In this document: one piece after another, positions 1 through 64,000 of the stretch
Numbering within the stretch: position 1 is the stretch's first letter
Layout of the letters: each line of letters begins with the position of its first letter
Assembly: GCF_002999235.1 (NCBI RefSeq)
Contig: NZ_CP027236.1
Coordinates: 558,001-622,000 of the forward strand
Reading direction: 5' to 3'
DNA: 64,000 nucleotides
Source: Actinomyces sp. oral taxon 897
Lineage (GTDB): Bacteria; Actinomycetota; Actinomycetes; Actinomycetales; Actinomycetaceae
The notes under the pieces: model-generated
Told to the model about the DNA's origin: nothing
Databases searched by the model: none
What the model saw: only the letters and a program-made list of their open reading frames with translations
Position numbers and translations under genes: made by a program

Positions 1-1306
1 CGCGCCCCTGGTGGTGCGCCCCGACTTCGCCGCCCGCCTGGCCGGCGTGGACTACGACCCGGCGCGCGTCACCGAGCTGCTGACCGCCATCGGCTGCGTC
101 GTGGCGCCCGCGCGGGCCGAGGACGGCACCGGGATGCTGTCGGTGACCCCGCCCACCTGGCGTCCCGACCTGGTGGGGGCCGCCCACCTGGCCGAGGAGG
201 TCGCCCGTCTGGACGGCTACGACTCCATCCCCGTCATCGTGCCCACGGCACCCGCTGGCACCGGCCTGACCCCGCGTCAGCGGGCCCGGCGCGACGTGGT
301 ACGGGCCCTGGCTGACGCCGGGATCACCCAGGTGCTGTCCTACCCGTTCATCGGGGACGTGCACGACCGCCTGGGGATCCCGGCGGACGACCCGCGCCGT
401 ACCACCGTCCGCCTGACCAACCCCCTGGCCGAGGACGCCCCCGCCCTGCGCACGTCCGTCCTGGACTCCCTGGTGGAGGTCGCCGGGCGCAATATCTCCC
501 GGGGCCTGGGCGACGTGGCCGTCTACGAGGTGGGCTCCGTCACCCACCCGGCTGGCACCGTGCCCGCCGCCATCCCCGGGGTGGACCGGCGCCCCACCGC
601 CAAGGAGGTCGCCGCCCTGGAGGCGGGGATCCCCTCCCAGCCCGTGCACGTCGGCGTGGTCCTGACCGGGGTGCGCGTCAGGGGCGGGGTGCTGGGGCCT
701 GACCGCCCCTGGGACTGGGCCGACGCCGTCGAGGTGGCCCGCACCGTCGCCGCGACCCTGGGCGTGGAGGTGTCCGTCCGCGCCCCTGAGCGGCCCTACG
801 CCCCCTGGCACCCCGGGCGCACCGCGGAGATCCGCCTGGCACCGGTGCGCCGGGGCAGGGACCTGGTCCCCGGGGAGCTGGTCGGCCACGCCGGGGAGCT
901 CCACCCGCGCGTGGTGCGTGCCCTGGGCCTGCCACCGCGCGCCTGCGCCGTCGAGCTGGACCTGGACGTCCTCCTGGACGCCTCCGCGGCAGCGGGACCC
1001 CTCCAGGTCAGGCCCGTCTCGACCTTCCCCGCCGCCAAGGAGGACATCGCCCTGGTGGTGGACGAGTCCGTCCCGGCCGCCCAGGTGGAGTCCGTGGTCC
1101 GGCAGGCCGCCGGGGACCTGGCCGAGGAGGTGCGCCTCTTCGACGTCTTCCGGGGCCCGCAGGTCGGTCAGGGACGTAAGTCCCTGGCCCTGTCCCTGGT
1201 GCTGCGCGCCGCGGACCGCACCCTGACCGCTGGCGAGACCGCCGCCGTACGCAAGCGCGTGGTCAAGCGTGCGGGCAGGCTCCTGGGCGCCGAGCTGCGC
1301 AGCTGA
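1..1306 (+). CDS. pheT: Phenylalanyl-tRNA synthetase beta subunit, C-terminal part (5' truncated by window edge)
   Basis: The frame is open from base 2, so the gene starts before the window; about 434 C-terminal residues are visible of a protein that is usually near 800. They cover the B5 region (starting near VRPDFAARLAGVDY), the catalytic-like core, and a C-terminal ferredoxin-fold anticodon-binding domain (from about PVSTFPAAKEDIALVV to the end). PheT pairs with PheS to charge tRNA-Phe in the cytoplasm. pheS would be expected just upstream, outside the window. A strong hairpin lies 150 bases after the stop. The identification rests on domain order and the FDX-ACB signature and is secure. 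Confidence 0.95.
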   Translation, partial: APLVVRPDFAARLAGVDYDPARVTELLTAIGCVVAPARAEDGTGMLSVTPPTWRPDLVGAAHLAEEVARLDGYDSIPVIVPTAPAGTGLTPRQRARRDVVRALADAGITQVLSYPFIGDVHDRLGIPADDPRRTTVRLTNPLAEDAPALRTSVLDSLVEVAGRNISRGLGDVAVYEVGSVTHPAGTVPAAIPGVDRRPTAKEVAALEAGIPSQPVHVGVVLTGVRVRGGVLGPDRPWDWADAVEVARTVAATLGVEVSVRAPERPYAPWHPGRTAEIRLAPVRRGRDLVPGELVGHAGELHPRVVRALGLPPRACAVELDLDVLLDASAAAGPLQVRPVSTFPAAKEDIALVVDESVPAAQVESVVRQAAGDLAEEVRLFDVFRGPQVGQGRKSLALSLVLRAADRTLTAGETAAVRKRVVKRAGRLLGAELRS

Positions 1307-1455
1307 ACGGCTGACCGGGGCGCCCGGGCGCCGACCTCCTGCCCCGCACCTTGCCCAGGCTGGCTGGCCGGGCCGGGGTGCCCGGGAGGACAGTTGCGTG
1401 TACATACCCCCGGTCCGCGGCCGGTCGGGCAGGGGTGCCCGGGCCCGGCTGGTGG

Positions 1456-1494
1456 ACGTGCCGTCATGGCGTGATACACGTCATGACGGCACGT
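1456..1494. terminator. 39-nt near-perfect hairpin between pheT and flavodoxin gene
   Basis: ACGTGCCGTCATG (1456-1468) is the exact reverse complement of CATGACGGCACGT (1482-1494). The stem continues inward through a G-T pair and CGTG/CACG to an ATA loop, giving 18 pairs. There is no T-run after it, so it could be a U-less actinobacterial terminator for pheT or an operator with dyad symmetry for the flavodoxin gene 69 bases downstream. Confidence 0.6.
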
Positions 1495-1562
1495 GCGTTA
1501 CCGGGACGTGAACAGACGGCGGGTCCCGGACACGGCCCCGGCCTTCAGCGATACTGGTCGTC

Positions 1563-2057
1563 ATGAAGATTCTGCTCACGTCCTCCTCCCGCCACGGCTC
1601 GACCGACGAGGTCGCGGCCGTCATCGCCGAGCGGCTGCGTGCCGCCAGGATCGAGGTGGAGGTCATGCGTCCCGAGGACGTCGTCAGCGTGGACGGGTAC
1701 GACGCCTTCATCCTGGGCAGCGCCGTCTACATGACCCAGTGGACCCCCCAGGCCGTCGACTTCGCCAAGCGCTTCCGCGACACCCTGGCGGCCAGGCCCG
1801 TGTGGGCCTTCTCCGTGGGCCTCTCCGGCCTGCCCAAGGGCAAGGTGGCCGACCCCACGCGCATTGGCCCCGTCCTGCTGGCGCTGGAGCCTGAGGACCA
1901 CGTCACCTTCCCCGGGCGCTTCGCCCCCGCCGACCTGAGCCTGCGTGAGCGCGCCGTGGCCCGCCTGGGCGGGGCCTCCGAGGGCGACTACCGCGACTGG
2001 GACACCGTGCGCGCCTGGGCGGACGCCATTGCCACCACCCTCACCGCCAACGCCTGA
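1563..2057 (+). CDS. Flavodoxin-domain protein
   Basis: A 164-residue flavodoxin-like protein. The N-terminal strand and FMN phosphate-binding loop are visible as ILLTSSSRHGSTDEVA (residues 3-18), followed by the YDAFILGSAVYMTQW segment typical of the menaquinone-dependent protoporphyrinogen oxidase/flavodoxin family (HemG-like). A soluble FMN electron carrier or oxidoreductase is the reasonable role; the partner is unknown. There is no Shine-Dalgarno sequence. A -10-like GATACT (1550-1555) ends 7 nt before the ATG, so the mRNA is probably leaderless and starts at or next to the start codon. The gene stands alone between pheT and the arg cluster. HemG function itself is not demonstrated. Confidence 0.75.
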   Translation: MKILLTSSSRHGSTDEVAAVIAERLRAARIEVEVMRPEDVVSVDGYDAFILGSAVYMTQWTPQAVDFAKRFRDTLAARPVWAFSVGLSGLPKGKVADPTRIGPVLLALEPEDHVTFPGRFAPADLSLRERAVARLGGASEGDYRDWDTVRAWADAIATTLTANA

Positions 2058-2091
2058 GCCACCCGCTCCCGCCCGCCTCCCCCAACCGCGC

Positions 2092-2130
2092 GAGAACGGT
2101 ACTTATTGCTCGTGAGAACGGTACTTGTTC
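2092..2130 (+). repeat. 22-bp-period motif array, forward, 2 copies
   Basis: GAGAACGGTACTT begins at 2092 and again at 2114, exactly 22 bp apart; each is followed by R/TTGTT-type sequence. It lies 35 bases after the flavodoxin stop. Same family as arrays at 2391, 9129, 11555 and 14241. Confidence 0.85.
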
Positions 2131-2390
2131 CCCACGACCCGGGCCAGCTAGCGCTGGCAGCACCCGTCTGGTAGCCGTTGCCCTGCCACCCCGCGTGCCC
2201 GCCCGGACCTCCGCACGAGGGCGGTGGGCGTCCTCGGTCAGCGGGCACGTGCCATGGTGCCCGCAGGGTCGGCCTGGTCGGGGGCCAGGCCCCTCCACGC
2301 GACCAGACGTGCGCCGCTCCTGCACAGGGACGGGGCGGGAGCGGGTCCTTCACGGAGCGCCGGTGCTCCTGCGGGAACGCCGTGAGCGCC

Positions 2391-2442
2391 CCGTTCTCAG
2401 TACGAACAAGTACCGTTCTCGCGACGAACAAGTACCGTTCTC
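2391..2442 (-). repeat. 22-bp-period motif array, reverse, 3 copies
   Basis: CCGTTCTC occurs at 2391, 2413 and 2435, exactly 22 bp apart. The last two are full AACAAGTACCGTTCTC units; the first keeps only the CCGTTCTC half. The array ends about 50 bases before the argC -35 element and is inverted relative to the array at 2092. Confidence 0.85.
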
Positions 2443-2490
2443 GCGGTACCCGGCTGTGAGCAAGGTGACGGCAGGAGGGCGTCCCGGCAA

Positions 2491-2519
2491 TTGCATGTCT
2501 ATGCAGAAAACTGTATGTT
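2491..2519 (+). promoter_or_regulatory. argC promoter with ArgR-type boxes
   Basis: TTGCAT (2491-2496), a 17-bp spacer, then TATGTT (2514-2519), six bases before the argC ATG. The -35 region reads TTGCATGTCTATGCAG, a dyad (TGCAT...ATGCA) resembling actinobacterial ARG boxes. A second box-like stretch (TGTATGTTTCACGTATG) covers the -10 and start codon. The same TTGCAT-N17-TATGTT layout recurs before argR, which supports ArgR-arginine repression. Confidence 0.75.
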
Positions 2520-2525
2520 TCACGT

Positions 2526-3743
2526 ATGAGCTGGACAGCAGCGGTCGCCGGAGCGACCGGTTACGCCGGGGGAGAGGTCCTGCGCCTCCTGGCCTCGCAC
2601 CCCTACCTGGAGGTCGGTGCGCTCACCGCCTCCTCCAGCGCCGGCACCCGTCTCGGTGAGCACCACCCCCACCTGGCCGCCCTGGCCCGACGCCGGGTGG
2701 AGCCCACCGACGTCGCCCACCTGCTGGACCACGACGTCGTCGTGCTGGCCCTGCCGCACGGGGCCTCAGGGGCCGTCACCGCCGCCCTGGAGGAGGCGGG
2801 GGCCGCCGCCGGTCACACCCCCCTGCTCCTGGACTGCGGGGCCGACCACCGCCTGACTAGCGCCAGGGCCTGGGAGGACTACTACGGTCCCGGCTTCTGC
2901 CCGCCCTGGACCTACGGCATGCCCGAGCTCCTGCACGCCGGGGAGACCACCGCCACCGCCCAGCGCCGCGCCCTGGCCAGCACCCGGCACGTCGCCGTGC
3001 CCGGGTGCAACGTCACCGCCGTGACCCTGGCCGTCCAGCCGGGCGTCGCCGCGGGCCTGCTGGACCCCGGCGCCCTGACCGCGGTCCTGGCCGTGGGCTA
3101 CTCCGGGGCCGGCAGAGCGCTCAGGCCCCACCTGACGGCCTCGGCCGCCCTGGGAGGTGCCCAGCCCTACGCCGTCGGCGGCACCCACCGCCACATCCCC
3201 GAGGTCGTCCAGAACCTGGAGGTCGCCGGCGCCCCCGCCGGGTCGGTGCGCCTGTCCCTGACCCCCGTCCTGGTCCCCATGAGCCGCGGCATCCTGGCCA
3301 CCGTCACCGCCCCGGTGTCCGACGCCGTCGCCAGCGCCCCCGACCCCCAGGCCCTTCTGCGTGCCCCCTGGGAGGCCGCCTACGGCCCCGCTGGTACGGT
3401 CGGCGGTACGCAGGGCACAGAGGGTGCCCCGGCCAGCGGCCCCGGTACCCCGGCCGACGGCGGTCCTGGCGTGAACCCGGCCGAGGGCGAGCCCGCCCCG
3501 ACCGGCGGCGAGGCCCTGGTCAACCTCCTGGAGCCGGGCACCTGGCCCACCACCGGGGCGGTCCTGGGCTCGGGCCTGGCGACCGTCCAGGTCACCTACG
3601 ACGCCCGCGCCGGGGTCGCCACTATGCTGTGCGCCATTGACAACCTGGGCAAGGGGACCGCCTCCGCCGCCCTCCAGTGCCTCAACCTCGCCCTCGGCCT
3701 GCCCGAGGACACCGGCGTTATCACCGAAGGAGTCGCCCCATGA
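2526..3743 (+). CDS. argC: N-acetyl-gamma-glutamyl-phosphate reductase
   Basis: ArgC reduces N-acetylglutamyl-phosphate to the semialdehyde with NADPH, the third step of arginine synthesis. The N-terminal Rossmann motif is VAGATGYAGGE (residues 7-17). The catalytic cysteine is in VPGCNVTAV (Cys161), and the late GGTHRHIPEV segment is present. At 405 residues it is about 60 longer than usual. The excess is mostly a Gly/Ala/Pro-rich insert at roughly residues 290-330 (nt 3390-3510), probably a surface loop. The ATG at 2526 has no Shine-Dalgarno sequence and sits 6 nt after the -10, suggesting a leaderless mRNA. First gene of the arg operon, overlapping argJ by ATGA. Confidence 0.95.
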   Translation: MSWTAAVAGATGYAGGEVLRLLASHPYLEVGALTASSSAGTRLGEHHPHLAALARRRVEPTDVAHLLDHDVVVLALPHGASGAVTAALEEAGAAAGHTPLLLDCGADHRLTSARAWEDYYGPGFCPPWTYGMPELLHAGETTATAQRRALASTRHVAVPGCNVTAVTLAVQPGVAAGLLDPGALTAVLAVGYSGAGRALRPHLTASAALGGAQPYAVGGTHRHIPEVVQNLEVAGAPAGSVRLSLTPVLVPMSRGILATVTAPVSDAVASAPDPQALLRAPWEAAYGPAGTVGGTQGTEGAPASGPGTPADGGPGVNPAEGEPAPTGGEALVNLLEPGTWPTTGAVLGSGLATVQVTYDARAGVATMLCAIDNLGKGTASAALQCLNLALGLPEDTGVITEGVAP

Positions 3744-4918
3744 GCGTGACCACCGCCACAGGCTTCCGGGCCGCTGGAGTCGTCGCCGGGCTCAAGCGCT
3801 CGGGCAAGCCGGACCTGGCCCTGGTCGTCAACGACGGCCCCCTGGACGTGGCCGCAGGCGTCTTCACCACCAACCGGGTGGTGGCCGCCCCGGTGGTCTG
3901 GTCCCGCCAGGCGGTCGCCGACGGCGCCGCCCGCGCCGTCGTCCTGAACTCCGGCTCCGCCAACGCCTGCACCGGCGCCGCCGGCTACGCCGACACCGTG
4001 GCCACCGCCGAGAAGGTCGCCGGCCTGCTGGGGTGCCGTGCCCAGGACGTGCTGGTGTGCTCCACCGGCGTCATCGGCGAGCCCATCGCCATGCCCGCGC
4101 TCCTGGCGGGCACGGAGGTCGCCGCCAGCGAGCTCGCCGCCACCACCCAGGCCGCCCACTGGGCCGCCCTGGCCATTATGACCACGGACACGGTCCCCAA
4201 GGAGGACGCCCTGACCGTCTCCGGCTCCCAGGGGAGCTGGTCCGTGGGGGGCATGATCAAGGGCGTGGGCATGCTCGCCCCCGGCATGGCCACCGTCCTG
4301 GGGGTGCTCACCACCGACGCCGTCGTGACGCCGGAGGTGGCGGCCCGGGTGCTGGCGTCGGCGGCAGGGCGCACCGTCAACCGCATTAACTCCGACGGCT
4401 GCATGTCCACCAACGACTCCGTCCTCCTGCTGGCCTCCGGCGCCTCGGGCGTGTCCCCCGACCCCGGGGAGCTCCAGGAGGCCGTCACCGAGGTCCTGGG
4501 CCGCCTGGGCCGCCGCCTGGTGGCCGACGCCGAGGGCGCCACCCACGACATTGCCGTCACCGTGACCGGCGCCGTCAGCGAGGCCGCCGCACTGGCCGCC
4601 GCCCGCACGGTGTCCTCCTCCAACCTCCTCAAGTGCGCCGTCGCCGGGCAGGATCCCAACTGGGGCCGGGTCCTGGCCCAGCTCGGCACCGTCCCGGAGG
4701 AGGTCTGCCCCTTTGACCCCGGGCAGGTGGACGTGGCCATGAACGGGGTGACGATCTTCGCCCACGGGGCCCTGGGGAGCGACCGCTCCGAGGTGGACAT
4801 GAGCCCCCGGGAGACCCGCATCGACATCAGCCTCAACGCGGGCGACGCGACGGCCACCGTCTGGACCAACGACCTCACCCACGGCTACGTCACCATTAAC
4901 GCGGACTACACCACATGA
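3740..4918 (+). CDS. argJ: Glutamate N-acetyltransferase / ornithine acetyltransferase
   Basis: ArgJ transfers the acetyl group from N-acetylornithine to glutamate and so recycles it; bifunctional forms also make N-acetylglutamate from acetyl-CoA. The protein has 392 residues. The self-cleavage site that gives the two chains is visible as [13 protein letters not shown], with Thr185 as the N-terminal nucleophile of the beta chain. The ATG at 3740 is preceded by GAAGGAGT and overlaps the argC stop (ATGA), so the two genes are translationally coupled. A cyclic pathway means that argE is not needed. Its stop overlaps the argB start in the same way. Confidence 0.95.
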
Positions 4919-5847
4919 GCACCACCCACCTGACCGACTCCCTGACCCCTACCCAGAAGGCCTCCGTGCTCCTGGAGGCCATGCCCTGGCTGCGCGCCTA
5001 CCGGGGCGCCACCGTCGTCATCAAGTACGGCGGCAACGCCATGGTGGACGAGGACCTCAAGCGGGCCTTCGCCGACGACGTCCTCTTCCTGCACCAGGTG
5101 GGCCTGCGTCCCGTGGTGGTCCACGGCGGCGGCCCCCAGATCAGCGCCATGCTCTCCCGGCTGGGTATTGACTCCGAGTTCCGTGGCGGGCTGCGGGTGA
5201 CCACCCCCGAGGTCATGGACGTGGTGCGCATGGTCCTCACCGGCGGCGTCCAGCGCGAGCTCGTCTCCCTGCTCAACCGGGTGGGCTCGGCCGCGGTGGG
5301 CATCAGCGGCGAGGACGGCGGCCTGCTGCGGGCCCGCCAGCGCCTGGCCACGGTGGACGGGGAGGCGGTGGACGTGGGCCTGGTCGGGGACGTCGTCGAG
5401 GTCAGCCCCCGCCCGGTCCTGGACCTGCTGGCCCAGGGGCGTATCCCGGTCATCTCCTCCGTGGCCCCCCTGGTCGCCGACTCCACCACCGTGCTCAACG
5501 TCAACGCGGACACCGCGGCCGCCGCCCTGGCGGTGGCCCTGCGGGCCCAGAAGCTCATGGTGCTCACCGACGTCGAGGGCCTGTACTCCGACTGGCCAGA
5601 CCGCTCCAGCCTGGTCTCCCGCATTAGCGTCAGCGCCCTGGAGCGGCTCCTGCCCGACCTGGGCTCCGGGATGATCCCCAAGATGGAGGCCTGCGCGCGG
5701 GCGGTGCGCGGGGGAGTGGGCCAGGCACACGTCGTGGACGGGCGCCAGCCCCACTCCATGCTCCTGGAGATCGTCACCGACGACGGGGTGGGGACCGTGG
5801 TCTACCCCGATATCGCCGGGCCGGTCGGGGACGGTGACCTGGTGTGA
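4915..5847 (+). CDS. argB: Acetylglutamate kinase
   Basis: ArgB phosphorylates N-acetylglutamate and is usually the arginine-feedback-controlled step in organisms with a cyclic pathway. The amino-acid kinase fold signatures are present: [10 protein letters not shown] near residue 30, [11 protein letters not shown] near residue 65, and [11 protein letters not shown] in the ATP-binding half. Length (310 residues) is normal. The ATG overlaps the argJ stop, and the gene ends in GTGTGA, whose GTGA is the start of argD. The long argB-type N-terminal helix (residues 1-25), linked to arginine sensing in this family, is present, so feedback inhibition is plausible. Confidence 0.95.
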
Positions 5848-7103
5848 GCACGAGCGCGACACCGGCTACCACCCCGCCCGCCACCCGCTCCTGGCGCGAG
5901 CGCTACCGCCAGGCGGTCATGCCCACCTTCGGCACTCCCGCCCGGGTCCTCGTGCGCGGTCGGGGCGCCCACGTCTGGGACGCCGACGGGGTGGAGTACA
6001 CCGACCTGCTGGCAGGTATCGCCGTGAACTGCCTGGGGCACGCCCACCCCGCCCTGGTGGCGGCCGTCAGCGAGCAGATGTCCACCTTGGGGCACGTGTC
6101 CAACCTGTTCACCACCCCGGGGCAGATCCGCCTGGCCGAGGAGCTGGCCAGGATCGTCTACCCGGGCTCCGGGCCCGACCAGACCACCGTCTTCCTGGCC
6201 AACTCGGGCACGGAGGCCAACGAGGCCGCCTTCAAGATCGCCCGCCGCCACGGCGGGGCCGCCCGCCCCCGGGTCCTGGCCCTCCAGGGCGCCTTCCACG
6301 GCCGCACCATGGGGTCCCTGGCCCTGACCCACAAGGCCGCCTACCGCGAGCCCTTCGAGCCCCTGCCCGCAGGGGTGGAGTTCCTCCCCGCGGGTGACGT
6401 CGGGGCGCTGGAGGCGGCCCTGGGTCCGGACGTGGCCGCGCTGGTCGTCGAGCCCATCCAGGGCGAGGCGGGGGTGCGTGAGCTCCCCGAGGGCTACCTC
6501 CGGGCCGCGCGGGAGGCCACCGCCAGGTCCGGGGCGCTGCTGGTGGTCGACGAGGTCCAGACCGGTATGGGGCGCACCGGCGCCTGGATGGCCCACCACC
6601 TGCTGGCCCCGGGCGTGACCCCGGACGTGGTGACCCTGGCCAAGGGCTTGGGCGGCGGGTTCCCCGTCGGCGCCGTGGTGGCCCACGGCCAGGCGGCCCG
6701 CCTGCTGGGCCCCGGCCAGCACGGCACCACCTTCGGCGGGAACCCGGTGGCCTGCGCCGCCGCCCTGGCCGTCATCGACACCCTGGAGCACGATGGCCTG
6801 CTGGCCCGCGCGGCACGCCTGGGCCGGTCCTGGGCGGGCCAGCTGGCCGCCCTGGAGGGCGTGGCCGAGGTGCGGGGCCGGGGCCTGCTGCTGGGCGTCG
6901 GGCTGGAGGAGCGGGTGGGCCCGGCCGGCGAGGTGGCGGAGGAGCTCGCCGGGCGCGGGTTCATTGTCAACGCGCCGCGCCCTGACACGCTGCGCCTGGC
7001 CCCGCCCCTGATCCTGCCGGAGGCGGACGCGCAGGCCTTTACCGCGGTCCTGGGGCGGGTCCTGGGGGAGCGGGTGGGGGCCGCCAGCGGCGGGCCGGGA
7101 TGA
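5844..7103 (+). CDS. argD: Acetylornithine aminotransferase
   Basis: A PLP-dependent class III aminotransferase that converts N-acetylglutamate semialdehyde to N-acetylornithine. The PLP lysine is in [13 protein letters not shown] (about Lys267). [19 protein letters not shown] and [13 protein letters not shown] are the usual phosphate and cofactor-contact motifs. It has 419 residues and a GTG start overlapping the argB stop. In related actinobacteria argF normally follows argD. Here argD ends at 7103 and the next gene is argR, with a 108-base gap that contains the argR promoter, so argF is missing from the cluster. Confidence 0.95.
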
Positions 7104-7175
7104 CCGGCGTACCGGGGGCGGGCTCACACCGTAGAATATGTGACGAGACGAACACGATGAGACCGCGCCCCTAGT

Positions 7176-7204
7176 TTGCATGAATATACGTACAATTGTA
7201 TGTT
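7176..7204 (+). promoter_or_regulatory. argR promoter with ArgR-type boxes
   Basis: TTGCAT (7176-7181), 17 bp, TATGTT (7199-7204); the argR ATG follows 7 nt later. The AT-rich segment TTGCATGAATATACGTAC and the following repeated TGTATGTTATG resemble ARG boxes and stand out against the GC-rich background. Same -35/-10 hexamers as at argC, implying autoregulation. Confidence 0.75.
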
Positions 7205-7211
7205 ATGATTT

Positions 7212-7769
7212 ATGACGTCACTTCCTGACCGCATGGACACCCTGGTCGCCGTCCCGGCCACCAAAGCAGCCCGCCACGCCATTATCGTCCAGGTCCTGAG
7301 CAAGGAACGTATCCGCTCCCAGGCCCAGCTCCGCCAGGTCCTGGCCGAGCGGGGGGTGCTGACCACCCAGGCCACGCTCTCACGCGACCTCGTGGAGCTT
7401 CGGGCCACCAAGGTCCGCTCGGCCGGGGGGAACCAGGTCTACGCCATCCCCCAGGCCGGTGCCCCGGGGCAGGTCGGTCCGGGCGCGCCCCTGCCGGAGA
7501 GGACCCTGGAGGAGCACGTCACCGCCCGTCTGGCCCGGTGGTGCGCCGACCTCCTGGTCACCGCCGAGTGGGCGGGCAGCCAGCTCGTCCTGCGCACCCC
7601 CGCCGGAGCCGCCCAGCTCCTGGCCAGCGCGGTCGATGACGCCATGATACCCGAGGTCCTGGGCTGCATCGGCGGGGACGACACCGTCCTGGTGATCACC
7701 CACTCCAACGCCGCCGCTGAGCGCGTGGGCGCCCACCTGCTGGCCCTGGCCGAGTCGGGTAACCGCTGA
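7212..7769 (+). CDS. argR: Arginine repressor
   Basis: ArgR is a hexameric repressor that binds ARG boxes when loaded with arginine. The N-terminal winged helix runs from about residue 15 to 80 and includes [15 protein letters not shown], the DNA-recognition segment. The C-terminal oligomerisation and arginine-binding domain ends with [19 protein letters not shown]. There are 185 residues from the ATG at 7212, which has no Shine-Dalgarno sequence but lies 7 nt after the -10, so leaderless translation is likely. An in-frame ATG at 7233 is an alternative start. The gene sits between argD and argG, with its own arginine-box promoter. Confidence 0.93.
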
Positions 7770-7792
7770 CCCCCACGCCCCCGCACCCTGTG

Positions 7793-7811
7793 GCCCTGTG
7801 GGCGGCAGGGC
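7793..7811 (+). terminator. Possible weak hairpin after argR
   Basis: GCCCTG (7793-7798) pairs with CAGGGC (7806-7811) around a 7-nt loop, 24 bases after the argR stop. Only six pairs and no T-run, so it may be an attenuator between argR and argG or chance. Confidence 0.3.
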
Positions 7812-7855
7812 GACGTCGTCGTGCACAAAAACCCACTAATAAGGAGAACCTTACT

Positions 7856-9076
7856 ATGAGCACCCACAAGGACCGCGTCGTCCTGGCGTACTCCGGCGGC
7901 CTGGACACCTCCGTCGCCATTGGCTGGATCGAGGAGGCCACCGGCCGTGAGGTCGTGGCCGTGGCCGTCGACGTCGGCCAGGGAGGGGAGGACCTTGAGG
8001 TGATCCGTCAGCGGGCCCTGGACTGCGGGGCCGTGGAGGCCTACGTGGCTGACGCCCGTGAGGAGTTCGCGTCCGAGTACTGCATGCCCGCCCTGAAGGC
8101 CAACGCCCTCTACGAGGGCACCTACCCGCTGGTCTCCGCCCTGTCCCGCCCGGTCATCGCCAAGCACCTGGTCAAGGCCGCCCGCCAGTTCGGGGCCCAC
8201 ACGGTGGCCCACGGCTGCACCGGCAAGGGGAACGACCAGGTGCGCTTCGAGGTCTCTATTACCTCCATGGCCCCGGACATGGACTGCATCTCACCGGTAC
8301 GCGACCTGGCCCTGACCCGTGACGTGGCCATTGACTACGCCGAGAAGCACCACCTGCCCATTGAGACCACCAAGCACAACCCCTTCTCCATCGACCAGAA
8401 CGTGTGGGGCCGCGCCATTGAGACCGGGTTCCTGGAGGACCTGTGGAACGCCCCCACCAAGGACGTCTACGTCTACACCGACGACCCCACCTACCCGCCC
8501 CTGCCCGACGAGGTGACCATTACCTTCCGGCAGGGGATCCCGGTGGCCATCGACGGGCGCGAGGTCACCCCGCTCCAGGCCGTCCAGGAGATGAACCGGC
8601 GTGCGGGGGCCCAGGGCGTGGGGCGCATTGACATGGTGGAGGACCGGCTGGTGGGCATTAAGTCCCGCGAGATCTACGAGGCCCCCGGGGCGGTGGCCCT
8701 CATTGAGGCCCATCGGGCCCTGGAGGCCGTCACCCTGGAGCGTCTTCAGCGCCGCTACAAGCGCCAGATGGAGCAGGTCTGGGGCGAGCTGGTCTACGAG
8801 GCCCAGTGGTACTCCCCGCTCAAGCGCTCCATGGACGCCTTTATCGAGGACACCCAGAGGTACGTCAACGGGGACATCCGCATGGTGCTGCACGGCGGGA
8901 GGGCCACCGTCAACGGACGCAGGACCGATACCGGGCTGTACGACTTCAACCTGGCCACCTACGAGACCGGGGACACCTTCGACCAGTCCTCCTCGCGCGG
9001 CTTCATTGAGATCTACGGAATGCAGTCCAAACTCGCCGCGGCCCGCGACGTGCGCCTGGGCGGCGTCGGCTTCTGA
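7856..9076 (+). CDS. argG: Argininosuccinate synthase
   Basis: ArgG joins citrulline and aspartate with ATP to give argininosuccinate. The N-terminal ATP-binding P-loop is [16 protein letters not shown] (residues 9-24). [13 protein letters not shown] and [19 protein letters not shown] are family landmarks. The ATG at 7856 was chosen because AAGGAG ends 9 bases upstream and it gives the expected N-terminus and 406 residues. No obvious ARG box lies directly upstream, so it may be read through from argR. argH, normally the next gene, is displaced by 6.8 kb. A 22-bp-period array starts 52 bases after the stop. Confidence 0.95.
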
Positions 9077-9128
9077 GGACGGCAGGGGCCTCCCCGGCCC
9101 CGGCCCTGACCCCGGCCCCGTCTCTCGC

Positions 9129-9192
9129 GAGAACGGTACTTGTTCGTCGTGAGAACGGTACTTGTTGTTCGCGAGAACGGTAGTTGTTTGTC
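9129..9192 (+). repeat. 22-bp-period motif array, forward, 3 copies
   Basis: GAGAACGGTA begins at 9129, 9151 and 9173, exactly 22 bp apart, immediately 3' of argG. The third copy is slightly degenerate (GGTAGTTGTTT). It directly abuts the 19-bp-period array at 9199. Confidence 0.85.
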
Positions 9193-9198
9193 TGGACT

Positions 9199-9303
9199 GC
9201 ACGAGTTCTTGCGGACCGCACCAGTTCCTGTCGGGGGCTCCTCCGTCGGAGTCAGGTGGGGAGCTGGTAGGAACGTGTGAGATCTGCAGGAACTCGTGCA
9301 GTC
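9199..9303. repeat. 19-bp-period head-to-head motif array
   Basis: Forward units GCACGAGTTCTTG (9199) and GCACCAGTTCCTG (9218) are 19 bp apart. Reverse units GGAACGTGTG (about 9270) and GGAACTCGTGCAG (about 9289) are also 19 bp apart. The outer arms form a GACTGCACGAGTTC / GAACTCGTGCAGTC inverted repeat. No gene lies in 9077-9366. Confidence 0.75.
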
Positions 9304-9366
9304 TGTAGACCGTGGTGGTCGGTCCCTGCCCGTTACGGGGCCTGGTGCCCCTGCGCGGGGGTTCTC

Positions 9367-11196
9367 CTATGCGGGGACGTAGCAGGTGGTGCAGAAGGTA
9401 GCGCCCTTCTCCTCCATGACGAGCAGGTGGCCGGGGTCGCCCAGCGGGCTAGCCTGCACGTCCGGCAGGCTGCTCGCGTACTGCCTCCCGTCCACGACCC
9501 AGGAGAGTCCGCCCACGACCCGGGAGAGCAGGACGGCTGACGGTATGTCCTGCACCGGCCTGCCGGTGGAGGCGTCCACGAGGTTCACCGACGACCTCCT
9601 GCTGGCCCAGCACACGGCGGCCGACCCGTCCGCCAGGACCGTGAAGTCGATCTTGTACCTCCCCCCGCTGAAGATGTTGTCGTCCCCCAGGCTGAGGGAG
9701 GGGCCCGCGTCCCCGGCGTCGCCCCGGCGGCTGAAGGTCCCGTCCCCGTTCTGGACCAGGGCGACGCCGTTCTCCGCCACAACGGCCGTCGCCCCGTTAA
9801 GGCTGGTCAGTGAGCGTTGGACGACGTCGACTGAGGGGACGCCGTCGAAGACGATGCGCGCGTACTGCCCGGTCTGCTCCCACTGCAGTGCGCCGTCCCA
9901 GCCAAAGGCGCGGGCTTGGGCCGTGTGCTCTGGCGCCGTAGTGACCACGACGACCCCGTCCGTGGCCAGGATAATGCCGCGCTCACTCGGCTCGACGAGC
10001 GGTGTCAGGGTCGCCGTGGTCGCTCCTGTCGTAATGTCAATCAGGTGCGGGGTAATAGTGCCACGGTCGCCACCGGCACGGGTGCGCGACGACCGGTAGC
10101 CTATGAGGACGTCGGGGCGGGCCGGGTCGAAGGAGGCCAACACATAGGCCTCGTTTGTGCGCCAGGTTTCCTGCATCTGACGGTTGACCGCGATAATAGG
10201 ACCTTCTGCCTCCGCTCCGTCCCCGTCCTGGTACGGTGGCACCTTCAGCAGGAGGGCGGTGTCATTGTCGAGCGCCCCCAGGAAGACGTGAGAGGAGGTG
10301 TCCCAGGGGACGGGGGTCACGCCCCCGCTGCGCGGATCGATGATCTTGTCAACGAGCAGGGGATAGCTCCCCCACCATGACGTATGCACACTGTGGTGAC
10401 CGTGCTGAAAGTCGTCCCAGTCCCAGTGCGACGCCGCCACCTCGACCGGTTCCCCGACGCCGGAACCGTCAATCGGGTAAAGACGGTAGGAACTCGGCTC
10501 CGTGTCCTCTAGGGTACCGTGGAGACCGAACACGTAGTCACCCTGGGGGGATGTGCACATGCCCCTGAATGAGTCAATGCTCCAGGTTCGGGTAGCGCCC
10601 CGGGCGAAGTCTGGTGACAGGGCGGACATGGAGAACGTTCCGTGTTTTGTCTGTGGTTCCTCTTCTGTGGGGTCCTGGGGTTCTTCTGAGAGGTAGTGGG
10701 AGAGGCTCCAGGTGCTGATGCCGCCTAGGGTGGCTAGGGCGGCTCCGCCTGCGAGGAGGGGGAGTGCTCGGTTGATGGTGCGTCGGGACGGGCCCTGGGG
10801 GTGTGTGGTCCGCGGGGTCTGGTTGTCGGTGATGGTCAGAGCGGGGGTGCTGGTGTCTGTGGTGGGTGCTGGGTAGGGGGTGGTCTGGGCCTGGTCGCCT
10901 TGCGGGGTCGTGGTCCCCGCGGTGGCCGGGACGGTGGCTGGGGCCAGACTGGTGGCCAGAGTGTTGGCGGGGGCCGAGCCCGCGGCCGGGGTCGGGTTGG
11001 TGGTTGTGGTGGCCTGGTAGTGGGTGATCCACTGGTGGAGGGCGGGGTAGCAGTGGGGGTGGGCGGCAATGGCCGGGTGGAGGTCGGGGCGGGTTGCGGC
11101 TATGCGGGCGAGCTCGGCGGCGGGGGTGTGCGGGTTGCTCAGGGCCTCGGCGTCGGGGTCTCGGGGTGGCGTGGTAGGTGATGGGGTGCTGGTCAT
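9367..11196 (-). CDS. LRV-domain membrane protein with large extracellular domain
   Basis: 609 residues from the ATG at 11196. That start is supported by TACCCT (minus strand, 11208-11203) exactly 6 nt upstream, a leaderless arrangement. Residues 15-60 (NPHTPAAELARIAATRPDLH...HPHCYPALHQWI) match the variant leucine-rich-repeat module found in actinobacterial proteins. A Thr/Pro/Ala-rich linker (62-143) and one transmembrane helix (about 145-168, LPLLAGGAALATLGGISTW) follow. The remaining 440 residues are probably extracellular and look beta-rich, with repeating VV/AV...DG segments as in propeller-type folds. The C-terminus ends CTTCYVPA. Function unknown; an envelope sensor or binding protein is a guess. 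It is the only minus-strand gene among the first 49 kb and lies inside the argG-argH gap. Confidence 0.7.
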   Translation of the reverse strand: MTSTPSPTTPPRDPDAEALSNPHTPAAELARIAATRPDLHPAIAAHPHCYPALHQWITHYQATTTTNPTPAAGSAPANTLATSLAPATVPATAGTTTPQGDQAQTTPYPAPTTDTSTPALTITDNQTPRTTHPQGPSRRTINRALPLLAGGAALATLGGISTWSLSHYLSEEPQDPTEEEPQTKHGTFSMSALSPDFARGATRTWSIDSFRGMCTSPQGDYVFGLHGTLEDTEPSSYRLYPIDGSGVGEPVEVAASHWDWDDFQHGHHSVHTSWWGSYPLLVDKIIDPRSGGVTPVPWDTSSHVFLGALDNDTALLLKVPPYQDGDGAEAEGPIIAVNRQMQETWRTNEAYVLASFDPARPDVLIGYRSSRTRAGGDRGTITPHLIDITTGATTATLTPLVEPSERGIILATDGVVVVTTAPEHTAQARAFGWDGALQWEQTGQYARIVFDGVPSVDVVQRSLTSLNGATAVVAENGVALVQNGDGTFSRRGDAGDAGPSLSLGDDNIFSGGRYKIDFTVLADGSAAVCWASRRSSVNLVDASTGRPVQDIPSAVLLSRVVGGLSWVVDGRQYASSLPDVQASPLGDPGHLLVMEEKGATFCTTCYVPA

Positions 11197-11292
11197 GGGT
11201 GGAGGGTAGCTCGGGTGGCGTGTGCGTCGTCGTTCCTGGTGGGGGTAGGTTCCTGTCCGTGGTGTAGTGACCTGGTGTCCTCCTGTATCGGG

Positions 11293-11425
11293 GACGTACC
11301 CTAGCTGCCGGCGACGTGCCATAGTCACCGGGGACGTACTCTGGAGGTCGTCTGGGGTACGTCGCCAATGACTAGGGTACGTCATCGATAGCTAGGGTAC
11401 GTTGTCGGTGACTATGGCACGTTCC
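11293..11425. repeat. 20-bp-period head-to-head GACGTACC array
   Basis: GACGTACC-type units start at 11293, 11313 and 11333; the inverse GGTACGTC-type units have GGTAC/GGCAC at 11356, 11376, 11396 and 11416. Spacing is exactly 20 bp in both arms, with the CTAG/CTAT and CACCGG flanks conserved. The array lies 97 bases upstream of the minus-strand LRV gene. A second copy of this layout is at 15658. Confidence 0.85.
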
Positions 11426-11554
11426 CGTGGGGGATGAAGAGGGTGAGGGGGACAAGGTGCCGCGGGACCCGGTGGGCACCCCTCGCAGCGCCCCGTCCTG
11501 GCGGCGGACGGCCCCGCGGCAGGGGCGTCCGCGGCCAGGCCACCAGGACGCCCC

Positions 11555-11606
11555 CCGTTCTCACGGCCAACAAGTACCGTTCTCACGACGAATAAGTACC
11601 GTTCTC
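11555..11606 (-). repeat. 22-bp-period motif array, reverse, 3 copies
   Basis: CCGTTCTC at 11555, 11577 and 11599, exactly 22 bp apart; the first unit is a half-site, the others are AAYAAGTACCGTTCTC. It lies in the 798-base intergenic region between the LRV gene and the O-antigen-ligase-like gene. Confidence 0.85.
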
Positions 11607-11696
11607 GCGGAGGAGGGGGTGCGCGAGGGCATGGACGCTGGGGGCGCGGGCGCCGGGCCGGCTCAGGGCCAGCGTGTTCCTGCTGGCTGGCCCCCA

Positions 11697-11902
11697 CCGA
11701 GTCGTGCCCACGACCTAGGGCAGGTCGCTGCCCGCCCCGGCCCCTCCCGTGGTCGCCCGAGTCGTGCCCACGACCCGGGGCAGGTCACCAGCACCAGCTG
11801 GCCCCAGGATCCGGCTGGCCCCACCGCATGGCCGAGTCGGGCCGCAGGGGCGGCGGCCGGCCTCGGGATCCGGCTGGCCGCCACCGCGTGGCCGAGTCCG
11901 TC
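11697..11902 (+). repeat. Composite direct repeats with ~60-bp period
   Basis: CCGAGTCGTGCCCACGACC occurs at 11697 and 11757 (60 bp apart), each containing the palindrome GTCGTGCCCACGAC. GGATCCGGCTGGCC occurs at 11807 and 11866 (59 bp apart). The element CCGAGTC recurs at 11697, 11757, 11832 and 11892. It ends about 90 bases before the next start codon. No coding bias is seen. Confidence 0.75.
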
Positions 11903-11994
11903 AAAAACCTCTTACTATGTCCCCGGCGGGCGTGGTCCGCCCTCGGCAACGCCGAGGCTTTGCTGACAACGTAACGGAAGGCGGCGGATCATCA

Positions 11995-13380
11995 ATGGAG
12001 CGCACGCGGACACGCGCTGCTGTGATGAGCTCACGGCCCAGGCTCATGCCCGCGCTGGGCACCTGGGCCTCCTTCCTGACCTTCTCCGGCCAGGGAGTGC
12101 GCAATATCGTCGGGTGGACCCTGTTCGGGGTCATCGCCGCCATCAGCACTGTCATCCTCCTGGTCGTCTTCCTGCGTGAGGGGCACCGCGTCCCCCTGCG
12201 CGCCCTACCGCCAGTGGCCTGTGCCTACACCGTCCTGTGCGTCCTCAGCCTCGTCTGGTCGCAGTTCCCGGCGGAGACCGCGCTCGCAGCCGCGCTCATG
12301 GTGGCTACGAGCGCGGTCGGCATTCTGCTGGCCTGCAGCCTGTCGCTGCGTGAGCTCACCGTCGCGCTGGGACGTGCCCTGGAGGCGACGATCGCCCTGA
12401 GCCTGGTCCTGGAGGCCTGGGTCGCCCTGGTCCTGCACCACCCCCTGGCGCCCCTGTACATGCGGAACTGGGACGTGATCCCGTCGTCCTACTACTGGAG
12501 CGACGGGCTGCTCTTTCAGGGTGGACCGATCCAGGGGATCATCGGCAACCGCAACCCCCTGGCCTTCGTGGCCCTGCTGACCCTCATCTGCGTGGTCGTA
12601 CGATGGCGCGACCACCAGATCAGCAACTCCCACCTCGTCGTGTGGTCCGCCCTGTGCCTGCTCACCCTGGCGCTGACCCGTTCGGCCACCGTCACCGTGG
12701 CCACGATGGTGTGCGGGGGGCTCGCCTTCCTGCTGTGGTGCCTGCGCAGGCTGGGGGGCGCCAGGCGTCGGCGGGCGCTCGTCATGGCCGCAGGGGCGGC
12801 CATGGTGGCGGGGGCCCTGTCGCTGGTCTGCAACCAGACCATCATTATGCTCCTGGGGCGCTCGCCCGACGCCAGCGGACGGTGGGTGATCTGGGAGCGG
12901 GTGATCGCGCTGTGGCAGCAGCGTCCCATCCTCGGCTGGGGGTGGATCATGTACTGGGAGCCCTGGATCCCCATGTTCCAGACCCTGGTCATCCGTCCTG
13001 ACGGCACCCCTACCATGAGCGCGCACAACGCCTACGTCGAGGCGCTGTTCCAGACCGGCGTCATTGGCGCGCTGCTCATTGTCCTGCTCATGGCCCAGCT
13101 GCTGATCCAGACGGGGCGGCTGGCGCTGCGCTACCTGGACTCCGACTCCTCCGTCCTCCTGCCCGTCCTGCTGACTACGGCCCTGGCGGTGCAGGCACTC
13201 AGCGAGTCCCGCCTGCTCTCGGAGGGCAACTGGATGGTCGTCTGCGCCCTGGCTACCTGGCTGGGGCTTCACCGTATGGTCGAGAAGACGGCAAGCCGCT
13301 GGCGTCCCTCGTCAGACGCCACCCGCAGTATCTACCTCCCGACAAGCTCCCGTCGCAGCGAGCGCATGCTCGTGCCCTAG
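11995..13380 (+). CDS. O-antigen ligase/polymerase-like membrane protein (Wzy_C type)
   Basis: A 461-residue polytopic protein with about 10-12 hydrophobic segments. The large loop and following region carry Wzy/WaaL-type features: GRWVIWERVIALWQQRPILGWGW and, after a short gap, SAHNAYVEALFQTGVIG. Proteins of this superfamily polymerise or ligate lipid-linked polysaccharide on the outer face of the membrane. In Gram-positive bacteria they are usually part of a capsule or wall-polysaccharide cluster, but here no glycosyltransferase or flippase lies next to it. The ATG at 11995 follows GGAAGG at a rather long distance. It is an orphan inside the repeat-rich argG-argH gap. The substrate cannot be inferred. 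Confidence 0.75.
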   Translation: MERTRTRAAVMSSRPRLMPALGTWASFLTFSGQGVRNIVGWTLFGVIAAISTVILLVVFLREGHRVPLRALPPVACAYTVLCVLSLVWSQFPAETALAAALMVATSAVGILLACSLSLRELTVALGRALEATIALSLVLEAWVALVLHHPLAPLYMRNWDVIPSSYYWSDGLLFQGGPIQGIIGNRNPLAFVALLTLICVVVRWRDHQISNSHLVVWSALCLLTLALTRSATVTVATMVCGGLAFLLWCLRRLGGARRRRALVMAAGAAMVAGALSLVCNQTIIMLLGRSPDASGRWVIWERVIALWQQRPILGWGWIMYWEPWIPMFQTLVIRPDGTPTMSAHNAYVEALFQTGVIGALLIVLLMAQLLIQTGRLALRYLDSDSSVLLPVLLTTALAVQALSESRLLSEGNWMVVCALATWLGLHRMVEKTASRWRPSSDATRSIYLPTSSRRSERMLVP

Positions 13381-13383
13381 GTG

Positions 13384-13398
13384 CACCTCTCCGAGGTG
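13384..13398 (+). terminator. Short hairpin after the O-antigen-ligase-like gene
   Basis: CACCTC (13384-13389) pairs with GAGGTG (13393-13398) across a TCC loop, beginning 3 bases after the stop codon. No T-run. Confidence 0.4.
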
Positions 13399-13660
13399 GA
13401 TGGCCGGCTTACGTAGTCGCGGTTTGACGTGCTTGGAGGTACGAGTTCAGTTTTAGTGCTTATAGCAATCCTCGCGTCGCAGCTCGATGTGCTCGGGAGG
13501 TGCTTCTCCGTGGGCGCGAGGGGCCTGTCTGGACACCCCCGTCTCCACGCTCGGCGCCCTCCCGCTGTCCATGGCCGCGAGGGTCCTGTGCTGTCTCCCG
13601 CCCCCGCGTGAGAGCAGATTGGTTATGCGCGCCCTGGTGGGGCCGGGCGCCTGGTTCTGT

Positions 13661-13785
13661 CGCAATCTGAGGATCAGAGCCGGGCCCACCCCGTTCCCGT
13701 CTTTGTGCACCTGATGTCCACGCAGGTCAGGGGCTTGGGCTCCAATGCGGTCGGGGGTACCTTCCGTTCTGATCCTCAGATTGCG
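13661..13785. repeat. 125-bp element bounded by perfect 18-bp inverted repeats
   Basis: CGCAATCTGAGGATCAGA (13661-13678) is the exact reverse complement of TCTGATCCTCAGATTGCG (13768-13785). Each arm also contains its own dyad, TCTGA-GGA-TCAGA. Size and perfect termini resemble a MITE. No clear target-site duplication was seen: the flanks are TTCTGT and TCACGC. Two operator sites in opposite orientation is the alternative. Confidence 0.65.
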
Positions 13786-14063
13786 TCACGCACACGGATC
13801 CGGGCCATCAGACAGGCGGCAGACTATCCAGAGTTCCGCATAAACCACCTCGAACTGCGCCCGGAGACCACCCGGGCGGCCCCGAGTCGCCCAGATCCGG
13901 GGCGCACGGCGTCCTCGAAGGACTGACCGGGTGTCCCTGAACTGTCCCACAGCCACCAGGCACCCGGGCCGCCAGACGACCGCCGGGACTAGAGCGCACC
14001 CGCACAGGCCAGTAGGCGCGTGCCACCCGGCAGTCCACCCCGCCACCGACTCACCATTCTCCC

Positions 14064-14150
14064 CGTATGGCCATGACGACCGCGGGATGGGCAGGTCCAC
14101 CGGCGCCGAGTGGGACATCCTCCCTGTACCCCTATGGTCATGACGACCGC
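14064..14150 (+). repeat. Two-copy direct repeat, 67-bp spacing
   Basis: CGTATGGCCATGACGACCGC at 14064 and CCTATGGTCATGACGACCGC at 14131 differ at two positions. They sit in the gene-free stretch upstream of the formate/nitrite transporter gene. Confidence 0.6.
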
Positions 14151-14240
14151 ACCACCCGACAGCCCAGGTACCCGGGCTGCCCAGAACTCATTGACGGGCG
14201 CTCCTGGCGACCCGGACCCGGAGACGGCCCGACGCGCCAT

Positions 14241-14314
14241 CCGTCCTCACCACAAATAAGTACCGTTCTCGCGGCGAACAAGTACCGTTCTCGCGAGCAA
14301 TAAGTACCGTTCTC
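14241..14314 (-). repeat. 22-bp-period motif array, reverse, 4 copies
   Basis: CCGTYCTC at 14241, 14263, 14285 and 14307, exactly 22 bp apart; the first is a degenerate half-site, the other three are AAYAAGTACCGTTCTCGCG. The largest of the five arrays, about 450 bases upstream of the transporter start. Confidence 0.85.
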
Positions 14315-14385
14315 GCGGAGAGGGGGCGGACTGGCGGGTGCCGCGACGGGCAGCCGCGGAGCCAGCTCCACCACCGGCGTCGCCC

Positions 14386-14645
14386 CAGGCTCCCTGGTCC
14401 GTGTGGCAACCACCGGGACGGGACAGGGACGGGCCAAGGAGGAGGACAGGCTCCCTGGTCCGTGTGGCAACCACAGCCCGGAACCCAGGTCACCCAGGCT
14501 CCAGCCCGCGTGAGGCCGTCGATGACCCTAATGAGCGTGGCCCCACGGCGTCGGGAGACTCTCCTGGTCCACGTGGGCAAGCCTCGGCCCGGGCGCCCAG
14601 GCGGCGCAGGTCCCGCAGGCTCTCCCGGTCCACGTGGGCAAGCCG
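14386..14645 (+). repeat. TGGTCC-containing direct repeats upstream of transporter gene
   Basis: CAGGCTCCCTGGTCCGTGTG is found at 14386 and 14447 (61 bp apart, identical over 28 bases). A related form, TCCTGGTCCACGTGGGCAAG, lies at 14571 and a variant near 14622. The second form contains the palindrome CCACGTGG. All lie within 400 bases of the transporter start codon. Confidence 0.65.
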
Positions 14646-14766
14646 GTTGACGGTGTGGGCCTACAGTCCTAGGCGGAGGCCTGATAGGTGCCGCGGCCGG
14701 GCGCCGGGGGCCTACCAGGACCTGCTGAGGGGTGCCAGATCGCTCAGCCCGTGCGACCATAGGGCC

Positions 14767-15639
14767 ATGGCTGAGACCCAGGCCGCCACGGAGGCGGCAG
14801 CGCCCAACCAGTTGTTCCCCGGTAAGCAGTTCATCTCCACCGTCCTGGAGGCACTGGATACCAAGACCCGGATGACGGGCAATATAGCCCAGCGGTACCT
14901 CATGCGCGCGGCCATGGCGGGCATGATCGTGGCCGTCTTCTACATTGTCAACTACGCCATTGTCGGGACCTTCGCCGAGCTAGGGGCGGCGGGGGTGGGG
15001 AAGTTTCTCGGCGCCCTCGCGTTCGGACCGGCCTTGGTGTTCATCTACTACACCAAGTCCGAGCTCCTGACCTCCAATATGATGGTGGTGGTCATCGGCC
15101 GCTACTACAAGCGTATTACCACGTGGCGGGGCATGAGGGTCCTGTTCATGTGCTTTATAGGCAACTTCCTGGGCGGGCTCGTCTTCGCCGTCATGTACCG
15201 TTTCTCCACCCTGGTGGGAGGCGCCACCGGGGAGCAGGCCGTCCACTCCGTGCAGGCCAAGCTGGCCTACATGGACTCGGTCTCCGGGGTGGGGGACCTC
15301 TTCGTACGGGCCATCCTGTGCAACTTCATGATCAACCTGGCAATGCTCCTCATCTACAACGGGTTCATCCACGACGACTGGTCCAAGATCGTGTCCATGA
15401 TCGTGGCCGTGTTCGTCTTCGCCTTCCTGGGGTTCGAGCACTCCGTGGCCAACACGGTCCTGTTCACCGTCGTGGGCCTCACCCACGGGATCGACGTCCT
15501 GGCCGCGAGCGGGAACGTGGCCGTGGCGCTCCTGGGCAACTTCGTGGGCGGAGGCGTCCTCATTGGCGCCTACTACGCCTACGCCAACGACGACCGCTGG
15601 GTCCGCAGCCGGGTCAGGGCCGCCGTACCGCACTCCTGA
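14767..15639 (+). CDS. Formate/nitrite transporter family protein
   Basis: A 290-residue FNT-family membrane channel (FocA/NirC-like, pentameric in known members) passing formate, nitrite or similar monovalent anions. Six hydrophobic segments are visible, starting at MRAAMAGMIVAVFYIVNYAIVG; the family-type LAFGPALVFIYYTKSELLTSNMM and FLGFEHSVANTV segments are present. The ATG at 14767 gives the expected short cytoplasmic N-terminus; ribosome-binding sequence is weak, and a GACCAT hexamer 6 nt upstream might be a leaderless -10. No pfl, nir or formate dehydrogenase gene is adjacent, so the anion is not determined. It lies inside the argG-argH gap, followed by a 20-bp-period array. Confidence 0.85.
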   Translation: MAETQAATEAAAPNQLFPGKQFISTVLEALDTKTRMTGNIAQRYLMRAAMAGMIVAVFYIVNYAIVGTFAELGAAGVGKFLGALAFGPALVFIYYTKSELLTSNMMVVVIGRYYKRITTWRGMRVLFMCFIGNFLGGLVFAVMYRFSTLVGGATGEQAVHSVQAKLAYMDSVSGVGDLFVRAILCNFMINLAMLLIYNGFIHDDWSKIVSMIVAVFVFAFLGFEHSVANTVLFTVVGLTHGIDVLAASGNVAVALLGNFVGGGVLIGAYYAYANDDRWVRSRVRAAVPHS

Positions 15640-15657
15640 GTCGGGGCGCGCACCGGC

Positions 15658-15763
15658 GACGTACCTTAGTCACCGGGGACGTACCCTGGAGGTACGTTGC
15701 CAGCGATTAAGGTACGTCGCCGGTGGCTACGGTACGTTCCCGGCGACTAAAGTACGTTCCCGG
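15658..15763. repeat. 20-bp-period head-to-head GACGTACC array
   Basis: GACGTACC units at 15658 and 15678; inverse units with GGTAC/AGTAC at 15691, 15711, 15731 and 15751, all at 20-bp steps, each followed by GT(C/T)(G/C)CCGG-type sequence. It is the second member of the family at 11293. It fills the interval between the transporter gene and argH and could also fold as a long hairpin in RNA. Confidence 0.85.
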
Positions 15764-15780
15764 CGACCCGGCGTCCGTGA

Positions 15781-17354
<1,574 letters not shown>

Positions 17355-17355
<1 letters not shown>

Positions 17356-18071
17356 TGCCCGGGGACGCCGGCCAGGGCCGGGTACCGCCACCCACGGACC
17401 CGCCGGCAGGGGTGGTACCGCGCCCGGGCGTGGCCCCTGAGGTGGCCGAGGTGCTGGGGCGCGACAGCCTCCAGGCCGCCCCCGCCCTCCTGGGGGCCGT
17501 CTTCTCCGCGACAGACCCGGACGGCACCGTCTCCGTGCGCCTGACCGAGGTGGAGGCCTACCGGGGCGAGGCCGACCCCGGCTCCCACGCCTTCCGGGGC
17601 CGTACGGCCCGCAACGCCTCCATGTTCGAGGCCGGGGGCGTCATCTACGTCTACTTCACCTACGGTATGCACCACTGCCTCAATGTCGTCACCGGCCCGG
17701 CCGGCCTCTCACGCGCCGTGCTCCTGCGCGCGGGGGAGGTGGTGGCCGGGGTGGATCTGGCCAGGCGACGTCGTCCCGCCGCGAGGAACGACCGCGACCT
17801 GGCCCGCGGCCCGGCACGGCTGTGCGCCGCCCTGGGACTGGACCGCTCCGAGGACGGCACCGCCCTGGGCGGGCCCGGCTCGCGCGTCAGCCTCGTGCTG
17901 CCGCCGGGTGCGGCCCCCGAGGCGGCGCGCATCCGTACGGGCCCGCGTACCGGGGTGGCTGGCCCCGGGGGTGATGGCAAGGCCTTCCCCTGGCGCTTCT
18001 GGCTCGAGGGCGAGCCCACCGTCTCCCCCTATAAGCCCGCCGCGCCCCGGCGCAGGCGGGGGAGACGATGA
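17355..18071 (+). CDS. 3-methyladenine DNA glycosylase, AAG/MPG family
   Basis: Removes alkylated purines from DNA in base-excision repair. The family motifs [22 protein letters not shown] (with the catalytic glutamate), [28 protein letters not shown] and [13 protein letters not shown] are in the right order over 238 residues. The GTG at 17355 overlaps the argH stop (TAGTG). However, the conserved domain begins only near residue 28 ([14 protein letters not shown]), so an internal GTG around 17430 is also possible. The stop overlaps the next gene by ATGA. Together with the HhH glycosylase downstream it makes a likely alkylation-repair group behind argH. Confidence 0.88.
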
Positions 18072-18718
18072 CTGGCCCTGCCGTCGATCCCGCGGGACCG
18101 ACCGACTACTGGAACCACAACACCGCCTTCCACCAAGAGCTCGTCCGGGACGCCGGGCAGCGCGGAGGGCGGGCTCTCGACGTCGGATGCGGCGAGGGGC
18201 TCCTGCTCGCGCGCCTGGCAGGCGTGTGCCGGGAAGCCGTCGGGATCGACAGTGACGAGCAGTCGCTCAGCCGGGCGCGACGGCGTCTTGAGCGCATGCC
18301 GAACGCCGAGGCGCTTCCCGCCGACATCATGGAGCCGGACCTCGCCGAACGCCTCGGCACCTTCGAGACCGTTACCTGTGTCGCCATGCTCCACCATCTC
18401 CCACTTGACGAGGGCCTGGCCGCCCTGGGCGCGCTGGTCGCTCCCGGCGGGCGGCTCATCGTCATCGGTCTGGCCGCCGAGAAGAGCCCATGGGACTGGA
18501 TCATCTCCGGGTTGAGCATCCTGCCGATCCGGGTGATGAGCGCCTGGCACCGCGAGACCCGCGACGTCGGCGTCGTCACCGCCCGAGCGCGTGAATCGTT
18601 GGGGGAGATCCGAGCTGCAGCCTCGCGGATCTTGCCCGACGCCAGGGTGAGGCGGCGCTTCTACTACCGCTACTCCCTCGTATGGGACAGGCCTCGGGAT
18701 GCGGGATGGATGGCGTGA
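18068..18718 (+). CDS. Class I SAM-dependent methyltransferase
   Basis: 216 residues with a canonical SAM-binding motif [17 protein letters not shown] (about residues 36-51), an acidic end of strand 2 ([10 protein letters not shown]), and [19 protein letters not shown] as motif post-II. The second half has a hydrophobic stretch ([18 protein letters not shown]). The substrate is unknown. The fold resembles small-molecule and quinone-type methyltransferases, and nothing visible ties it to nucleic acid. It is translationally coupled to genes on both sides (ATGA with the glycosylase, GTGA with the HhH protein), so it is expressed with two base-excision enzymes. Its codon usage is slightly less GC-biased than its neighbours. 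Confidence 0.75.
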
Positions 18719-19410
18719 ACGATGTGACGCGCGCGGGCGAAGCGGGTCCTGCAGGTGGTGCCCGGCTTACCGGCCCGATCCCACTGCGGGACCTTTATGA
18801 ACTGCTGAGGGACGAGTTCGGCCAGGTCGAGATGTGGCCTGCGCAGTCGGGTACCGAGTACGTCTGCGGTGCCGTCCTGGTGCAGAACACCGCCTGGGGC
18901 AGTGTCCAGCGCGCGCTGGAGGACCTGCGGCGGGCCATCGCCTTCGACCCGGCCCGCCTGCTCGCTCTCGATGAGGCCGATCTGATCGATCTCATCCGGC
19001 CCTGCGGGTTCATGAGGGCCAAGGCCCGCGCCCTGCGCGCCTACGCCAGCTGGGTCCTCAGCCCGGCGGGGACGGCCGCCCCCGGCCTGGACGACGCCGC
19101 CCTGCGCCAGGCGCTGCTGGCGCTGCCCGGATTCGGCCCCGAGACCGCCGACGTCGTCGCCCTCATGGCCTACGACCGCCCCCGCTTCATTTTCGACGCC
19201 TACGGGCGCAGGCTGCTGCGCCAGGCCGGCTACGAGGTGGGACGGCGCTACGAGGACGCCCGCCGCGCCCACGAGGCCGCGGTCAAGGCCGGAGGGTTCG
19301 ACATCGTCGAGCTCAAGGACCTCCACGGGCTCATTATCCTGGCCGGCCAGCACGCCCGCGCCGCGGGCGGCTGGGAGGCCTACGGGCCCACAATCGGTAT
19401 TAGGGCCTGA
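18715..19410 (+). CDS. HhH-GPD DNA glycosylase, MagIII-like (endonuclease III-related)
   Basis: About 231 residues in the endonuclease III superfamily. The helix-hairpin-helix and GPD segment read LPGFGPETADVVALMAYDRPRFIFDAYGRRLL. The aspartate of the GPD motif is kept (FDAYG), but the lysine that makes Nth a beta-lyase is replaced by glutamate (GPETAD). The C-terminus lacks the four cysteines of the Fe-S loop. The downstream segment (ELKDLHGLIILAGQHARA) resembles the Helicobacter MagIII 3-methyladenine glycosylase group, so a monofunctional alkyl-base glycosylase is inferred. The GTG at 18715 overlaps the methyltransferase stop; GTG 18724 is an alternative. Confidence 0.75.
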   Translation: MNDVTRAGEAGPAGGARLTGPIPLRDLYELLRDEFGQVEMWPAQSGTEYVCGAVLVQNTAWGSVQRALEDLRRAIAFDPARLLALDEADLIDLIRPCGFMRAKARALRAYASWVLSPAGTAAPGLDDAALRQALLALPGFGPETADVVALMAYDRPRFIFDAYGRRLLRQAGYEVGRRYEDARRAHEAAVKAGGFDIVELKDLHGLIILAGQHARAAGGWEAYGPTIGIRA

Positions 19411-19637
19411 CGCCCCTGGCCCGGGGGACAGTGCGCCGCTGTCAGCGCGTCAGCCCCAGGACGGTGGTGGGCGCGCCCGGCTCCCTGGCACCCGGGGTGC
19501 GGCACCGGACCCGGCTACAGGGCGCCGGGTGGGTCGGGTCGTGGCAGACTATCCGCGCCGGGAGCAGACCCGGCTCCGGGCGCACCGCCTGGGGCACGGC
19601 GTGCGAGAACGCACCAGGAGCACTCCGAGGTGCGCGG

Positions 19638-19777
19638 GAAACTCACGCGGACGCAGGGGACCTGGACGGGGACCGCCCTACGGGCCAGCCCCGGGGAAAC
19701 TCACGCGGACGCAGGGAAGAGACCTGTGAGAACTAGCTCACATGGCTCATCCACGAGAAACTCACACGGACGCAGGG
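19638..19777 (+). repeat. Three 21-bp direct repeats in the tyrS leader
   Basis: GAAACTCACGCGGACGCAGG (plus G) occurs at 19638, 19696 and 19757 (third copy with one change), spaced 58 and 61 bp. The GACGCAGGGAAG end of the third copy supplies the Shine-Dalgarno of tyrS. Between copies 2 and 3 lies a perfect hairpin TGTGAG-AACTAG-CTCACA (19725-19742). The rest of 19411-19786 shows no gene. Confidence 0.8.
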
Positions 19778-19786
19778 AAGAGACAC

Positions 19787-21067
19787 ATGGAAGGCGACAG
19801 GACAGTGACAGACATCCTGGACGAACTGCAGTGGCGTGGGCTTATCGCCCAGCACACCGATATTGACGCGCTGCGCGCGGCCCTGGCCGAGGGCCCGGTC
19901 ACCTTCTACTGCGGCTTTGACCCCACGGCCCCGAGCCTCCACCACGGCCACCTCGTGGCGGTCAAGGTCATGCGCCACCTCCAACTGGCAGGGCACCACC
20001 CACTGGCGCTGGTGGGGGGCGCCACCGGCCTCATTGGCGACCCGCGCGCCAGGGGGGAGCGCTCCCTGAACACCAAGGACGTCGTGGCCTCCTGGGCCCG
20101 GTCGCTCCAGGCCCAGCTGGAGAGGCTCCTGGACTTCGACGGCGACAACCCCGCGCGCATTGTCAACAACCTGGACTGGACCCAGGCGATGAGCGCCATC
20201 GACTTCCTGCGCGACCTGGGCAAGCACTTCCGCATGGGTACCATGCTCTCCAAGGACGTCGTCGCCCGGCGCCTGGCCAGCGAGGAGGGCATCTCCTACA
20301 CCGAGTTCAGCTACCAGGTCCTCCAGGCCAACGACTATCTGGAGCTCTACCGGCGCCACGGCTGCACCCTGGAGGTGGGCGGGAACGACCAGTGGGGCAA
20401 CCTCGTGGGCGGCATGGACCTCATCCACAAGGTCGAGGGCGCCTCGGTCCACGTCATGACCAACCCGCTGATCACCAAGGCCGACGGCACCAAGTTCGGC
20501 AAGACCGAGGGCGGGGCCGTGTGGCTCAACCCCAAGATGCTCAACCCCTACGCCTTCTACCAGTTCTGGCTGCAGACCGACGACGCCGACGTGGTGCGCT
20601 TCCTGAAGATCTTCACCTTCCTGGGGCGTGAGGAGATCGAGCGGCTCGAGGCGGCCACGGCCGACAACCCCAGGGCGCGCCAGGCCCAGCGGGCCCTGGC
20701 CCAGGAGGTCACGGCCTGGGTGCACGGGGCCGAGGCCCTGGCCCAGGCCCAGGCGGCCACGGCGGCCCTGTGGGGGCGCGGGGACCTGCGCGAGCTGAGC
20801 GCCGGGACCCTGGCGGCGGCCACCGTCTCCCTGCCCGCCACCGAGCTCGTGGTGGGGGAGTCCACCGTGGTGGACCTGCTGGTGGGTGCGGGCCTGGAGA
20901 GGGGGCGCAACGCCGCCCGCAAGACCGTGGCCGCGGGCGGCGCCTACCTCAACAATGTCAAGGTGACCGACCAGGAGGCGACGGTGGGCGCGGACGACCT
21001 GCTGGCCGGGGGAGTGGTGCTGGTGCGCAAGGGCCGACGCACCCTCGCCGTGGCACGGACCGCCTGA
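19787..21067 (+). CDS. tyrS: Tyrosyl-tRNA synthetase
   Basis: A class I aminoacyl-tRNA synthetase charging tRNA-Tyr. The HIGH-type motif is DPTAPSLHHGHLVAV, followed by GGNDQWGN for tyrosine recognition and KFGKTEGGAVW in the KMSKS position. The C-terminal S4-like RNA-binding domain (about residues 350-420, ending in VRKGRRTLAVAR) is intact. The ATG at 19787 has AGGGAAG six bases upstream; a GTG at 19805 (giving MTDILDELQWRGL) is the alternative used by homologues. The leader holds three direct repeats and a hairpin, but no T-box consensus is seen. The rrn promoters begin 37 bases after the stop. Confidence 0.95.
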   Translation: MEGDRTVTDILDELQWRGLIAQHTDIDALRAALAEGPVTFYCGFDPTAPSLHHGHLVAVKVMRHLQLAGHHPLALVGGATGLIGDPRARGERSLNTKDVVASWARSLQAQLERLLDFDGDNPARIVNNLDWTQAMSAIDFLRDLGKHFRMGTMLSKDVVARRLASEEGISYTEFSYQVLQANDYLELYRRHGCTLEVGGNDQWGNLVGGMDLIHKVEGASVHVMTNPLITKADGTKFGKTEGGAVWLNPKMLNPYAFYQFWLQTDDADVVRFLKIFTFLGREEIERLEAATADNPRARQAQRALAQEVTAWVHGAEALAQAQAATAALWGRGDLRELSAGTLAAATVSLPATELVVGESTVVDLLVGAGLERGRNAARKTVAAGGAYLNNVKVTDQEATVGADDLLAGGVVLVRKGRRTLAVARTA

Positions 21068-21103
21068 CCTCAATACCTGTGGGCAGAGTCACTGTTACTG
21101 GGT

Positions 21104-21132
21104 TTGACGGGTGGAGGCGTTCTACGTAGTGT
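21104..21132 (+). promoter_or_regulatory. rrn promoter P1
   Basis: TTGACG (21104-21109), exactly 17 bp, TAGTGT (21127-21132), about 370 bases before mature 16S. Confidence 0.7.
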
Positions 21133-21233
21133 TCTCTCCGGCCCGTGACGAGGTGGAGCGATCCACCAAGGTGCGGGCCGGGGAGCCGAGGGGCGTGACG
21201 GCGTCGAGGCAGCTCAGATCACATGGTGACGAG

Positions 21234-21262
21234 TTGACGAGGCGGACCTGATCCCCTAAAGT
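21234..21262 (+). promoter_or_regulatory. rrn promoter P2
   Basis: TTGACG (21234-21239), 17 bp, TAAAGT (21257-21262), a near-consensus actinobacterial rRNA promoter. It is bracketed by a 9-bp inverted repeat, AGGCAGCTC (21207-21215) and GAGCTGCCT (21268-21276). Confidence 0.8.
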
Positions 21263-21269
21263 TTTCCGA

Positions 21270-21500
21270 GCTGCCTGAGGGCGGGGTCGCGATGATCGTG
21301 GCCGTCAATCTCTGGGTGTGTTGTTTGAGATCTCGATAGTGTGCTTGTTTTTGTGTTGTTTTGTTTGTCTGGTTTTTTGCTGGGTGTGTTCTGGGCGCGT
21401 CTTGTTGGGTGTGTCTGGGGTGTGCTTGGTTGTTTTGTTTGTCTGGGTGGTGCTGGTGCCTGGTTCTGCTGGGTTTCTGGTGTTGCCTGGGTGATTGGTT
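21270..21500 (+). other. rRNA precursor 5' leader
   Basis: About 230 bases between P2 and mature 16S, unusually rich in T and G (runs such as GTTTTTGTGTTGTTTTGTTT) compared with the rest of the window. No gene. It is expected to hold anti-termination and 16S processing signals, but I could not place a boxA with confidence. Confidence 0.6.
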
Positions 21501-26655
<5,155 letters not shown>

Positions 26656-26931
26656 CGCGAGGCACACGCGAGCAAGCAAGCGAGCGTCAGCGCACGCGAG
26701 AGCGAGCGTCAGGCACGCGAGAGCATGCCACGGACCACCCCCCAGCGTGGGGGGTGGGCGTCCACTATACGGTCCACGACCAACCCCCGCCACACACGCT
26801 GGTCCGCACCACACCGGTGCGCACCCGCAGGGGCACACGACAGGTATAACAGAACACGGGGCACGCACCCACGACACCACCACCCCCACACGGGGACGGC
26901 AGGCACCGTGGGACACGCCCTGACCAGGCCC
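26656..26931 (+). other. 23S-5S spacer
   Basis: About 275 bases, A/C-rich with repeated GCGAG/CACGCGAG units, no tRNA. It contains the 3' strand of the 23S processing stem (around 26758-26795) complementary to the 16S-23S spacer. Confidence 0.7.
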
Positions 26932-27051
26932 GTCCTGGTGGTCATAGCGGGGGAGCCACGCCCGGCCCCATACCGAACCCGGAAGCTAAGACCCCCAGCG
27001 CCGATGGTACTGCACCCGCCAGGGTACGGAAGAGCAGGACACCACCAGGAC
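26932..27051 (+). rRNA. rrf: 5S ribosomal RNA
   Basis: The terminal helix GTCCTGGTGGT (26932-26942) pairs with ACCACCAGGAC (27041-27051), enclosing the canonical CCCATACCGAACCCGGAAG and GGTACTGC segments. 120 nt. Confidence 0.95.
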
Positions 27052-27082
27052 AACCACAACATATATAAACACGGGCAACTTG

Positions 27083-27121
27083 GCCCCCAATGAGGCGTTT
27101 GACACCGCTCTCCTTGGGGGC
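27083..27121 (+). terminator. Hairpin after the rrn operon
   Basis: GCCCCCAA (27083-27090) pairs with TTGGGGGC (27114-27121) across a 23-nt loop, 30 bases after 5S. No T-run, and the loop is long; it is the only candidate terminator before the next gene. Confidence 0.5.
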
Positions 27122-27164
27122 TAGTTCCCTACCCATGTATCGTGCCCCATCCGAAAGAAGGACA

Positions 27165-28406
27165 ATGGCCCAGGACAGGCGCAGCCCCCACCGCTCACCC
27201 GGATCAGGAGGACAGCGGCACGGCTTCCGGTCTGCCGACGAGCGTTCCCGAGGCGGTGGACGGCAGGACCATGACGGCCCCCGCCCGCGCCGTGGTGCGG
27301 GCTCCTTCGGACGCGACTCACGAGGGGCACGGGACTCATGGGACCGGGGGTCACGCGACTTCCGGGACCCCCGACCTACGCGAGGACGGGACGAGCGTCC
27401 CGCAGGCCGTTCCTACCGTGACGACGGTCGGGATCAGCGCTCCTACCGTGACGACGACCGCCGTGGGGCGTCCGGCCGCGAGGGCTACCGCCCGCGTGGC
27501 AGGCAGGAGCGTGAGGGCCGCACGGACGCCCGGTCCGGCCCCTACGGTCGGCGTCAGACCGGGCGTGACTCGCGTCCACCGCAGCGCAACCGCGTCCCTG
27601 AGCCCCCTCTGCCCGCTGACGTCACCGCCGACCAGCTGGAGGCCTCGGCGAGACGTGAGCTGCGGGCCCTGGGCCGCCAGAACGCCGAGCGCGTGGCCCG
27701 CCACCTGGTCATGGTCCAGCGGCTCCTGGACACCGACCCCGAGGCCGCCTACCAGCACGCCCGCTACGCCGCCTCCCACGCCGGGCGCGTGGCCGTGGTC
27801 CGTGAGGCCACCGCTATCGCCGCCTACCTCTCTGACCACCACGCTGACGCGATCCGGGAGATCCGCGCGGCCCGGCGCCTGTCCGGCATCGACCTCCACC
27901 ACGCTATCGAGGCGGACTGCGAACGCGCCCTGGGACGCTACCACCAGGCCCTCAAGGCCGCGGCCGCCGCCGACCCCGACCAGCTCGACGACGTCGAGGA
28001 GGGGGAGATCGCCATGGTGGTCTCCAGCATCCGCCACGAGATGGGCCAGTCGGACCTGGGCCTCATTGTCATTGAGGACGCCATCCGCCTGTTCCGCGGT
28101 GACCGCAAGACCCTTCAGCGCATGCACGCCGTGCGCGCCGACCGCCTGGAGGAGCTGGGACGTGGCCAGGAGGCGGAGTCCATTCGGGAGCGCCTGGGCC
28201 TGACCCGGCCGGAGCCCGCCCAGGACGTCGAGGTCTACGACATCCAGGAGGAGTCCGAGGAGGAGGCCCGCGCCGCCCAGGAGGGCGAGGAGGGCGCCAC
28301 CCGGGACAACGACCCCGGTGAGGACCAGGACGTCGACGGCGGGGAGCACCTTGACCAGGAGGGCCGGGGCAGGGCCCGAGGCGGTGGCGAGGGGTGGCAG
28401 GCATGA
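27165..28406 (+). CDS. Arg/Gly/Asp-rich protein with TPR-like helical domain
   Basis: 413 residues from the ATG at 27165, chosen for GAAAGAAGGAC just upstream. Residues 1-150 are low-complexity, with repeated RDD, RGG and SRG sequences typical of disordered RNA-interacting tails. Residues about 155-355 are helical and TPR-like (DPEAAYQHARYAASHAGRVAVVREATAIAAY and following pairs). The last 50 are highly acidic with many glutamates. The gene belongs to a conserved actinobacterial family of unknown function found upstream of a HAD phosphatase and tlyA. Its stop overlaps the next start. A role in ribosome or RNA biology is a guess from the RGG-like tail and the tlyA link. Confidence 0.75.
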   Translation: MAQDRRSPHRSPGSGGQRHGFRSADERSRGGGRQDHDGPRPRRGAGSFGRDSRGARDSWDRGSRDFRDPRPTRGRDERPAGRSYRDDGRDQRSYRDDDRRGASGREGYRPRGRQEREGRTDARSGPYGRRQTGRDSRPPQRNRVPEPPLPADVTADQLEASARRELRALGRQNAERVARHLVMVQRLLDTDPEAAYQHARYAASHAGRVAVVREATAIAAYLSDHHADAIREIRAARRLSGIDLHHAIEADCERALGRYHQALKAAAAADPDQLDDVEEGEIAMVVSSIRHEMGQSDLGLIVIEDAIRLFRGDRKTLQRMHAVRADRLEELGRGQEAESIRERLGLTRPEPAQDVEVYDIQEESEEEARAAQEGEEGATRDNDPGEDQDVDGGEHLDQEGRGRARGGGEGWQA

Positions 28407-29503
28407 GTCAGGTAGCCACCCGCGGTACGCTCCCGCCCGGGCTGCTCGGCTCCGCTACCCCCCTGGCCACCGCCTACGACGTTGCCCTGCTGGATCTCGA
28501 CGGCGTCTGCTTCGCCGGCGACGCCAGGGTCCCCTACGCCGCCCAGGGCGTCGGCGGGGCCCGGGCCGCGGGCATGCGCCTGTCCTTCGTCACCAACAAC
28601 GCCTCCCGGGCGCCCGCGCAGGTCGTGGCCAAACTGGGGGCCCACGACATTGAGGGCCACCCGGAGGAGGTCTTCACCGCCGCCATGGACGCCGCCGCCA
28701 TGCTGCGCGAGCACCTGCCAGCTGGCTCCCTGGTCCTGGTGGTGGGAGGGGACGGGGTCCGCCAGGCCCTCCTGGACGAGGGCTTCCGGGTCACCAGCAC
28801 CTCCGACGACGACCCCGCCGCCGTCGTCCAGGGCTGGGACCCCTGCGTGGACTGGGCGCTCCTGTCCGAGGGCCTGTACGCCATTACCAAGGGGGCCCTG
28901 CACGTGGCCACCAACCTCGACGCCACCCTGCCCACGGAGAAGGGCTTCGCCCTGGGCAACGGGAGCCTCGTGGCAGCCATTGCCAACGCCTCGGGCCGTA
29001 CCCCGCTGGCCGGTGGCAAGCCCTACCCGGGCATCTACGAGCGCGCCCTGGCCCGCGCCGGAGGGGTACGGCCCGTGGCCGTGGGCGACCGCCTCAACAC
29101 CGACCACGTGGGGGCCCGCGCCGCCTCCATCCCCGGCCTCCACGTCCTGACCGGGGTGTCCACCGCCCGTGACGTCGTCCTGGCCCCGCCCGCCGAGCGC
29201 CCCGCCTTCCTGCACACCGACCTGCGCGGTCTCCTCCAGCCCCACCCCGAGCCGGTGCGCGTGGTCGTGGACGGTGACACGTGGTGGCAGGTCGGCCAGG
29301 AGCTGGCCCGCGTGGAGGCCGACCACCTGGTTCTGGCCCGTGCCCCGCGTCCCGGGGCCCGCCAGGACCTGACCGGGGCCGCCGCCACCCTGACCCTGGA
29401 CGCCTACCGGGCCGCCGCCAGCGCCGCCTGGGCCCACGCGGACGAGGCGGGGCAGGAGGCCCTGAGCGTGCCCGAGCTGACGGTGGGCCCCCCAGGACCA
29501 TGA
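28403..29503 (+). CDS. HAD-IIA (NagD-like) phosphatase
   Basis: A haloacid-dehalogenase hydrolase of the C2-cap IIA group. Motif I is VALLDLDGVCFAG, motif II VTNNASRAP, the motif III lysine is in GGKPYPGIYERAL, and motif IV is VAVGDRLNTDHVGA. Relatives dephosphorylate sugar phosphates, phosphoglycolate or pyridoxal phosphate; the substrate here is unknown. The 366 residues include about 90 C-terminal residues beyond the catalytic core (from HPEPVRVVVDGDTW) that are typical of the actinobacterial group. The ATG at 28403 overlaps the previous stop (ATGA); an in-frame GTG at 28394 is less likely. Confidence 0.88.
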   Translation: MSQVATRGTLPPGLLGSATPLATAYDVALLDLDGVCFAGDARVPYAAQGVGGARAAGMRLSFVTNNASRAPAQVVAKLGAHDIEGHPEEVFTAAMDAAAMLREHLPAGSLVLVVGGDGVRQALLDEGFRVTSTSDDDPAAVVQGWDPCVDWALLSEGLYAITKGALHVATNLDATLPTEKGFALGNGSLVAAIANASGRTPLAGGKPYPGIYERALARAGGVRPVAVGDRLNTDHVGARAASIPGLHVLTGVSTARDVVLAPPAERPAFLHTDLRGLLQPHPEPVRVVVDGDTWWQVGQELARVEADHLVLARAPRPGARQDLTGAAATLTLDAYRAAASAAWAHADEAGQEALSVPELTVGPPGP

Positions 29504-29688
29504 CCTCCGACGCCCTCCTACCACTCCGGGACCAGGTGGCCGCCCACCCGGTCCCGGGCCCGCTCCCACCCCGGATCCTGCAGGCGCGTGAGGGCGTGGA
29601 GGCCGCCGCGGGCCTGCCCCTGGCCAAACGGGCCGCCGCCCTCCAGGAGGTCCGTGCCATGCTGGAGGCCGCCCTGCAGGCGGACTGA
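29500..29688 (+). CDS. Small conserved-type protein, unknown function
   Basis: A 62-residue open frame starting at an ATG that overlaps the HAD gene stop (ATGA), with actinobacterial codon bias throughout. It is mostly helical (LQAREGVEAAAGLPLAKRAAALQEVRAMLEAALQ). Small proteins in this position between a HAD phosphatase and tlyA are common in actinobacteria; no function is known to me. Its reality rests on coupling, bias and position. Confidence 0.6.
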   Translation: MTSDALLPLRDQVAAHPVPGPLPPRILQAREGVEAAAGLPLAKRAAALQEVRAMLEAALQAD

Positions 29689-29756
29689 GCCGCTGCACGT
29701 ACACGCTCAAGGCCGGGCGCCGCCCGCCTGCCCCCACAGACAGGAGAAGGAGGGCC

Positions 29757-30614
29757 GTGGCCCGACTCATTCGCATTGACTCCGAGCTCGTGCGCCGCGG
29801 GCTGGCCCGCTCACGTACCCAGGCCGCCCAGATGGTCACCGACGGGCACGTCACCCTCGACGGCGTCGTGGTCACCAAGCCCGCCCGACAGGTCGACCCC
29901 GCCCAGGCCCTGGAGATCCGCGTCCCCGACGACGGGTACGTCTCCCGCGGCGCCCACAAGCTCGCCGGGGCCCTGGACGCCCTGGGCTCCCGTGGCCTGG
30001 CGCCCACCGTGCGCGGGCGGCGCTGCCTGGACGCGGGGGCCTCCACGGGGGGCTTTACCGACGTGCTCCTGCGCCGTGGGGCCGCCCACGTGACCGCCGT
30101 GGACGTGGGCTACGGGCAGCTGGCCTGGTCCCTCCAGTGTGACCCGCGGGTCACCCAGCTGGACCGGACCAACGTGCGCACCCTCGACCCGGCCGCGGTG
30201 GCCCCCGCCCCCGCCCTGGTGGTGGGGGACCTGTCCTTTATCTCCCTGACCCTGGTCCTGGGCCCCCTGCTGCGGGCCGCCGCCCCCGACGCCGACCTGC
30301 TGCTCATGGTCAAGCCCCAGTTCGAGGTCGGCCGGGAGCGCCTGGGGCACGGGGGCGTGGTACGGGACCCCGCCCTCCACGTCGAGACCGTCCTGGTCGT
30401 CGCCGACCACGCCCACCGCCTGGGGGTGGGGATCGACGCGGTGACCGCCTCCCCCCTGCCCGGGCCCGCCGGCAACGTCGAGTACTTTGTGAACATGCAC
30501 GCAGGCCAGGCAGGATCCTCCGGCGACCTCACCGGAGACGCCCTCACCCAGGAGACCCGTCGCGCCGTGGCCCAGGGGCCCGCGGGCGCCGGAGGCCGCA
30601 GGGGGCGCGTGTGA
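29757..30614 (+). CDS. tlyA: TlyA family rRNA 2'-O-methyltransferase
   Basis: TlyA methylates 16S and/or 23S rRNA cytidines (the capreomycin/viomycin target sites) with SAM. An S4 RNA-binding domain occupies residues 1-60 (MARLIRIDSELVRRGLARSRTQAAQMV). A FtsJ-like Rossmann domain follows: RCLDAGASTGGFTDVLL is motif I, then VVGDLSFISLTLVLGPLL and MVKPQFEVGRERLG. It has 285 residues and a GTG start preceded by GGAGAAGGAGGG. Its stop overlaps nadK. Placement 2.7 kb from the rrn operon is suggestive but common in the phylum. Confidence 0.92.
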   Translation: MARLIRIDSELVRRGLARSRTQAAQMVTDGHVTLDGVVVTKPARQVDPAQALEIRVPDDGYVSRGAHKLAGALDALGSRGLAPTVRGRRCLDAGASTGGFTDVLLRRGAAHVTAVDVGYGQLAWSLQCDPRVTQLDRTNVRTLDPAAVAPAPALVVGDLSFISLTLVLGPLLRAAAPDADLLLMVKPQFEVGRERLGHGGVVRDPALHVETVLVVADHAHRLGVGIDAVTASPLPGPAGNVEYFVNMHAGQAGSSGDLTGDALTQETRRAVAQGPAGAGGRRGRV

Positions 30615-31531
30615 GCATCCGCCGTATCCTCCTGGTCCAGCGCGACCTCAACGACCAGCCGGTCCCGCCCCACCGGCGGGGCGCCTCCGTGGCCGGGGCC
30701 GTCGCCCAGCTGGGTGAGATCTGCCGCTCCCAGGGCGTGGAGCTGATCACCCAGGACGAGCTGGTCACCGACCTGACCCAGGGCGCCAGCATCGACTTCG
30801 TCCTGGTCCTGGGGGGTGACGGCACCATCCTGCGGGCCGCCGAGCTGGCGCGTGAGCAGGACGTCCCCCTCCTGGGGGTCAACACCGGTCACGTCGGCTT
30901 CCTGGCGGAGGCCGACCCCGAGGCCCTGGAGCAGGTGGTCGCCGAGGTCGTGGCCGGACGCTACACGGTGGAGAAGCGCATGACCCTGCGCGTGGAGGTC
31001 GAGGCCCCTGACGGCGCCGTCACCCGCGACTGGGCCCTCAACGAGACCGCGCTGGAGAAGCGTGACCGCGCACGCATGCTGGAGGTCGCTATCGGCGTGG
31101 ACGGGCAGGCCGTCTCCTCCTTCGGCTGCGACGCCCTGCTCATCTCCACGCCCACCGGCTCGACCGCCTACGCCTTCAGTGCCGGCGGGCCGGTCATCTG
31201 GCCCGAGGTGGAGGCCCTGCTCCTGGTGCCGGTGGCGGCCCACGCCCTGTTCACCCGCCCCCTGGTGCTGGGTACCCACTCGACCCTGGAGGTCGTCATT
31301 AAGGACGCCGGGTTCGGCGCGGCCGAGATCTGGTGCGACGGGCGGCGCTGGCACGCGGTGCCCTCAGGATCCACCGTGCGCGTGACCCGCGCGACCCGGC
31401 CGGTGCGCCTGGCCCGGCTCAACGACGCCCCCTTCTCCCAGCGCCTGGTGCGCAAGTTCAACCTGCCCGTGTCGGGGTGGCGGGTCCCCGCCCGGGGGCC
31501 GCGCCGTGGTCAGGGGGAGAGGACAGCATGA
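30611..31531 (+). CDS. nadK: NAD kinase
   Basis: Makes NADP+ from NAD+ and ATP or polyphosphate. The glycine-rich loop and catalytic aspartate are in VLGGDGTILRAAELA, and NTGHVGFLAEADP and LISTPTGSTAYAFSAGGPV are the NAD-binding signatures. 306 residues, normal length. The GTG at 30611 overlaps the tlyA stop, and the stop overlaps recN (ATGA). The tlyA-nadK-recN order is widely conserved in actinobacteria and Firmicutes. Confidence 0.95.
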   Translation: MSIRRILLVQRDLNDQPVPPHRRGASVAGAVAQLGEICRSQGVELITQDELVTDLTQGASIDFVLVLGGDGTILRAAELAREQDVPLLGVNTGHVGFLAEADPEALEQVVAEVVAGRYTVEKRMTLRVEVEAPDGAVTRDWALNETALEKRDRARMLEVAIGVDGQAVSSFGCDALLISTPTGSTAYAFSAGGPVIWPEVEALLLVPVAAHALFTRPLVLGTHSTLEVVIKDAGFGAAEIWCDGRRWHAVPSGSTVRVTRATRPVRLARLNDAPFSQRLVRKFNLPVSGWRVPARGPRRGQGERTA

Positions 31532-33303
31532 TCGAGTCCGTCCACATTGAGGACCTGGGCGTCATCCAGGAGGCGGACCTGGCGTTCGGGCCGGGGCTGA
31601 CCGCCCTGACCGGGGAGACCGGCGCCGGCAAGACACTGGTCCTGACCTCCCTGGGCCTCCTGCTGGGACAGCGCTCAGAGAGCACGGTGGTGCGTCCGGG
31701 GGCCTCCCGCGCCCTGGTGGAGGGGACCTTCGTCCTGACCTCCGGGGGCCGTGCCGCCGACCGGGCCGTCCAGGCCGGTGCCGAGCTGGACGGGGACCTC
31801 CTCATCGCCTCACGCACCGTGCCCGCCCAGGGGCGCTCACGCGCCCACCTGGGAGGGCGCTCGGTGCCGTCGGCCGTCCTGGCGGAGGTGGGCTCCGGCC
31901 TCGTGTCCGTCCACGGCCAGGCCGACCAGCTGCGGCTGCGCTCCTCCGCGGCCCAGCGTGCCGCCCTGGACCAGCTGGGGGGCGCGGAGCACGCCCGGCG
32001 CTGCCGGGACTACGCCACGGCCTTCCGGGCCTGGCGGGAGGCCGCCGCCGCCCTGGCACGGTGGCAGGAGGGGGCGGCTGGCCGGGCGGCGGAGGCCGAG
32101 CGCCTGCGTGCCTGGCTGGAGGAGCTGGAGCAGCTCGACCCCCGCCCGGGGGAGGACGCCGCCCTGGAGGCGGAGGCCGCCCGCCTGGACCACGCCGAGG
32201 ACCTGCGCCGGGCCGTCAGCCGGGCACGCGGCGCCCTGAGCGCGGACGAGGCCTCCCAGACGGTCCTGGAGCCCGACGTCGTCGCCCTGGCCGCCGGTGC
32301 CGAGCGGGCCCTGGACACCGCGGCCGGCCTGGATCCTGCCCTGGGGGACCTGGCCGCCCAGGTACGCCAGATCGGGATCCTCGCCGCCGACGCCGCCAGC
32401 GAGCTGGGCGACTACCTGGCCTCCCTGGACGCCGACCCGGTGCGCCTGTCCTGGGTCCAGGACCGCCGTAGCGCCTTAAGGAGCGCCTGCCAGCGGATCG
32501 GCGGGCCCCAGGAGCTGGAGGACGTGGACGCCCTGCTGGCCTGGGGGCGGCAGGCCAGCGCCCGCCTGGACCAGCTCGACGGCCCGCAGGACGCCGGGAG
32601 CCGGCTGCGCGCCGACCTGACCGGGGCCCGCCAGGAGCTGGAGCAGGCCGCCGCCGACCTGACCGGGGCCCGCCAGGAGCTGGCCGAGCAGCTGGAGGCG
32701 GCCGTCACCGCCGAGCTGGAGGGCCTTCAGATGCGCGGGGCTCGCCTGGTCGTCGAGCTCACGCCCCTGGCCGAGCCCGGGCCCACCGGCGCCGAGACGG
32801 TCGCCCTGCTGCTGGCCGCCCACCCCGGCGCCCCGGCCCTGCCCCTGGGCAAGGGGGCCTCGGGCGGTGAGCTCAGCCGGATCATGCTGGCCCTGGAGGT
32901 CGTCCTGGCCCAGAGTGAGACGGACCCTCAGGAGGCGGGGCGCGGGGGCCCGGCTCACGGCCGCACCTTCGTCTTCGACGAGGTCGACGCCGGTGTCGGC
33001 GGCCGGGCGGCCCTGGAGGTGGGGCGGCGCCTGGCCCGCCTGGCGCGCAGCCACCAGGTGGTCGTCGTCACGCACCTGGCCCAGGTCGCAGCCTGGGCCT
33101 CCACCCAGCTCGTGGTCCTCAAGGAGGTGGACGCCGCCCGGGACGGGGCGCCCACCACCTCCACCCGGGTCGTCCCGGTGACCGGGCAGGACCGCGTGCG
33201 CGAGCTCGCCCGCATGCTCTCAGGCCACGAGGACTCCGAGGCCGCCCTGCGCCACGCCGCTGAGCTCCTGGCTGAGGCGGGCGTGGCAGAATCCCTGACG
33301 TGA
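31528..33303 (+). CDS. recN: DNA repair protein RecN
   Basis: An SMC-like ATPase acting in double-strand-break repair. The Walker A GETGAGKTLVLTSLGLLLG is at residues 30-48, the ABC signature region is LGKGASGGELSRIMLALEVVL, and Walker B TFVFDEVDAGVGGRAA. Between them lies a coiled-coil-forming, Ala/Glu/Arg-rich arm (about residues 180-400) that includes a duplicated DLTGARQELEQAAA/DLTGARQELAEQLE segment. 591 residues from the ATG at 31528, which overlaps the nadK stop. The steA start in turn overlaps its stop (GTGA). Confidence 0.95.
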   Translation: MIESVHIEDLGVIQEADLAFGPGLTALTGETGAGKTLVLTSLGLLLGQRSESTVVRPGASRALVEGTFVLTSGGRAADRAVQAGAELDGDLLIASRTVPAQGRSRAHLGGRSVPSAVLAEVGSGLVSVHGQADQLRLRSSAAQRAALDQLGGAEHARRCRDYATAFRAWREAAAALARWQEGAAGRAAEAERLRAWLEELEQLDPRPGEDAALEAEAARLDHAEDLRRAVSRARGALSADEASQTVLEPDVVALAAGAERALDTAAGLDPALGDLAAQVRQIGILAADAASELGDYLASLDADPVRLSWVQDRRSALRSACQRIGGPQELEDVDALLAWGRQASARLDQLDGPQDAGSRLRADLTGARQELEQAAADLTGARQELAEQLEAAVTAELEGLQMRGARLVVELTPLAEPGPTGAETVALLLAAHPGAPALPLGKGASGGELSRIMLALEVVLAQSETDPQEAGRGGPAHGRTFVFDEVDAGVGGRAALEVGRRLARLARSHQVVVVTHLAQVAAWASTQLVVLKEVDAARDGAPTTSTRVVPVTGQDRVRELARMLSGHEDSEAALRHAAELLAEAGVAESLT

Positions 33304-34499
33304 GGAACCCCTTCCGCCGTCAGGAGGCGTCGACCCAGGAGCGGCCCAGTGGTGCCGTCCGGGTGGACGCGCGCACCAAGAAGCTCACCAAGAGGCTGCG
33401 TCCGGGTGAGATCGCCGTGATCGACCACACGGACCTGGACCGCGTCTCCGCGGAGGCGCTCGTGGAGTGCCAGCCCGTGGCCGTCCTCAACGCCTCGCCG
33501 TCGGTCTCCGGCCGCTACCCCAACCTGGGGCCGGGCATCCTCCTGGAGGCGGGCATCCCGCTCGTGGACGACCTCGGGCCGGACATTATGCGCCTGCGCG
33601 AGGGCCAGGAGGTCACGGTCGACGGCGCCCAGGTCATCCGCAAGGGCGAGATCCTCGCCGAGGGCGTGGCCCAGACCCGGCAGAGCGTGGACGAGGCCAT
33701 GCAGGCCGCCAAGGCCGGGCTGGCCCTCCAGCTGGAGGCCTTCGCCGCCAACACCATGGAGTACATGAAGGCCGAGCGTGACCTGCTCCTCAACGGGGTG
33801 GGCATGCCCGACATCGACACCTCCATGAACGGCCGGCACGTCCTGGTGGTGGTGCGCGGCTACTCCTACAAGGAGGACCTGGCCGCCCTCAGGCCCTACA
33901 TCCGCGAGTACAAGCCCGTCATTATCGGTGTCGACGGCGGGGCGGACGCGGTCCTGGAGGCCGGTCTCAAGCCTCAGATCATCGTGGGGGACATGGACTC
34001 CGTCTCCGACAAGGCCCTGGCCTGCGGGGCCGAGGTGGTGGTCCACGCCTACCGTGACGGGCGCGCCCCCGGGCTGGGGCGCGTGCAGGACCTGGGGGTG
34101 GACCACAAGGTCTTCGCCGCCACGGGCACCAGCGAGGACATCGCCATGCTCATGGCGGACGAGGCCGGTGCCGAGCTCATTGTGGCGGTCGGGACGCACG
34201 CCACCCTCCTGGAGTTCCTGGACAAGGGCAGGGCGGGCATGAGCTCGACCTTCCTGACCCGGCTGCGGGTGGGCAGCCGTCTCGTCGACGCCAAGGGCGT
34301 CTCACGTCTGTACCGCACCAGGATCTCGAGCTGGCAGCTCTTCCTCCTGGCACTGGCGGGCCTGGTGGCCCTCGTGGTGGCCCTCATGGCCACGCCGGCG
34401 GGCCAGACCTTCCTCGGGCTCTCAGGCGCCGTCGGGGACGACATCATCAACTTCTTCCGCTCTCTCGTGGGCCTGGCACCCAGCCAGCCCTCGCTGTAA
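33300..34499 (+). CDS. steA: Septation protein SteA
   Basis: Matches the actinobacterial SteA family (Mycobacterium Rv1697 type). A cytoplasmic region carries a thiamin-pyrophosphokinase-like segment (KPVIIGVDGGADAVLEAGLKPQIIVGDMDSVSDKAL). A single transmembrane helix follows near the C-terminus (about residues 340-362, WQLFLLALAGLVALVVALMA). In Corynebacterium, SteA forms a complex with SteB and influences septal peptidoglycan hydrolysis; the same role is inferred here. 399 residues, GTG start coupled to recN. It is not expected to be a real thiamin pyrophosphokinase. steB follows after 28 bases. Confidence 0.88.
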   Translation: MRNPFRRQEASTQERPSGAVRVDARTKKLTKRLRPGEIAVIDHTDLDRVSAEALVECQPVAVLNASPSVSGRYPNLGPGILLEAGIPLVDDLGPDIMRLREGQEVTVDGAQVIRKGEILAEGVAQTRQSVDEAMQAAKAGLALQLEAFAANTMEYMKAERDLLLNGVGMPDIDTSMNGRHVLVVVRGYSYKEDLAALRPYIREYKPVIIGVDGGADAVLEAGLKPQIIVGDMDSVSDKALACGAEVVVHAYRDGRAPGLGRVQDLGVDHKVFAATGTSEDIAMLMADEAGAELIVAVGTHATLLEFLDKGRAGMSSTFLTRLRVGSRLVDAKGVSRLYRTRISSWQLFLLALAGLVALVVALMATPAGQTFLGLSGAVGDDIINFFRSLVGLAPSQPSL

Positions 34500-34527
34500 C
34501 CGCGCGACAGCGCAGACGAGGCTCGTC

Positions 34528-35448
34528 ATGATCGACTTCCGCTACCACCTGGTCTCCCTGATCTCCGTGTTCCTGGCCCTCGCCGTCGGCGTGGTCCTGG
34601 GGGCGGGACCGCTCCAGAACTCCCTGGGCACCGCCCTCAACGACCAGGTCACGGCCCTGCGCGCGGACCGCAACGCGATCCAGGCCCGGCTCGAGGCCAC
34701 CGAGACCGCCGTCAACGAGCGCGACTCCTACATCGAGGCCGCGGCGGCCGCCTACCTGCCGGGCACCCTGGAGGGGCGTGACGTGGTCCTGGCGGTCCTG
34801 CCCGGGACCGAGGGCAAGGACCTGGACGCGCTCAGCGCGAACATCAAGACCGCCGGCGGCAGGGTGGTGGGGCGCGTGAGCCTGACCAGCGCCTGGGTGG
34901 ACTCCTCCCGTGAGACCTTCCGCTCCACCTACGCCGGGCAGTTCGTCGGCTACCTGAGCAACGCCACCTCCGCGGACGGCAACCGGGTCCTGGGTCAGGG
35001 CCTGGGCAAGGCCCTGACGGCGTCCGACTCCAACGCGATCACGCTCATGGACCTGCTCACCGCCTCCGACACCCCGCTGGTGACCGTGGACGCCAAGCCC
35101 TCCGGCCCGGCCAGCATGGTGGCGGTGGTCGGGCCGCGCGGGGCGGGTGCCGGCGGCTCGGCGGGTGCGACGCCCACCTCGGGGCAGGACCCGAGTGCCT
35201 GGGCGGGGGTCTTCACCGGGCTGGCTCAGGAGGCCACCACCGTGGTGGTGGGCAGCGCGGACAGCAGCACCGACCTGGTGGCCACCCTGCGCTCCGCGGG
35301 CGCCTCGGTGACCACCATCGACTCCGTGGGGCAGGCCACGGCCGCCGTCAGCACGCCGCTGGCCCTGGCCGCCACCGCCGCGGGGACCACGGGCGCCTAC
35401 GGCTTTGACTCCGGCGCCGAGAGCGTCATGCCGCCGGTGAAGAAGTAG
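34528..35448 (+). CDS. steB: SteB / MctB-type membrane-anchored protein
   Basis: 306 residues; an N-terminal transmembrane helix (HLVSLISVFLALAVGVVLGAGPL, residues 7-29) followed by a coiled coil and an alpha/beta extracytoplasmic domain. This is the family annotated as copper transporter MctB (Rv1698) and, in corynebacteria, as SteB, the partner of SteA. The steA-steB adjacency favours the division role. The ATG at 34528 lies after a short gap. A Gly/Ala/Ser-rich loop occurs near residues 205-230. No copper-binding cysteines are evident, so a metal-transport label would be weak. Confidence 0.85.
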   Translation: MIDFRYHLVSLISVFLALAVGVVLGAGPLQNSLGTALNDQVTALRADRNAIQARLEATETAVNERDSYIEAAAAAYLPGTLEGRDVVLAVLPGTEGKDLDALSANIKTAGGRVVGRVSLTSAWVDSSRETFRSTYAGQFVGYLSNATSADGNRVLGQGLGKALTASDSNAITLMDLLTASDTPLVTVDAKPSGPASMVAVVGPRGAGAGGSAGATPTSGQDPSAWAGVFTGLAQEATTVVVGSADSSTDLVATLRSAGASVTTIDSVGQATAAVSTPLALAATAAGTTGAYGFDSGAESVMPPVKK

Positions 35449-35566
35449 GCACCCTGCCGGGCGGCCGCGCACCTGGACGTGGGTGGTGCCCGCTGGCGCA
35501 GGCGCCCTGCCGGGGGGACGCCACCGGGGGGGCGGGCCGGGGGCGCGCCCGCAGTAGCCTTGGCCC

Positions 35567-36457
35567 ATGTCCTACGCACGACGGCGCAGCCCCCACGCCC
35601 CACGCCCCTGCTCCCCGGCCCGCATGACCCTGGTCGCGGCGGGCGCCACCTGGGCCGGCAACCTGGCCCTGGCCCTGGCTCCCGGGGCGGCCCGGCACCT
35701 GGGGCGGGTCAACTTCCACGGCCGTACCGTCAGCCTGCGCGGCGGGCTGGGGGCGGCCGCGGGGGCCGTGACGGCCGGTGCCCGCCTGGGACGGGCCTGC
35801 GCCGCGCCCGCCCGCCCGGCCCTGGCGGCGGTGGTAGCCACCGCGGCCGCGGGGGGCGCGGGGCTCCTGGACGACCTGGACCAGGGGGCCCACGACGGCC
35901 CGTCCCCGGCCAAGGGCCTGCACGGGCACCTGCGGGCCCTGGCCCGTGGGCGGGTCACGACCGGCGTGGTCAAGGTCGCCGTCATTGGCTCCGGCGCCCT
36001 GGTCGGTGGCGTGCTCCTGGCGCGCGGGCGCGGTGGGGGCCTGGTGGCGACGGCGGTGGACGCGGCGGGCTCGGCCGTGGTCATCGCCTCCTGGGCCAAC
36101 CTGCTCAACCTGCTGGACCTGCGTCCGGGGCGGGCGGCCAAGGCCGCCGTCGTGGTGTGCCTCCCCCTGCTCGCGGGCGGAGGGGCGTCACGCCTGCTCG
36201 CCTCCGGGGCGCTGGGCACCGCGGCCGCGACCCTGCCCGAGGACCTCATGGAACGCACCATGCTGGGGGACACCGGCGCCAACGCCCTGGGGGCCCTGGT
36301 CGGGACCGCCCTGGCGGCCCACCCCAGCCACCTCCTGCGCGCCGTGGCGGCCGGGACCGCCACCACCCTGGTCCTGGCCAGTGAGAGGGTCTCCTTCACC
36401 CAGGTCATTGAGTCCACCCCCCTCCTGGACGCCCTGGACCGCTGCGGGCGTCTATGA
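35567..36457 (+). CDS. MraY/WecA-like polytopic membrane protein, degenerate
   Basis: 296 residues with about eight hydrophobic segments. It keeps shortened versions of the polyprenyl-phosphate phosphosugar transferase motifs in order: LLDDLDQGAHDGPSPAKGL (cf. the DDxxD region), ANLLNLLDLRPGRAAK (cf. NxxNxxDG) and GDTGANALGALVG. Key positions differ from active MraY/WecA, so activity is uncertain. It lies between steB and murJ, which points to lipid-linked cell-wall precursor metabolism. TAGCCT ends 6 nt before the ATG, suggesting a leaderless promoter inside this cell-envelope run. It overlaps murJ by ATGA. Confidence 0.7.
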   Translation: MSYARRRSPHAPRPCSPARMTLVAAGATWAGNLALALAPGAARHLGRVNFHGRTVSLRGGLGAAAGAVTAGARLGRACAAPARPALAAVVATAAAGGAGLLDDLDQGAHDGPSPAKGLHGHLRALARGRVTTGVVKVAVIGSGALVGGVLLARGRGGGLVATAVDAAGSAVVIASWANLLNLLDLRPGRAAKAAVVVCLPLLAGGGASRLLASGALGTAAATLPEDLMERTMLGDTGANALGALVGTALAAHPSHLLRAVAAGTATTLVLASERVSFTQVIESTPLLDALDRCGRL

Positions 36458-38343
36458 GGAGGACGCCTGGCGGCGTGGTCCCACCTCCCGGCGCGGGGGA
36501 CCGCACCGGGAGGGCCCCGGACCGGCGGGACCCGGCACCGGGGGGCCCCGGCGGGGTCCTGGGCGCCGCCGGGGGCGTGGCCGGGCTGACCCTGGCCTCA
36601 CGCGCCCTGGGCTTCCTGCGGTGGGTGGTGCAGGCCTCCACCGTGGGCGCCGGGACGGTGGCGGGCGCCTACGCCACCGCCAACCAGGTCCCCAACGTCC
36701 TGTACGAGGTGGTGGTCGGCGGCGCCCTGGCGGCCACCGTCGTGCCCCTGCTGGCCCCCGCCACCAGCGCCGGCAGGCGCCACCAGGCCCAGGAGACCGC
36801 CAGCGGCCTGCTGGGCGTCGTGCTCCTGGTGCTCCTGCCCTTAGGGGCGGGCCTGGCACTGCTGGCCGACCCGGTGGCCCGGCTCTTCCCCGTCTCCCAG
36901 GGGGCCGACGCGGCCACCCAGGTCGGCCTGGTCGCGAGCTTCCTGCGCATGTTCGCCCTCCAGGTGCCGCTCTACGGGGTGGGCGTGGTCCTCACCGGCG
37001 TGCTCCAGGCCCACCGACGCTTTACCTGGCCCGCCCTGACCCCGGTGCTCTCCAGCCTCGTGGTCATGGCCACCTACGGGGTCTACGGCGCCATGGCCCA
37101 CGGCTCGCAGACGCCCGGTCCTGCCGCCCTGCGGGTACTGGGCTGGGGGACCACCGCGGGCGTGGCGGCCCTGAGCCTGCCCCTGGTCTGGCCGGTGACG
37201 CGCCTGGGGATCCGGCTGCGGCCCGTACCGCGCCTGGACCGCGCGGTGGCCGGGCGGGCCCTGCGACTGGGCGGGGCGGGGGTGGTCACCCTGGTGGCCC
37301 AGCAGGTCAGCGTCCTGGTGGTCCTGGCCCTGGCCCGGTGGGGCGGGAGCACCGGGACCGTGGCCGTCTACCAGTACACGCAGGCGGTCTACGTGCTGCC
37401 CTACGCCGTCCTGGCGGTCCCGGTGGCCACCGTCCTCTACCCGCGCCTGGCAGCGGCCTTCGGGGCCCCGGGCGCAGGACGTGACGCCCCCGGCTCCGCC
37501 GGTGCGGACGATATAGGCGACACAGACGACGCAGGTGACGCAGGCGGCCGGGGTGGCGGGACCAGCGAGTCCGTCGGGACCAGCGGACCCGGCGCGCCCG
37601 GCGGGGGCCCGGCCCCGTCCCTTAGGGCCCGGGAGCTGGCCGCCCGCTCCACCGGTGCCGTCACGGCCGTGGCCGTGGCCGGGGCCGGGGCGCTCCTGGC
37701 CGCCTCGGCGGGGGCCGAGCGCCTGTTCTCCCTCCTGGCCGACGTCACCGGCATGGGCGCCGCCCTGGTGGCCATGGCCCCCGGGCTCGTCGGCTACGCC
37801 CTCGTCTACCAGGTGACCCGGGTCCTGTTCGCCATGGACCGCTCCCGGGGCGCCGCCGTAGTCACCGCCGTGGGCTGGCTGGTGGTGGCCGGGGGCTCGT
37901 GGGCCGGGGTGGGGGCCCTGTCCGACGGCGGGGACGGGGCCGCGACCCTCCTGGGCGTGGGCCTGGGGCAGAGCACCGGCATGGTGGTGGCCGGGGCGGG
38001 GCTCCTGGCGGTCCTGGCCCGGGTCCTGGGCGGCGGGGTCCTGGGGCCGAGCCTGCGCGCCCTGGCGGTGGGGGCGCCGGTGGCCGCCGCGGTGGGCTGG
38101 AACATGTGCTGGCTCACTAATGCCCTGGGATCCGGGCCGGGAGCGGGCAGCGCCCTGCTGGGGGCGGGGGCGGCGGCAGCAGGCGCCCTGGGCACGGCCG
38201 GGGCGACCCTGGGCGCCGTCAACCTCTGCGACCCCACCGTCCTGGGCCTGCTCACGCGCCGTGGACGCACGGGTACGGGGGCGTCGCCGTCCCGGGAGGG
38301 TGGCGCCCGCCACGAGCAGGTAACAGGGAAGGAGCAGTCGTGA
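36454..38343 (+). CDS. murJ: Lipid II flippase MurJ
   Basis: A MOP-superfamily flippase moving lipid II across the membrane. 629 residues with about 14 transmembrane segments; the N-terminal LTLASRALGFLRWVVQASTVGAG and PNVLYEVVVGGALAATVVPLL are typical, with the conserved arginines of the first helices. A low-complexity Asp/Gly/Ser-rich insert at about residues 335-390 (nt 37460-37620) lengthens a cytoplasmic loop. The N-terminal 35 residues are Pro/Gly/Arg-rich. Coupled by ATGA to the MraY-like gene and by GTGA to the following glycosyltransferase, fitting one envelope operon. Confidence 0.9.
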   Translation: MRRTPGGVVPPPGAGDRTGRAPDRRDPAPGGPGGVLGAAGGVAGLTLASRALGFLRWVVQASTVGAGTVAGAYATANQVPNVLYEVVVGGALAATVVPLLAPATSAGRRHQAQETASGLLGVVLLVLLPLGAGLALLADPVARLFPVSQGADAATQVGLVASFLRMFALQVPLYGVGVVLTGVLQAHRRFTWPALTPVLSSLVVMATYGVYGAMAHGSQTPGPAALRVLGWGTTAGVAALSLPLVWPVTRLGIRLRPVPRLDRAVAGRALRLGGAGVVTLVAQQVSVLVVLALARWGGSTGTVAVYQYTQAVYVLPYAVLAVPVATVLYPRLAAAFGAPGAGRDAPGSAGADDIGDTDDAGDAGGRGGGTSESVGTSGPGAPGGGPAPSLRARELAARSTGAVTAVAVAGAGALLAASAGAERLFSLLADVTGMGAALVAMAPGLVGYALVYQVTRVLFAMDRSRGAAVVTAVGWLVVAGGSWAGVGALSDGGDGAATLLGVGLGQSTGMVVAGAGLLAVLARVLGGGVLGPSLRALAVGAPVAAAVGWNMCWLTNALGSGPGAGSALLGAGAAAAGALGTAGATLGAVNLCDPTVLGLLTRRGRTGTGASPSREGGARHEQVTGKEQS

Positions 38344-39598
38344 GCGCACTACGGGAGGGCGGCCCGGGGGCCGGGGGCCGGGAGGACCTGGAGGGGTCCG
38401 GGATGCCGGGGTCAGGGGCCCGGGATGCCGGGGTCAGGGGCCCGGGATGCCGGGGTCAGGGGCCCGGGGGGCCGTGGGCCGGACGGGTCCTGGAGGTCAG
38501 CGGACAGGCCGCCGGGGGCGTGCGCGCCCACCTGGGGCAGTGCGTCCGGGTCCTGGACGGGCGGGGCTGGCAGGTCCTGGCCGCCGCTCCCACCGGCGTG
38601 CTCACCGGGCTCGACCTGGGGGCGGCCCGCGGGCAGGCCCTGGAGATCGGGCCCCGGCCCTCGCCCAAGGACGTGGCCGTCCTCCGCCGCCTGGGCCGTC
38701 TGGCGCGCCGGGCCGACGTCGTCCACGCCCACGGGCTGAGGGCCGGGGCCCTGGCCGCCCTGGCCCTGGGGCGCCGCCGGGGGCGTGCGCGCCTGGTGGT
38801 GACCCTGCACAACCTGCCCGTGGGCTCCCGGACCACCCGTGCCCTGGGGGAGGTGCTGGAGCGGGTGGTGGCACGCCGGGCGGACCTGGTCCTGGCCGTC
38901 AGCCCGGACCTGGCTGAGCGCGCCCGCCACCGGGGGGCCAGGGCCGTGGGGCTCGCGGTCGTCCCCGCACCCGCCGCCCCGCCCCCGGCCGGGGGCGGCG
39001 GGGCCGAGGAGGTGTGGGGGGAGGAGCGGCGGCTGCTGACGGTCGCCAGGCTCGCCCCGCAGAAGGGCCTTGACCTGCTGCTGGACACCGCGGGGATCCT
39101 GCGTGAGCGGGTCGCGGACGGGACCTGCCCGCCCCTGGGGTGGGTGGTGGCCGGGGACGGGCCGGGGTGGCGGGCCGCCCGGGAGCGGGTCAGGGCCGAG
39201 GACCTGCCGGTGAGGCTGGTGGGGCGGCGCGAGGACGCGCCCGCGCTCATGGCGGCCAGCGACCTGGTGGTCCTCACCAGCCTGTGGGAGGGCCAGCCCC
39301 TGACCCTCCAGGAGGCCCTGCGCGCCGGGGCGGCCGTCGTGGCCACCGACGTGGGCGGCACGGCCCTGACCGCACGCGAGGGGGCGCTCCTGGTGGCCCC
39401 CGGGGCGCGTGCCCTGGCCGACGCCGTCACCGGCCTGCTCAGTGAGCCCGCCGCCCTGGAGTCCGCCCGGGCCCGGGCGGCCGCGGCGGCCGCGACCCTG
39501 CCAGGGGAGGCGGACCTGGCCGCCCAGCTCACCGAGGCGCTGGGGCCGGGGACGTCTCCCCACGCCACCGGCCCGTCCCGGTGCTACGTTGGAGTCCC

Positions 39599-39602
<4 letters not shown>
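38340..39602 (+). CDS. Glycosyltransferase family 4-like protein
   Basis: A GT-B glycosyltransferase of about 420 residues: N-terminal half with [19 protein letters not shown] and [12 protein letters not shown]-terminal nucleotide-sugar half with [27 protein letters not shown] and the EX7E motif in [15 protein letters not shown]. The acceptor is unknown; envelope glycan or lipid is likely from the murJ link. The GTG at 38340 overlaps the murJ stop. Residues 22-44 are encoded by three 22-bp tandem repeats, each with an ATG; the in-frame ATG at 38403 is an alternative start. The stop overlaps pyrG. Confidence 0.85.
38401..38466 (+). repeat. Three perfect 22-bp tandem repeats inside the glycosyltransferase 5' end
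   Basis: The unit GGATGCCGGGGTCAGGGGCC (plus CG) is repeated at 22-bp steps (the unit ATG falls at 38403, 38425 and 38447). Because 22 is not a multiple of three, each copy is read in a different frame (GMPGSGAR, then DAGVRGP, then GCRGQGP), and gain or loss of one copy would shift the frame. Confidence 0.9.
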
Positions 39603-41397
<1,795 letters not shown>

Positions 41398-41401
<4 letters not shown>

Positions 41402-42093
41402 CCACCCCCGACCCCCAGCCCCTGGCCGACGAGCCCCAGGAGCGCCAGACCACCGCCCACGAGCGGGTGTGGTGCGGGCCCATCTTCGCCGTGGACGCCG
41501 ACCACGTGCGCCTGGGGCCCGGCCAGGAGCCGGTGGCCCGCCAGGTCGTGGCCCACCACGACGCCGTCGCCGTGGTGGCCCTGCGCCAGGGGCCGGACTC
41601 CTCCCAGGACGACGGAGCCGCCGAGCTGCTCGTGGTCCGCCAGTACCGCCACCCGGTGCGCGCCGCCCTGTGGGAGATCCCGGCCGGCCTGCTCGACGTG
41701 GCCGGGGAGGCGCCGGTGGCGGCGGCGCAGCGCGAGCTGGCCGAGGAGACCGACTACCGGGCCGCCAGCTGGCACGTCCTGACCGATTTCTACGCCTCCC
41801 CGGGCTTTGCCACCGAGGGGGTGCGGGTCTTCCTGGCCCGGGGCCTGAGCCTGCTGCCCGTGGGGGAGCGGGTCGAGCGCCAGGCCGAGGAGGCCGAGTT
41901 CGTGCCCCGCTGGGTGCGCCTGGACCGGGCCGTGGACGCGGTCCTGTCCGGGGCCCTGCACAACCCGGCCACCATGATCGGGGTGCTGTCCGCCGTGCAG
42001 GCCCGCGCCCGGGGCTGGGAGGGCCTGCGCGGCCCCGACGCCCCCTGGCTGCGCAGCCCCCGGAGCCTGCACGGCCGGGGTCCCTGGGGCTGA
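41398..42093 (+). CDS. Nudix hydrolase (ADP-ribose pyrophosphatase type)
   Basis: 231 residues with a Nudix box [20 protein letters not shown] preceded by EIPAGLLDV, and [19 protein letters not shown] typical of ADP-ribose/ADP-sugar pyrophosphatases. It would hydrolyse ADP-ribose to AMP and ribose 5-phosphate. Coupled to pyrG by ATGA, an order conserved in many actinobacteria. Last gene of the co-directional run that starts at 27165. The precise substrate is inferred only from the family. Confidence 0.88.
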
Positions 42094-42110
42094 CCCCCGG
42101 CCGGCGGCGT

Positions 42111-42146
42111 GGGCCGCCGCGGTGCAGCGGGCCGCCGCGGTGCAGC
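42111..42146 (+). repeat. Two 18-bp tandem repeats upstream of suf operon
   Basis: GGGCCGCCGCGGTGCAGC at 42111-42128 and again at 42129-42146, identical. They lie in the 331-base spacer between the Nudix gene and sufR, which holds no other gene. Confidence 0.7.
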
Positions 42147-42273
42147 CGGGCCCCTCCGGGCGGCCGGCGTGTGGCCAGCGGCTGGCAGCCAGCGGGCGCC
42201 CGGCGGCGGGCACCGGGGTGCCACGCGCCCTTCCGGCGTGCCCGATACCACGTTCTGACACCCTGTTCGGGAC

Positions 42274-42314
42274 TTGCGTCCCAGGAATAACGGAACAAGT
42301 ATTTTGGGTAAAAT
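42274..42314 (+). promoter_or_regulatory. Probable suf operon promoter region
   Basis: An AT-rich island in a GC-rich spacer: TAAAAT (42309-42314) is a good -10 hexamer, about 110 bases before sufR. No convincing -35 stands 17 bp upstream; TTGCGT at 42274-42279 with AAGTAT at 42297-42302 (17-bp spacer) is an alternative promoter in the same island. Confidence 0.5.
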
Positions 42315-42424
42315 CTGGTGCGTCAAGCGAATCGGGCCGCCCGGCCCCGCCACCCTGCCGACGGCGCCGTCCGGGCCCGTCCGAGCCACCCCTACGCACC
42401 GCCGTGACGCGGAGAGGAGCAGCC

Positions 42425-43201
42425 ATGCGCAAGGGCGACGACGAGTCCACCCGAGCCAAGGTCCTGGACCTCATCGTGGAGAAGGGCCCCATCTCCGCGG
42501 CCCAGCTCGCCGACATCCTCAGCCTGACCCCCGCCGCGGTCAGGCGGCACATTACCAGCCTGGAGCAGCGCTCCGAGATCACCGTCCACGCCCCCGCCGG
42601 GGGCGGCAAGCGCGGCCGGGGACGCCCCGCCCGCCACTACGTGGCCACGGCCATGGCCCGTACCTCCTTCGCCGAGGGCTACGCCGACCTGGCCAACCGG
42701 GCGCTGGGCTACCTCAGCCAGGTGGGCGGGACCAAGGCGGTGGACTCCTTCGCCGCCGCGCGCGGCCGAGACCTGGAACGGCGTTACATGCCGATCGTCG
42801 AGGCGGCGGGGAAGGACCCCTCGGACCGGGCCCAGGCCCTGGCCGACGCCCTGACCCTGGACGGCTACGCCGCCACCGTGCGCGACGTGGGGGACGGCAC
42901 CTTCGCCGTCCAGATCTGCCAGGGGCACTGCCCGGTGCGCGACGTCGCCGGCCAGTTCCACGAGCTGTGCGACGCCGAGACGCAGGCCTTCTCCCGCCTC
43001 CTGGGGGTCCCGGTCCAGCGCCTGGCCACCCTGGCCGGCGGGGAGCACGTGTGCACCACGCACGTGCCCATCGCCATGCCCACCCTACGTACCCGCGCCG
43101 CGCGCGCGGCGGACAGACGAGCCGCCGACCGCGGTACCGCCGCGCGCGGATCCCGTCCGGCGCGCGGGGCCCGCACCCAGAACACGGAAGGAACCCGATG
43201 A
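42425..43201 (+). CDS. sufR: SufR-type Fe-S-sensing repressor of the suf operon
   Basis: 258 residues. An N-terminal winged helix (residues 5-75; [32 protein letters not shown]) is followed by a basic wing ([12 protein letters not shown]) and a C-terminal domain with cysteines in [17 protein letters not shown] and EHVCTTH. These are the expected ligands of the Fe-S cluster by which SufR senses cluster status. The last 35 residues are Arg/Ala-rich. The ATG at 42425 has GAGAGGAG upstream, and the gene overlaps sufB (ATGA). First gene of the operon, so it is autoregulatory as in mycobacteria and cyanobacteria. Confidence 0.9.
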
Positions 43202-44631
43202 CAGCCCCGACCGAGGCTCCTCGCACCGACGACGAGATCATTGACTCGATCTCCACCAGCTACGACTTCGGCTGGCACGACTCCGACGAGGTCGGCTCCG
43301 CCGCCAGGCGGGGGCTGGACGAGTCCGTCGTCCGGGAGATCTCAGCCATTAAGGGCGAACCGGAGTGGATGCTCGCCAAGCGGCTCAAGGCCTACGAGAT
43401 CTACCTGCGTAAGCCCATGCCCACCTGGGGCGTGGACCTGAGCCAGATCGACCTGGACGCGGTCAAGTACTACGTGCGGGCCACCGACCGCCCGACCAAC
43501 TCCTGGGACGACCTGCCCGAGGACATCAGGACCACCTACGACCGCATCGGCATCCCCGAGGCCGAGCGCGAGAGGCTCGTGGCCGGGGTGGCCGCCCAGT
43601 ACGAGTCCGAGGTGGTCTACGAGCAGATCCGTGAGGACCTCACCGAGCAGGGCGTCATCTTCGTGGACACCGACACCGCCGTGCGCGAGTACCCCGAGAT
43701 GGTCCGCGAGTACTTCGGCAGCATTATCCCCGCCGGTGACAACAAGTTCGCCGCCCTCAACACGGCCGTGTGGTCCGGCGGCTCCTTCATCTACGTGCCC
43801 CCCGGTGTGCACGTGGAGATCCCCCTGCAGGCCTACTTCCGCATTAACACCGAGAACATGGGGCAGTTCGAGCGCACCCTCATTATCGCCGACGAGGACT
43901 CCTACGTGCACTACGTGGAGGGCTGCACGGCGCCCATCTACTCCTCGGACTCCCTGCACGCCGCCATTGTGGAGATCATAGTCAAGAAGAACGCCCGGGT
44001 GCGCTACACCACCATCCAGAACTGGTCCACCAACGTCTACAACCTGGTCACCCAGCGCGCCACCTGCGCCGAGGGGGCCACCATGGAGTGGGTGGACGGC
44101 AATATGGGCTCCAAGCGGAACATGAAGTACCCGGCTGTCTTCCTCATGGGCCCCCACGCCCGCGGGGAGGCCCTGTCCATCGCCTTCGCCGGGGAGGGCC
44201 AGCACCAGGACACCGGGGCCAAGATGATCCACATGGCGCCCCACACCTCCAGCCACATCGTCTCCAAGTCGATCTCCCGCCAGGGCGGGCGCAGCGCCTA
44301 CCGCGGGCTGGTGCAGATTATGAGGAACGCCCACCACGCCAAGTCCAACGTGCTGTGCGACGCCCTCCTGGTGGACGAGATCTCCCGGTCCGACACCTAC
44401 CCCTACGTGGACGTGCGCACCGACGACGTCGAGATGGGTCACGAGGCCACGGTCTCCAAGGTCAGCGCCGACCAGCTCTTCTACCTCATGCAGCGCGGGC
44501 TGACCGAGACCGAGGCCATGGCCACGATCGTGCGCGGGTTCGTCGAGCCCATTGCCCGTGAGCTGCCCATGGAGTACGCCCTGGAGCTCAACCGCCTCAT
44601 TGAGCTGCAGATGGAGAACTCCGTGGGCTGA
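43198..44631 (+). CDS. sufB: Fe-S cluster assembly scaffold SufB
   Basis: 477 residues, matching SufB length. Characteristic segments: [83 protein letters not shown] and the histidine/cysteine-bearing [25 protein letters not shown]. SufB forms the SufBC2D scaffold on which clusters are built from sulfide passed by SufS/SufU. It starts at the ATG at 43198 with AAGGAA upstream, overlapping the sufR stop. No intein is present, unlike in some mycobacterial SufB. Confidence 0.95.
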
Positions 44632-44692
44632 CCCGCCAGCGACCGCACCCGACCGGATACCCAGCAGCCGTCAGCGGCACAGGAGCTACTCA

Positions 44693-45970
44693 ATGGATCT
44701 CACCACCGACCACTCGCGGGCCGCCCTGGAGGGCGCCCACAGCCACGGCGCCCCACGCTACGTCGCCTCCCGCGCCGACCGCCCCACCTCCTTCGACCCC
44801 GACCTCTTCCCGGTGCCGCGCGGGCGGGAGGAGGAGTGGCGCTTCACCCCCATGAGGCGCTTCAGGCCGCTGTTCGACCTCGACGCCGTGTCCGCCGGGA
44901 CCCGGCAGGCCGAGGCCACCGGGGCCCTGAGGACGGGCGTGGACGCCCCCGACGGCGTCACGGTCCGGACCCTGGGGCGCGACGACCCGCACCTGGGCAG
45001 GATCGGCGAGCCGGTGGACCGCACCGGCGTCGTGGCCTGGGCGGCCTTCCGCACCTCCACGGCGGTGACCGTCGAGGCCGGCGCCCACCTGGAGCGCGCC
45101 GTGCGCCTGACCGTGACCGGCACCCCCGACGCCAGTGCTCCCGACGCCGGCGGCCCGGACGCGGCGCCCGCCACGCCTGCTGCCCAGCACCTGCTCATTA
45201 CCGCCCGGGAGGGCTCCCGGGCCACCGTCCTGCTGGACCACGTCGGTACCGCCACCCTGACCCAGACCGTGGAGATCGACGTCGCCCCCGGCGCGGACCT
45301 GACCGTGGTCACCATCCAGGACTGGGACGACGCGGCGGTGCACGCCTCCAACCACCGGGTGCGGGTGGCCGAGCGCGCCACCCTCAAGCACGTCGTCGTC
45401 TCCCTGGGAGGGGACGTGAGGATCGCCCCCGACTTCATCTTCTCCGGCGAGGGCGGGCACATTGACGCCTACGGCGTGTACTTTGCCGACGCCGGGCAGC
45501 ACCTGGAGCACCGCCCCTACGTGGCCCACACCGAGCCGCACTGCTACTCCCGGGTCACCTACAAGGGCGCCCTCCAGGGCGAGGGCGCGCACTCGGTGTG
45601 GGTGGGGGACTGCCTCATCGGGGCCGCTGCCCGCGGCACGGACACCTACGAGCTCAACCGCAACCTCGTGCTCACCCCCGGCGCCAAGGCGGACTCCATC
45701 CCCAACCTGGAGATCGAGAACGGCAATATCGAGGGCGCCGGGCACGCCAGCGCCACCGGCCGCTTCGACGATACGCAGCTGTTCTACCTGCGTGCGCGCG
45801 GCATCCCCGAGGCCGAGGCCCGCCGCCTGGTGGTCCTGGGCTTCTTCGGCGAGATCGTGGGCGAGATCGGCGTCCCGGAGGTCGAGGAGCACCTCATGGG
45901 CGCCATCGAGCGCGAGCTGGAGCTCACCGGGCTCATCGCGGCCCGCGCCCAGGACCCGGCCTCCAGGTGA
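44693..45970 (+). CDS. sufD: Fe-S cluster assembly protein SufD
   Basis: 425 residues; SufB paralogue and part of SufBC2D. EEWRFTPMRRFRPLFDLD is the conserved N-terminal patch. The beta-helix region includes HVVVSLGGDVRIAPDFIFSGEGGHIDAYGVYF and EHRPYVAHTEPHCYSRVTYKGALQGEGAHSVWVG. The C-terminal ARGIPEAEARRLVVLGFFGEI is shared with SufB. The ATG at 44693 follows AGGAGCTACTCA. A short low-complexity loop (DASAPDAGGPDAAPATPAAQ) sits at about residues 145-165. Confidence 0.93.
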   Translation: MDLTTDHSRAALEGAHSHGAPRYVASRADRPTSFDPDLFPVPRGREEEWRFTPMRRFRPLFDLDAVSAGTRQAEATGALRTGVDAPDGVTVRTLGRDDPHLGRIGEPVDRTGVVAWAAFRTSTAVTVEAGAHLERAVRLTVTGTPDASAPDAGGPDAAPATPAAQHLLITAREGSRATVLLDHVGTATLTQTVEIDVAPGADLTVVTIQDWDDAAVHASNHRVRVAERATLKHVVVSLGGDVRIAPDFIFSGEGGHIDAYGVYFADAGQHLEHRPYVAHTEPHCYSRVTYKGALQGEGAHSVWVGDCLIGAAARGTDTYELNRNLVLTPGAKADSIPNLEIENGNIEGAGHASATGRFDDTQLFYLRARGIPEAEARRLVVLGFFGEIVGEIGVPEVEEHLMGAIERELELTGLIAARAQDPASR

Positions 45971-46017
45971 CCGGGCCCCACGCACCGACCCCCCGTACTG
46001 ACTTCAAGGAACCAGCC

Positions 46018-46767
46018 ATGAGCACCCTGCAGATCAACAACCTCCACGTCCAGGTCGCCACCAACGACGGCCCCAAGCCCATTCTCAAGGGCGCCACCCT
46101 GACCGTCAGCTCCGGGACGGTCCACGCCATTATGGGCCCCAACGGGTCGGGCAAGTCCACCCTGGCCTACTCCATCGCCGGCCACCCCGACTACGAGGTC
46201 ACCGACGGCGAGGTCCTCCTGGACGGGCAGGACCTGCTGGAGATGAGCGTGGACGAGCGCGCCCGGGCGGGCCTGTTCCTGGCCATGCAGTACCCGGTGG
46301 AGGTCCCCGGCGTCACGGTCGCCAACTTCCTGCGCACCGCCAAGACCGCCATCGACGGGCAGGCCCCCAAGGTGCGCACCTGGGTCAAGGAGGTCGGGCA
46401 GGCCATGGAGCGCCTGCGCATGGACCCCTCCTTCGCCCAGCGCGACGTCAACGCCGGCTTCTCCGGGGGGGAGAAGAAGCGCTTCGAGATCCTCCAGATG
46501 GAGCTGCTCAGGCCCCGCTTCGCCGTCCTGGACGAGACCGACTCCGGCCTGGACATCGACGCCCTGCGCATTGTCTCCGAGGGCGTCAACCGCCTCCACG
46601 CCACCACCGACGCCGGGTTCCTGCTCATTACCCACTACACGCGCATCCTGCGCTACATCAAGCCCGACCACGTCCACGTCTTCGTGGACGGCCGGGTGGC
46701 CGAGGAGGGCGGCCCCGAGCTGGCCGAGCGCCTGGAGAGCGAGGGCTACGACCGCTACCTGGCCTGA
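46018..46767 (+). CDS. sufC: Fe-S assembly ATPase SufC
   Basis: 249-residue ABC ATPase of the SufBC2D complex. Walker A is IMGPNGSGKSTLAYSI, the signature motif is NAGFSGGEKKRFEILQM, Walker B is FAVLDETDSGLDIDAL, and the switch histidine is in LLITHYTRIL. It has no membrane domain, as expected. The ATG at 46018 follows AAGGAACC. After it comes a 150-base spacer with repeated GCTGCGCCGG and CTGGTGCGCC units before sufS. Confidence 0.96.
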   Translation: MSTLQINNLHVQVATNDGPKPILKGATLTVSSGTVHAIMGPNGSGKSTLAYSIAGHPDYEVTDGEVLLDGQDLLEMSVDERARAGLFLAMQYPVEVPGVTVANFLRTAKTAIDGQAPKVRTWVKEVGQAMERLRMDPSFAQRDVNAGFSGGEKKRFEILQMELLRPRFAVLDETDSGLDIDALRIVSEGVNRLHATTDAGFLLITHYTRILRYIKPDHVHVFVDGRVAEEGGPELAERLESEGYDRYLA

Positions 46768-46917
46768 GGGCCGGCCGCTGCGCCGGGGAGCCGATCCCGC
46801 GCCCGCCGGCGCGCCGCCCTCCTGCCCCGGCCCCGCTGCGCCGGCCCTCCTGGTGCGCCAGCTCCGCTGGTGCGCCGGCCCCGCACCCACCCACCTACCA
46901 CCCGCCCAGGAGGCACC

Positions 46918-48243
46918 ATGACCCAGGAGCCCACCGCGCTGAGCGCCGCCGAGGTCCAGGCCGTCCGCGCCGACTTCCCCTTCCTTGCCCGCCCCGGCCG
47001 CGACGGGCGGCCCCTGGCCTACCTGGACTGGGGGGCCACGTCCCAGAAGCCCGAGGTCGTCATCGCCGCCGAGGCCGAGTTCTACCGCCGCTCCAACGGG
47101 GCCGCCGGACGCTCCACCTACCAGCTCGCCGACGAGGCCACCGCCGCCCTGGAGGACGCCCGCCAGGCGGTGGCCGCCTTCGTGGGGGCCCGCGGGGAGA
47201 ACCTGGTGTTCACCAAGAACGCCACCGAGGCCATTAACCTGGTGGCCCTGGCCGTCGGCCACGCCAGCGCCGGGCGCCCGGCCGCGGGCGGGGCGGGGCA
47301 CCGCGCCGACGACGACCCCTCCCGGCGCCTGGCCCTGCGCGGCGGCGACGAGATCGTGGTCACCCGCGCCGAGCACCACGCCAACCTGGTTCCCTGGCAG
47401 GAGCTGGCCGCGCGCACCGGCGCCACCCTGCGCTGGCTGGACCTGGACGCCCAGGGGCGCATTGACCTGGGGACCCTGGACGTGCTGGGCGAGCGCACCC
47501 GGATCCTGGCCCTGACCCACGCCTCCAACGTCACCGGGGCGGTCAGCCCCCTGGAGCAGATCCTGCCCCGGGCCCGCCAGGTGGGCGCCCTGGTGCTGCT
47601 GGACACCTGCCAGTCCGGCGCCCACCTGCCCCTGGACTTCGCCTCCCTGAGCGCCGCCGGGGTGGACGCCATGGTGCTCTCCAGCCACAAGATGCTCGGC
47701 CCCACCGGGATCGGCGCCCTGGTGGCCACCACCGACCTGCTGGCGGCCATGCCCCCGGTCCTGACCGGCGGCTCCATGATCGAGGTCGTCACCATGGGCT
47801 CCTCCACCTACATGCCCCCGCCGGCCCGCTTCGAGGCCGGCAGCCAGCCCCTGGCCCAGGCCGTGGGCTGGGGGGCCGCGGTGGACTACCTGGCGGGCAT
47901 CGGCCCCGGCCGCCTGCACGCCACCGAGCGCTCCCTGACCGCCAGGCTCCTGGAGGGTGCCAGCAGGGTGGAGGGCCTGCGGGTCCTGGGGCCCGGGGAC
48001 ACCGAGCAGCGTATCGGCGTCGTCTCCTTCGACCTCCAGGGGGTCCACCCCCACGACGTGGGCCAGGTCCTGGACGCGGTGGGCGTGGCCGTGCGCACCG
48101 GGCACCACTGCGCCCAGCCCCTCCACGCCCACTTCGGCGTCCACGCCTCCTCGCGCGTGTCCCTGGGGCCCACGTCCACGCCCCAGGAGGTGGACCGCTT
48201 CCTGGAGGCGGTGGCCTCCGTCCGCTCCTACTTCCAGAGGTGA
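46918..48243 (+). CDS. sufS: Cysteine desulfurase SufS
   Basis: A PLP enzyme that takes sulfur from cysteine as a persulfide. The PLP lysine is in VLSSHKMLGPTGIG (about Lys258), and the catalytic cysteine is in RTGHHCAQPLHAHF (about Cys398) in the short-loop arrangement of group II desulfurases. 441 residues; an insert of some 25 Gly/Ala/Arg-rich residues (HASAGRPAAGGAGHRADD) at about 119-143 is not seen in typical SufS of about 410. AGGAGG precedes the ATG at 46918. GTGA overlap with sufU fits a SufS-SufU partnership. Confidence 0.94.
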   Translation: MTQEPTALSAAEVQAVRADFPFLARPGRDGRPLAYLDWGATSQKPEVVIAAEAEFYRRSNGAAGRSTYQLADEATAALEDARQAVAAFVGARGENLVFTKNATEAINLVALAVGHASAGRPAAGGAGHRADDDPSRRLALRGGDEIVVTRAEHHANLVPWQELAARTGATLRWLDLDAQGRIDLGTLDVLGERTRILALTHASNVTGAVSPLEQILPRARQVGALVLLDTCQSGAHLPLDFASLSAAGVDAMVLSSHKMLGPTGIGALVATTDLLAAMPPVLTGGSMIEVVTMGSSTYMPPPARFEAGSQPLAQAVGWGAAVDYLAGIGPGRLHATERSLTARLLEGASRVEGLRVLGPGDTEQRIGVVSFDLQGVHPHDVGQVLDAVGVAVRTGHHCAQPLHAHFGVHASSRVSLGPTSTPQEVDRFLEAVASVRSYFQR

Positions 48244-48815
48244 GCATGAACGACCTCGACCAGCTCTACCAGCAGGTCATCCTCGACCACTCCCGCGAGC
48301 GCCACGGCGAGGGGGACGTGGACTCCCCCCACGCCACCAGCCACCAGGTCAACCCCACCTGCGGGGACGAGGTGGACCTGGCCCTGCGCGTGGAGGACGG
48401 CCGCATCACCGCCCTGGGCTGGCACGGGCAGGGCTGCTCCATCTCCCAGGCCTCCATATCGGTCATGCACGACCTCGTCTCCGGCGCCGACCTGGCCACC
48501 GTGGCCCGCTTGGAGGCCGACTTCGACGCCCTCATGCACTCGCGCGGGCGGGGCGTGGAGGACACCGTCCTGGACGACCTGGACGACGCCGCCGCCTTCG
48601 AGGGGGTCTCCAAGTACCCCAACCGGGTCAAGTGCGCCCTGCTGGGGTGGATGGCCCTCAAGGACGCCCTGGCCAAGGCCGGGGCGGTCCTGGAGCGTCC
48701 CGGGCAGGACGGGCCTGCCGGCCCCTCTCCCGCCAGCTCCGCGCCCGCCGCCGTCAGCCCGGCCGACCACGACGACACCGACCCCCAGACCCCCAAGACC
48801 AAGGAGGACCTATGA
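48240..48815 (+). CDS. sufU: Sulfur relay protein SufU
   Basis: The zinc-dependent sulfurtransferase that accepts persulfide sulfur from SufS in Gram-positive SUF systems. The conserved ligands are all present: PTCGDEV (Cys41, Asp43), GQGCSISQAS (Cys66) and NRVKCALLGW (Cys132). The SufU-specific insertion relative to IscU is present. 191 residues from GTG 48240 (overlapping the sufS stop); an ATG six bases later is an equally good start. The last 45 residues form a Pro/Ala/Asp-rich tail not needed for the fold. Stop coupled to the next gene by ATGA. Confidence 0.93.
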   Translation: MSMNDLDQLYQQVILDHSRERHGEGDVDSPHATSHQVNPTCGDEVDLALRVEDGRITALGWHGQGCSISQASISVMHDLVSGADLATVARLEADFDALMHSRGRGVEDTVLDDLDDAAAFEGVSKYPNRVKCALLGWMALKDALAKAGAVLERPGQDGPAGPSPASSAPAAVSPADHDDTDPQTPKTKEDL

Positions 48816-49192
48816 GCACGAGCCCCGTCGGGAGCGACAACCCCATGGCCGCGCAGCACACCCCGGAGACGGCCGAGCTGGCGGCCGCGGACGCGGCCGC
48901 CATCGAGGAGGCCCTGCGCGACGTCATCGACCCCGAGCTCGGTATTAACGTGGTCGACCTGGGGCTGCTCTACGGCACCTCGATCGAGCCCGACGGCACG
49001 GTGGTCCTCGACATGACCCTGACCACCGCCGCCTGCCCGCTGACCGACATGATCGAGGAGCAGGCCCAGCAGGCCCTGTCCCTCATTGCCGACAGGGTCC
49101 GGGTGCAGTGGGTCTGGCTGCCGCCGTGGGGCCCGGACAAGATCACCCCCGAGGGGCGCGAGCAGCTGCGGGCCCTGGGCTTCAACGTCTGA
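48812..49192 (+). CDS. MIP18-family (DUF59) Fe-S assembly factor, SufT-like
   Basis: 126 residues. The DUF59 core is IEEALRDVIDPELGINVVDLGLLYG, with the conserved TLTTAACPLTDMIEEQA cysteine segment and the C-terminal WGPDKITPEGREQLRALGF. Homologues (PaaD, SufT, eukaryotic MIP18/CIAO2) help Fe-S protein maturation and usually close actinobacterial suf operons. The ATG at 48812 overlaps the sufU stop. The gene is last in the operon and is followed by a region with two hairpins. Confidence 0.88.
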   Translation: MSTSPVGSDNPMAAQHTPETAELAAADAAAIEEALRDVIDPELGINVVDLGLLYGTSIEPDGTVVLDMTLTTAACPLTDMIEEQAQQALSLIADRVRVQWVWLPPWGPDKITPEGREQLRALGFNV

Positions 49193-49277
49193 GCCCGGGC
49201 CGGGGCCGTGCCCCGTGAGCCCCTTGGCCTCGTGCCAGGGTGCCCCAGCTGGTGGAGCTGCACATTCTTTTTACAAA

Positions 49278-49375
49278 CCGCGATCATAGAATCGCGGGAT
49301 CACGCGGATCTGTGAAGCGGCCTGGGGTCCGGAAGGCAGGATGAATGTGCAACGCGGGCGCCGTTGCACATTCAT
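49278..49375. terminator. Two hairpins between suf operon and DUF488 gene
   Basis: CCGCGAT (49278-49284) pairs with ATCGCGG (49291-49297). ATGAATGTGCAACG (49341-49354) pairs perfectly with CGTTGCACATTCAT (49362-49375) around a 7-nt loop. The flanking genes converge, so a bidirectional terminator is the simplest reading. Two more GTGCA/AATG fragments (TGCACATTC at 49259, ATGAATGTGCAACG at 49446) extend the motif beyond the hairpin. Confidence 0.65.
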
Positions 49376-49466
49376 TGTGTTCCTGGACGTCTTCTGGGCC
49401 GGGATATCGTTGGAATGACGCCACTGGCCCTGCCGGGACCCCAGGATGAATGTGCAACGGCGCGCC

Positions 49467-49859
49467 TCAGGGCAGGTCCGGGTCCGCGACCCCCAGGACG
49501 GCCTCGCGCAGGACGCGCGCGTGACAGCGGACCCGGTCGTGGGCCGCCACCAGGAGCGTGACCCGGCCTGACAGCGCCCGGCGGCGCAGGTCGGCGACCG
49601 CCTCGGCACCAGGGGTGCGGCCCAGCTCGGCGCGGTAGTCCGCCACGAACTCCGGCCACGGCACCGTCCCGTCGTGCAGGCCCCGGCGCAGGCCGGTGCT
49701 GGGGGTGGCGTCCTTGGCCCACCCGTCCAGGGCCGCCCGCTGCCTGCTCACGCCCCGGGGCCAGAGCCGGTCCACCAGGACCCGGTACCCGTCGGCCTCC
49801 GCCGCCTCCTCCCGGATCCCCTTAATGACGACGTTCTCGGCCGCAGGAAGACTGCTCAT
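49467..49859 (-). CDS. DUF488 family protein
   Basis: 130 residues with the DUF488 landmarks YRVLVDRLWPRGVSRQRAALDGWAKD, WPEFVADYRAELG and LSGRVTLLVAAHDRVRCHARVLREAV. Function unknown in general. The family is small, soluble and often found near redox or stress genes. The ATG at 49859 has no Shine-Dalgarno; TAGGGT (minus strand, 49871-49866) lies 6 nt upstream, so it is likely leaderless. It heads away from the frameshifted membrane gene and flavodoxin gene further along the same strand. Confidence 0.82.
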   Translation of the reverse strand: MSSLPAAENVVIKGIREEAAEADGYRVLVDRLWPRGVSRQRAALDGWAKDATPSTGLRRGLHDGTVPWPEFVADYRAELGRTPGAEAVADLRRRALSGRVTLLVAAHDRVRCHARVLREAVLGVADPDLP

Positions 49860-49905
49860 GGCCCTACCCTAGCCCCGGCAGGCCGGGGGTGGGACCACCT
49901 TGCCG

Positions 49906-50359
49906 TCACGCACCCGGTGCCTGGAGCGCCCTGGCGGAACGGACCGCGGCGACCAGGGCCGCCAGGGGGAGCAGCCAGGGCCCGAGCCGCCACGCGGGGG
50001 ACAGGACGTAGTCGCCGTACTCGTAGGCGAGGCTCGCCACGGCGGCGACGGCGCCCCAGGTGAGGGCGCACGCCCCCGAGGTGAGCGCCGCGAGCCCGTG
50101 GCGGCCCCGCCGGGCCTGACGGACCGCCGGGTACATGCACGCGGCGAAGACCAGGGCGCTGACGGCCATGAGGGTCGTCAGCACCGTCGGGTCGGGGACC
50201 GTGCCCAGGGGGGGCGTAGTGCGCCTCGCTGTCGCGGGCCGTCCAGTGCCCGGCCAGCTGGTCGACCAGGGCCGCGGCCGCCAGGACGACGCCAGCAGCC
50301 ACCGCCGCCCGGGCAGGCGCCCCGGCCCGGGCGCGGGACTGTGTCGAGGTCTCTGTCAT
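49906..50359 (-). pseudogene. Small membrane protein gene with a frameshift in a 7-base homopolymer
   Basis: Reading starts at the ATG at 50359 (AGAAGGAG just upstream): MTETSTQSRARAGAPARAAVAAGVVLAAAALVDQL... The frame is lost at a run of seven C on the minus strand (50214-50208). Removing one C joins it to a second frame (PLGTVPDPTVLTTLMAVSALVFAACMYPAVRQ...) that runs to 49906, giving about 150 residues with roughly four transmembrane helices and normal codon bias throughout. Sequencing error, recent pseudogenisation or phase variation would all produce this. The protein family was not recognised. Confidence 0.75.
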
Positions 50360-50404
50360 GGGTACTCCTTCTGCGACTGACCGGAGGACGTGCACGCAGG
50401 CTCC

Positions 50405-50875
50405 TCAGAGGAGCCCGGCGCCCCAGGCGCGGGCCGCCCGTGCCTCGCCCTCCTCAAGGGGACCCCGGGAGCCCGCGACGAAGCTGCGGGTCCCCACGCT
50501 CCTGGGCCTGAGCATCCTGGCGACCCGCCTGGCGGCCGACCCGCTGACCCAGTTGCGCCGGGTGACGGTGTCAATGGCGAGCACCCGCGTCCCGTCCGGG
50601 ATGGTGGCGGCACCCAGCCACTCGCGCATCCCGGGCTCCTCAGGCGACCCGCCCCTGGTCCGGGCCGAGTGTCTGGAGGCCGGGGTCGGCAGCCCCCGGT
50701 TGTGGGTGGGGGCCGCCAGGACGAGCAGGGAGACGTCGCCCGGCACCGTTAATGCGGCCCGGGCGGCCGGGACGACGTCGGCCTGGGCCCCGCCCTCCCG
50801 CAGGCCGGCGGCGACCTCCTCGGCCAGCACCCGGGTGCTCCCGAAGCAGGACTCCACGATCAGCAGCGCCTTCAT
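50405..50875 (-). CDS. Flavodoxin-like protein
   Basis: 156 residues from the ATG at 50875, which has GGAGAGGGAG upstream. The FMN-binding first loop is LLIVESCFGSTRVLAEEVAAGL, and VSLLVLAAPTHNRGLPTPASR corresponds to the second flavin loop. It is likely a small electron-transfer flavoprotein. It is the second flavodoxin-fold gene in the window (the other at 1563) and not closely similar to it. It lies 45 bases upstream of the frameshifted membrane gene on the same strand and may share an mRNA with it. The MerR-type gene upstream is 100 bases away. Confidence 0.78.
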   Translation of the reverse strand: MKALLIVESCFGSTRVLAEEVAAGLREGGAQADVVPAARAALTVPGDVSLLVLAAPTHNRGLPTPASRHSARTRGGSPEEPGMREWLGAATIPDGTRVLAIDTVTRRNWVSGSAARRVARMLRPRSVGTRSFVAGSRGPLEEGEARAARAWGAGLL

Positions 50876-50977
50876 TACTCCCTCTCCTTGACTCCTGGCC
50901 CGGTGGACCGGTGCGGCGGCCTGGGCGCCGCGGCACCCGCTCATCGTGAGGTGTGACGCCACGTCGCACGCAAACCG

Positions 50978-51931
50978 TCACGGGGCGGGCTCGCGCCACC
51001 GCCTGATCGCGGCGAAGAACTGCTCCTCCAGGGCGGCGGTGACGCGGTCGTCAGAGGAGTCCACGGCGGCCAGCAGCCGGAAGAACGACCTCACCAGGTC
51101 CTCGTCCACGGTGCGCGCCAGCTGCCTCAGGAGGGCGGCATCCAGGTAGGACTCCAGGCGCCTGACGGCCTGCCCGGCTCTCCGGGCCACCTCCTCGTCG
51201 GACAGGCAGGCCGGGTCCTGCCCGTAGGCGGCCAGCGCCTCGGCGTCCTTCAACGGGTCGGGCCCGTGGAAGAGCGCCTCGGCCTGCGGCGGCATCTGGC
51301 CGCGGTAGCAGGCCAGGTCGGTGACGTCGCGCTCGCGGCGCACCGCGGCACGGGTGCGCTCGTCGGGTGCGGCGGCCTCCAGGCGGTCGAAGAAGGAGAC
51401 CATTGCCGTAGGCATGGGGGAGACCGTCATCCCCTGCCGGGCCCGCTCCAGCAGCCCGGCCAGCATGTCGCGCTGCCGGGTCACCTCGGCCAGGTGTGCC
51501 TGGGCGGCCTCCAGCGCCCCGGCTAGGTCCTCCACCACCGGGTCCGTGGCCTCCTCGGTACCGGGCACGGCCTCGGTACCGGGCACGGCGCGGGTGACGT
51601 CAGCCGCTCCGCCCGCGCCGCTGGCAGGCTCCGCGCGCCCGCCGGGCCCGCCTGCACCAGGCTGGCGGGCGCCAGGGCGGTGGTCTGCACTGGGTGCGCG
51701 CCCGCCGGGCCCGCCGGGCGGGTCGGTGCGCTCAATAATCCGGCCGACGGCCGCCAGCGGGACGCCAGCCTGCACCAGCCAGCGGATCCGTGACAGGCGG
51801 GCCACGTGGGCCAGCTCGTAGTCGCGCCACCCGCCGCGCTCGGGCGGTACGGGCAGCAGCCCCAGGGAGTGGTAGTAGCGCACCGTGCGCACCGTGGTCC
51901 CGGTCAGCCTGGCAATCTCCGCAACACGCAC
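50978..51931 (-). CDS. MerR family transcriptional regulator
   Basis: Starts at a GTG giving MRVAEIARLTGTTVRTVRYYHSLGLLPVP, the classic MerR winged-helix N-terminus (a GTG two codons earlier is possible). RIRWLVQAGVPLAAVGRIIER completes the DNA-binding domain. A low-complexity Gly/Pro/Ala/Arg insert at about residues 90-140, with an 18-bp duplicated coding segment (AVPGTEAVPGTE), separates it from the coiled-coil dimerisation helix. The C-terminal about 150 residues are an effector domain with no metal-binding cysteine cluster, resembling the TipA-like or multidrug class in outline only. The ligand is unknown. A CACACT hexamer lies 6 nt before the start. Confidence 0.82.
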   Translation of the reverse strand: MRVAEIARLTGTTVRTVRYYHSLGLLPVPPERGGWRDYELAHVARLSRIRWLVQAGVPLAAVGRIIERTDPPGGPGGRAPSADHRPGARQPGAGGPGGRAEPASGAGGAADVTRAVPGTEAVPGTEEATDPVVEDLAGALEAAQAHLAEVTRQRDMLAGLLERARQGMTVSPMPTAMVSFFDRLEAAAPDERTRAAVRRERDVTDLACYRGQMPPQAEALFHGPDPLKDAEALAAYGQDPACLSDEEVARRAGQAVRRLESYLDAALLRQLARTVDEDLVRSFFRLLAAVDSSDDRVTAALEEQFFAAIRRWREPAP

Positions 51932-52226
51932 GCCCACAGTGTGGCACGCCCCGGGGCAGTACGGCCTGGAGGGTGTCCGTACGGGCGTCCGCCCATGCCC
52001 CCGTCCGGGCCTCCGTGCACGCCCGGGCCCGTGCACCACCGCCTGCGGGGACGGGGCCCGCGCCCGGGCACGCCTCACCGGTACCTGCCCCCGCCCCGGC
52101 TCCCCCGTCCGGGCCCGGCGACAGGCGCTCGTCAGGTGGTCAGAGAACACGGAGGGCCCTTGGCGCCCACGCCCGGGCCCGGCGACGGGGTGACGGGGCC
52201 CGCACCGGGCGGGGTACCCTAGAGGG

Positions 52227-53273
52227 GTGTTCTACGACCTGCTGTACAAGACCGTCTTCAGCCGCATCGACCCTGAGCTGATCCACGACATCTGTATGGA
52301 AGGTATCGCGCTCACCGGCAGGATCCCCTTCCTGCGCGACTGCGTGCGCCAGGCCTGGGGACGCCGCCCCGCCTTCCCCGTGCCCAGCGCCAACCAGGGC
52401 GGGCCCCTGGCCCGCCCCGTCCCCGGCGTCCTGGGGCTGGCCGCGGGCATGGACAAGGAGGGCAGGGCCGTGGAGGGCCTGGACCTGCTGGGATTCGGCT
52501 TTATCGAGGTCGGGACCTTCACCGCCCGCGCCCAGGAGGGCAACGACAGGCCCCGCATGTGGCGCTACCCGGCCACCCGCGCCCTGCGCAACCGTATGGG
52601 CTTTAACAACCCCGGGGCCGACGAGGCCGCCAGGCGCCTGCGCGCCCTGCGCTCCACCCGCCGGGGCCGGGCCGTGGTAGTGGGCGCCAATATCGGCAAG
52701 ACCAAGGTGACGCCGCTTGAGGACGCCGTGGAGGACTACCGCTACTCCGCCGCCGCCGTGGCCCGCTGGGTGGACTACCTGGTGGTCAACGTCTCCAGCC
52801 CCAACACCCCCGGCCTGCGCAGCCTGCAGGCCGTGGAGTCCCTGCGCCCCATTCTGGCCGCCGTGCGCCAGGCCGCCGACGCCGCCGCGCACCGGAGGGT
52901 GCCCCTCCTGGTCAAGATCGCCCCCGACCTGGCTGACGCCGACATCGACGCCGTCGCCGACCTGGTGGTCGACATGGGCCTGGACGGGGTGGTGGCCACC
53001 AACACGACCGTCAACCACGACCTGGGGGAGGGCGGCCTGTCCGGCGCGCCCCTGCTGCCGCGCTCCCTGGAGGTGGTGCGCCGCCTGCGCGACCGCCTCG
53101 GTGAGGGGCCCACGATTATCGGGGTGGGCGGGATCAGCTCGATCATGGACGCCGAGCTCATGCTCGACGCCGGGGCCGACCTGCTCCAGGCCTACACCGC
53201 CTTTATCTACAACGGCCCGGCCTGGCCCGGCCGCATTAACCGCGCCCTGGCCACCCGCCGCCCGGCCCGCTGA
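52227..53273 (+). CDS. pyrD: Dihydroorotate dehydrogenase (quinone), class 2
   Basis: Oxidises dihydroorotate to orotate, passing electrons to menaquinone. 348 residues. The class 2 amphipathic N-terminus (MFYDLLYKTVFSRIDPELIHD), AAGMDKEGRAVEGL, RMGFNNPGADEAA, the active-site serine in VNVSSPNTPGLR, and FMN-phosphate GVGGISS with AYTAFIYNGP are all present. The GTG at 52227 has no real Shine-Dalgarno, but TACCCT (52215-52220) ends 6 nt upstream with TGACGG 18 bp before it, so a leaderless promoter is likely. The 295 bases upstream (51932-52226) hold no gene. Confidence 0.95.
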   Translation: MFYDLLYKTVFSRIDPELIHDICMEGIALTGRIPFLRDCVRQAWGRRPAFPVPSANQGGPLARPVPGVLGLAAGMDKEGRAVEGLDLLGFGFIEVGTFTARAQEGNDRPRMWRYPATRALRNRMGFNNPGADEAARRLRALRSTRRGRAVVVGANIGKTKVTPLEDAVEDYRYSAAAVARWVDYLVVNVSSPNTPGLRSLQAVESLRPILAAVRQAADAAAHRRVPLLVKIAPDLADADIDAVADLVVDMGLDGVVATNTTVNHDLGEGGLSGAPLLPRSLEVVRRLRDRLGEGPTIIGVGGISSIMDAELMLDAGADLLQAYTAFIYNGPAWPGRINRALATRRPAR

Positions 53274-53280
53274 GCACCCG

Positions 53281-53311
53281 CCCGCCCGTGGCGGGCCAGC
53301 TGCTGCTGGCC
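53281..53311. terminator. Hairpins between convergent pyrD and aldo/keto reductase genes
   Basis: GGCCAGC (53294-53300) pairs with GCTGGCC (53305-53311) over a TGCT loop. An overlapping alternative stem, CCCGCC (53281-53286) with GGCGGG (53290-53295), is mutually exclusive with it. Placed between two stop codons, a bidirectional terminator is plausible. Confidence 0.45.
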
Positions 53312-53326
53312 GGGGCCCGGGGCGCC

Positions 53327-54334
53327 TTAGGCGGGACGCGGGTTGGGGGACTGGGTCCGGTCGGGGTCGCGCTCGACCACCTCGCCCAGGGCGGCGTCAA
53401 CGGCCTCCATGACGTCCTGGGGCAGGCTCACGCCGCAGGCCTGGACGTTCTCCGCCAGCTGGGAGGGGCGGGAGGCGCCCACGATGGCGGCCGAGACGAA
53501 GTCGTGCTGGAGCACCCAGGCGATCGCCAGCTGCGGCATTGACAGCCCCACGTCCTGGGCGACGGGCCGCAGCGCCTGGACCGCGCTGAGCACCTCCGGG
53601 CGCATCCAGCGCGCGATCATCCTCGCCCCGCCGCGCGAGTCCGTGGCCCGCGAGCCCTCCGGCGCGGGCTGGCCGGGCAGGTACTTGCCCGACAGGACCC
53701 CCTCGGCCATGGGGGACCACACGACCTGCCCCATGCCCAGCTCGCTGCAGGCCGGGACCACGCGCTCCTCGATGACCCGCCACAGGGCCGAGTACTGGGG
53801 CTGGTTGGACACCAGGCGGAACCCCATCTGGCCAGCCAGCTCCTGGCCGGAGCGGATCTGGTCCGCCGTCCACTCCGAGACCCCGATGTAGAGCGCCTTG
53901 CCGCTGCGCAGCACGTCGGCGAAGGCCGCCATGGTCTCCTCCAGCGGCGTCTCGTAGTCGTAGCGGTGGGCCTGGTAGAGGTCCACGTAGTCGGTGCCCA
54001 GGCGCCGCAGGGAGGCGTTGAGGCCCTCCATAATGTGCTTGCGGGACAGGCCGACGTCGTTGGCGCCCATGGGACCCACCGGCCAGTAGACCTTGGTGAA
54101 GATCTCCAGGGACTCGCGGCGCTGCCCCGCCAGGGCCCGGCCCAGGACCTCCTCGGCGGCGCCGTTGGCGTAGACGTCGGCGGTGTCAAAGCTCGTGATC
54201 CCCAGGTCCAGGGCCGTGTGGACGCACTCGATGGCGGTGTCCGCCTCCACCTGGGAGCCGTGCGTGAGCCAGTTGCCGTAGGTGATCTCCGTGATCTTCA
54301 GCCCGGAGCTGCCAAGGTGTCGGTACGCAACCAT
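53327..54334 (-). CDS. Aldo/keto reductase
   Basis: 335 residues of the AKR fold, closest in outline to the YghZ / potassium-channel-beta-like group. The catalytic tetrad region reads SFDTADVYANGAAEEVLGRAL (Asp and Tyr), with the lysine in EIFTKVYWPVG and histidine in YQAHRYDYETPLEE. The NADPH-binding C-terminus is AAIVGASRPSQLAENV. The substrate is unknown. The ATG at 54334 lies 6 nt after TAGAGT on the minus strand (54346-54341), indicating a leaderless start. It converges with pyrD. Confidence 0.9.
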   Translation of the reverse strand: MVAYRHLGSSGLKITEITYGNWLTHGSQVEADTAIECVHTALDLGITSFDTADVYANGAAEEVLGRALAGQRRESLEIFTKVYWPVGPMGANDVGLSRKHIMEGLNASLRRLGTDYVDLYQAHRYDYETPLEETMAAFADVLRSGKALYIGVSEWTADQIRSGQELAGQMGFRLVSNQPQYSALWRVIEERVVPACSELGMGQVVWSPMAEGVLSGKYLPGQPAPEGSRATDSRGGARMIARWMRPEVLSAVQALRPVAQDVGLSMPQLAIAWVLQHDFVSAAIVGASRPSQLAENVQACGVSLPQDVMEAVDAALGEVVERDPDRTQSPNPRPA

Positions 54335-54436
54335 GGCCCAACTCTAGCGATCCGGGGCACCTGCCGGGCCCAGGGCCGCACCCGGGGCGGGCGCTGAGCG
54401 AACGGGGCTTGACATACGGCGGGACGCCGGGCCCGG

Positions 54437-55063
54437 TCAGCTCGGGTACTGGCCCCGGCTCACCTGCGGCTTGGGGATGCGCATGATCCGCATCGTGGTG
54501 TAGCGGCTGAAGGTGTACCACCGCAGCCTCCTGGCGGCGGAGACCTTCTGCGCGCCGAACTTGGCCACCAGGCGGCGTCGCAGGCGCCACCAGCACACGA
54601 ACAGGTCCACGATCATGGCCATGAACGCCAGGTAGATGAACAGCATGGTGTACCCGACCCACAGGCGGACCTGGGTGCTGACGAACTCGGCGCTGATGAA
54701 CATGGTCAGCATGATCGCGAGCATCCCCAGGGGGAGGGCGAGCTCGCCGATGCTGTAGCGCGCGTCCACGTAGTCACGGATGTACCGCTTGATCGCCCCC
54801 TTGTCCCGGGTGGGCATGTAGCGCTCGTCGCCGGCGCGCATGCCCTCCTGCTGGCGCTTCCAGGCGGCGTCGCGGGCGGCCCGCTCCTGCCTCCTGGCCT
54901 CCTTGCGGTCGGTGGGCACCACCGGGTGCACGCCGCGTGCCTGCGCCTGCCTGCGCTTGGGGGTGGGGCGCCCCTTGCGGGCGCTCTGACCGGGCCTGAG
55001 GGGCGCGGGGGAGGGGGCCGGATCCGCCGGGGGCGCCTCGTCGTGCTTCTTGAACAGCTTCAC
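54437..55063 (-). CDS. DUF3043 membrane protein
   Basis: 208 residues: a basic, Pro/Lys/Arg-rich cytoplasmic N-terminus (KLFKKHDEAPPADPAPSPAP...RKEARRQERAARDAAWKRQQ), then DKGAIKRYIRDYVDARYSIGE, the DUF3043 signature. Two transmembrane helices (LALPLGMLAIMLTMFIS and YTMLFIYLAFMAMIVDLFVCWW) and a basic tail follow. The family is confined to actinobacteria and of unknown function. The GTG at 55063 is preceded on its strand by TACCCT six bases away, mirror-symmetrical to the promoter of the divergent M20 peptidase gene. Confidence 0.87.
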   Translation of the reverse strand: MKLFKKHDEAPPADPAPSPAPLRPGQSARKGRPTPKRRQAQARGVHPVVPTDRKEARRQERAARDAAWKRQQEGMRAGDERYMPTRDKGAIKRYIRDYVDARYSIGELALPLGMLAIMLTMFISAEFVSTQVRLWVGYTMLFIYLAFMAMIVDLFVCWWRLRRRLVAKFGAQKVSAARRLRWYTFSRYTTMRIMRIPKPQVSRGQYPS

Positions 55064-55069
55064 GTCCCC

Positions 55070-55096
55070 AGGGTAGCCGGTGGCGCGCGATACCCT
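55070..55096. promoter_or_regulatory. Divergent pair of leaderless -10 elements
   Basis: TACCCT on the plus strand (55091-55096) lies 6 nt before the ATG at 55103. TACCCT on the minus strand (55075-55070) lies 6 nt before the GTG at 55063. The two start codons are only 39 bases apart, so the two promoters must overlap and probably compete for polymerase. Confidence 0.65.
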
Positions 55097-55102
55097 GCGC
55101 AC

Positions 55103-56506
55103 ATGAGCCCAACCACCCCCACCGTGAGCGTGGACGCCGTCCGCGCCGCCGTCCACGACTCCTTCCCGGCGGTCGTCTCCGACCTGACCGACCTGGTGGC
55201 CATCCCCTCGGTCTCGGCCGACGGCCACGACCAGGCCCAGGTGGCCCGCTCCGCGCGGCACGTGGCCGGCCTCCTGCGCCAGGCCGGGCTGGAGGCCGAG
55301 GTCCTGTCCGTCACGGGGCCGGGGGGCGTGCCCGGGCGGCCCGCCGTCCTGGCCCACCGGCAGGGCCCCCAGGGCGCCCGGCGCGTCCTGCTCTACGCCC
55401 ACCACGACGTCCAGCCCGTCGGGGACCCGCAGGGGTGGGCCCAGCCCGACCCCTTTACCGCCGTGGAGCGCCACGGGCGCCTCTACGGGCGCGGCAGCGC
55501 CGACGACGGCGCCGGGGTGGTGGCCCACGTCCACTCCCTGCGCACCCTGCTGTCCCTGTGCGGTGAGCTGCCCTGCACCGTGACCGTCTTCATCGAGGGT
55601 GAGGAGGAGGTCGGCAGCCCGTCCTTCCGGACCTTCCTGGAGACCTACCGGGACCGCCTGGACTCCGACGTCATCGTGGTGGCCGACTCCTCCAACTGGA
55701 CGGTGGGGACCCCGGCGCTGACCACCTCCCTGCGCGGCGTGGTCCAGGTCGACGTGCGCCTGGACACCCTGGACCACGCCCTGCACTCCGGCCAGTACGG
55801 CGGCCCGCTGCCCGACGCCGTGACCGCCATGTGCCGCCTGCTCGCCACCCTGCACGACGAGGCCGGGGACGTGGCCGTCCCGGGCCTGGTCGCCCGCCCC
55901 GAGGCCGCTCCCGGCTTCCCCGAGTACACCGAGGCGGCCTTCCGCGCCGACTCCGGGGTCCTGGAGGGGGTGGAGCTCGTGGGGACCGGCGACCTCACCG
56001 CCCGGCTGTGGACCAAGCCGGCCCTGACCGTCATCGGCATGGACGTCACCCCCCTCCACCTGGCCGGCAACGTCCTGTCCCCCTCCTGCACCGCGCGCCT
56101 GTCCCTGCGCATCGCCCCCGGCCAGGACCCGCTGGCCGCCCGCCAGGCCCTCGAGGCCCACCTGGCCGCCCACGTGCCCTTCGGGGCCAGGCTGACCCTG
56201 AGCTGCGGGGAGACCGGCCCCGCCTTCCAGGGCTCGGCGGACACCCCGGCCGGGCGGGACGCCTGCTGGGCCCTGTCCACCGCCTGGGGCACGGGGGCCG
56301 TCACCATCGGCCAGGGCGGCTCGATCCCCTTCATCTCCACCCTCCAGCAGACCTTCCCCGACGCCCAGGTCCTGGTCACCGGCATCGAGGACCCCGACAC
56401 CCGGGCCCACAGCGAGGACGAGTCCATGCACCTGGGCGACCTGGAGAACGTGGTGGTCGCCCAGACCCTGCTCCTGGCCCGCCTGGGCGGCGCTATCGCC
56501 CCGTGA
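55103..56506 (+). CDS. M20 family metallopeptidase (dipeptidase)
   Basis: 467 residues. Zinc-site motifs of the M20 family: LLYAHHDVQPVGDPQGW, GRGSADDGAGVVAHVHSL (bridging aspartate), IEGEEEVGSPSFRTF (catalytic and metal glutamates), VVADSSNW and the late AHSEDESMHLGDLE. The closest type is the actinobacterial dipeptidase / carboxypeptidase group of the M20A/M20F clan. A lid domain lies at about 190-310. It is probably cytoplasmic with no signal peptide. The ATG at 55103 is likely leaderless. Confidence 0.9.
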   Translation: MSPTTPTVSVDAVRAAVHDSFPAVVSDLTDLVAIPSVSADGHDQAQVARSARHVAGLLRQAGLEAEVLSVTGPGGVPGRPAVLAHRQGPQGARRVLLYAHHDVQPVGDPQGWAQPDPFTAVERHGRLYGRGSADDGAGVVAHVHSLRTLLSLCGELPCTVTVFIEGEEEVGSPSFRTFLETYRDRLDSDVIVVADSSNWTVGTPALTTSLRGVVQVDVRLDTLDHALHSGQYGGPLPDAVTAMCRLLATLHDEAGDVAVPGLVARPEAAPGFPEYTEAAFRADSGVLEGVELVGTGDLTARLWTKPALTVIGMDVTPLHLAGNVLSPSCTARLSLRIAPGQDPLAARQALEAHLAAHVPFGARLTLSCGETGPAFQGSADTPAGRDACWALSTAWGTGAVTIGQGGSIPFISTLQQTFPDAQVLVTGIEDPDTRAHSEDESMHLGDLENVVVAQTLLLARLGGAIAP

Positions 56507-56522
56507 GCGGGACGGGCTGAGC

Positions 56523-57677
56523 GTGCGCGTCCTGCTCGCCCCCGGCGGGATGTACCCCGAGCCGCGGGGCGTACCGCTGGCCGGTGCCGGCACGGGGCTG
56601 CCCGCCCACCGGGTGGCCCGCGCCCTGGCCGACGGCTGGGCGCGCGCCCGCCCCCGTGACGTGCTGCGCCTGCTGGCCCTGCCCGACGGCGGGGCCGGCA
56701 GCGCCGCCTCCTGGCCCAGGGGGGTGACACGCTCCCACAGGCTCGAGGTGGCCGGGCCCCTGGGCGGGGAGCGCCCGGTGGACCTCCTCTGCCTCACCGC
56801 CCCGCGTCAGGGCGCCCCCCAGCCGTCCACCTGGTTCCTGGACGCCGGGAGCCTGCTGGCCCTGCCCGCCGACCCCCACCAGGCGGGCCTGCACCTCCTG
56901 CGGGGCTCCAGCCGCGGCCTGGGGCAGGCCCTGGCGGGGGCGCTGGACCTTGTCGGCGGGCGGGACACGCTGGTGGTGGGCCTGGGACGCAGCGCCGTGC
57001 ACGACGGCGGCTCCGGGCTCGTCCAGGCCCTGGGAGGGGTGGAGGGCGCCCGGGACGTCGCCTCCGGGCGCGACCTGGTCCTGGCCCTGGCCGACACCAC
57101 CGCCCTGGGCGGCGTGGCCGGTGCCGGCCGGGAGCTGGCCGGCCTGACCGACCTGGAGCCCGCGGTGGTCCAGGAGGCCGACCGCGCCGCCTGCACCACC
57201 GCGGTGGCACTGGCCGCCGGGCTGTCCGGGCCCGCGCCGCGGCCGGTACACCTCGTGCCACGAGGGCTGGCGGAAGGCGAGGTGGTGCGGGTCACCGCCT
57301 GGGGCACGGGGGCGGCGGGGGGATGCGCCCTGGTGCTGCGGTCCCTGGGGGCGCGGGCCCTGCCCGGGCCGCGGGTCATCTCCGGCCTGGTGGGGCTGGA
57401 CCAGGAGGTGGCCGGCGCGGACCTGGTGGTGACGGCCGTGGGGGAGGCCTACACCCTCCTGGAGGACTCGGTGCCGGTGGTGGCCGGCCAGGCGGCCGCG
57501 TCCACGGCCCTGCCTGCGGTCCTCGTGGCTGGCCGGGCCCGTCTGCCCCGGTCCGAGCTCGCCCAGGCCGGCCTGGGCGGTCTGCTCACCCTGGGCCAGG
57601 GGTGGCCGGACCCCCACGGCCTGGAGGAGGCGCTGCGGCGCGCGGGCTCCCGGCTGGCCCGTACCTGGTCGCGCTGA
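56523..57677 (+). CDS. Glycerate kinase family protein
   Basis: 384 residues, GTG start 17 bases after the M20 stop. The glycerate kinase (GlxK) fold is suggested by RVLLAPGGM near the N-terminus, RGSSRGLGQALAGALDLVGGRDTLVVGLGRSAVHDGGSGLVQAL (cf. GGSAtnDGG loops), and DLVVTAVGEAYTLLEDSVPVVAGQAAA near the C-terminal ATP site. It differs from textbook GlxK at several positions, and Gly-rich loops are shortened, so glycerate as the substrate is not certain. It may be co-transcribed with the peptidase gene. Confidence 0.7.
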   Translation: MRVLLAPGGMYPEPRGVPLAGAGTGLPAHRVARALADGWARARPRDVLRLLALPDGGAGSAASWPRGVTRSHRLEVAGPLGGERPVDLLCLTAPRQGAPQPSTWFLDAGSLLALPADPHQAGLHLLRGSSRGLGQALAGALDLVGGRDTLVVGLGRSAVHDGGSGLVQALGGVEGARDVASGRDLVLALADTTALGGVAGAGRELAGLTDLEPAVVQEADRAACTTAVALAAGLSGPAPRPVHLVPRGLAEGEVVRVTAWGTGAAGGCALVLRSLGARALPGPRVISGLVGLDQEVAGADLVVTAVGEAYTLLEDSVPVVAGQAAASTALPAVLVAGRARLPRSELAQAGLGGLLTLGQGWPDPHGLEEALRRAGSRLARTWSR

Positions 57678-57712
57678 GCCGCGGGCCCGGCGCTCAGGCG
57701 GGACGCCAGCGC

Positions 57713-58726
57713 TCAGGCGGGGGGCGCGACCGCCGTCGACCCGCGCACAATGAGGTCCGGGGTGAAGAGCATCTCCACCTCGGCCACCTTCTCGCCGCGG
57801 ATCTGGTCCAGCAGGGTGCTCACCGCCGCCCGGCATATCCTGGCCACCGGCTGGCGCACCGTGGTCAGCGGCGGGCTGGTCATGGGGATGAGGAGGGTGT
57901 CGTCGTAGCCGATGACGGATATGTCCCGGGGCACCGTCAGCCCCTGGGAGCGCGCCCCCTGGATGACGCCCAGGGCGATAATGTCCGAGGAGCACACCAC
58001 CGCGGTACAGCCCTGGGCCAGGAGCGCCTGGGCGGCGGTGGTGCCGGACTCGTAGGAGTAGAGCGTCTCCACGATCCGCAGGCGCTCACCGGGCAGCCCC
58101 GCCTCCATGGCCTGGACGTAGCCTGAGCGCTTGCGCTGGGCGGGCACCATGCGGGCCGCCCCCATGGCCAGCCCGATCCGCCGGTGGCCCAGGCCGATCA
58201 GGTGCTCCACGGCCATGCGGGCCGCCGTCCGGTCGTCGGTGGCGAAGCCCGGGGCGGTCACGGTGGGGGCGTTGCCGTTGACCAGCACGATCGGCACCCC
58301 CCGCTCCCGCAGGCGGTGGTAGCGCGTGACGTCGCCGGTGGTGTCGGCGTGGCGTCCGGAGACGAAGATAATGCCGGCCACCCCCCGCTCGACCAGCATC
58401 TCGATGTACTCGTCCTCGCTGGTCCCCCCCGGGGCCTGGGTGCACAGCAGGGGGGTGTGCCCGCTGGAGGCCAGGAGCTGCTCGATCTCCTGGGCGAACA
58501 GGGGGAAGATGGGGTTGGACAGCTCGGGGACGATCAGCCCCACCAGGCCCTGGGAGGCCTGGTGGAGGGACTCGGGGCGCTCGTAGCCCAGCAGGTCGAG
58601 GGCCACCAGGACCTGACGTCTCGTGGTGTCGGCCACATTGTCCTTGCCGTTGAGCACCCGGGAGACGGTGGCGGTGGAGACGCCGGCCTGCTCGGCGATG
58701 TCGGCGAGGGTGATGCGCTGGGGCAT
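57713..58726 (-). CDS. LacI family repressor of the maltose locus
   Basis: 337 residues. The HTH is ITLADIAEQAGVSTATVSRVLNGKDNVADTTR, with the hinge helix after it. The periplasmic-binding-type effector domain has LVGLIVPELSNPIFPLFAQEIE and VIGYDDTLLIPMTSPPLTTVRQP. AAGGACC precedes the ATG at 58726. Directly downstream of the GH13 gene on the same strand and in the mal cluster, it is most likely a MalR-type repressor responding to maltodextrins. Its operators would be expected upstream of malE, outside the window. Confidence 0.88.
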   Translation of the reverse strand: MPQRITLADIAEQAGVSTATVSRVLNGKDNVADTTRRQVLVALDLLGYERPESLHQASQGLVGLIVPELSNPIFPLFAQEIEQLLASSGHTPLLCTQAPGGTSEDEYIEMLVERGVAGIIFVSGRHADTTGDVTRYHRLRERGVPIVLVNGNAPTVTAPGFATDDRTAARMAVEHLIGLGHRRIGLAMGAARMVPAQRKRSGYVQAMEAGLPGERLRIVETLYSYESGTTAAQALLAQGCTAVVCSSDIIALGVIQGARSQGLTVPRDISVIGYDDTLLIPMTSPPLTTVRQPVARICRAAVSTLLDQIRGEKVAEVEMLFTPDLIVRGSTAVAPPA

Positions 58727-58776
58727 GACTGGTCCTTAGTCGGTGGTCCGGGAGTCGGCACGGTAAGGGGTCGCCG

Positions 58777-60717
58777 TCACTGACGCGGTCCCCCGGGTGG
58801 TGCCAGGAGGACGACGGCGGATCCGGGGCCGGTGGCACCCACCCGCACGACGGCCTCCTCCTGGTCGTGCACGACGCTCACGCCGTCCAGGCAGTGGCGC
58901 TCCACGACCCCGCCGGCGGGCAGAGCGGGCAGGGGTACCAGGATACTGTCGCAGGCCCGGCGGGCCAGGACCACCAGGACGTCGCCGGCGGGGTGCGTAC
59001 GGGTCCACGCCACCATGTCCGGCCCGGCGTGGACGAGCCGGGTCCCGCCCCGGCGCAGGGCCACCAGACGGCGGCGCAGGGCCGCCAGGCGGCGGTAGCG
59101 TGAGAGCACGACCTGGTCCACCGGGCCCCAGGAGCCCCGCTCGCCCACGGTCGCGCCGTCGCTGTCGCCGCCGTCCGCCCAGGGCATGGTGGTGCGGGAG
59201 TGCTCCCCGGTGCGGCCGGTGGCACCCAGCTCGTCGCCCATGAAGACGGTGGGGACCCCCGGGGCGGTGAACAGCGCCGTCGCCGCCACCAGGTGGTTGG
59301 CCCGGGAGCCCACGACGGTGCGTACCCGGGGGGTGTCGTGGGAGCACAGGAGGTTCATGGAGCGCGCCCAGGAGCTGGCGGGCAGGTGGGCGGCGTACAG
59401 GCGGACCCCCCGGAGGACGGCGTCGCCCGGCAGGTGGGGGATCGAGGTGGGGATGCCCAGCCAGGTCAGGTTGTCGGCGGGGTCCGGGTCGCCCAGCCAG
59501 CTCCACAGGGGCTCGGTGAAGCCCAGGTAGTTCATGGCCCCCTGCCACCCGGGGCCCTCCAGGTCCCGGGAGGCGTCGTAGCCGTGCTCGGCCACCAGCC
59601 AGGTGGGGCGCCCCGTGGTGTCGCTGACCTGGCGCATGGTGGCGCGCATGTCCTCGGCGACCTGGTGGGCGAGGTCCACCTGCCCCAGGCGTCCGGTCAT
59701 ATTGGCCACGTCCACCCTCCACCCGTCGGCCTCCACGGGCCCCGTCAGCCACTGGGCGGTCACCGAGCCGGGGCCCCTGACCAGCAGGTCGCGCAGGGCG
59801 GGGTCCTGGTGGTTGAGCTTGGGGAGGCTGGGCACGTCCAGCCAGGCGTCGTAGCGGTCGGGGTAGTGGGTGAAGGAGTAGTAGGAGACCTCGGGGGCGT
59901 CGGGGCGGGAGGTGGCCGCCCTGAACCACTCGTGGGTCACGCCGGTGTGGTTGGTCGTCAGGTCCAGCACGAGCCGCATGCCGCGGGCGTGCAGGGCCCG
60001 GCTGAGCCGGGTCAGGGCCGCGGTCCCTCCCAGGAGCGGGTCGACCTGCCTGAAGGTCGTGGAGTCGTAGCGGTGCGCGGAGCGGGCGGGGAAGACGGGG
60101 GTGAGGTAGACGGTGTCCGCCCCCAGGGAGCGGATCCAGTCCAGCCGCGAGACGACGCCGTCGAGGTCGCCTCCGTACCAGGCGGCGCTGGCGGCGTCCC
60201 CGGCGTCGGGGGGCTCGGTCCCCCAGGCGTGGGGGACGGCCCAGTCGGGGGCCTGCCGCAGGTGGCCGGAGCGGGAGAAGCGGTCGGGGAAGACCTGGTA
60301 GACGATGGCGTCCAGGACCCACTGGGGGGCGTCGTCGTGGGCCAGGACCTTGAAGTCGGTGGCGTCGGGGACGTCGTGGTCGCTCAGGCCCGCGGCGTGG
60401 TACCACAGGTAGGGGCGGGGGCCCCGGGGCTCCAGCAGCAGGAAGCGGTAGCGGTTGAGGGGGTTGAGGAGCGCCACCGTCCCCTGCCACCAGGAGCCGG
60501 CCGCCGTGGCGCCCGCCCGGGTCATGGGGGTCACGACGGGCTCGCCGTCGACCACCTGGCGCAGGATGACCTGCTCGGGGCGGCGGGCGGCGGGCACCCA
60601 CAGCCTGGCGGTGAGGCGGGCGCCGGGGTGGCGCGTCCCGGTGAGGAAGGAGGGGCCGGTGTCGTGGTGGGGCTCGTCAACCAGCCCGGCACGGTGGGCG
60701 CGCGACGTCAGGCTCAT
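58777..60717 (-). CDS. GH13 alpha-glucosidase / maltodextrin-active amylase
   Basis: 646 residues from the ATG at 60717 (AAGAAGGACC upstream). An N-terminal beta domain (residues 1-120) is followed by the TIM barrel. The catalytic residues are in GWRVDVANMTG (nucleophile Asp), WLVAEHGYDASRDL (acid/base Glu) and LLCSHDTPRVRT (transition-state Asp); DLTTNHTGVTHEW is region I. The closest groups are neopullulanase and maltodextrin glucosidase. There is no signal peptide, so it should act on imported maltodextrin. A 13-bp stem separates it from malG. Confidence 0.9.
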   Translation of the reverse strand: MSLTSRAHRAGLVDEPHHDTGPSFLTGTRHPGARLTARLWVPAARRPEQVILRQVVDGEPVVTPMTRAGATAAGSWWQGTVALLNPLNRYRFLLLEPRGPRPYLWYHAAGLSDHDVPDATDFKVLAHDDAPQWVLDAIVYQVFPDRFSRSGHLRQAPDWAVPHAWGTEPPDAGDAASAAWYGGDLDGVVSRLDWIRSLGADTVYLTPVFPARSAHRYDSTTFRQVDPLLGGTAALTRLSRALHARGMRLVLDLTTNHTGVTHEWFRAATSRPDAPEVSYYSFTHYPDRYDAWLDVPSLPKLNHQDPALRDLLVRGPGSVTAQWLTGPVEADGWRVDVANMTGRLGQVDLAHQVAEDMRATMRQVSDTTGRPTWLVAEHGYDASRDLEGPGWQGAMNYLGFTEPLWSWLGDPDPADNLTWLGIPTSIPHLPGDAVLRGVRLYAAHLPASSWARSMNLLCSHDTPRVRTVVGSRANHLVAATALFTAPGVPTVFMGDELGATGRTGEHSRTTMPWADGGDSDGATVGERGSWGPVDQVVLSRYRRLAALRRRLVALRRGGTRLVHAGPDMVAWTRTHPAGDVLVVLARRACDSILVPLPALPAGGVVERHCLDGVSVVHDQEEAVVRVGATGPGSAVVLLAPPGGPRQ

Positions 60718-60779
60718 GGGAGGTCCTTCTTTCGTGGGGCCGGGCGCGGGCGGCGGGCGCGACGGCGGGGGGGAACGGT

Positions 60780-60811
60780 CCGGGGGCGCCACCCGAACGT
60801 GGCGCCCCCGG
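60780..60811 (-). terminator. Perfect 13-bp hairpin between malG and the GH13 gene
   Basis: CCGGGGGCGCCAC (60780-60792) pairs with GTGGCGCCCCCGG (60799-60811) across a 6-nt loop, 15 bases after the malG stop. It is the strongest stem in the mal locus; without a T-run it may act as partial terminator or mRNA-stabilising end, lowering GH13 expression relative to the transporter. Confidence 0.7.
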
Positions 60812-60825
60812 AGCGGGAGCAGGCC

Positions 60826-61740
60826 TCAGCCCTTGACGGCGCCGGCGGTGGCGCCGCCGACGATGTACTTCTGGAGGAACTGGAAGAGGGCGATGACCGG
60901 GATCATGGTGAGCACGGCGCCCGCTGCGAACAGGCCCAGGTTGTTGGACCGGTCGCCGGACAGCAGGCCGTACAGGCCCACGGCCAGCGTCTTCTTGGAG
61001 TTGTCGGTCAGGAAGATCGAGCCCAGGAGGAAGTCGCTGATAATTCCGACGAAGGACAGCAGGAAGGTCGTGGCCAGGATCGGCTTGAGCGTGGGCAGCA
61101 GGATGATGCGGAAGACCTGCCAGTGGGTGCACCCGTCGATAATGGCGGCCTCGTCGAGCTCCCTGGGGATCGTGTCGAACGTGCCCTTGATGAGCCAGAC
61201 CTGGCCCAGGGCCCCGCCCATGAGGGCCAGGCAGTACCCGGTGAGGGTGTTCAGGCCCAGGACCGGGACGATGTCGCCGATCTGGGAGATCATGTTGTAC
61301 AGGGCGATCATGGACAGGATGGCCGGGAACATCATGATGAGCAGCAGCGCCAGCAGCCCGCCGCGGCGCCCCTTGAAGCGGAAGCGGCTGAAGGCGTAGG
61401 CGGCCAGGACGGACAGGAAGATCTGCGAGGCCGCCACGATGGAGCACACGATGATGGTGTTGAGGTACCACCGCAGGAACGGCCCGCGGGCGCCGGACAG
61501 GAGGGTCTGGTAGTTGACGAGGCTGATCCGGGTGGGGATGAGCCTCGTCGAGGCCACGGTCCCCAGGGGGTTGAACGAGGCCGAGATGACGTAGAGCACG
61601 GGGAAGGCCGCGAAGAGGATGGCGAGGACGCCGATGACGTGGCGCCAGCCGATCTCGCGGAACCAGCGCCCGAAGGGCATCCGGTTCATCTCGATCTCGG
61701 GGGCGCCGTCGGGGCCGGTGATGGATTCGGTCTTAGCCAT
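60826..61740 (-). CDS. malG: Maltose/maltodextrin ABC transporter permease MalG
   Basis: 304 residues, six transmembrane segments. The cytoplasmic EAA loop that docks the ATPase is ELDEAAIIDGCTHWQVFRIILLPTLKPI, and the family-type DNSKKTLAVGLYGLLSGDRSNNLGLFAAGA periplasmic loop and C-terminal FQFLQKYIVGGATAGAVKG are present. GGAAGGAAG precedes the ATG at 61740. It partners MalF; the energising ATPase is not encoded here. Confidence 0.93.
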   Translation of the reverse strand: MAKTESITGPDGAPEIEMNRMPFGRWFREIGWRHVIGVLAILFAAFPVLYVISASFNPLGTVASTRLIPTRISLVNYQTLLSGARGPFLRWYLNTIIVCSIVAASQIFLSVLAAYAFSRFRFKGRRGGLLALLLIMMFPAILSMIALYNMISQIGDIVPVLGLNTLTGYCLALMGGALGQVWLIKGTFDTIPRELDEAAIIDGCTHWQVFRIILLPTLKPILATTFLLSFVGIISDFLLGSIFLTDNSKKTLAVGLYGLLSGDRSNNLGLFAAGAVLTMIPVIALFQFLQKYIVGGATAGAVKG

Positions 61741-61761
61741 GGTGATGCTTCCTTCCCGCGC

Positions 61762-63339
61762 TCAGTTGATGTCTTCGAGCGCCCTGGTGGCGCGGAACTG
61801 GATGGCGGCGAGAACGCCGGTGATGATGAACAGGATCACGGAGACCGCGGAGGCGAAGCCGTAGTCCGCGCCCGAGCCGCCGAAGGCGATGCGGTAGATC
61901 ATCGAGATGAGGATGTCCGTGCCGCCGCGGGTGTACTCCCCCTCGGCGAAGGGTCCGCCCTGGGTGAGCAGCTGGATGGCGTTGAAGTTGTTGAAGTTGA
62001 AGGCGAAGGAGCTCACCAGCAGCGGGGCGACCGCGACCAGCAGCAGCGGGGTGATGATCTTCGTCGTGGCCTGGAAGCCGGTGGCGCCGTCGACCTTGGC
62101 GGCCTCCTTGACGTCGGAGGAGATCGACTGGAGGGTCCCGGTGCACACGATGAACATGTAGGGGAAGCCCATCCAGGTGTTGGTCAGCAGAATGGCGACC
62201 TTGGCCATGGTCGGGTCGCTGAGCCAGGGGATGCCCACGTGCAGCATCTGGTTGATCAGGCCGAAGTCCTTGTTGTAGAAGTTCGACCAGATGAGCAGGG
62301 AGATGAATCCGGGGACGGCGTAGGGCAGCAGGAGGAAGGACCGGTAGAGCTTCCTGCCCTTGATCCGGTCGTCATTGAGGACCAGCGCCAGGAAGAAGCC
62401 GAGGATGAAGGTCAGCAGGACCGAGCCGAAGGCGAAGGTCAGCGTCCACAGGAAGGCCTGGAAGAACTGGCCGGCGATCTTGCCGTCGGACAGCAGGCGC
62501 GAGTAGTTCGCCAGTCCGACGTTCTGCTGCCAGGACTGGGGCAGCCTGTTCCCGTTCGCGTTGACGAAGTACTCGGAGATGCCGACCTTCTGCACCGTGT
62601 AGACGTCTCCGGTCTCGGTGTTGGTGATGGAGTCCGCCGCCTCGTCGTAGACCATGGTCTTGGTGCCCTCGAAGGCGGACTTCACCCCCTGGACCTTGAC
62701 GGTGGTGGTCTCCGAGACCGGCACCGTGAGGCTGGTGATCGCGTCGTAGGCGCTGTTGACGTCCGTGTGGGACAGGATGGTGTAGCCGTCGGCCCCGGTG
62801 ACGAAGCCGTTCTCGACGGTGACCGTGGAGGGGTCGACCTTCTGGACGGTTTCGCCGTCCGAGCCGCGCAGGACCTCATTGGTTCCCGTGTCGACGAGGA
62901 ACAGGGTGAAGGGGCCGCCCGTGGCGGAGCCCGTGGTGGCGACCGTGAGGTTGTAGATGGGCGAATCCGGTGCCTGGACGACCGAGTTGTTGGTGATGGT
63001 CGTGATGGCCTCCTCCTTGGTGTTGCGGAAGCCGTCGCCGAAGTTGGTGAAGGAGGTCTGCACCGTCATGACGATGGGGACGATGAGGAAGACCGCGAGG
63101 AAGAAGGATCCGGGGAACAGGTACTTGCCGGGGATGAAGCGCTTGGTGGAGTACAGGGCGAAGATCGCCGCGGCCGCCAGCAGCACGATCACGAGCCACG
63201 CCCACATCTGGAACTTGATGAGCAGCGGCACGAGGTAGATGGCGGCGGCCAGGGTGAGGGCGAGGACCGCGACGCGGCCGAGGATGGCGGGCACGCTGGT
63301 CGACTTCTCCCGGGGCGCGACGGGGGAGGATGTCGTCAT
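61762..63339 (-). CDS. malF: Maltose/maltodextrin ABC transporter permease MalF
   Basis: 525 residues, close to the length of enterobacterial MalF. Two N-terminal hydrophobic segments and an anchor (PGSFFLAVFLIVPIVMTVQTSFTNFGDGF) are followed by a large extracytoplasmic loop (about residues 85-260), like the MalF P2 domain that contacts the binding protein. Then come five helices with the EAA loop DVKEAAKVDGATGFQATTKIITPLL. The ATG at 63339 has AAAGGCTC upstream. malG follows 21 bases after the stop. Confidence 0.93.
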   Translation of the reverse strand: MTTSSPVAPREKSTSVPAILGRVAVLALTLAAAIYLVPLLIKFQMWAWLVIVLLAAAAIFALYSTKRFIPGKYLFPGSFFLAVFLIVPIVMTVQTSFTNFGDGFRNTKEEAITTITNNSVVQAPDSPIYNLTVATTGSATGGPFTLFLVDTGTNEVLRGSDGETVQKVDPSTVTVENGFVTGADGYTILSHTDVNSAYDAITSLTVPVSETTTVKVQGVKSAFEGTKTMVYDEAADSITNTETGDVYTVQKVGISEYFVNANGNRLPQSWQQNVGLANYSRLLSDGKIAGQFFQAFLWTLTFAFGSVLLTFILGFFLALVLNDDRIKGRKLYRSFLLLPYAVPGFISLLIWSNFYNKDFGLINQMLHVGIPWLSDPTMAKVAILLTNTWMGFPYMFIVCTGTLQSISSDVKEAAKVDGATGFQATTKIITPLLLVAVAPLLVSSFAFNFNNFNAIQLLTQGGPFAEGEYTRGGTDILISMIYRIAFGGSGADYGFASAVSVILFIITGVLAAIQFRATRALEDIN

Positions 63340-63428
63340 TGTCGATGAGCCTTTCTAGCACGGGTGGTGCTTGAGGTGGGGGAGGAGCGGGGGTGGGGCG
63401 GAGTATTCCGGGCTCCGGTGACGGGGGT

Positions 63429-64000
63429 TCAGCCGATATTGCGCTTGATCTCCTCGCCGGCGCTCCTCATGGTCTGCTCCGGGTCGGCCCCCTTGACGAT
63501 ATTGGCCTGGGCCAGGCCCAGCGGCTGCCACACCGCGCTCATGGCGGGGATGGCGGGCATGGGGTCGGCTCCGGCGGCGAATTCGGCGATGGTCGCCATG
63601 TCGGGGCTGGAGGACTTGAGCTTGTCGGCCAGGTCCTTCTGGGCCGGCGGGAGCTCGTTGAGGGGGAACATGGCCTCGGCGAAGGAGGAGTCCTTGGCGA
63701 CGTCGGCCACGAGGGTCTCGGCGAAGGCCCTGTTCTTGCCCTTCGAGGCGACGTAGAAGCAGTTGACCCCGGCGAAGGGCGTGGCCGTGGAGCCCTCGAT
63801 GTCCCCGAAGCCCGGGATCTTGGCGATGGTGTAGTTGATCCCGGCCTTCTTGATGTCGGCGATCGCCCAGGGGCCGGAGATCAGGTAGGGGGCCTTGCCC
63901 TCGGTGAACAGGGAGATCGCGTTGTCGATGGTGATCGAGTTCCTGAGCACGCCCTCGGCGCCGAGGGCGCCGATCTTCTTGGCGGCCGCGATCGAGCCCT
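63429..64000 (-). CDS. malE: Maltose/maltodextrin-binding protein, C-terminal part (truncated by window edge)
   Basis: 190 C-terminal residues of a family 1 extracellular solute-binding protein; the frame is open to base 64000, so the start lies outside. LFTEGKAPYLISGPWAIADIKKAGINYTIAKIPGF is the conserved MalE-type core, followed by GVNCFYVASKGKN and the C-terminal lobe helices (ALPAIPAMSAVWQPL-like: PMPAIPAMSAVWQPLG). It would deliver maltodextrin to MalFG at the membrane; a lipoprotein signal would be expected at the unseen N-terminus. Confidence 0.9.
   Translation of the reverse strand, partial: GSIAAAKKIGALGAEGVLRNSITIDNAISLFTEGKAPYLISGPWAIADIKKAGINYTIAKIPGFGDIEGSTATPFAGVNCFYVASKGKNRAFAETLVADVAKDSSFAEAMFPLNELPPAQKDLADKLKSSSPDMATIAEFAAGADPMPAIPAMSAVWQPLGLAQANIVKGADPEQTMRSAGEEIKRNIG

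What the first reader, a model, noticed from the sequence alone, without database searches (positions are those of the whole stretch)
2092..14314. Five intergenic arrays of one motif at exactly 22-bp spacing
Arrays at 2092, 2391, 9129, 11555 and 14241 contain 2, 3, 3, 3 and 4 units of GAGAACGGTACTTGTT at precisely 22-bp steps. All are between genes. Forward arrays follow gene 3' ends (flavodoxin, argG); reverse arrays precede gene 5' ends (argC, the ligase-like gene, the transporter gene). In every reverse array the first unit is only a half-site. Two helical turns of spacing puts all units on one DNA face, which suggests cooperative binding of an unknown protein rather than chance or decay. 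I know of no described element with this sequence.
Basis: partly seen in the sequence, partly recalled or inferred. Interest (0 to 1): 0.75.

Follow-up and report, generated by a model that had tools for sequence, protein, structure and literature searches.

The report
Polar 22-bp repeat arrays ending genes
An Actinomyces genome carries hundreds of copies of one short DNA word, set in fixed-step rows just outside genes and pointing away from them; related species use the same layout in their own dialect, which suggests binding sites for an unknown protein that marks or ends transcription units.

Summary
The genome has 426 copies of the 16-mer (<=2 mismatches; reversed control 1). In an 844-kb sample, 124 of 128 units are exact (A or G at position 14), 87 of 87 steps are 22 bp, and 38 of 40 arrays lie clear of predicted genes. 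An element is a C-rich, G-poor tract, then n units, then usually a half unit. Arrays point away from the gene they hug (36 of 40), whether its stop or its start.

The exact word is nearly confined to this species. The architecture (CGAGNNCGGT plus a 12-13 nt linker) is not: 14 of 49 genomes of the genus hold 6-357 three-unit matches, against single matches in 3 of 164 genomes of other genera (control level). Core centre and linker form lineage dialects that broadly follow a small protein tree. Two sister species keep arrays at the same loci, differing by single units. Y1_Tnp and Mu-transpos_C transposase domains were not found in array-bearing genomes.

Best reading: polar arrays of sites for an unidentified protein, most likely a transcription boundary or terminator. 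Binding looks likely; termination is inferred on mixed evidence.

The parts
2058..2091 (+). C-rich, G-poor tract between the flavodoxin-gene stop codon (2057) and array 1
   Evidence: Sequence; this composition is general upstream of arrays.
2092..2129 (+). Array 1: two units (2092, 2114) at 22-bp step, 34 bp after the flavodoxin-gene stop; no final half unit
2391..2442 (-). Array 2: two units (2405, 2427) plus final half unit GAGAACGG (2391-2398); 83 bp upstream of the argC start, pointing away from it; faces array 1
9077..9128 (+). C-rich tract between the argG stop codon (9076) and array 3
9129..9188 (+). Array 3: three units (9129, 9151, 9173), 52 bp after the argG stop; no final half unit
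11555..11606 (-). Array 4: two units (11569, 11591) plus final half unit (11555-11562); points away from the Wzy_C-family gene (start called at 12046, 439 bp)
11607..11636 (-). C-rich tract (minus strand) next to the first unit of array 4
14241..14314 (-). Array 5: three units (14255, 14277, 14299) plus imperfect half unit (14241-14248, GAGGACGG); points away from the transporter gene (start called at 14767, 452 bp)
14315..14344 (-). C-rich tract (minus strand) next to the first unit of array 5

Best explanation
Each element is a polar boundary of a transcription unit. A C-rich, G-poor tract of about 40 nt is followed by a head-to-tail row of sites (core CGAGNNCGGT; GAGAACGGTACTTRTT here) bound every 22-23 bp by a sequence-specific protein that has evolved with the sites in each lineage. 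RNA polymerase leaving a gene, past its 3' end in sense or backwards from its 5' end in antisense, meets the tract and then the protein row in the same orientation. The row would pause or block it and end transcription, perhaps with Rho loading on the C-rich RNA. Shown: anatomy, spacing, polarity relative to the nearest gene, dialects that broadly follow phylogeny, shared positions and low divergence in two sister species. Inferred: that a protein binds (likely), that it blocks transcription (plausible), that Rho helps (speculative).
For: Genome-wide copy number and fixed spacing. Core near-invariant and linker looser over 127 units. Outward polarity in G000: 36 of 40 arrays lie nearer to the gene behind them, including 10 of 11 whose nearest edge is a start codon (p=2e-7). 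In the sister pair A. succiniciruminis/A. glycerinitolerans 39 of 47 arrays have a stop codon behind them, 34 of 47 point outward, and 19 of 23 in co-directional gaps are sense-after-stop. Some of these are the same locus in both species; A. succiniciruminis alone gives 28 of 36, 26 of 36 (p=0.01) and 13 of 17 (p=0.05). C-rich, G-poor tract upstream in G000 and the sister pair, and in small samples of the AC and AT lineages (7 and 6 arrays). One 5-unit array starts 4 bp after a tRNA-Ala gene in G025, a single case without translation. In six congeners (G010, G041, G024, G025, G028, G034) an array follows a type I 3-dehydroquinase gene, aroD (Pfam on one of them). Convergent gene ends with a sense array have weaker hairpins than ends without: medians -19.7 (17) vs -26.6 (99) kcal/mol in G000, -19.6 (18) vs -23.5 (35) in the sister pair (p=0.002 and 0.007). 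Arrays diverge less than their 80-bp flanks between the sister species: core 1 of 198 and linker 1 of 121 sites differ, flanks 49 of 1129 (core vs flank p=0.004). Dialects broadly follow the tree.
Against: Scored against shuffles of the same sequence, the hairpin deficit is not significant (p=0.36 in G000, 0.08 in the sister pair); in G024 even the raw difference is not (4 vs 9 ends, p=0.60). In G000 co-directional gaps show no sense-after-stop bias (9 of 17). Some arrays lie between divergent genes (5 of 33 array-bearing gaps in G000; 4 of 47 arrays in the sister pair). In the sister pair the outward rule fails near start codons (4 of 8). One G006 array sits beside an obvious hairpin terminator (L255). 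No binding protein was identified and there are no transcript data. G033 and G005, nearest to G000 in the tree, have almost no arrays.
Confidence: 0.4

Rival explanations
1. Dispersed repeat or mobile-element remnants: the arrays are terminal repeats of small intergenic elements, or self-expanding minisatellites, spread by an unknown agent and tolerated where they do least harm (gene ends).
For: In G000 arrays face each other in pairs (+ then -) in 7 of 33 array-bearing gaps, never (- then +), around bodies of a few hundred bp; array-bearing gaps are longer than others. A few downstream bodies are shared between loci. Unit-number variation between sisters (3 cases). In two G008 loci inspected, two units form perfect palindromes with identical arms (more such pairs in the listing). 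One G025 gap holds several array families, apparently nested.
Against: No BLAST similarity (E 1e-6) among 400-bp upstream flanks. Sister species share array positions (5 shared, 1 not). No Y1_Tnp in 49 of 49 genomes; Mu-transpos_C in 1 of 49, G020, which has no three-unit array. Most arrays seen in A. succiniciruminis fill short gaps and carry no body. A remnant should decay, yet 124 of 128 units are exact. Not tested: other transposase families, and empty sites for G000 arrays.
Confidence: 0.26
2. Chromosome-organising sites: a nucleoid, SMC-related or topoisomerase protein binds the arrays at transcription-unit ends, where supercoils accumulate; effects on transcription are secondary.
For: Genome-wide spread, enrichment at convergent gene ends (13 of 76 convergent gaps vs 5 of 78 divergent), about two-turn phasing.
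Against: Polarity relative to the gene and the strand-specific C-rich tract are not needed for this. No significant replichore orientation bias (Fisher p=0.10; origin guessed from the parS cluster, terminus from its opposite).
Confidence: 0.15
3. Self-recognition (DNA-uptake-like) sequences: a surface or import protein prefers DNA with the species' own array dialect.
For: Lineage dialects broadly congruent with phylogeny, as described for Neisseriaceae DUS (PMC3630211, passages read). A ComEC-family (PF03772) match is present in 49 of 49 genomes.
Against: ComEC is equally present in species without arrays. About one array per 20 kb is sparse next to the thousands of copies reported for DUS. 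The polarity and the C-rich tract are unexplained.
Confidence: 0.08
4. RNA-level element: the arrays act in the 3' untranslated RNA (stability, processing or protein binding).
For: Sense-after-stop bias in the sister pair (19 of 23; 13 of 17 in A. succiniciruminis alone). Some array RNAs are more structured than shuffles (z<-2 in 12 of 53 in G000 and 17 of 47 in the sister pair; medians -0.98 and -1.76). Perfect hairpins in two G008 loci.
Against: In G000 co-directional arrays are as often antisense as sense to the gene they hug. The palindromic core of the GT, TT and AT dialects is absent from G000 (GAGAACGG). A constant 22-23 nt period with a loose linker is not an RNA need that I know of.
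Confidence: 0.11

Closest known systems
REP/BIME elements with RAYT transposases (features recalled; abstract start of PMC2817692 seen in a listing)
   Same: Many extragenic copies, species-specific sequence, gene-end location, often inverted pairs
   Different: Direct tandem units at a fixed step, not palindromic in G000; no Y1_Tnp match in 49 of 49 genus genomes
DNA uptake sequences (DUS) of Neisseriaceae
   Same: Conserved core with lineage dialects congruent with phylogeny (PMC3630211, passages)
   Different: Rows of phased units beside a C-rich tract, far fewer sites, no evidence for uptake
Tn7/Tn5053/Tn552-type transposon ends with repeated TnsB/TniA sites (recalled)
   Same: Repeated sites about 19-23 bp apart in inverted orientation flanking a body
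   Different: No Mu-transpos_C match in any array-bearing genome; positions kept between sister species
Protein-roadblock terminators and boundaries such as yeast Reb1 and other general regulatory factors (search listing only: PMC9481977, PMC12366685; roadblock review PMC10310618)
   Same: Protein sites that would end transcription or limit divergent non-coding transcription at promoters
   Different: Here in bacteria, in arrays, with an unknown protein; blocking not shown
Rho-dependent terminators (rut sites; search listing only: PMC10670590)
   Same: Cytosine-rich stretch upstream
   Different: Tract only about 40 nt, followed by a sequence-specific array; Rho dependence not shown
CRISPR arrays
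   Same: Fixed-length repeats with intervening variable sequence
   Different: 16+6 bp, many small dispersed arrays, recurrent linkers; the genome has separate CRISPR-like arrays

Membership tests
REP/BIME-RAYT | Cognate Y1_Tnp (RAYT) gene in the genome | tested here: not met
   PF01797: 0 of 49 genus genomes; rings in 5 of 14 control genomes
REP/BIME-RAYT | Palindromic repeat unit able to fold as a hairpin | tested here: not met
   Not in G000: unit not palindromic, array RNA median z -0.98 (12 of 53 below -2). Two G008 pairs do fold (about -66 kcal/mol).
Tn7/Tn5053-type transposon or MITE | TnsB/TniA/MuA-type transposase (Mu-transpos_C) | tested here: not met
   PF09299 only in G020, which has no three-unit array; none of the 14 control genomes rang either
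Tn7/Tn5053-type transposon or MITE | Insertion polymorphism, empty sites, target duplication | tested here: inconclusive
   Sister-species alignments show unit gain/loss only, but loci were chosen because one species has an array; no within-species strains held; aroD-rplY shows array-bearing and array-less species
DNA uptake sequence | Lineage dialects congruent with phylogeny | tested here: met
   AA, AC, AT and the GT/TT/AT 22-23 bp group fall on separate branches; tree of up to three proteins; centres mixed within the last group
DNA uptake sequence | Raises DNA uptake or transformation | not testable with these tools
   PF03772 in 49 of 49 genomes, so uninformative
CRISPR array | Repeats of about 24-48 bp with unique spacers of about 26 bp or more (recalled) | tested here: not met
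   16-bp core, 6-bp linker; linkers recur across arrays
Intrinsic terminator | Stable hairpin followed by a T tract | tested here: not met
   A pattern scan of window 1500-15000 found 1 terminator-like site (13428), none at the arrays; 2.4 expected from shuffles. Array RNAs are only modestly structured; the G008 palindromes are exceptions.
Rho-dependent terminator | C-rich, G-poor upstream RNA | tested here: met
   C 0.60 vs G 0.16 in the 10 nt before arrays in G000, 0.57 vs 0.14 in the sister pair
Rho-dependent terminator | Rho-sensitive RNA 3' ends | not testable with these tools
   No transcript data
Promoter operator (regulon) array | Sites lie upstream of regulated genes | tested here: not met
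   27 of 40 arrays in G000 and 39 of 47 in the sister pair have a stop codon, not a start, behind them; a minority do lie upstream of starts, as three of the five in the window

The most novel reading that the evidence does not exclude
A genus-wide, lineage-dialect system of polar transcription boundaries in bacteria: a C-rich Rho-loading tract plus a head-to-tail row of sites for one co-evolving DNA-binding protein. It would end transcription at 3' ends and block divergent transcription at 5' ends, a bacterial counterpart of Reb1/TTF-I roadblock termination, gained or lost as a whole in several Actinomyces lineages.
Probability: 0.27. Interest if true: 0.85.

Novelty: new variant of a known kind. 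Interest (0 to 1): 0.66.

Why it matters
If the arrays are protein-bound terminators or boundaries, bacteria would have a further, sequence-specific and array-based way to end transcription, with a natural series of dialects for studying how one DNA-binding protein and over a hundred sites change together. Even if they prove to be a repeat family only, they are an abundant, lineage-diagnostic element of the genus Actinomyces; four searches of the held library listed no paper describing them.

Tried and rejected
RAYT-driven REP elements: rejected, no Y1_Tnp match. Mu/Tn7-type ends: rejected as the current driver, no Mu-transpos_C match in array-bearing genomes. Larger mobile unit: 400-bp upstream flanks share nothing at E 1e-6; downstream similarity mostly reflects partner arrays plus a few shared bodies (output partly cut). 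Strand bias by replichore: not significant. Terminator-replacement test: raw difference significant in two sets, not in G024; shuffle-corrected not significant. Conservation between lineages at orthologous genes: G000 vs A. succiniciruminis 1 shared, 2 and 6 unshared, 40 without (p=0.38); G000 vs G025 1/1/2/23 (p=0.21); G000 vs G024 0/2/1/12 and vs G034 0/2/1/16 (p=1); A. succiniciruminis vs G025 2/0/3/15 (p=0.05), vs G034 0/2/1/15 (p=1), vs G028 1/1/0/6 (p=0.25). Competence gene as a discriminator: present everywhere. Known RNA family at the arrays: none reached gathering score; only rRNA in the window. An exact three-unit scan of genome contigs with the G000 word found nothing (near records may be left out there).

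Limits and dropped rows: gene positions come from a simple codon-bias caller of my own, so some starts and small genes will be wrong. The lone 3-mismatch hit at 10631 was dropped from array counts. One A. succiniciruminis array inside a predicted gene was dropped, leaving 47. Arrays near locus ends were skipped. The A. succiniciruminis/A. glycerinitolerans loci were chosen because they match one array pattern, so they are not a random sample, and several loci are the same place in both species; one search gives A. succiniciruminis alone. The aroD-rplY locus came from a search with G000's rplY and was printed for 18 of 30 fetched loci; G000 itself has another gene there. Dialect labels: in my notebook and in the tree script I labelled G028 and G034 'GT' and counted 15 array-rich species; the calls show mixed TT/AT and TT/GT/AC centres there, in loci partly picked for TT, and 14 species. 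The tree lacks G008 and G046. G026 has 23 two-unit but no three-unit matches.


Full report
OBSERVATION. The five arrays are at the stated places. The window is 64 kb of one 3.24-Mb contig. The whole genome holds 426 copies of the 16-mer within two mismatches, 204 on one strand and 222 on the other; the reversed control gives 1. Two-unit matches with any gap of 0-20 number 385, and every one in the (partial) listing has a gap of 6. In a sample of 39 stretches of 20 kb plus the window (844 kb), 128 units have at most three mismatches. Of these 124 are exact with A or G at position 14, and all 87 steps between neighbours are 22 bp. Core positions are nearly fixed over 127 units, while the 6-nt linker is looser.

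ANATOMY. In the motif's own direction an element has three parts. First comes a C-rich, G-poor tract that strengthens over about 40 nt: in the 10 nt before the array C is 0.60 and G 0.16. Pyrimidines are 71% against 50% in 327 array-free 3' regions (medians, 55 arrays). Then come the units, then usually a half unit GAGAACGG (44 of 55 arrays). In A. succiniciruminis and A. glycerinitolerans the tract is the same (0.57 vs 0.14), the step is mostly 23 bp, the core mostly CGAGGTCGGT, and the last core is followed by a different ending, roughly NGATATGGC.

PLACE AND POLARITY. With my own gene caller (82% coding) 38 of 40 arrays are clear of genes. They are over-represented between convergent genes (13 of 76 such gaps, against 15 of 320 co-directional and 5 of 78 divergent). 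Seven of 33 array-bearing gaps hold two arrays; in all seven they face each other. The array lies nearer to the gene behind it in 36 of 40 cases, whether the nearest edge is a stop (26 of 29) or a start (10 of 11). In the sister-species pair this is 34 of 47, with no effect near starts (4 of 8), and 39 of 47 have a stop behind; in 9 the called stop is 12 bp inside the array, at the TAG of CGAGGTCGGTAG where that sequence is present. Because some loci occur in both species, A. succiniciruminis alone is the safer count: 28 of 36 with a stop behind, 26 of 36 outward (p=0.01). In co-directional gaps the sister pair prefers sense-after-stop (19 of 23; 13 of 17 in A. succiniciruminis alone, p=0.05); G000 does not (9 of 17). 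In G025 one five-unit array begins 4 bp after tRNA-Ala.

RELATIVES. The exact two-unit word is found in 2 of 213 family genomes. Outside G000 it is one copy, in G033, a 1.5-unit element just behind a kinase gene of the PRK family, probably coaA. Looking for tandem arrays of any sequence in 100 kb from each of twelve congeners showed the same kind of array with other words, clearly in G024, G025 and G034. The general pattern GAGNNCGGT, three units at 20-23 bp steps, gives 246 matches in G000 and 6-357 in 13 other species of the genus, 1-2 in three more, 0 in the other 32. In other genera 3 of 164 genomes have a single match; the reversed pattern also hits 3 of those 164. The core centre is AA in G000; AC in the listed arrays of G006, G008 and G016; AT in those of G009, G013 and G017. 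It is mostly GT with some AT in A. succiniciruminis, A. glycerinitolerans and G024, mostly TT in G025, and mixed TT/AT and TT/GT/AC in the partly TT-selected arrays of G028 and G034. On a tree of up to three proteins (47 of 49 species) the AC, AT and GT/TT groups fall on separate branches, each with an array-poor relative beside or within it (G008 not in the tree, G029's dialect not determined). Named records identify G041 as A. succiniciruminis AM4 and G010 as A. glycerinitolerans G10 (100% identity over 3.0 and 3.6 kb); a record of A. ruminis CtC72 also matched the pattern and was not tied to a handle.

HISTORY. Nine orthologous stretches of A. glycerinitolerans and A. succiniciruminis were aligned, not all with arrays. 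Three arrays differ by one unit (22 or 23 bp) and no listed gap of 9 bp or more is a whole array. Genes with an array behind them are shared between the two species (5 shared, 1 not, 21 without, p=7e-5) and with G024 (3 shared, 11 without, p=0.003, of which two are the preselected rplY locus), but not clearly with G025, G034 or G028, and hardly with G000. Arrays diverge less than flanks (core 1/198, linker 1/121, flank 49/1129 over six stretches). At aroD-rplY, six species of one clade (G010, G041, G024, G025, G028, G034) have an array right after aroD, with different dialects and 22- or 23-bp steps; several others of the 18 printed have none. In two G008 loci inspected, two-unit arrays form perfect 31-bp inverted repeats just after stops.

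MECHANISM. Fixed core, fixed step, direction, lineage dialects and stable positions in close relatives fit a row of sites for a sequence-specific protein that evolves with them. The orientation away from the nearest gene, and the rut-like tract, suggest that polymerase leaving a gene is what the element meets, so I propose a transcription boundary or terminator. Hairpins at convergent ends with arrays are weaker than without in G000 and the sister pair, not in the small G024 set; after correcting for composition the difference is not significant (p=0.36 and 0.08). So this step is inferred. Roadblocks that end transcription or limit divergent transcription are known from yeast (PMC9481977, PMC12366685) and reviewed in PMC10310618; I saw only the search listings of these.

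KNOWN SYSTEMS. No Y1_Tnp match exists in any of the 49 genomes and Mu-transpos_C only in G020, which has no three-unit array. This argues against REP/RAYT and Tn7-like origins, though other transposase families were not tested. Dialects congruent with phylogeny recall DUS (PMC3630211, passages), but a ComEC-family match occurs in all 49 genomes. Four literature searches of the held library listed no paper on such arrays in Actinomyces.

VERDICT. A real, abundant, genus-level element with a strong case for protein binding and a moderate case for a transcription-boundary role. The protein is unknown.

Noticed in passing
window 11355-11414 and 15690-15749: Another tandem motif with 20-bp step (about GGTACGTNGCCNNTGACTA), near the start of the LRV_2-domain gene and upstream of argH.
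   Followed up: no
window 9197-9301: Right behind array 3, an inverted pair of a second motif family (about CTGCACGAGTTCTTGC); G033 has a similar word beside its single array.
   Followed up: no
window 13661-13785: Inverted pair of TCCTCAGATTGCG(A/T)CA about 112 bp apart, a dispersed element found in 7 other sampled stretches.
   Followed up: partly
window 49341-49460: Dispersed element with GTTGCACATTCATCC words and a conserved neighbourhood, also in 10 other sampled stretches.
   Followed up: partly
L047 4082, L054 14886-15247, L066 8404, L073 2640-2927: Several small CRISPR-like arrays (about 37-nt repeat, about 73-bp step) at separate loci; G033 (L113 about 17000) has a variant.
   Followed up: no
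L055 from 9753: CRISPR array with about 61-bp step, repeat resembling type I-E (type recalled).
   Followed up: no
L069 3532-8576: Cluster of parS-like TGTTTCACGTGAAACA sites, presumably marking the origin region.
   Followed up: no
L130 4569-6035 (G025); L172 19290-19480, L173 9341-9460, L175 8601-8740 (G024); L187 19530-19710 (G034): Other array families with 19- and 20-bp steps, often as close inverted pairs, sometimes apparently nested; they may be further systems of the same kind.
   Followed up: partly
window 38392-38479: 22-bp tandem repeat AGGGGCCCGGGATGCCGGGGTC, unrelated in sequence.
   Followed up: no
window 21501-27050: Complete rRNA operon; ARAGORN found no tRNA in the window, only a doubtful 633-bp tmRNA at 35335-35967.
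   Followed up: no
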